Positions 1 to 33,367 of a DNA stretch of 33,367 nt are shown one piece after another. The stretch spans positions 1 to 33,367 of the forward strand of contig LVLI01000518.1 in NCBI GenBank assembly GCA_001687465.1, read 5' to 3'. Source of the stretch: Halocafeteria seosinensis (lineage: Eukaryota; Sar; Bigyra; Bicosoecida). A program made the position numbers and the translations under genes. Under the pieces are notes generated by a model, which searched no databases, was not told the DNA's origin, and worked only from the letters and a program-made list of their open reading frames with translations. Positions within the stretch are counted from its first letter, which is position 1; every line of letters starts with the position of its first letter.

Positions 1-447
1 GGGGATAGTATTTTCATTGAAACCACTGGCCAGACATATAGTGTGGACCTGCGGACGATGAAGTGTTCTTGTGGTGTGCCTGACACTGATGCACAGCCAT
101 GTGTTCACCTATTGTGTGCAGCCTCGAAAAACGGCATCCCGGACACTTCTCTGTTCAATCATGATTACTACACTGTGGCTCGTTGGTTGCAGCAATATCC
201 ACAAGAAGAGGAGTTTCCAGTTGTCACTTTCCCTGGGCTCAGAGAGTACGTGAAACAACACGGGTACACTGATCCAGCAGACGCGAAGCTTCGGCTACCA
301 CTCATGGGCCCTCCCCCGAAAGGTCGACCTCCTAAAAACACCAGAATCATGGGAGCGGTTGAGAGAGCGCAAAAGAAAAGCGTTGTGTGCTCCATATGCC
401 AAACTCGTGGTCATAATGCACGAGGCTGCCCGAAGCGCCGTGCCTGA
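1..447 (+). CDS. Mutator-like (MULE) transposase, C-terminal fragment
   Basis: The reading frame is open from the first base of the window, so the N-terminal part, including the DDE catalytic core, lies upstream and cannot be judged. The visible 148 residues hold a SWIM zinc finger (CSC, then C-x-H in the stretch CVHLLCA, about residues 22-40) and, near the end, a CCHC zinc knuckle with C-x2-C-x4-H-x4-C spacing (CSICQTRGHNARGC). This order, SWIM then knuckle, is characteristic of MuDR/MULE transposases and FAR1-like derivatives. The linker between them is proline and lysine rich. The frame ends in TGA with no break visible in this part. Whether it is an active transposon, a relic or a domesticated copy depends on upstream sequence and on terminal inverted repeats, neither of which I can see. 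Confidence 0.8.
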   Translation, partial: GDSIFIETTGQTYSVDLRTMKCSCGVPDTDAQPCVHLLCAASKNGIPDTSLFNHDYYTVARWLQQYPQEEEFPVVTFPGLREYVKQHGYTDPADAKLRLPLMGPPPKGRPPKNTRIMGAVERAQKKSVVCSICQTRGHNARGCPKRRA

Positions 448-921
448 AGATGTGCAGCGTAGTTATGCCACCTTTCCACGTTGTATGCATTCACGCGTTA
501 AATAAAGATCGTAACTCGTCTTCTCCAATGAAATATACGTATTATCCAGCTAATTTATCCCGTCACAACTAGAACCCGAGCACCAAAGTTCGTCGGGTGG
601 CAGTCACCTCATCGATCCACTATCCTCGTCCGTGTTCATTTCTGTATATTATACCGTTACGTCAAAGTGCCGCCAGCATCTTTACCGCCCATACATGCCA
701 AATACGTCCATCGTAGAGCTTGCAAATGCATACGCATCCTCTGTTTTACATTGCGCCTACACTGCCGCCAGGAGAGGGTTTAGATCAGCTACAGTGGCAT
801 TAAGAAGGCATTTCCGTCAAACAAACTCCAATATGAATCTGCATACTGAAATAAAATAATTCAAGTATCATTCTACAAACATCAAAAATACAGCGACAAT
901 ATATACTCCTCGTTTAACTCT

Positions 922-1045
922 GTTAGTGCCGAATTGAACACTGTGTCCTAGCCGTTAGTGCAGGTTCGAGCAGAAAGTTTGTGGGGTTAGTGTAGATTCG
1001 AAATCACAAACTTGAGTTAGTGCATTTTTGAAACCACCGGTAAAA
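922..1045. repeat. Four-copy degenerate repeat with GTTAGTG core, period about 31 bp
   Basis: The core GTTAGTG starts at 922, 954, 986 and 1016, giving spacings of 32, 32 and 30 bases. Each copy continues with a short variable stretch and then TTCGA, TTGAA or TTTGAAA. Two copies read GTTAGTGCAGGTTCGAG and GTTAGTGTAGATTCGAAA. A similar word, AGTTAGTGCATGTG, occurs alone near 12857. The function is unknown. It may be part of a transposon subterminal repeat, since the transposase ends 475 bases upstream. Confidence 0.5.
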
Positions 1046-1139
1046 GATAATGAACTCTACATCTAGGTCCCATCTAGGTCCTTTCGCAACTCATCGATCG
1101 GCTCCCATGTGTTTTCAGAAGAAACCCCACCCATTTCCC

Positions 1140-1165
1140 TTGGGTACCGTGGGTGTGGTACCCAA
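1140..1165. repeat. Perfect inverted repeat, 9-bp arms
   Basis: TTGGGTACC and GGTACCCAA flank an 8-base loop. A second small inverted repeat, CGGTAT/ATACCG, follows at about 1172-1188. No gene is assigned here and the role is unknown. Confidence 0.6.
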
Positions 1166-2043
1166 ACCCACCGGTATATTCAATACCGAAACTGAGAATG
1201 GGGGGGTGAACCCGTCAGTGTTGAAGGGTTTCGACGCACGTATGACGTGTGTGACATGCACACTTGTAAGCTCGTGGGCGGGGGTGTTTTTTGCAATGAT
1301 TAAGGAATATGATTTCAGAATGGAGCAACAACGATTGTATGAAAAATGACAAGGATCTATAGGATTCAAAGTTACAGCTGTTTTACCGGTATTGTTTGTC
1401 CGGCCACATCGGTCGGTGTGTCCGGTATTGCATCATACTGGCAGCTCCAAGGTACAGTGATTCACCGTCAGAGAAGCTAGCAAAACTCCATGCGTCCTTC
1501 AGTTTGTTCTTTCGTCTGCATCGTGATTTATCTTTGGACAATGCTTCTTCGTGTGACTGGCTGCTTCTTGGGTCGCATGAGGCACTGCCTGGACCATTTC
1601 ATGTTGTTGATTCTGGTTTGTCCCTGGTAGTAGTAGCAAAACAGTCTGCTTTAATTGCTGTTCAGAGTCTCCCTTCCTCTCTCCAACGGTGCATTAACTT
1701 AATTTGAGCTCATCCGCTAGCCGGAACGACACGAGAACTGAGCCCATCTCAATCGACGTCGTCTTCGCGTTAACTGCATAGGCCACCATTGTCACACCCA
1801 AGAACCATGTCTGGTGCTCCAACGTCCGTCTACTGCTACGCTTGTTGAGGCTGCTAAAGAAGAACGCCTTGTCCTTGTGTGCATTGATCGATTCCCAGAA
1901 GGCATCGTGGTTTACCGGTAAAAGGTAAGATGATCCTGCGACCTAACAGGGACGGCCCCGGAGGGAACTTAAAAGGGGGCAAAAAAGGTTGCCCCTTCCT
2001 GCGACCTAGGAGTAACGGAGAACGAGAGGTGTTTAAGGGAAAT

Positions 2044-2059
2044 CCCATGAATTCATGGG
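2044..2059. repeat. 16-bp perfect palindrome
   Basis: CCCATGAATTCATGGG reads the same on both strands. It lies about 190 bases upstream of the splice-acceptor-like site in front of the first PH gene. It could be a dimeric protein-binding site or chance. Confidence 0.45.
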
Positions 2060-2290
2060 TCATTTCACCTGTTCATACGGCTGGAATGGGGTGGATGAGA
2101 TCCGCAGAGCTCCTCCAAGCTCCCGGTGAAGGGAGTGTTGTGATACAAACGAGGACGTTCCATGGGATTTAACTCCCCGGTTGAACCGAGCTGTATGACA
2201 CTCAATCATTAAGTTCATGTCATCTTTTCCACACTGTATTTTCTCTTGCAGAGTTCCTCTTTGTCGAGCGGAGCGTATTCCCAGAGAAGG

Positions 2291-4799
2291 ATGTCGTCTG
2301 TGAATGGGAGTGGGTTCTCGGCCTCCGGGAGACGGTTAGAAGTTCCCCCGCGAAGCCCAAGCACCGATCGTCTGTCAAAGACCAATTCCTTCAAAAGTCC
2401 TCTGGCATCCGGAGGCGAGAGTTTTTGGAAAACCAACTTTCGGAATCTAGAACAGAAACAGCGGACTCAAAATGCGGATTACTCCAGATCCCTTGGCTTG
2501 GGAGAAGACGATGAGGAAGGGACAAAACACAACGAAAACTATCAGACGAATTTTTCGCTTCCTCCAAGGAACAAGGGTCTCAAAAAGCCACCGTCACCCC
2601 ATACTCCGATGTCCCAGGGAAGGTTCTGGGAAGACAGAGTTCAGTTTGGTTCCAGTTCCAAACTTGAATCGCATGATTCCGTGGAGCAAGAAATGCAGAA
2701 CCATGGGAGCCCCAGTGCTAAGAACAGTGCGCACCATCAGGAATCTGGAGTACATGCAAGATCTGATCAACCGTATTCGCCAGAGTCAAATTCGAGGTAT
2801 TCTCCGGATCAATTTGCGGACTCCCATGGTACCTCTCCTCCCATGTCTCAGTCTGAACTTAACGGTAGTCCCCCGGGTGGTTTTCCTTACATGTCTGCTA
2901 TTCGCGAAAACCGTAATTCCAATGAACAAGATAACGAGCCACAGCAAATGCACCATTCGCAGCCAGTGAGAGGGAATAGAAAAATGGATGACTCAGAAGC
3001 AAACCAACAGGAGGGCCCTCATTCAGGTCCGGTCGGGTTACCCGCTCCAAAGAAAAAAGGCGGTGCGTTACCTCCAATTCAGTCTCAGAACAAGAAACAG
3101 CCACCGCTGGAAAAGCGCGATCCTCTCTTGCAGCCACAGCGGGATGATCGCTTCAGTACTCCTGAGCAAGTGCAAAACCCAGCGGAGCATGATCAAAGGC
3201 GGAGTCGTCAGAAACGGGGCTACCAATCACGACGACCATACGACGAATCACAACTAGAGTCAGGACGGGACAAAGAGGAGGCTCAATGGAATCGACAACA
3301 ATACAGCCAACGAGTGCCGGTTGAGGATGAAGCAGCTGGTCCGTCTGCGCACCGACCTCAACGAATTGCCCTTGATAAGGACGAGGATTCCTCCAGTGAT
3401 AATGAGGAGGAAAACGTTAGAGTAGTTGCTCAGACAGAGGACGATGCTCAAGCTTATGCTCTTCAACACCACGAATCCTGGACTGAGAGAGTTCAAGAAA
3501 TGCCCCCACAAGGGCAACCCATTCAAGGACGTGGAAAGCGGAAGTCTGTTGACGAGGTGGATACCAGACGGTATGGTAATGAGCTCGACAAACCAAAAGC
3601 GGAGGATGAACGGACAAGGAGAAAATCTGTGGAGGGTCGACAACGAAGAAAGTCATCAGAAGGACGAGAAAGACGCAGATCTATTGAAGATGGAGAAAGA
3701 CGAAACGCTGGAAAAGAGCGTGTCAGGAAAAATTTGGTCGAAGAACGAGAGCAGGGAAGTCTTCCAGACGCATATCCACCTCGTGGGAAAAATGCGTTCC
3801 AATCTCGGGAGGAAAGCCCTGAACGCAAGAGTGGTTCTGGTCGACCGGGTCGTGGCTCCGGTGGAGAGCCAAGTACACGGACGGAGGAGGGGTCTCATAG
3901 GCCTCTGTATCCTGTGAGCTCGTTTTCACATAACTTTGAACCATTGCTATTTGATACCGACAGGAACACGATCGGAAGCACCCCCATGATCGGTATTTCT
4001 GATAAGCTTCCGAGGCACCAATCGTTGCTGGTTCGGATTCCTATGGGAGATGGACAGTTTATGGAACTGATCGAAGGACAGTATATAAAACGATGCGTCT
4101 TGAAAGGATGGCTAGAAAAGAAACCTCATCCGCTTCTGGCCCTCTTCAAGAACTGGTCGGTCAAGTACTGTCGCGTCCACGTGCATACTAAAGTGGAGCG
4201 TGTTCCCGCTTATAACGGAGTAGGTTTCAGTTTGGATGAACGGGTAGATAGTGCATCAATCAAGTTCTATCCAGACAGCAAGTAGGTATAGCTCAGTGAC
4301 ACGAACGTGTGCCGTCCCTTTATCAGTGTTTTCTCGTGTTGCAGGCTCAGCACAGATCCTATTGACTTTATACCATTGTATGGACAAACCGCATATAGCG
4401 TCAGCGATGAAAAGATTCTTTCGAAACACCCCGGATGCTTCAAGGTATGTCGGATTGCATAACCGAGTCTGCCACGTACCTTCTTTCACGCTCCTTTCTT
4501 CCACCTTGCGCTTGTCTTGTGTTCATCGCAGATTAGCAACGACGGTAATGAGAGTTATTATGCGCCCGCCAGCTCTGAGTCCGGTAAACGTGTTCGGAAA
4601 GACCTAATACGCTTAGGCAGGCTATGGAAACGTACGTCGTTTATCGATATAACCTTTGTTGTCCATGTTGAGAGTTGTATGTCATTTTTTGTTTCTGCTT
4701 CAATTTTCAGGTGCAATAAATGCTGCTGTCAATTCGAAAGGCCGATTGTTTGTTGAAAAATTCAAGCGCAGTTCAGAAAGCGGCTCGTCCAAAGCTTGA
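2291..4799 (+). CDS. Disordered-N-terminus PH-domain protein 1 (tandem paralogue)
   Basis: Exons 2291-4281, 4345-4444, 4532-4631 and 4711-4799 join in frame to 759 residues. Residues 1 to about 540 are low complexity, rich in S, P, Q, E and R. From about 545 begins a block shared with the downstream paralogue, starting SSFSHNFEPLLFDT. A PH domain follows from about 602: first strand CVLKGWLEKK, second strand NWSVKYCRVH, and a C-terminal helix beginning RLGRLWKRAINAAV. The loop after strand 2 carries an unusual insert (RVPAYNGVGFSLDERVDS). An array of basic RRKS/RRRS sites lies at about 417-475. PH domains usually bind phosphoinositides or proteins; no catalytic domain is visible. The start is uncertain: 2291 is the first ATG in frame, but CTCTTGCAG at 2243-2251 looks like an acceptor and the frame is open to it, so a 5' exon may exist. 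Confidence 0.75.
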
Positions 4800-5902
4800 A
4801 CGGATTATATGATATACGTGTATATATTTTCTTATTGTCCAGACGGTATGTAAAGATCCCTTCCCGACGCCACGTCAACCGAGTGTTACAGGAATTCAGC
4901 GTACGTTGCATCAGGAGTAACTCCTGCTCCCGAAACAGCAACAACAGCGACAATATACACTATACAGTGTGTGATACTGCTGTATTCATGATTTTACCCC
5001 AAATATGTTGCCACTACCTCGGATGCTCCTCGTACTGACTTCGTGTTGTGGTCGGTCGGTCAGGTCCAACTTGAAACTTCCACGAGCCAGCTGAGGGATC
5101 GCACTGCCGACCAGTGCGACTTGCTCTTCAAGAACCCAGAAGAAGGACGATACGACGGTCGATTTGACCTCCAAGGAAGGCGTCTTTGTTGATTTTGAGG
5201 TGAACTCGTGCAGCACAGGACTTTATGCATGATTGATTTCATTTCTCTCGTGTCCATCCCAGCAAGTGATTGTAAGTCCCAGGTGTTCTGCTGCTGCTCA
5301 TTCAGGTCCAGAATTTAGCCCCTCCCGTCTCGATTACGGCACCAGTATAGACGATATAAGGTGAGTACACCCAGAGCTGTTTTTGTTTTTTTCTTCTTCT
5401 TCTGAAGAATGCTGTTGCTGTGGCTGCTGGGAGCATGCACCCATGTTTGTGGAAGAGAAGATGGCGGCGGAAAGTGGCTTTCTCTACGCCTTTCTCATGT
5501 GTGCATCATTCCGTTCCGTTGTATATGCGTATTCATGGAATTTCCTTATTTCATTCTGGGGAGTATTGTTCAGCCGTAATGAAGAGTTGACGTCGTTATC
5601 TGTATCTGCAGTTCCCCCCACGAACAGGCGCCTCCATTTCAACGGAACTATTCCCCCTATGCATCAAATATCGCTGATTCCGTGGTAGGAGAGCATTCTA
5701 CACAGACCGAACGAGCAGGAGAGGCGCGTTGTTTGAGAGTCGGTTGGTCGGCCCATGAATGCGGTTCGTAGGACATGAATTTTGGGAAGGAGGAATTGTA
5801 ACTGTGTGAAAAGGCCATGGACACTTCTTGCTTGAACGAAACACACGGCTTTTCTGTATCACAGTGACGGATATAGGCGGCGCATCATTGTTATAAAGCG
5901 AG
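4800..5902. other. Spacer between the tandem PH genes, possible 5' UTR intron
   Basis: I see no coding region. A donor-like AAGGTGAGTAC (intron would begin at 5361) and an acceptor-like TTTCTGTATCACAG ending at 5864 could bound a roughly 500-base intron in the 5' untranslated region of the next gene, but nothing in the sequence proves this. A T-rich tract at 5380-5402 and a short stretch of GCTG repeats follow the putative donor. Confidence 0.35.
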
Positions 5903-8900
5903 ATGGCGTCCGAGGTAGAGGACTGGGCAAATCCGACTCAGCAGAAACAAACCACCGCTTCGAAAGGCAGACAGAAACTGATGCAAATGACGACCAGTTT
6001 TGCTGATTTCCTGAAAACTCCATCGTCGAACAATCTTTCTGGTGATGCTGAGTCTTCAAAAGAGGCCCACGTGCAAGCTTCTTCAGAAGCGAAAACTGCC
6101 GGACAACAGCCAGTGGCCAAAACCCCAAACCGAGGCTTTAGCTTCCGCTTTTCCCAAACGCCCGCTGGTGGAACAGCCGCTACATCCAACAATGCATCAT
6201 CTTTTGAGAGGCCTGAAAGTGTTAGTCGACACCGCGGAGGAGACCCCTTAGGTTCTCTTGATTACACTGAGGAGGAAGCGCTTGCATCGAAAGCACCAGA
6301 ACACGAAGGAGATTACCCTACTCGTGGTAGAGCCAAAACGAAGAAGAAGAAACCGAGTAGAAATCGCTCGCACACGGGATCTCAACCTCCCTCCACGACT
6401 ACGGCAGACGATGCACAGAGCGGTAGGGGAAATGCAGTACCCAAGGGCCCCAAAAGTCCCTCGGGCTTAGTACCCTCTCAGTTTGGATTTGTTCAGGCCT
6501 CGAAACAATCAAGCAATGACGAGCAGCAGCAAGAGAACCAAGCCTCGCTTTCTCCTCCACGAACTTTGCCTCCTATGGCATCCCAAGCCCCCTCTCCGAC
6601 CCTGACTAGCACGTCAAGTTTTTCTACAAAACAGAGTTCTGGACTCTCCCCCAAGCGATCTATGAACAAGTTGAAAACCGAATCATTTTTCGGGGGAGAC
6701 AGCCAAACGGGAAATCGGCTACTCAAGCCGCAGCAGGGAAGTCAGACCACGTCCACCGACTCCACTGCTGTCCCGGAGAGTGGCGAGAGTCCGAAGGGTG
6801 CTTTGCCAAAGGTTACAGTAAACCCACGACAATCATCTCCCAGTGGTGGATTTCATTTTGGATTCTTCTCAGACCAGCACGCTGAAATGACAACCACCAC
6901 AACCGCCAACACGCACTCTACTCACGCGCCCAGTCCACCACAGGACTCGCCGGAGCCTCCAGGCAACAGTCAGGTGCAGCTTTCACTAAAAAAGACGAAG
7001 TCTGGCAAGGGTAAATCTTTTGACAATTTAACTCCGACGAACAAAATAAAAAAGCAAACGCTTTTTAATAGGCATTTTGATCCTGAAGGTGAAAATACAG
7101 ATTCGCTAGCTCAAGCTTCCCGTAATGCGCATTCCGTGGAACTCAATGCCTCCTCACAGTCTCAAAAGAAACAGGGGCATTCGTCAACCTTGGATACCGG
7201 GGCTGATGAAAACGACGGTGGGTTTCAAGTTTCTCCTACGGTATCTCCCTCGGGGGCCTTCCGCTTTGCGCGAGGTCACTCCACTGGCAACTCGGAGGTT
7301 CCCGTGGAGAGCATTGCAGATACGAATACTTTGCAATCCATAGATCTAGAGCAACTAGAGCAAACACCTGGTCCTCAAATGCGTGACGAACACGACGGAA
7401 AGCCGCATCCGAGTCTAAAGCAGGTTGGTTCTAAGGCGGGCATGATGGTGGACTTCTCCAGCCCTTCTAGCGGAGATCAGAAAGAGTTTCTCTTTAGGAA
7501 GCATATGGGTGACAATGACAGCCAAGAGGTGGAATCCAAGCAACATTCGCAGTGGGCCATGCTCTCGTCTCATAGTGGTACACGGACAAGTCAAGGGACT
7601 GCGACTATTTCTGATACCAACGCAGTCGCGACCGAGGTCTTGCCTTTAGGCGGGACCCCCGGGTCGTTTCGACTTAAGGCAACGCACAGCTCTCATCCAA
7701 CATCGGGTGACACTCCAACTTCCTCAGCAGGTCAGGATGGTAGTGGTGACACTCAAACCAAACCGACAGCGGTCGATGAACACCATTCAGATTTCAGTAA
7801 AGGCTTTCGGGTACCGAAGTCCAGCCCTACACAAAGCGAGAAGAAGGAGTTCTTATTTGAACGACACTTGCCCAAAAACGAAGATCATCCCTTGGAACAG
7901 GAGGCAAAAGACGCATATAAGCAACGCGGAAAGCAGCAGCACTCGACTCCATCGGAAGAACAATCTAAAGAATTTACGCCTTTGCAGAGTGATAGTCCAT
8001 CAAGTAGAGTGTCCAAGTTAAAGGAAAAGAATCATGAAGAAGAGGCAATATTGGAATCGAATATAGAAGACTCCTCTAACGCACCGCAGAATACGTCAAC
8101 AAGGATCACAGAAGAGGACGAAGACGACTCCGATCACTTAGAAGAAATGGATGACCTTAACAAGTTTCTTGGTAAGCCAGTGTCGGCGCGTGAAGACAGC
8201 CAAAACCAGACTCGAAAGGAGACATGGCGCCACTCAGATGACGATCGGCAGAATCATACCACATTATCGATGGCAGTTGGTCAAGACGAGGAATCTTCTG
8301 ATATACAGGATTCAGTGAAGGAAATACCCAGCGATTACGCTCAATATCAAATACCGCCGGCAGCATTAGGATCATCTAACGTACCAGAAGAAAATTCTTC
8401 ACGAGTCGCTTCATATGTGCACACAAGTGGCAGTGGACAATCTTCCCCAGCTAAAAAGGAGGGCGAAATTCAGACGGTAGCGGATGATGATTATTCCGGG
8501 AGAGTTACCCCCGACGTAAACGTTGCCAGCAAACAGAGAGTTTCCATTGATAAGGGGAGAAAGTCGGCCGCGGAATCGGCAAGGTCTCAAAGCTCCTATG
8601 GTGATCAAACGGGAAAAGGGGAACAGCCTGAAGTAGTCTACGGCGATGTCTATTCTCATGCTGATTCCGGGAGGGAGTCAATCCAGCCGGATCACTCGAT
8701 GGGTTCGTCCAGTGTGAAGAAAGGGAAGGCGTCAATAGATAGACCCAGTGGTTCTCCCGAGGTAGCCAACATTGCAGGCACAAATGACGTCGGAAGCAGA
8801 GATAAATATCAACGTCAACGCTACGAGGAAAGTGATCAGACAGGCAATGGCATGGAACTGCCTACGGTGTACGGGGACCGTGAGTCTGATACAGACGCCC

Positions 8901-11496
8901 GTACCTCTGCAGGAGACGGACGAAGGAGGTCAATCCAGCCGGAACAGTCGACCGGTTCGTCAGGTGACGGGAAGGGAAAAGAATCCGGAACAGATAGACA
9001 CAATGGTTCGTTCCAGGTAGCCAACAGTGCAGAAACAAATGATATGAGCAGCACTGATAGATACCAACGTCGACGCTACGAGGAAAGTGATCAGACGGCT
9101 AGTGGCATGGAGCTCCCCACGGTGTACAGGGACCGTGAGTCTGATACAGACGCCCGTACCTCTGCAGGAGACGGACGAAGGAGGTCAATCCAGCCGGAAC
9201 AGTCGATCGGTTCGTCAGGTGACGGGAAGGGAAAAGAATCTGGAATAGATAGAAACAATGGTTCGTTCCAGGTAGCCAACAGTGCAGAAACAAATGATAT
9301 GAGCAGCACTGATAGATACCAACGTCGACGCTACGAGGAAAGTGATCAGACGGCTAGTGGCATGGAGCTCCCCACGGTATATGCGGACCGTGGGTCTAAT
9401 AACGACGCACGTAGAGACGACCAGACGCACCGCAAGGAACAGTTGTATGAAGAAGAGGCTACAGGTCGTAATGAAGGTTCTGACGTTCACGAATCCTTGC
9501 GAAAGTCGAGAAAGCCAACGTCACGTAGTAAGCAGCCTAAGCAGTCCGATAGGCGCCGTACTTCGTATGGTGACCAAACAGGCAAAGGAGCAGTACCTGA
9601 AGAATTTGCCCACGATTATGCGCAGTACTCTCGCGCTTTGGATTCCGCGAGGAATGAAGACAACCAAGAAAAGTATCTTCCTAACGAGGCTTCTTCACCC
9701 GAGGGAGAAAGCGCAAGAGAACGAGTAGCGTCGGATTTCTTTGACTCGCACCGGGACTCCCGGGATGAAGTCCAATTTCACCGCTCTCAGAAAGGAGCTT
9801 CTCGTAATATGCACGTGCCTCAGAGGACCCGAGCTAATGAACAATGGGTTGAAGACGCCTCTGCAGTTGATATTCCCGAGTTGCAAGAAAGTTCACACCC
9901 GACAGTGTCGACGACCTCTAAAAGGGAGAGGAAGCAACCTAGTTCATTCTGGAAGCATAAGGGCAGAGGATCTCAATATAACACGAAGAAGGTTGCTCCG
10001 GTCGACCCTGGAGATTCCCCGCGAGAATTCAGCGAGAATGAGAGCGCAAGAAGTCGAGACACTCACGCATTTACCGCCAATCATAAGCGCTCTTCCTTAG
10101 CACATTTGGACTTAGAAAACTCCCAGTACGATCAAGAACAAGTATATGCAACGTCGGGAGACCATAGACCTCGGCGCCGAAGTACAAACGGCCGTGAGGA
10201 GTATAGCGCAGCTCCAAGCTTGGCATACTCATCCCTCGAAGAGACCAGCGGTTCCAATACAGGGGCTGGACACAACGTCGAGGCTAGTAGTCCCCAAGAT
10301 GACGGTTACCACGTATCGAGTCATGAGTCACCTCGGACTGCTCAGCATCAAGCTGCAGAATCTACCCTAACGAAGAGTAGTGCTCGTTCCCCGGCTGGTT
10401 CTAAACGTCAATACCAACCATCCCGGAAAGGATTTTTTGGTGACACGTACCCAGCAGGGCAGCGTTTTACAGAACAAAGTGCCGCTGCTTCTCCTAACGG
10501 CTCTGGTTCTGAAGAGGCAAATGACAAAGCACAAGCCATGGCTGTATCTTCCGCAAGAGGAAGTCGCACTCAGCTTCCGGACGATGGCACCTCGGCGTCC
10601 GGTTCCGCAACAACTTCCACTTTCCGGAGGCACCCTGTATCGCAATACTCTCACAATTTCACCCCTGTCTTATTCAACACTGCGGAAAACTGCATTGAGG
10701 GTGTTGCCCAGATGGGTATCATGGATCCGATACCGGAAGGGAAGCATTTGATGGTCCGAGTTCCAAGTGGGAAAGGGTTTGTTGAACTCATAGAGTCTCA
10801 AACATTGAGGCGATGTGTCTTGAAAGGATGGCTTAAGTATCGATCGCCTAATGGTATGACTGCATTTTTCAAAGGATGGACATCCCGCTTCTGTCGTTTG
10901 ATTCTAAATACCAGGATCGAGCGAGTTCCAGCGTACAATGGATTAGGCTTCAGTCTCGATGAGAAAGTTGACAGTGCATGGCTGCTCTTTTACGAAAAGC
11001 AAGGGTAAGTATCCACTGCTGCTGTAGCGAAGTTATCCGTGGTAGTTACACTGATGAATCATCACGTACAGAAACGCTGACAATCCTTGGGATGGCATAT
11101 CCTTGGCCAACAAACGAGCGCAATTCGTTGAAGACTCAAAGATTGCAAGCAAGAATCCGGGAGCTTTTGAGGTATGTCAGCGTATATATGCGTTGATGAC
11201 TGTATGTACATGCTAGGATACTGAGGTTTTCGTCGTACAGCTACTTCATGATGACCATTCGGAAAGAATACTCGCTCCAACAGTTGATCCGAACAGGAAA
11301 AAGCAAAAATCAGCTAAGGACTTAGAAAATCTGGCGAAGTATTGGAGAAGTAAGCAATTTTGCGTATTAAGAATAAATGAGATCAACGTGTCCACGCTTT
11401 GGCTTTGCTACAGGGTCGATCAACGCTGCTACAAAAACCATTGGAACTTTGTTCGTTTCGAGATTCAAGAGGAGTGATATAGCGCACTCGACCTAA
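5903..11496 (+). CDS. Giant disordered PH-domain protein 2 (tandem paralogue)
   Basis: Exons 5903-11004, 11072-11171, 11241-11349 and 11414-11496 join in frame to 1797 residues. The ATG at 5903 is the first in frame. Residues 1 to about 1600 have disordered composition (S, Q, E, G, D, R, K). They contain recurring aromatic motifs in the first 660 residues and a 255-base tandem repeat at 8801-9392. The last 200 residues match the upstream gene: QYSHNFTPVLFNT, then a PH domain from about 1638 (CVLKGWLKY, GWTSRFCRL, final helix LAKYWRRSINAAT). Introns fall at the same places and phases (2, 0, 1), and exon 2 is 100 nt in both, so the pair arose by tandem duplication. Because all motifs precede one terminal PH domain, a membrane- or cortex-tethered scaffold is a reasonable inference, unproven. 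An alternative acceptor at 11216 would add eight residues. Confidence 0.85.
6127..7885 (+). repeat. Alternating aromatic short-motif ladder within PH protein 2
   Basis: Two dispersed motif types recur in the coding frame. Type A is small-F-x-F: RGFSFRFSQT (about residue 77), GGFHFGFFSD (315), GAFRFARGHS (450), GSFRLKATHS (586) and a weak KGFRVPKSSP (633). Type B is a basic or acidic residue, then FLF, then R/K and H: KKQTLFNRHFD (383), QKEFLFRKHMG (527) and KKEFLFERHLP (649). Flanking sequence is not conserved, so these look like selected docking motifs rather than recent duplications. Confidence 0.6.
8801..9392 (+). repeat. 255-bp in-frame tandem repeat (two full copies plus a partial)
   Basis: Copies start at 8801, 9056 and 9311, exactly 255 bases (85 codons) apart. 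The second and third starts are nearly identical for tens of bases, beginning GATAGATACCAACGTCGACG. The first copy is slightly diverged, and an older degenerate unit precedes it (about 8590-8800, with SYGDQTGKG, ESIQPDHS and VANIAGTND). A stray SYGDQTGKG recurs at about 9565. Each unit encodes YEESDQT, MELPTVY, RRSIQPEQS and VANSAETND. The reading frame is preserved throughout, and high nucleotide identity points to recent expansion by unequal exchange. Confidence 0.9.
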
Positions 11497-13091
11497 GAAG
11501 CTAATATCTGGCGACTGTACGTTGTAGTGGGTAAAGCAACTTAAGTTTAACACGTTGAGAGTAACCCAGCGATAAGAAACTACCCTACTCTTTCTGGTGT
11601 GTGTAGTCTAGTGTTTCGTGCAGGGGACACTAAGCCCCATTCAATAACAAATATTGCGTGTGCACGTGCACCCGTTGTTAAGTGAACTGTAGAAAAATTG
11701 TATAGCACAACAGTGTAATACTACAGTGTACGCTACCCACGTTGCTGCTTTAGTAAGCTTTACTAAAATCCCCGACCATTTTTCCGTCTTGGTACCCGTA
11801 GGCTTCTGGATGACTAAGAACGTTAGGCGATGACATTATCACGAAACAAATCAGCAAACTGTTTTCCGCATTCAGCTTGCTTTTTCATCGAAAGACCTAG
11901 ATATGTACAGTTTGGAGACCGATACAGAGCATTATACAACGCCCTGACCGAATCATTTCTCCTGCAGCAGGCTCTCATTACAACAATTTTGATACCCCGC
12001 TTCCCTTGGTGTACACACTTTGCCCGCACCAAACGTGTTGAAGGCGCGTCCAGCCAGGTATCAGTTTCCCAACCATCATGACATAGCTGACCTCGTATAT
12101 CCTCTAACTCGCCTGAAGTGTCATTTGCCTGCAAAACATTCCTCTTAGAGTCGTCTTCTCCTACGATATCTGCCCCGTTTCACTTTGGCAATCTGCCGAT
12201 GAACTCAAAAACACGCAAAGAGAGAGGGAGAGTGATAGCCCGATATTTTCTCGGGGAAATAGCCCAGTTCCAAGACGATCCTATTCAGCACCTTAAGTAC
12301 AAGGATTGTTGCTTGGGGAGCCTTCCAGAGACAGTCCAGTACAATTTGTATGGAATGGTAAATGAGGCAAGGGTGCGGTAAGGATGCGGTCAATTCCCCG
12401 TCCAGTGGGCTATCTGTCACATTTGTGTGTGTGTGTGCGTAAGCGACACGCACAACCTTAGTGGGGGGTAGAGAGCAGGAAGGCAATGTGTGTACACTTG
12501 TGTACTTCAAACTCTTTACTAAGCCTCAGAAACCGCACACTGAAGTTGCATTGCAAATTCAGCCCATCTTGACCGTAGAGATCCGGTGAGTTGTGTTCAA
12601 GTTCGTAAATGTGGTTCGGAACTTCAGAATTTAAACTACCGGTACTGTAAACAATTGTTTAGTAAGCATACAGCTTATGATTCCCGTTATGCTTACGGCA
12701 GAAGAGAGCAAAGTGCTCGATGATTGTCCACGAGTATAACCTCAGATGGCTTACACTAGTTGCATTTGAACGTGGTTTATTGAAATTGTCGTTGAAAATT
12801 TTTGGGCGTTTTGACAAAAAGCGCAGCATCTAAACGTTTTACCGCCAAATACATCTAGTTAGTGCATGTGCGCCCCCCCTGCCCCTTCCCAATCACTACT
12901 GTATACAAGGTGTCTGCACTGTGCTGACTGCATACAAAAACTCGCCGTGTTGATGACTGTCAATGTTCAATATGTTGCTCCGAGGGTAGAAACAGTGCTG
13001 TATGTATGTTGCCTGGTTTGCCCAGACACGGCGTTTGAGCACAAGAATGGGCTCCCGTTAAGGGTACTTGTCACAGTATTGGAGCTGTATA
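11497..13091. other. Spacer between PH protein 2 and the Sfi1-repeat gene
   Basis: The first few hundred bases are presumably the 3' untranslated region of the PH gene. A (GT)n stretch lies at 12424-12438. There is doubtful coding potential on the minus strand at 11823-12510, annotated separately, and no convincing gene elsewhere. The last 250 bases precede the Sfi1-repeat start codon and contain no promoter motif I can recognise. Confidence 0.45.
11823..12510 (-). other. Uncertain minus-strand coding potential, not recognised
   Basis: Two minus-strand open stretches lie close together. The downstream one (12134-11823) encodes about 100 residues ending MKKQAECGKQFADLF plus a short tail and a stop, with protein-like composition (for example VRALYNALYRSPNC). 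The upstream one (12510-12205) contains a hydrophobic helix-like segment (SIQIVLDCLWKAPQ, then VLKVLNRIVLELGYF). An acceptor-like TGTTTTGCAG occurs between them near 12130. I recognise no family and no initiating exon, and a plus-strand ORF (12118-12381) overlaps the same bases. It could be a small gene, a decayed exon or chance. Confidence 0.25.
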
Positions 13092-16000
13092 ATGCAAGAT
13101 AACAGTCGTTCAGGACATTCATACCATTCCAATATACTGGAGAAAGCGTTTGCTCAAAGTGATCAGCTCGTGAATGATGTGTTGTCGTCGTTTAAGCATG
13201 GGAAAGAGCAGAATCAACCTGGGAATTCAAATGGAACGCGGTCCTCGGGAGCTCCATCCAGCTCCCATACACGGTATACAGGTGGTTCAGACACTCTAAG
13301 AAGTGAAAGAGGTCGTTCATCGTGGTCTCGTGCTTCTCCACAAAGAGATCGAGGTGTACATGCAGAGGACTACGAGGACGATCTGGAAACGGCAGCGGCG
13401 TTGCAGGAGCCTTTTGTGGAAGGATTCTCCCCACAGAGATATGATAGCAAGGAATGGCTGTGGAACACCTGGGGAAGCTCCAGCTTACCATCGACGAGCA
13501 CTGCGCCAGCGGCAGTGGCGAATCGTTCGACTAGCAAGGGTGATTATCAAGGGGATTACGGGTCAGCTATCAACTATAATTCCAAAGCAAGCGGCGATGG
13601 AAACGACTATAATGTTACAACAAGTGGTTATGGGACGAGTGAGACACAAAGCGTGGCGCAATATTATATGAAAAGTGACCATGGTGTTTATAGCGACCAA
13701 CGTACAAGAAAAGACCCTCAAATAGAATCGTATGCAAAACATGCGAAAGAGCTACTGCAGTCTTGGCTAACAGTAGAAAATGACGCTGCTGGCGTTAAGA
13801 AGCATCAATCAAGACCAATGTCCCGCCCAAGTTCGACGACAACGAGGACTGAGCTGTCAGGAAATGTAAAACAAGACTCTGGTAAGCGCGTTGCCGGTGG
13901 AGGAGGGAAATTTCGCGTCACTGTGTCACGGAATAGAGACGGAGAGAGACAAGACGGAAGAACGTCGTCCGCTGACACTGGACAACTTGTCATTGACACT
14001 GTCGGTTCCAGCACTGGCAATGACAAGTTGCAGCGTCCCCGTACCTCCTTTAGGGCTCGTCCGAACTCAAGTAACGAACAGTCAAAGAGTAAGGGTAGAT
14101 CGAACACACCGATTCGTCGCTCTAGAGAGCGAAAGACATTCAGGAACTCTGCAAAATTATCGAAAGTATATGGCTACAACACGCTTACCCCGTCAGACAG
14201 GAAGATGATGCAGAAGCTCATTGATAAGTACGATGAATCGGATTCAGATGAAGGGGAGCAGCATCAAGTGGTGAATAGGGCACCAAGAACGGAATACGGT
14301 AGCGGCCATTATGAGCAGTCTTTTGCTGCAGCTCCTGTGACGGTGGTTTCCAGTACAAATACCGATGTAGGCCAGTGGGTTACTGACGAGACTAATTCAT
14401 CCTGCTCAATGGATCATCCAGTAGGGAGCAACGGGCCTGAAGTACTTGAACGCGCAACAGAAGGGGGAAAACGAGAGACTACTGAGCGGGCGTCCGAAAC
14501 ACCGAGTAATCAGCGGAACTATCAAGAAGAGATTCAGAAGCTACGCGCTGAAGCCGCCGAAGCTCGTGAAAGAATTAACGCTTGGAAGAGTGGATCTGCT
14601 AAACCTTCACTCTTCCAAACTTGCTCCTCGAATAGTGCAGCAGATAGCCGGAGTACCTCCAAGGATACGACTGAGCGCTCGGCAACAGCAGAACACGGGG
14701 AATCTCTGTTACAAAAACTTCAACGCTTGAGAGGCCAGGATGATGAGCAAGACGGGGCAAACAACACTAGGGAGACATCGTTAAAATCGGCGAAGCGTAA
14801 CTCTTCCATCGGGCAGCACGCTGCCCACGAAAAGGCTGTACGTACCGCGGAGCTGCGCCAGAAGCACTTCAACCGCATATTGAGACGAATATTTCGTGCT
14901 TGGAAAACCCAAGCGGGGGAGACTCATCGACGGAAGCGTATGGAGGAGGCCTTGAACCGTATTGATAGGGCACGTAAGAGACATTTAAGGAACACGTTTG
15001 ATGTCTGGAAGCGACAGTTCTTGCGCACTCAGCGAATAAATGCCGTCGCGGAGGGGAAGTACAGGTTTCATGTTTATAATAAAGTTTGGACAGCATGGAG
15101 GAAGTACATTGCTTTGTTGAGGAGAAAGCGAGAAGAAGAACTCCAAGAAAAGAGGAAGAGGGAGCACCAGGAGCTAGCTAACCGCGCAGATAGGCACTAT
15201 AAATGTCTTTTATATTCAAAATGCATGCGACAGTGGCGCAGTGGAGCTGTACGAAGCAAAGAGGAGCGGAAAGAAGAGGCACGCCAAGGTGCCCGCAAGC
15301 AACAGATGGAGCGCTTTATGAGCGCGCTGAACAGAAAACGATCGGACCCGGGGCAAACGGAACAAATGACCGAATTTGTAGGTGTGGCGCCGAACGAAGC
15401 ACTCGGTACAGAGGTCCAAACAATGGAGCAACGTTTATACACTCACCCTGAAAATGACGTGATGAATTCTGAATATACCATCGAGAACTCTGAGGGAGAT
15501 AACACGCTTACTTCGATTACTTGTAGCGCGCCCGAGGATCGCCCCAGTGTCGCAGCTCCCAGTGATTTCTCGTCGACAGTCCCTTCGCACTCGCCCATAA
15601 CTACCCCTGTCAAGTCCCTTGTGGACACCAGTAACGACGTGTGTTCTTGGGAAGCCAAAGATGCTTCTGACGAGTACATCGAGGAAAACTCCATCAGCCC
15701 CGTCTCGTCCTTTACCAGACTTGAAGGTTCTTCTACTCAATTGAATGTCTCCTGTTCCCGTATAGGTCAGGACGAACATGGCGTTGCCGTAGTGTCTTCG
15801 ACGGTACATGCGTCCTCGGTGAACAGTGCGCGCCCGCCGCCCTCGTCGGTGCATCGAGGTGTGCCGAAGAATGTACCAGCACTGCATCTTAGCTCCCAAC
15901 CACCAATCTCTCACGGGCCACAATCCGCTAAGGCTGTCACAGCGCAAACCCCTAGTCAACCGCCTTCCGATAACAAGACGTCGAATTCTAATACTGTCAG

Positions 16001-17033
16001 TGAGACACTGGAAGTAAGATCCACAAACAACAATGTTGCATATTCCGCAAAGCATGGAATGGTAGCCAACACAGGTAGCGACACAGCAACGGCAACAGCA
16101 ACTGGAGAGGGTACCCCCATAGCCAATTCAGTGGCTCCTTCGAGGCCCACAAAGGTGCAAGGCAGCACCAGAGCCAATCCCGAAACAGCGGCGTCGAGTC
16201 AGCTGTCACGTCACGTCCAAGGTTCTGGGCGCGTTATCCGGGGCGATGGAAAAGTTATCTGTACTGCACAACCGGCGGAAAATGGACAGAAGCAAAACAA
16301 TTGGAAGAAGCGCTCTCGTTTCCTAAAGAAGAATGCGCACACGTATCCAAATCAGACCAAAGTTCATAAGGAAGTACAAGAAAAAGTCTCCCGAGCAGAC
16401 ATATTTCGCCGCCTGACGTTGTTAAAAAAGTACGGCCTTCCGCGATTGAGAGAGATGGTGCGCAGCCGGCATCTTCGGGAACAAAAAGCTGAGTCTCATT
16501 TCCGTGTGCAATTATTAGAGAAATTTTTTCGACGACTACACCAATGTACCAGAAACGGAAAATACCGTCGAAGGGTGAAACGTATCGAAACGAGGAAGCG
16601 TCGGCTGCGGAGGTTGGTCTCGAAATCCTTTAAGCGGTGGAGATCCATATATGACGAACGGTCACTTAAACATAAAATGGAAGAGCTGTCTACTAGTGTG
16701 ATTGGTACGATTACCGTCAATTCCGAAGGCGCTACCGTTACACGTAACGACACCCCTGCGAATTGTACTGTAGCCCCTAGCTGCAATGACGGTAGCAGCA
16801 TCGGTATCGGTGGGCTACAGAAGACCACTACCGAGGTTGCCACAGTGACAGACACTGTTAGAGAATTCAATCGTTGGGCAGATGAGTTTAGAAAGGGAAA
16901 GCTCCGCAGGCGTTGTCTGAGGGCATGGAAGTCATACTTTAGACAAAAGAAGAGAGCGTGTGAAAGTAAGAAGCGTCAGGAGCAACTGATGGAACAAGTA
17001 CAAGCATGGTTATCCGGTTCGACCCTCGATTGA
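13092..17033 (+). CDS. Sfi1-repeat (centrin-binding type) centrosomal/basal-body protein
   Basis: This is a single-exon gene of 1313 residues; 13092 is the first ATG in frame. Two blocks of Sfi1-like helical repeats are visible. Block one, about residues 580-750, has four units with cores IFRAWKTQA, TFDVWKRQF, VWTAWRKYI and CMRQWRSGA. Block two, about 1100-1313, contains LPRLREMVR, FFRRLHQCT, SFKRWRSIY and CLRAWKSYF. Each repeat is an aromatic-x2-W-R/K centre within a long basic helix, the arrangement that binds centrin in yeast Sfi1 and in animal relatives such as CCDC191. The N-terminal third is disordered, with short helices (ILEKAFAQSDQLVNDVL; YAKHAKELLQSWL) like those in centrosomal coiled-coil proteins. 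The blocks are separated by 350 Ser/Thr-rich residues. Function at a centriole, basal body or contractile fibre is inferred. Its stop is 30 bases from that of the convergent BCAS3 gene. Confidence 0.8.
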   Translation: MQDNSRSGHSYHSNILEKAFAQSDQLVNDVLSSFKHGKEQNQPGNSNGTRSSGAPSSSHTRYTGGSDTLRSERGRSSWSRASPQRDRGVHAEDYEDDLETAAALQEPFVEGFSPQRYDSKEWLWNTWGSSSLPSTSTAPAAVANRSTSKGDYQGDYGSAINYNSKASGDGNDYNVTTSGYGTSETQSVAQYYMKSDHGVYSDQRTRKDPQIESYAKHAKELLQSWLTVENDAAGVKKHQSRPMSRPSSTTTRTELSGNVKQDSGKRVAGGGGKFRVTVSRNRDGERQDGRTSSADTGQLVIDTVGSSTGNDKLQRPRTSFRARPNSSNEQSKSKGRSNTPIRRSRERKTFRNSAKLSKVYGYNTLTPSDRKMMQKLIDKYDESDSDEGEQHQVVNRAPRTEYGSGHYEQSFAAAPVTVVSSTNTDVGQWVTDETNSSCSMDHPVGSNGPEVLERATEGGKRETTERASETPSNQRNYQEEIQKLRAEAAEARERINAWKSGSAKPSLFQTCSSNSAADSRSTSKDTTERSATAEHGESLLQKLQRLRGQDDEQDGANNTRETSLKSAKRNSSIGQHAAHEKAVRTAELRQKHFNRILRRIFRAWKTQAGETHRRKRMEEALNRIDRARKRHLRNTFDVWKRQFLRTQRINAVAEGKYRFHVYNKVWTAWRKYIALLRRKREEELQEKRKREHQELANRADRHYKCLLYSKCMRQWRSGAVRSKEERKEEARQGARKQQMERFMSALNRKRSDPGQTEQMTEFVGVAPNEALGTEVQTMEQRLYTHPENDVMNSEYTIENSEGDNTLTSITCSAPEDRPSVAAPSDFSSTVPSHSPITTPVKSLVDTSNDVCSWEAKDASDEYIEENSISPVSSFTRLEGSSTQLNVSCSRIGQDEHGVAVVSSTVHASSVNSARPPPSSVHRGVPKNVPALHLSSQPPISHGPQSAKAVTAQTPSQPPSDNKTSNSNTVSETLEVRSTNNNVAYSAKHGMVANTGSDTATATATGEGTPIANSVAPSRPTKVQGSTRANPETAASSQLSRHVQGSGRVIRGDGKVICTAQPAENGQKQNNWKKRSRFLKKNAHTYPNQTKVHKEVQEKVSRADIFRRLTLLKKYGLPRLREMVRSRHLREQKAESHFRVQLLEKFFRRLHQCTRNGKYRRRVKRIETRKRRLRRLVSKSFKRWRSIYDERSLKHKMEELSTSVIGTITVNSEGATVTRNDTPANCTVAPSCNDGSSIGIGGLQKTTTEVATVTDTVREFNRWADEFRKGKLRRRCLRAWKSYFRQKKRACESKKRQEQLMEQVQAWLSGSTLD

Positions 17034-17063
17034 ACGTGTCTGTTGTGCAGTGCTACCGACTCC

Positions 17064-20000
17064 TCAGCGGTTCCTCGATTTCTTTTTTCCTTTGCCTTTC
17101 TTCTTCTTTGACTTTTTAGAACTTTGAGAGCCGCCATGACTAGAGAGCTGATCATCTCTGCCTTCTCTTGAGGTGAGCTCCGTTGCTTGTTCACCGACTC
17201 CAGTATCAGAAACAGAGGATACAAAGGCGCTGTTTGTAGTGGTACCCAACGCAACAGAAGAGTCGAAGCTGCTTCGCATTCCTTCACTGCTTGCACTGAA
17301 GAAATCAGGGTCACTCTTTTCAAAATCGTTGGGCACGGCGTTGCGAGACGGCACACGTTCACTACCCGCCGGTGAGGTAGCTGTGGATGGACTTCTGTTC
17401 GCTGGAGAGTCTCTGGATGGCATCGCGCTAGACGTTGAGGAAACTTCCAAATTATCCATTTCTCTGTTACTGGTCCCGCCCATACTGCATGCGGTCTCAT
17501 ATGAATCTTCCCAGTTGTTTTCTGTATCGGTCTGGAAATCGTTAGGCCCCATTTCTACGGGAGCGTCTTCGGAAATACTGTAGAGTGATCCTATTCCATC
17601 GCTTACAGGAGACAAATTTTCAGCGGCCTGGACAGGTGCAACGGCACTTGAAGTGGCCGAGGTTGTCACGTGTGCCGCATTGATGTCGACATCCTCACTG
17701 CTTTTGTTTGCGCATTTCAGGGTCGCTAAGAGAACAATTTCGTCGGTGTCTAATTGACCCGTTTCCCTAATGCATGAATCGTCGGCCACATCGAAAAGTA
17801 GGGCTTCAGAACTGGGAATGTTTCTAGGGGGAACAGCGACAGTTCGAGCTTCCACTTGCGTGGTAAATGTCGGAAGTTCAAAATACTGGTCAGTGTCCCC
17901 GATAACCCTCCTCAGATCAAGTTTTGCATTCGATGATGTAGACATGTTAACATTGCAATCACTATCGCGTAGGATGTTGAGTAATACCGCTACACCGTGT
18001 GGTAATGGTTGCGGGAACCCCTCGTACGTGTGTTGTTCGCTTGCTTCTTCCATGCTTGCACATTCATATTCCCCGTCGAAGAAATTAGTAAATCTCGAAG
18101 CTGATGACAATGCGTTACCCAAATATTGAGAGAAATATGAGTACCAGCCATCATTGGAACCAGCTCTGCTAAGGGTAGTACTCGTCTCGCTCAAACTGCG
18201 GCCTCTCTTGGGAGAGGCTCTTACCGACAGGGATTCAATATCCACGCTCTTACCTTCTGGCTGAGAATCATACAAAGACGATATATCTTTAGAGGTTTCT
18301 GAGTCCTTCACTGCTCCAAACCTGGATATCAATTCAGCTCCAGTTAAGGGCTTCGCTGGGTCAGTGTGGGACACTTCACTTGGGGGTCGCGACAGGTCGA
18401 GTATATCTGAGGGAGAATTGTCAAAATACGGGTGTAGTAAGGCTAACGCATTTTGTAGCGCCTTCTTGCTCAACTCCGTTGCCATGTCGATCGTATATAC
18501 ATGCAGAAGGCCACCCGGTCCTCCTACCAAGAGTTTGTACTTCCGCTTGGCAGCATCTATGGAATTATAACGCTCTTGTAAGCTTGCCATTCTGGTATCC
18601 GAAATTGCGGACGCCCACGACGGTAACTCAGATGGGGCCTCTAGGCCTTCAAACAGAAGATCTAAATCAAGATGTAGGCCAGTCTCCAGACCATCGTCAA
18701 TACCCTCGCCCTGCAACCACAGTGACCTCGGCCTCACGTCAGCCCCGCATTTGTTAAAGGTGGAATTTACCCTAAGAAAAGGTTCCATATCAGAAATGGG
18801 GTGAACTGAAGACGGGAACTCGGGGTTAGCATCGGATTTAATTTTACGCTCGTAAAGAGCATCACGCTTGGCCAACTCCTGATCCACTAGACATCGTTGT
18901 ATTCGTTCTCGTTGCCGTTTTCGTTTCTTTTCTTCCGCCTTCCACCCTTCCAGATCCAGTCGAATCCGCAAGTTCGAATTCCTATGGGATATGCGGGAGG
19001 AAGAAAGGGATTCGATCCGATTACATGAATGCTGAAACAACCACGAAACTCTTTCGTTTAAATTATCTTGAGCGCGTCGCGGGGCCCCATTTACTTTTTC
19101 AGCGGTAGCAAGCGCACTTTTTAATTGAGCTCGGGTAGGGAACCACATCGGAGCCGCAGGGGCACCGCCAGATGGTTCAATACGATAGCAGTGGCAAGTA
19201 CCATGAGACGATGCCGCAACTAGCATCCTGGAATCAGGAGAAAAGGCAATATCCAAGATTTTCACGGACGTCAAGCCTCGCTCGAGAATGTACAATAACG
19301 ACACGTCGTGGCGGGAGATTTTTACCGTCGAAGAAGAGCGGTCAACATTGCCTGATAGAGCGCTACTGACGCCGTACCCACCCGACCCAAACGACCGGCG
19401 ACGCGAGCCAAACGGATCACTTTGGCTCCTGTATTTTCCTCCACGTACTATTGTAACTTCGCTGCTCTTTACAGTTTGTTTGGGCCACGTTAATCGAAAG
19501 ATTTTTACTGCTTGGCCTCTTTCATTAGCTGTGGCCAGCAATGAGCCGTCACTGTTGAATTTTAGTTCTGCGACTCTTGTCGAGTGTGCACGAAACAAAC
19601 AAACTGTTGAATGGCTTAGCATATCCATTACGAGGACAAACCCGGGAGAGTCCACATTTTCCTCCGAATGGTGGTCATCCGTGTGATTCTTTGTGGTACT
19701 ACTACCGGATGCACGAGTCGAAAACGTATGCGGTTGTTCCTGCGTGGTATCCTTATGCTCTGACCCTGCTGATTTAGCTGCCGAAAGCTGCTCAGCATCC
19801 TGAAGGTATTGCGCAGCAGAAGGTGTTGGTCCAGTCTCAGAAGAGCTCTCGGCAGGCCTCCGACGTATAAACTGACCCACAGAAGTAGTAAAGTCGACAA
19901 CGGCGCCCGCAGCGAGCGATACCATATTACTTGCGATATTAGCAGCATCTTGCACCCCATTTTGCAGCGTAGGGGCTGCATCTTTGATATACTTTTTTCC

Positions 20001-21364
20001 AGAGCTGCGAAGACTTTGCAATCCAGACACTATATTCTTGGTGGCACCATGGGCCTGTTGAGATGTGTAGTCTTCCTCAACTGCTGATCCATTAACATAG
20101 GTGGCATCAAGGCTACAAGCTGACGCAGGAACTGCCATCCACCTGGAGTTCATTGTCACTGGATGCCCAAAGACTCCGCTTCCGGGAAATATTGGGACGG
20201 TGAATATACATGACATCGTGAAAGCATTAAAAACATACACCTGAGAGCGCAGTACAATCAGAACAAAAGGAGAGTATTCCGATGAAATAATATTTCTCAC
20301 GGGCTCTTGAAATCGTATTCGATTGATGAACCTGCGGGTTGTACGTATCGAAGTGGAGCATCCTTGAAGAATGGTACGTCTCAAGATGTAGCACTTACTT
20401 GTTCTCTTTAACTGAAAAGACTCGGACATCAGTGACTCGAAAGGTGTGGCGCCCTGCTGGCTCTAGCTTGCGTTTCGAACGCTTCTTGCTTTTGCTGTCC
20501 TTTTTCTTGTTCGGTTCAGCTGAAAGATCGGAGGGGCTCCTAGAGCTAATACACTTGTACGTACCATGCCAGATGACACTTACCATTTGCTTCCTCATTT
20601 CCTTCGGGAGGGCAAGCTGCCACCAGCAAAAGGGGCTGGTGGGACGTGAGCCTGTGTACGGCTTCGCTGATTATCTCCTTCTTAGCGTCTGACGACATGC
20701 TTCTCAATGCTTCAATGCCCAGTGGGCTCTCCAGTTGGCTGTTCGGTGGAAACGCAGCAATGCGGGTAATTGCATAGGGGGTCTTGATGGAGGCTATCTG
20801 CTTCGTCAAAGCTGGATTAGATGGATTGATAGCATGCACTTGAAAGCCGTCCGGGTAGCAATTGCACAGGCACTTCCCGTATGGTTCCACCGAAATGATG
20901 TGGGTGTTCAACACGACAGCTGTCGGACGAATACCTTGTCCGCCTTCAGTACTATCTCCGTTCACCTTGTACGACTCGGGACGCCCATTCATGTACATTG
21001 CCTGTTGTTCCTTTACTGGTGAATGTGCACGATGCAGGGATCCTTGGTCGTTGGAATCACCGTTGCGGAATTCTGGCTCTGAGGGACCACGGTCCTGCTG
21101 GCTTGTTTCAAAAACATGTTGCTCCGATGAATTTCCATCAGGTGCCACCATGTCATTGACGGGCATGACTTTCATATCACTCGTCGCCTCTGCCGCACCA
21201 TCTACAGCATCACCACCAAAAGGAGATCCTGTCCGTGCGAGCTCGGCGTCATCGTCGTTAAAGTGGTGCGTTGTTTGCTGACAGCATGACGGGCTGTTGC
21301 TCCCTTCCTCTCCTCCCGAGGAACATATAGATGCGTCATTCTCTCCCGAGCGTCTCTCGGTCAT
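17064..21364 (-). CDS. BCAS3 / ATG18f-type WD40 beta-propeller protein
   Basis: Exons 21364-20584, 20519-20399 and 20331-17064 join in frame to 1389 residues. Introns are 64 and 67 nt with GTAAGT donors. 21364 is the first ATG. After a 160-residue acidic disordered N-terminus, propeller blades begin (TAVVLNTHIISVEPYGK). They continue with VTDVRVFSVKENKFINRIRF, AHSTRVAELKFNSDGSLLAT with ANERGQAVKIFR (about 549-580) and LLYILERGLTSVKILDIAF with SSHGTCHCYRI (about 646-684). This sequence order matches human BCAS3 and plant ATG18f/g/h, which bind phosphoinositides and act at phagophores or in cytoskeletal polarity. A BCAS3-type region follows (around 800-900, PRSLWLQGEG), then a Ser/Thr-rich tail and a polybasic end (KKKKGKGKKK). 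A lysine-rich insert (KKKDSKSKKRSKRK) occupies a loop at about 264-278. The protein is longer than human BCAS3 (about 930). Confidence 0.88.
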
Positions 21365-22468
21365 CCTTTCCACGCACAGGCCGCTAATGCCTCGTGTTAT
21401 ACAGTCAGACAAGGCACTTCAACTTGAAGAAAGTTGGGAGACGAAACTAACGATGGGGTGAACGGATGCCTCCCCCTTCTTTTTCTCTCTATCGTCGTAC
21501 TCGTGACGATTCCACAAGTCCAAACGGCACAATTGCCCTCCTTGTTTTTTGTTGATTATGGCGAGAATGAACGTAAAAATCACGACAATTCAATTATACG
21601 GCCTGTCATTGAAGTGTTCTGGGGCCCTGAGGGACAGGCTGGACAGCGCATCAATCAAACTTGAAGTTTCTCATCTCACCCACCCCCTTCGGTAGACTGA
21701 CCGCACGCACACCAGTCAGTGAGTGACTATGTGCCGTCTTGGACCATGATGATGGACTACTGTTGGATGGGGTGGAATGTGCCATTGTATCTGTGCTACA
21801 GTAGAACGGACAGATGGACAGCAACAAAGTCCGGAGATCTGGAGATCGCACGCCCAAACGCCAGGATCGTAAGAAGCGTAGCAACCAAGAATGAGAGTCA
21901 TAGCAGTGTTTTTGACCCCAGGGTGCAATGAATATCCCACGGCATGGTTCACCTAACCGTGATGGGTATCATCCAACGCTGCTCCTTAGGGAACCTAGCG
22001 GCGTAGCATGGTAGAGTACATGTGCATCATGATGTACATGTGGTGCCTCCGGTGCCCGCTGCTGCAGCAAGGCACTGCATGCTGTGTTTTGACTAGCATC
22101 TGCCAGTACGGCCTAGTATCGCGCATCTGCAACACGTTTATGTTGCCAAGGGTTCGTGCGTGTAGGAAACCTGTGGATGACGCTTGTGTGTGTGTACACT
22201 GTGTAGTATACCGTGGTACAATACAGCACTCTGCAAAGGCGATGGCGATACATGGTCCCTCCAACAACTATATGCTCCACAGTCACTTTTCATTGTTCCT
22301 GTCGCTCGTACATGTGCATGGTAGTGTTGCTAGCCACGGACCAGATGTATGGATTGGAGGACCCCATATCCCGTCTGTGTCCTTGCCCATGTCTGTAGCA
22401 TAAACCTGACAAGAAGAATTTCCAAACCACCACGTCCGTGTGTATATATGTATGTATGCACGTTCCAC

Positions 22469-22606
22469 GTTGAATACACACGCACACACACCCACACACT
22501 CGGTGATACTACTTCCAGCCCCTAGGACCTTAGGTGTGTGTGTATTCAACTTCCAGCCGATGGACCATGGTCCATCCCACCTTTGAGTAAGTGTGTATTC
22601 AACTTC
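22469..22606. repeat. Inverted repeat with an additional direct copy
   Basis: GTTGAATACACACGCAC at 22469-22485 pairs with GTGTGTGTGTATTCAAC at 22534-22550, with one mismatch over 17 bases and a 48-base loop. The right arm is repeated directly: GTGTGTATTCAACTTC occurs at 22537-22552 and 22591-22606. The shared word ATTCAACTTC suggests a small duplicated element rather than a plain microsatellite. Confidence 0.6.
22560..22575. repeat. 16-bp perfect palindrome
   Basis: ATGGACCATGGTCCAT is self-complementary, and its half site recurs at about 22619 as GTCCATGGTCCAGG. It lies 400 bases upstream of the UBE2H start codon, so it could be a regulatory dimer site; this is untested. Confidence 0.5.
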
Positions 22607-22633
22607 AACTATAGTAAGTCCATGGTCCAGGAA

Positions 22634-22656
22634 GTTGAAGTTGGCTCAACTTCAAC
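22634..22656. repeat. Short perfect hairpin, 10-bp stem
   Basis: GTTGAAGTTG and CAACTTCAAC flank the three bases GCT. The arm contains the CAACTTC word also found in the repeats at 22547 and 22600. Confidence 0.55.
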
Positions 22657-22974
22657 GTGGATACCTTGCGGCAGGAAGTCAGTACAGCTATACAGAGCGA
22701 GTTGTGTACATTCTGGTCTCCCCGCTGGCAGTTTCAGTAGTAGACTATTGAGAGTCCTCGATAAGAACAAGGTGGAATTTGGACCGAATTATCAAGGTGG
22801 TGGAACGTGCACTTGCTTGGAAGGACAGCACTCTCACGCGTTCGCCTTGAGATCCCCTTTGAAACCCTTTTTGTAGTTTTTTTCATTCGGAGGGAAGGTT
22901 ACTCCATCGGATCGATCGTATCTGGTATCTTTTCGCACTAGACGTCCGCCGCAGATACAGCCCCTGCAACTACG

Positions 22975-24274
22975 ATGGCGGCCAGTTCAGCGCGACGACG
23001 GGAGAAGGATGTAATGGCTCTGTATGTACTTTGGACGCTTGCCATGTTGAAGTTGGTGTTGAAGAAGCCCGTGTCGGGAGGTGTTTATGGTGGTTTACTC
23101 TTGTTTTCGTGTGCTACTAGGGGCTGTTTACCGTCTCCGTGCGTGCGTCTATGCTGTGTGCAGACTGATGAGCAACTACGACGTGGATCTGGGAAACGCC
23201 GGTGGAGATTTCGGCGTGAGTCAAACGGGCAATGGAACCCAAGTGAATGGGTCCGGAGGCAGTAATGCCAGTAGTAGCAACAGTAGCGCCACCAATGGGA
23301 GTGGAGGAACTGGACAAGGACATCAAAGCTCCAGCAGCTCAGGAGGAGGCGTGAACGCTAGTGGTCTCATTGAAGAATTCACGGTCAAATTCAAAGGCCC
23401 AGAAGACAGTACGTCAGAGTATAATAATCCGCTTACTTGGAACATTACGTGGATGCTACTCATTGAATTGTGTTATAAACAGCACCTTATGAAGGTGGAC
23501 TGTGGTACGTTAGTGTTAGACTTCCGCAACAGTATCCGTTCAAGTCCCCTTCGATTGGCTTTCGCAATAGGATGTTCCATCCGAATGTGGTATGTCTACT
23601 CAACCCCGACCCTAGGAAGGCACAGGACACCATGAATAGAAGGAGATATATTTGTCTTATATGTGCTCCAAATGCTACAGGATGAAAGCAGTGGCAGTGT
23701 GTGCTTGGATGTTATCAGTCAAACGTGGACGCCGATGTATGGTATGTTCTTGCCGGGGTAATCGTCTCGCACAAATTGCAACAGTATATGCTTACCCGGT
23801 TTTTCCCCTGTTGGCTTATTCAGATTTAGTAAATATTTTTGAACAGTTTCTTCCGCAAGTAGGTATTCATAACATGTGATATCATGTAATGTGCTCGTCC
23901 ACCCGCTTGTATGCCACACAACCGCAGCTTCTAAGGTACCCAAACCCCACCGACCCCTTAAACGGAGAAGCTGCGCATCTCCTCTTGCGCGAACCAGAAC
24001 AATATAAGAAGAAAGTCAAAGGTAAGAATGGCGTATGTCGAACTGTTGTGCAATCGCTTCGTTGACGTTGCGGGGTTCGGCTGGCACAGATTACGTTGTA
24101 AAGTTCGCCACCGAAGGAGCCTTAAACGGGTCAACGGGGTCATCCACACAAAATGGTGGTCATACGGAACCTTCCTCCTCTGGCGTAAAGCCAGCGGATA
24201 CACCGGAGTCCATGGAGGATATGGAAATGGAAGATGATAACCAGTCAGAGGTTAGCGAGCTTTCAGACTTGTAG
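22975..24274 (+). CDS. Ubiquitin-conjugating enzyme E2, UBE2H / Ubc8 family
   Basis: Seven exons (22975-23021, 23164-23408, 23483-23589, 23681-23741, 23824-23858, 23928-24021, 24090-24274) join in frame to 257 residues. The UBC fold is complete: N-terminal helix [15 protein letters not shown], strand [31 protein letters not shown], the HPN motif (130-132), catalytic cysteine in SGSVCLDV (Cys141), [19 protein letters not shown] and [16 protein letters not shown]. The closing helix [12 protein letters not shown] and an acidic tail ending EVSELSDL match UBE2H, the E2 that works with the GID/CTLH ubiquitin ligase. It is longer than human UBE2H (183 residues) because of a roughly 55-residue Ser/Gly/Asn insert in the loop before strand EEFTVKF. 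Introns are 68-91 nt except the first (142 nt). It is convergent with the fusion gene on the other strand, 107 bases apart. Confidence 0.95.
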
Positions 24275-24381
24275 GATTTAGGGTATAGAATATTTGAAAC
24301 ACAAACTCCTAGCGGGTGTTGGAAGCGAAGACTTACCTCCTTCACTTCTTGAGGGGTTTTACAAAGAAAATATACCACCTG

Positions 24382-27300
24382 CTATTCCGAAAAAGGATTA
24401 CTGGAAAAGTACCCTTCTTCCTCGAGTGCCCGGATGATACCGTTCAATCGCTTCGCCCATGTTGCTGGGCTCTTCTTAGCAACAAAATTGACCAAAAAGG
24501 AAGGGACTTTGCCACGGAAGTCAGCATTGGAGGTAAAAGTCGTTGCAGACGATGATTCCCCAGTTTCTGTTATTGTGAAACCACTAACTCCTAAAAGCAC
24601 GGCCCGGATGTATGGATGACGTGGGGGAGCAACGCAGTGGAACCCATTGCGGAAGCATACGGCCAAAGAGCATCCGCTGGAATCGGGATATACCGCCCGA
24701 AACAATACGCAGTCTCGTTGAGCAACGACTGCACTGAATGGCGGAGCCGGTGTATCCGCAAGCTTATAGTAAATGCAGTTGTGACAGTCCAATCGGCAAA
24801 GCTCAGACACGTTTTCCCACGACCTATCCCATCTTCGATAGTTGGTCACATTGACAACAGCTTCCGTAACTTTGTGGCATTTCTTAGTAGGAAGATTGAT
24901 AGTCCCCGTAACTGCCCGGATAGCATCGTGAGAACCAACATCTTGCCGAGGTTTTCCAGATGGATAATGCTTCGCAGGGTTCTCCATGTAGTTAGCTGCT
25001 GGTGCGGGCTTCCGTTCCTTCTTCCAGTTATTGCATGACGGTGCTTCCAGATCACTCCAAGAGATTTTATCTACTTCATGACGAGGATCGGAATGCATAA
25101 AAACATGCATACCTAGCTCGTGGTTATCCACGACCTGCGAACATCTCTAAATATATCTATTCTTGGGACCACATACATCAGAATTACTACATACCGATTT
25201 ATACTCTTCTGAGTATACGTCATCTCTGTTCAGTCTCAACAAATACTGCGCGTCTTCCGAACTTGTTGGAAACTGACCACGAACACACCCCCATGCGCTA
25301 TCGCTACGCGAGGCGATGACGTAAGTTGGAGACGATAACAAGCGCTCTGCGTCTCCCCTGAATGTTGAAGGCGCAATACGTGTTCTGTCACGTTGCTCGG
25401 AGCTACAGGGCTCCGTTCCATATATCCATGTAAGTATACTACTATGCTGCAGGCCTTGTACTGTGCACACATATGGTTCCACATCTTTTTCATAATCATC
25501 TTGGATATCGATGTCGTGCCTACTAACAAACTGAATTTCTGGTATAACTCGGGAAGCCGTTTCATCGTCTATTTCATTACCCGTAGCCATTGTTTCCATC
25601 AGTTCTGATCTATCTGGTACTAGATTTGCCCATGAAAGGTTCTTGAGAGCTGGAAAGAAAGGTGCCAACATACACGAAGGGATGCTTGTTTCTTCACCGG
25701 TATGAGACAAGGTGACGTCAATCGAATGAAGCTGAGATTCTTTCTTGCCCACTTTCGTTGAGAGACCGATCTTTCCTTCTTTGATGGGCCGCAGAAGTCT
25801 CTCTAGCATATCCGAATGTCTTGAAGAGTCACTTGAACTGGGACTTCGTTTAGGCGAATCTGGCGAAGACAGTAGCATGCGATCATGGAAGGTATCAACG
25901 AAAGAAAATCGCATTTGTCGGACCGTGTGGGTGTTGGGTGAAAACAAGTGCCGCGCCGCCATGGATAAAGTCGCCAGTTCCGTGATCTTAGCATTGAACT
26001 TGATGTTCTCCTGGTGAGTGCGGGCATCACGATCCTCCCAAAGATGACCCAGCTCTGCAATGACACCGTCTGATATATCGAACGGCAATTTTTCGGCCTC
26101 ATGATGAGCTTTATCGTCCGATTTGGGGGCCCGGGGCTGAAGGAATGAGAAATAACTTCCCAAATAGCCCAGTCGCTGGATTGCTTTCTTGGCTCGCACA
26201 GAAGAGGTGCACTGTCTACACAGTTCTTCCGCCTCATATTTCGGTAGGTGGCACAAATGGCTTCGCAAGAATGGCACAGACAGTCTATCAGAAAGCAGGT
26301 TTGTTAGTCTCTGTTTTGGACCACCTTCAGATCGCACACTATTCACCCAGTCAATGTAGTCCAAGTACAATCGCTTGACAGCGCTCAAGATCACCCTTCG
26401 GCAACGGCAAGCATCCACAATAGGAGTGGCATATCCTTTCTTCTTGCGGTCTTCGATGCCATGTATGATAAACTCAGCACCCAAAGGAATGCGGCCATTC
26501 CGGACGAAGCGCACCAGCCCTTTCCCACCAGAGGATGCAGGTGCCTGCGCAAAGTTCATTTGAAACACTGCGGGTACAAACTGGGTAGGCCTTTCGTTCT
26601 CCTTCTTTTCATCGTGTTTCATAAGCTTCATCATTGCACCAAAACTCCATTTACTTTTTTTCTCTTCCTTGGGGGAAGCAGCATCTGACTTCGCTCGGGA
26701 TGGTCTTCGCGTCTCGCTGACATGGCGGGCTAATTCAGTACAACTTCTCTCACAACTGTATTGATGAATATAGAGTTGCCGAACAGTATCCCAACTATCT
26801 TGTGGCTGCTCTAGTGTTACTTCATCCACCGACAGTCCTGGCGTACAACCCAGCAATTCCGGTACCCACTTTAACGAAAAATTACCGAACTGGTCCAATA
26901 AATCAACGACCGCATCGGATTGAGGATCGATCAAGGCCGACGGAGATAATGAAGGAGCGGAAGGCTCTATCAGCAGTCCAGCAGCCCACTGAAACACAAA
27001 CGATAAATTCAGCAAACTCCATTCAGTAGCATATGTAGCAATAAAACGAGCTCCCAGACCCCAGGGGAGCATGAGATACTTGCACCAGAAGTTGGCTAGT
27101 AACATTAATCCCGGATGCATCGATTTAATGGAAAAATTGTCCTGCTGTATCGAGATTTCTTGCGCAAGCTCGGTAGACAAACCGTTCAAAGAAAACGGCA
27201 AAAATGGTCCCACTCTTTCTAGACAAGAGTTCTTGCATTGGTCACGAATTCGCTCCCCGGGTAACGAATAGCGCTCGGGTAAAGTTCCTGTTTGCTTCAA

Positions 27301-29337
27301 GCATCTAACGCTGGCATCCACCAATGGATATCCTGTAGTTCCCGAGAAAAAGGAAGCAGCTCTTTCTGATTCAGTTACCGGAACAGTTGTGAAATCTTCG
27401 CGGGTGCTATTCACTAACTTTTCCAGCTCTAAGGCATGCCCGTCACCCCAGCTATACCTACTGTAATTCACGCTCTTGTTGCCGTCATGAGAGACCAGGG
27501 ATTCGAGAGGTAGTCCCAGGGCCCATGGGAAGGAAGCCAGTTCAGGCCTTTGAGGGCCGATGAGTGAGTGCGGCTGTTGCACAATATACTGGTTCTGAAA
27601 ATCACGAACTAGGAGAGATTCTAGCGCGGACCTCGCCTTCTGTTTCTGTATCCGCGTTTCTAATTCAAGTTCTAGCAATTTCTTGGATCCGCCACAACGC
27701 CGCAGCAATGTTGTGGACGCGTTCACATATGCATGAGGGGATTCCAAGGGATCCACATCATGAACCATTTTCCTAATGTCTTCAGGTAGATCGTCTGTGG
27801 ATCTGTTGCTGCCAATACCGGTCAATGCCAGCACAGGAGTCCAATATAATTCTATTATGCATGGTACGTATTTGTCCGCAGGTAGTTCGTTCGATGGATC
27901 GCATTCCTCGATGGTTAGGTCAACAGCGGCTGTTGCTTCCACAAGAAAATGTGCTGTCCACCATAGTGTCCGTGCATCAATGGCACCCGAAGTCAAAAGT
28001 GCATCAATTCCGTGCTGATGCTGATAGGAGATAAAGTCGACCACTGGTTCTCCACTAGCAGCTTGGTAAGCTGTATCACCCTGAATGTGATCCAAAGCAC
28101 TACGGTTACAGAATCGACTGAGGTGGGTCAGATGGTATCCAGAGGCTAGCAATAGAGGCCAGTCAAGTGGATGTACAGAAGGACTCGTTTCACAACTTGA
28201 CAACGCATCAAAATTTGACTTCAATTTGTGTTGGGGAATTCGACTGTGGCAACCGTGTGAGTTCACGTCTAAACTAGTAGCTCCGTGCGACATAGAAATA
28301 TCTGGATCTATATCTGCGTCCTGTTTCCTAGGTAGTGCGTAAAATTTTGCTTCAGCGAAGGCTAGACAGTGTAGCTGCTTGTCAGGAAATTTTGAAACCC
28401 TCGCAAAGTCCTCGTAACTGATCGCAACTGGGGCATAAGATAGAACCTGTTCTGAAGGCACCATGCTTCTTTCTCCATTAGTTGTACCATTTTCTTCAGT
28501 ATGGGATTCTTTCGTGCAGGACGTCGCACTTCGATTCAAGGTCACAGGGCATATCTTGGAGAAAAGACTGTGCAATGTCGTCTGTCGCCCGGATTGCATA
28601 ACACGGTACTCAGTCGAGCTCTTTGACGTAAAGAGATGTTTGCTGTCATATGCCATCACAAACGGGTCTTCGGATGCAGTTGCTACGATCCGCTTCTTGG
28701 CAAACTCCTTGCATGTGCTCTGCAAAACACGAGTTCAAACAAAATACATACCATTCATTCCCCCAAGATGCGGTTGCACAACTGTGATCAACACAGCGAG
28801 CACCCACACTCGACAGCAAAGACATACCTCTAGTGTTTGCTCCACGCTGTCTTGGTTGCCAATATACTTGACGTGGACCTTATCTTGCGGTCCTAGCCTC
28901 ATTTGTAGACAATGAAGGACCCATGGCAGTACGACTGTCCGGTTGTACACTTTCCTTGGATGCGTTGGCGAGCGCTCATCCAAGGCCCCCGAAGCGTGGA
29001 CGCCTGCCCCGTCGGCAATATCGTAGGAAGCACTGTACACGAGGAGACACACCGTCAGAGAAGACGATTTAGAGCCATTTTGCCGCGTCTGTTCGAGTAT
29101 TGTCCTCTCCGGTTTCCCTGTTTGGGACGGGAATGCCGGGATTCCTGAGCCTCCCCGAACCCACAGGAGATCATCCCCAGTGAGCAGAGTGTCCCACAAA
29201 GCTGGCGCCTCCTCGTGGAAGCGGTCTTTCCAGTGTAAAACACTTAATAAGGCATTATCGTCCAGTTGGGAAGGGTTCAATTGGATCTGAGGAGCCGGAT
29301 TTTGGCGTCTACTGTCCTCTGTGGACGACGCAGCCAT
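24382..29337 (-). CDS. Cryptochrome/photolyase-like protein fused to a START domain
   Basis: Exons 29337-28828, 28719-25195 and 25134-24382 join in frame (both introns phase 0, GTATGT donors, 108 and 60 nt) to 1595 residues. About residues 100-290 resemble the photolyase alpha/beta domain (VVLPWVLHCLQMRLG, then ISYEDFARVSKF). About 400-800 match the cryptochrome/6-4 photolyase FAD domain: GAIDARTLWW, ALESLLVRDFQNQY, FPWALGLPLESLV, TGYPLVDASVRCL (632-644), LANFWCKYLMLPWGLGARF (711-729) and DQFGNFSLKWVPEL (779-792). A roughly 55-residue insert splits the core, and the DxDW...GNW flavin motif is largely lost (EWSLLN, then FVFQW). Residues 850-1345 are unrecognised. Residues about 1415-1585 are a START lipid-binding domain (TNYRRWDRSWENVSELC, PPFSAVVAQRDCVLFR, VPSFLVNFVAKKSPA). 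Typical cryptochromes are 500-700 residues. Repair or flavin photochemistry is doubtful; lipid binding is plausible. Confidence 0.8.
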
Positions 29338-29701
29338 TCTACGAGCACACAATCCAACCTATCACATAAACCAATATAGTATACCACTATCAAACAGACT
29401 GCAACTACCTCCAATACGCCCGTATACAGGCAGAATGTCTCCTCAAGAGCCAGATCCGGGCCGAGAGCCCGGACTATGGGATGTCCGGGCTACGAGCCCG
29501 GAGAGGAAGAATCTCAAACCTGGTGACAGGGAGTTGTAGCGTTGTGCCATTAAGTGCTTGATGAAGTGGACTGCCGGAATTTATGGTTAATTTTTCTTGA
29601 AACTACCGGGAGATCCAATTCTACTTTGGTTCTACTGTAGTTTCGGGAATAACCCATACAATCTTGAACTCTTATAGAGTGAAGTTAGTTGAGTGCGCGC
29701 C
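29338..29701. other. Spacer between the TBC1D19-type gene and the fusion gene
   Basis: These 364 bases must hold the 3' untranslated region of the RabGAP gene and the promoter and 5' untranslated region of the fusion gene, both on the minus strand. The only structured element I see is the pair of GC-rich hairpins at 29455-29502. Confidence 0.5.
29455..29502. repeat. Twin GC-rich hairpins, TCCGGGC-N5-GCCCGGA
   Basis: Two perfect 7-bp stem hairpins with 5-base loops occupy 29455-29473 (loop CGAGA) and 29484-29502 (loop TACGA), 29 bases start to start. They lie 118-165 bases upstream of the fusion-gene ATG. A paired palindromic regulatory site, a structured 5' leader or a 3'-end element of the upstream gene are all possible. 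Confidence 0.7.
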
Positions 29702-32700
29702 TTATGAAGACGAAAGGGGAGGAGAGCCGAACAGCACCATCTGAATCAGAGGAATAATTAGCACGCTCTCAGTTGATTCAACAAGCTCTCTGTATGCGAC
29801 AGATATTAACGTAAGTGAACCTTCGCCTATTCCCTGTCGCGTGACAATACACATACCTAGCTTCGTCCATGTTTTCGGCTTGCAACAGCTCGTGGCCACG
29901 ATATACCAGCAAAGCCACACCACATACGGGCAGTAGTTTGAGGGAATTGAAAGCAATAATCCGGTCCCATAGTAGTAGAACCTGCATCGACTCAATCACG
30001 CAATGAAACATGCATAATAGGTAGGACAGGCGTTGCAGAGGGACGCTGTACCTGTCTAACATCCAAACATCCAGCAAATGCTGTGCGAAGCAATGGGAAA
30101 ACAAGCTGCAACGGGTGCATTCCTTTTCGCACCAGCTGCATATACAATCCTGGACAGATCCTGTTTCAAGAGTCAGAGTCACGAGCGATGAATAGGGTAA
30201 CATCAACAGCAGACTCTTTTCAGATATCTTACTCAAAACAGAGTTCCTCAAATTGACGACATAGGAAAGGTAGACTGTCTTCCTTGCCAGAAATGCTAGA
30301 TAATCGACACCAAAACTTAGTGTACTGCATCGCGTCAAGTAATCTACAAGGTTTGGCCCGTCAGCTGAGAATGCAGGCATTAAACATACCATAGCTCTCC
30401 ACAATTCATACAGCTGTGCTTCGTCGCGGGTAACATAGCATAGCGGTGCTGCTAACGTAGAGAGCTGCTCGAACGGGAGCACTCCACTCGGAGGCACTTG
30501 CAAAGACACTCCTTTCATTGCTTGCGGGTGAGCTGGAAGCCATTATCAGATGAATAAAATAGTAAACTTAAAGGGGCATATAAGTTCGAAACAGCTGACG
30601 CTCGGATTGAAAACTACGTAGCGTTACTATCATAGAATTGAAACGTCACTGACGCTCAGCGTTTCTCTAGATCAAAGCGCTACCTAACTAGTGTCGTCAT
30701 CGCGCAATAATACCAAGCGCATACCTCTGATTGGGCTGTGCGGGGTATCGGTACAGTCTGCTAATAAGCCAGGATCCCGTGTCCACGCCATCAGCACATT
30801 CTGCGAATTTTTTGTAGTTGTGATGGCCCAGCAGAAATGCCTAATAGAGGTGGTCAGCAACTTACACTAATCAATCGTTCGAAAGGAAACCAAGAATCAT
30901 CCTCGCAACATCCAGAGACATCAGCTCTGACGAGGTCATCCACCATGTATTCCAGCGAAAAAACATCGTCTAACAGAGTGCTGCGGGTGCAACCAAGCAC
31001 CAATGATCCAATCAGACTTATCATCTGACGGCCACGAACCACAACTCACTGGTATCTGCCTTTGGCTGAATGAAACCGAGTCCGAGGAGTCTTCAACAGC
31101 ACAGACCAAACCTTTCTTCGCTGATGATCAGGTATACCTGTACAACACCACGTCCACAAATATGAGTAAACTAAGCAGGCACGGCTAGACGCAAGCGTCC
31201 CCACCTTGCTTGGACATTTGCTGGGCTACTAAGTAGGACCGCTTTCCCTGTTGTAATATGGAGTCGAATGTCTTGATATGAATGTACTCCGTAAGTTTAG
31301 AGAATCTGATCAATGCATTCGCTGACTCTTTACTGTGAGATCCTCCGTCCGCACGCAGACTAGGATCTTCCCCAGATGGATTTCCCTCACTTATCCACTG
31401 TGGCTCAAGGTAAGCCGCTGTAGGTGGAGTCCTTAGCATCGTTCCATCCCCACAGTGCCATAGACTGTAGCCATGAAACACACTTGAAGACGACTCTGCT
31501 CTAGAGGGTTTTCTTTCCCCTTTACTTTCCGGTGATGAAGAGCGTTGTTTCGATAGGCTTGCAGTATCAGCGAACTGGGATACCAAATGCGTCAGCGGCG
31601 CGAAGTCTGAAAAGCTTCCAACATACTTGTGTAGAGAGTCGTGCACTCCAATGTGCGTTCGATTATACGGATGCAATTCCCGGAATAGCTGATGCAGTTC
31701 AGATACTGATGCTGTGTGAAAAACAGCTTCTATCTTCCTAAACTCCTTATAGCGGTCGTTCGATATCAGAGATCGCGGCTTTGACATTGCCTTGTTCTTT
31801 CCCTGAATTATGTTCAATAGCTCGTCATCAGTGTACAATACAAATTTGGAAGCTTCAGATAGTGGAGCAAAATGGTACGACAATATCCCATTCCGCCGAA
31901 TCAGCCGGCGCGCTTTCACGGCGGGAATGTTAAGATCCAAGTGCAGTATACGCATTCTATCTAACAGGAGGCGATCCCATTCCATGCGGGCCCTTTGGTA
32001 GCAATCCATTTTCTCGCCTCGTCCTTCCGGGGAGAATACAGAGAACACAATATTCGAATGCTTACAAATACTCGTACAATGCATGATTGAGTCAACTCCT
32101 ACAAATGAGTTATCTTGAAGAGCTCCTTTCCGGAAGAAGTCGGCGGGCTCGTTCAACTGCACCCCTTTCTTGTCATGCAAGAAACAATACTGCGGGGTGA
32201 GCATCGACTGAGAGCTACTCTGCGAGAGAGCTGCCGTGTCATTATCGTCCTTGGACTCTTCTGCCGCCGAAGATGCAGATTCCGAGGAAGCTGTTGGCGG
32301 AGGCGTTAGTGGCCGAGACTTCGATAAACTCGAGTACGAATTGGCATCCTGCAGCAGAATAGAATTGGCGAGCGATCCAACGAGCCAGCGCACATTCCGA
32401 ACTGATTCATGGTCAACATCCACCAACAAGGAAGCGAAACGGGAGCTTTGGTCTCCGCAGGAATTGGCCTCCTCTTCCTCATCGATAAACGTTTTAATTA
32501 AGTCATTCGGGAAGATCGATTGAGATACAAACCGCCGTAGTTGTTGCTCTGCCGTCGATTTCTTTAATCGGCTCACAATATCCTCGCTCAATTGCTCTAC
32601 GGCGGCCCCGCGGGAGGCCTCATTATCCTTGTAAAGTCCGTGAACACCTCGTTGAGAGGATGAATTTGAACCCCGGTGACTAGCTGTAGACCGCTTTTTC

Positions 32701-32702
32701 AT
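29702..32702 (-). CDS. TBC1D19: TBC1D19-type Rab GTPase-activating protein
   Basis: Nine exons (32702-31205, 31137-31050, 30980-30866, 30800-30725, 30532-30390, 30324-30233, 30160-30052, 29981-29857, 29789-29702) join in frame to 777 residues. 32702 is the first ATG. The N-terminal half matches the TBC1D19-specific region (QLRRFVSQSIFP; RARMEWDRLLLDRM). The TBC domain starts at GIPDHQRRKVWSVLL and continues EYMVDDLVRADV, FPFERLISNVLMAWTRD, PPSGVLPFEQLSTLAAPLCY, YTKFWCRLSSIS, LLRTAFAGCLDVRQVLLLWD and IIPLIQMVLFG, which is the family order. The arginine finger is present as MVDDLVR (Arg547). The glutamine-finger position of YxQG aligns with Glu614, so activity as a conventional dual-finger GAP is uncertain. 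Introns are 65-72 nt except the fourth (192 nt). The N-terminus is longer than human TBC1D19 (about 530 residues) owing to Ser-rich inserts. Confidence 0.92.
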
Positions 32703-32875
32703 GACCACAGAGACGCAGATCAACGGAGCGACAGACGGTATCTCGTACTACATTAAACAACGACCGCGCATCATGCGCAACCAACAATTCCATTGCATGA
32801 AAATCTTGTGTTTTGCCATTCAGCAGCCTGACAGCAGGGCGTCAAAGAGACAATCTTTTCGTGGAGTTTTGACAA

Positions 32876-33133
32876 ATGGCTTCCAAACCAAACGGAAACG
32901 CATATGGAAACGGGTTAATCACTACGGCTATCCCTACGCTCCAAACGACTTGTTGCGTCGATTCCCCAGGGTTCGAATCTTTGAACAGGTTGGTACTTGC
33001 CTGGCAGGCGCCATCGATTTCTGGCAATGAATTTGATCGAGTCGACCCAGTACCAAATACAATGTTGGTACCGCTAGAGTCTGCTATAGACGGTTGGGAA
33101 TTAAATTATGATGGAGTGCGACGGGCTTTCTAA
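32876..33133 (+). CDS. Hypothetical short protein or first exon, divergent from the RabGAP gene
   Basis: An ATG at 32876 opens an 85-residue frame beginning MASKPNGNAYGNG, with no recognised domain. It is divergent from the TBC1D19-type gene, with 173 bases between start codons, a position typical of a real first exon. Near its end TTGGTACCG could be a donor (intron from about 33067) and CTAACCTATATTTTGCGCAG (ending near 33149) has a branch-point-like CTAAC before an acceptor, so the gene may continue beyond the stop shown. I cannot follow it further and it may be chance. Confidence 0.3.
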   Translation: MASKPNGNAYGNGLITTAIPTLQTTCCVDSPGFESLNRLVLAWQAPSISGNEFDRVDPVPNTMLVPLESAIDGWELNYDGVRRAF

Positions 33134-33367
33134 CCTATATTTTGCGCAGTTTAGCTCCTTTTATCTACGTAATATCCAAGTATTTGCGCATCAATCGTGT
33201 ATGACAAGCCTGTCAACAATTTTTTGAATTACCGGTCACCAATCAATAGGGCGTGGGCCAGTTTTTGAAGTCGTTCCACAGGTTTGAAGCTAGTCACCGC
33301 GTGCACTATCGCCGAGAAACGCCATGAATTCACCGCTTGCGCAGCATGTCTTCCGGCTAAGCAAGAA
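33134..33367. other. Terminal stretch without an assignable gene
   Basis: No supported coding region or RNA gene is visible in the last 234 bases. They may belong to later exons of the ORF at 32876. Confidence 0.4.

Follow-up and report, generated by a model that had tools for sequence, protein, structure and literature searches.

Does a protist gene join part of a photolyase to a lipid-binding START domain, and would such a protein still sense light? The question is raised by a minus-strand gene of Halocafeteria seosinensis, located in a window of 33,367 nucleotides (the whole stretch of DNA analyzed) that corresponds to contig C325 in an assembly of 605 contigs totalling 30.6 Mb. A first-pass annotation had described its product as a cryptochrome/photolyase-like domain fused to START. 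We analyzed how much of either domain is detectable, whether the join is genuine, and what the protein might do.

Gene structure

The gene and its parts are as follows.

29337-24382, minus strand: fusion gene, three exons, 1595 aa, fully open frame
28828..29337, minus strand: exon 1, residues 1-170, open frame with ATG, without recognisable domain
28720..28827, minus strand: intron 1, 108 nt, GTATGT...CAG, phase 0; similarity to the relative P0001 begins at its acceptor
25195..28719, minus strand: exon 2, residues 171-1345, open frame; P0001 is 49% identical
25135..25194, minus strand: intron 2, 60 nt, GTATGT...CAG, phase 0, in-frame stop; joins the photolyase part to the START exon
24382..25134, minus strand: exon 3, residues 1346-1595 plus stop; relatives P0002 and P0003
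26845..27408, minus strand: photolyase-derived core, residues 608-795, PF03441, C-terminal half of the FAD helical domain
26365-27612, minus strand: weaker photolyase similarity around the core, about residues 540-955
24442..25038, minus strand: START domain, residues 1378-1576, PF01852

The frame opens with an ATG at 29337 and closes with a stop codon at 24384-24382. For exons 1 and 2 the codon-usage score was in favour of the coding frame, which in exon 1 ranked best of all six; for exon 3 the coding frame was level with one antisense frame (0.023 vs. 0.026), with 0.137 over the first 240 bases of this exon. Exon 1, for which no Pfam or PDB sequence match was obtained, is the least supported part of the gene, its basis being the open frame and the codon score. 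The joining intron (intron 2) had been described as resembling others in the window in donor, acceptor, phase and length; the gene's two introns indeed share GTATGT...CAG and phase 0, but differ in length (60 vs. 108 nt). The window's other introns were read by eye only.

Domain matches and extent of the photolyase-derived segment

The START domain previously assigned to exon 3 was confirmed by PF01852, which scored over its cut-off of 22 bits both on the spliced protein (residues 1378-1576, E 3.3e-10, 40.1 bits) and on exon 3 alone (E 9.1e-12, 45.2 bits). A whole-genome search with this profile landed on the same place, and P0002 and P0003 were matched as well. On the spliced protein PF03441 (FAD_binding_7) aligned in two stretches with E 1e-14 and 54.9 bits against a cut-off of 27, which makes this a photolyase-family match by profile, and the same profile matched P0001 with E 2.4e-15. 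Its best stretch (residues 608-653) lies within residues 400-800, the span for which the first-pass annotation would have taken a missing photolyase match as refutation. Four photolyase/cryptochrome models of NCBIfam hit the same stretch with E values from 1.7e-5 to 0.008, all far under their cut-offs, and the remainder of exon 2 contained no Pfam family over cut-off.

The photolyase signatures claimed for exons 1 and 2 were thus recovered in part: the FAD-domain signature stands, while the alpha/beta signature does not. PF00875 was absent from the spliced protein at E values up to 1 and from exons 1 and 2, searched separately, at E values up to 10. We further scored the fusion protein and P0001 with sub-profiles built from 97 photolyases (98 were tried and one was dropped), using 1000 shuffles per sub-profile, 461 to 792 of which received a score. 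The TGYPLVDA piece reached 33.1 and 30.1 bits (fusion protein and P0001, respectively), above all 503 scored shuffles, and the core following it 18.2 and 16.6 bits, above all 792. The ELIWRE-like piece (1 and 4 of 623 shuffles as good) and the PIVD piece at the C-terminus (0 and 4 of 570) were both weak, and the region preceding the ELIWRE-like piece was barely or not distinguishable from shuffles (20 and 23 of 461 as good). For the alpha/beta region the sub-profile gave -2.6 bits in the fusion protein, a level attained by 184 of 637 scored shuffles (95 of 637 for P0001). In the hhalign comparison the C-terminal half reached 97.6-98.2%, and residues 61-300 only 0.1%, as against 0.1, 0.3 and 0.1% for three shuffles. 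In forced global mode hhalign reported 98.4% by laying a whole photolyase from residue ~313 onwards; there was no confident N-terminal pairing, and this result was given no weight. A structure prediction for exon 1-intron 1-exon 2 (1200 residues, two alignment rows) had a mean pLDDT of 28.5, too low to use.

By these profile comparisons residues ~608-795 are with certainty photolyase-derived, and residues ~540-955 probably so. An alpha/beta domain is unsupported by the sequence and unproven, a strongly diverged one being conceivable. The label cryptochrome/photolyase-like domain overstates the case: of the FAD helical domain no more than the C-terminal half can be recognised, the alpha/beta domain is undetectable, and the flavin-contacting residues are replaced, as detailed below.

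Relatives and the reality of the join

Searching the protein database with the full-length protein returned one relative, P0001 (1211 aa), among 7999 candidates scored, and a two-sequence profile of residues 171-1001 again found P0001 as the sole match at E <= 10 among 8000; both searches scored only candidates sharing most words with the query. The START exon retrieved two relatives among 1706 candidates, P0002 (90% identical) and P0003 (77%). P0001, which is identical to exon 2 at 580 of 1175 residues (49%), matches one place only in the genome, namely the fusion locus. Profile searches of viral contigs (42 stretches) and genome contigs (41 stretches) gave none that was confirmed.

The boundaries of these similarities coincide with the splice sites. 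Similarity to P0001 runs from the acceptor between exons 1 and 2 to the exon 2 donor, after which P0001 continues in an unrelated tail that opens with Val (a GTN codon). Similarity to P0002 reaches back exactly to the acceptor of intron 2, upstream of which the sequences are unrelated except for the acceptor's own Gln codon. For P0001 and P0003 alike, the longest contig listed has 31,404 bases. When the final eight codons of P0001 are shifted by one base, they can encode residues 1-7 of P0003 (probability by chance 8e-7 at this position), and the codons just upstream would fit Q-VVENQELG, the counterpart of Q-VVDNHELG in the fusion protein, where E and Q were chosen among the residues that the codons permit. 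Taken together, the listed contigs and the codon logic imply that P0001 and P0003 overlap on one stretch of DNA, and that this relative has a frame-breaking intron of 70 nt which agrees with intron 2 in position and phase; since 70 is not a multiple of three, only splicing would keep the frame. The fusion, which the first-pass annotation had suggested seeking in related genomes, is thus apparently kept in P0001/P0003, with the same order and the same intron position. Intron 2 has strong comparative support, and the in-frame fusion of a photolyase-derived segment to START is real, because a relative shows the same join.

Two explanations that would do away with a functional fusion were weighed against these data. 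Very unlikely in our estimate is a gene-model error, with two adjacent same-strand genes, one for a photolyase-derived protein terminating within intron 2 and the other for a START protein of its own. Exon 2 does read on to a stop at 25147, exon 3 does have an early ATG (Met nine codons in), and P0001 and P0003 are separate entries in the protein database, each with its own frame; yet the similarity to P0001 stops at the donor and that to P0002 at the acceptor, and the DNA under the P0001 tail permits VVENQELG at the very same place. Moreover, the eight residues ahead of the exon 3 Met are identical in P0002, although a START gene standing alone would have no use for them. Hardly credible is that the gene is a pseudogene in decay or that the profile matched by chance: degenerate as the photolyase part is, 1595 codons are open, long open frames persist in relatives at 49%, 77% and 90% identity, and the PF03441 E values for the fusion protein and P0001 given above speak against chance.

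Flavin site and conservation of the core

Flavin contacts were assessed at positions that we took from E. coli photolyase, with numbering that counts the first Met; phosphate-loop positions before residue 240 were left out of the residue count, the alignment being unreliable there. Replaced in both the fusion protein and P0001 were the following residues (conservation among the 97 photolyases in brackets): E275 (91) by Ser in both, W278 (97) by Val and Ile, respectively, N342 (96) by Glu and Gln, R345 (97) by Ser in both, D373 (97) by Glu in both, D375 (84) by Ser and Asn, N379 (97) by Leu in both, and W383 (95) by Phe in both. The change at D373 is conservative, as an acid is retained in both proteins. 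R345 adjoins an insertion and its alignment is uncertain, with Ser or Leu but never Arg in either placing. R279, W307 and W360 were kept in both proteins. The tryptophan triad for electron transfer (W307, W360 and W383) is incomplete in both species, W383 being Phe.

Flavin binding by the photolyase-derived core is unlikely, because flavin-contact residues are replaced in the fusion protein as well as in P0001. Some residual or altered cofactor binding is conceivable in view of the Asp to Glu change at D373 and the retention of R279, W307 and W360. Between the two species, identity was 78% in core residues 706-795 and 86% in START residues 1441-1590, while exon 2 overall was 49% identical and its two most variable stretches 24-27%. 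Judged by this comparison, some function keeps the altered core under selection, because 78% of its residues are identical as against 49% for the whole of exon 2.

START domain

The best PDB sequence matches of the START domain were 6ser (STARD10, E 7.6e-5) and 9rue/5i9j (STARD3, E 0.004), all with modest scores. The helix at its C-terminus is conserved and ranks first in amphipathic moment among the 1578 windows of the protein. A basic membrane-binding helix at residue 858 was considered as well and was unsupported, its moment ranking 518 to 965 of the 1578 windows. The structure prediction for START (250 residues, three rows) was not usable (pLDDT 30.0). Elsewhere in the genome START was matched just once, in a 756-residue open frame on contig C76 (L019:1801-4071) that also contains ACBP and PH domains by Pfam.

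Host genome and neighbouring genes

A six-frame search of the assembly, which intron-broken genes can escape, gave no match to PF00504 (LHC) or PF01716 (PsbO). A photosynthetic alga as host was accordingly rejected; the host is probably not photosynthetic, because neither LHC nor PsbO was matched. Among a set of four other loci (L015-L018), PF03441 matched on contigs C108 and C94 and PF00875 on C108, C94, C4 and C134; by eye from their motifs, those on C108, C94 and C4 are presumably CRY-DASH-like, 6-4/animal-like and class II-like, respectively.

Within the window, a gene that by eye encodes a ubiquitin-conjugating enzyme (~22975-24274, plus strand, several short GT...AG introns) converges on the fusion gene, the two stop codons lying ~110 bases apart. 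A BCAS3/PROPPIN-type WD40 protein (PF21034, E 2.5e-15) is encoded at 17064-20462 on the minus strand, probably with a further exon at 20546-21418. The frame at 13062-17033 (plus strand, 1323 residues) had no Pfam match and contains repeated Trp/Arg-rich helical motifs that, by eye, we take to recall Sfi1-type repeats. Two long low-complexity proteins without Pfam match are encoded at 2213-4285 and 5897-11008 (both plus strand); their C-terminal ~100 residues look alike by eye (...RCVLKGWL...ERVPAYNG.GFSLDE.VDSA...), and the two genes are probably neighbouring paralogs sharing an unnamed domain.

Possible functions of the fusion protein

The reading we prefer, at a probability of roughly 55%, is that of a flavin-free, light-independent scaffold or pocket derived from a photolyase, to which a lipid-binding START domain is joined. 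A single spliced gene would yield a 1595-residue protein with what is left of a photolyase FAD helical domain in its middle and START at its C-terminus. START would hold one lipid beneath its C-terminal helix, and the helical core, freed of flavin and light, might offer a surface on which partners dock or a pocket that accepts another ligand, by analogy to the weakly FAD-binding mammalian cryptochromes, where a ubiquitin ligase docks in the same pocket. The protein could then recruit a partner, or deliver lipid, according to its lipid occupancy. More tentatively, and somewhat against the odds, strong selection may have remodelled the old flavin site, in an apparently heterotrophic lineage, to receive a new ligand or partner that is sensed jointly with START lipid occupancy.

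Two other functions were considered for the core. The first-pass annotation had offered either a light- or redox-sensor or an interaction scaffold coupled to lipid binding, and of these the scaffold fits better. A cryptochrome that controls the START domain via flavin is unlikely, because the flavin-contact residues are replaced and the alpha/beta domain is undetected: N342, R345, D375, N379, W383, E275 and W278 are all changed in both species, and neither profiles nor hhalign detect the antenna domain, even though photolyase homology is certain by PF03441, W307, W360 and R279 persist, D373 has given way to another acidic residue, and the same genome has other photolyase-family genes. The fusion protein is thus probably not a working cryptochrome or light sensor, and a FAD_binding_7 match in a protist should not be read as one. 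A core that binds another nucleotide or metabolite, acting as an enzyme or metabolite sensor with START serving only for membrane or substrate delivery, is a doubtful but plausible alternative; it would agree with the altered core being the most conserved part of exon 2 (78%), beyond what a passive scaffold needs, but no other enzyme family was matched in Pfam or NCBIfam.

Comparison with known systems

With the photolyase superfamily the fusion protein has in common the TGYPLVDA...TG stretch and the helical core after it, which are collinear (E 1e-14); it differs in its replaced flavin contacts, two insertions within the core and an undetectable alpha/beta domain. PDB sequence matches to the photolyases 1dnp, 1tez and 1owl were weak (E 0.0095-0.022). 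By profile, STARD10 and STARD3 would share the START fold with the fusion protein. Known START partners (homeodomain, PH, RhoGAP, thioesterase and membrane segments) include, to our knowledge, no photolyase, and if the preferred scaffold reading holds, the photolyase core would be a new type of partner for START domains. No described family with the photolyase and START pair had been known to the first-pass annotation, and none was found in a narrow literature search that covered few subscription journals.

The Dualchrome of Pycnococcus is described as a cryptochrome-phytochrome chimera acting as a dual photoreceptor (PMC12558739). It resembles the present case in that a microbial eukaryote has combined a member of the cryptochrome family with a different domain, whereas the fusion protein analyzed here lost flavin residues and has a lipid-binding domain as partner.

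That a photolyase fold can function without light is familiar from mammalian cryptochromes. These type II cryptochromes are described as light-independent, with FAD weakly held and FBXL3 docking in the FAD pocket (PMC9845712). The likeness is by analogy only, in that a photolyase fold would work without light; the fusion protein showed no special sequence similarity to mammalian cryptochromes, its best PDB matches to the core being photolyases, and mammalian cryptochromes still bind FAD weakly and are without a START domain. If the preferred reading is true, this separately blinded and conserved photolyase core would be another natural experiment on the fold after flavin loss.
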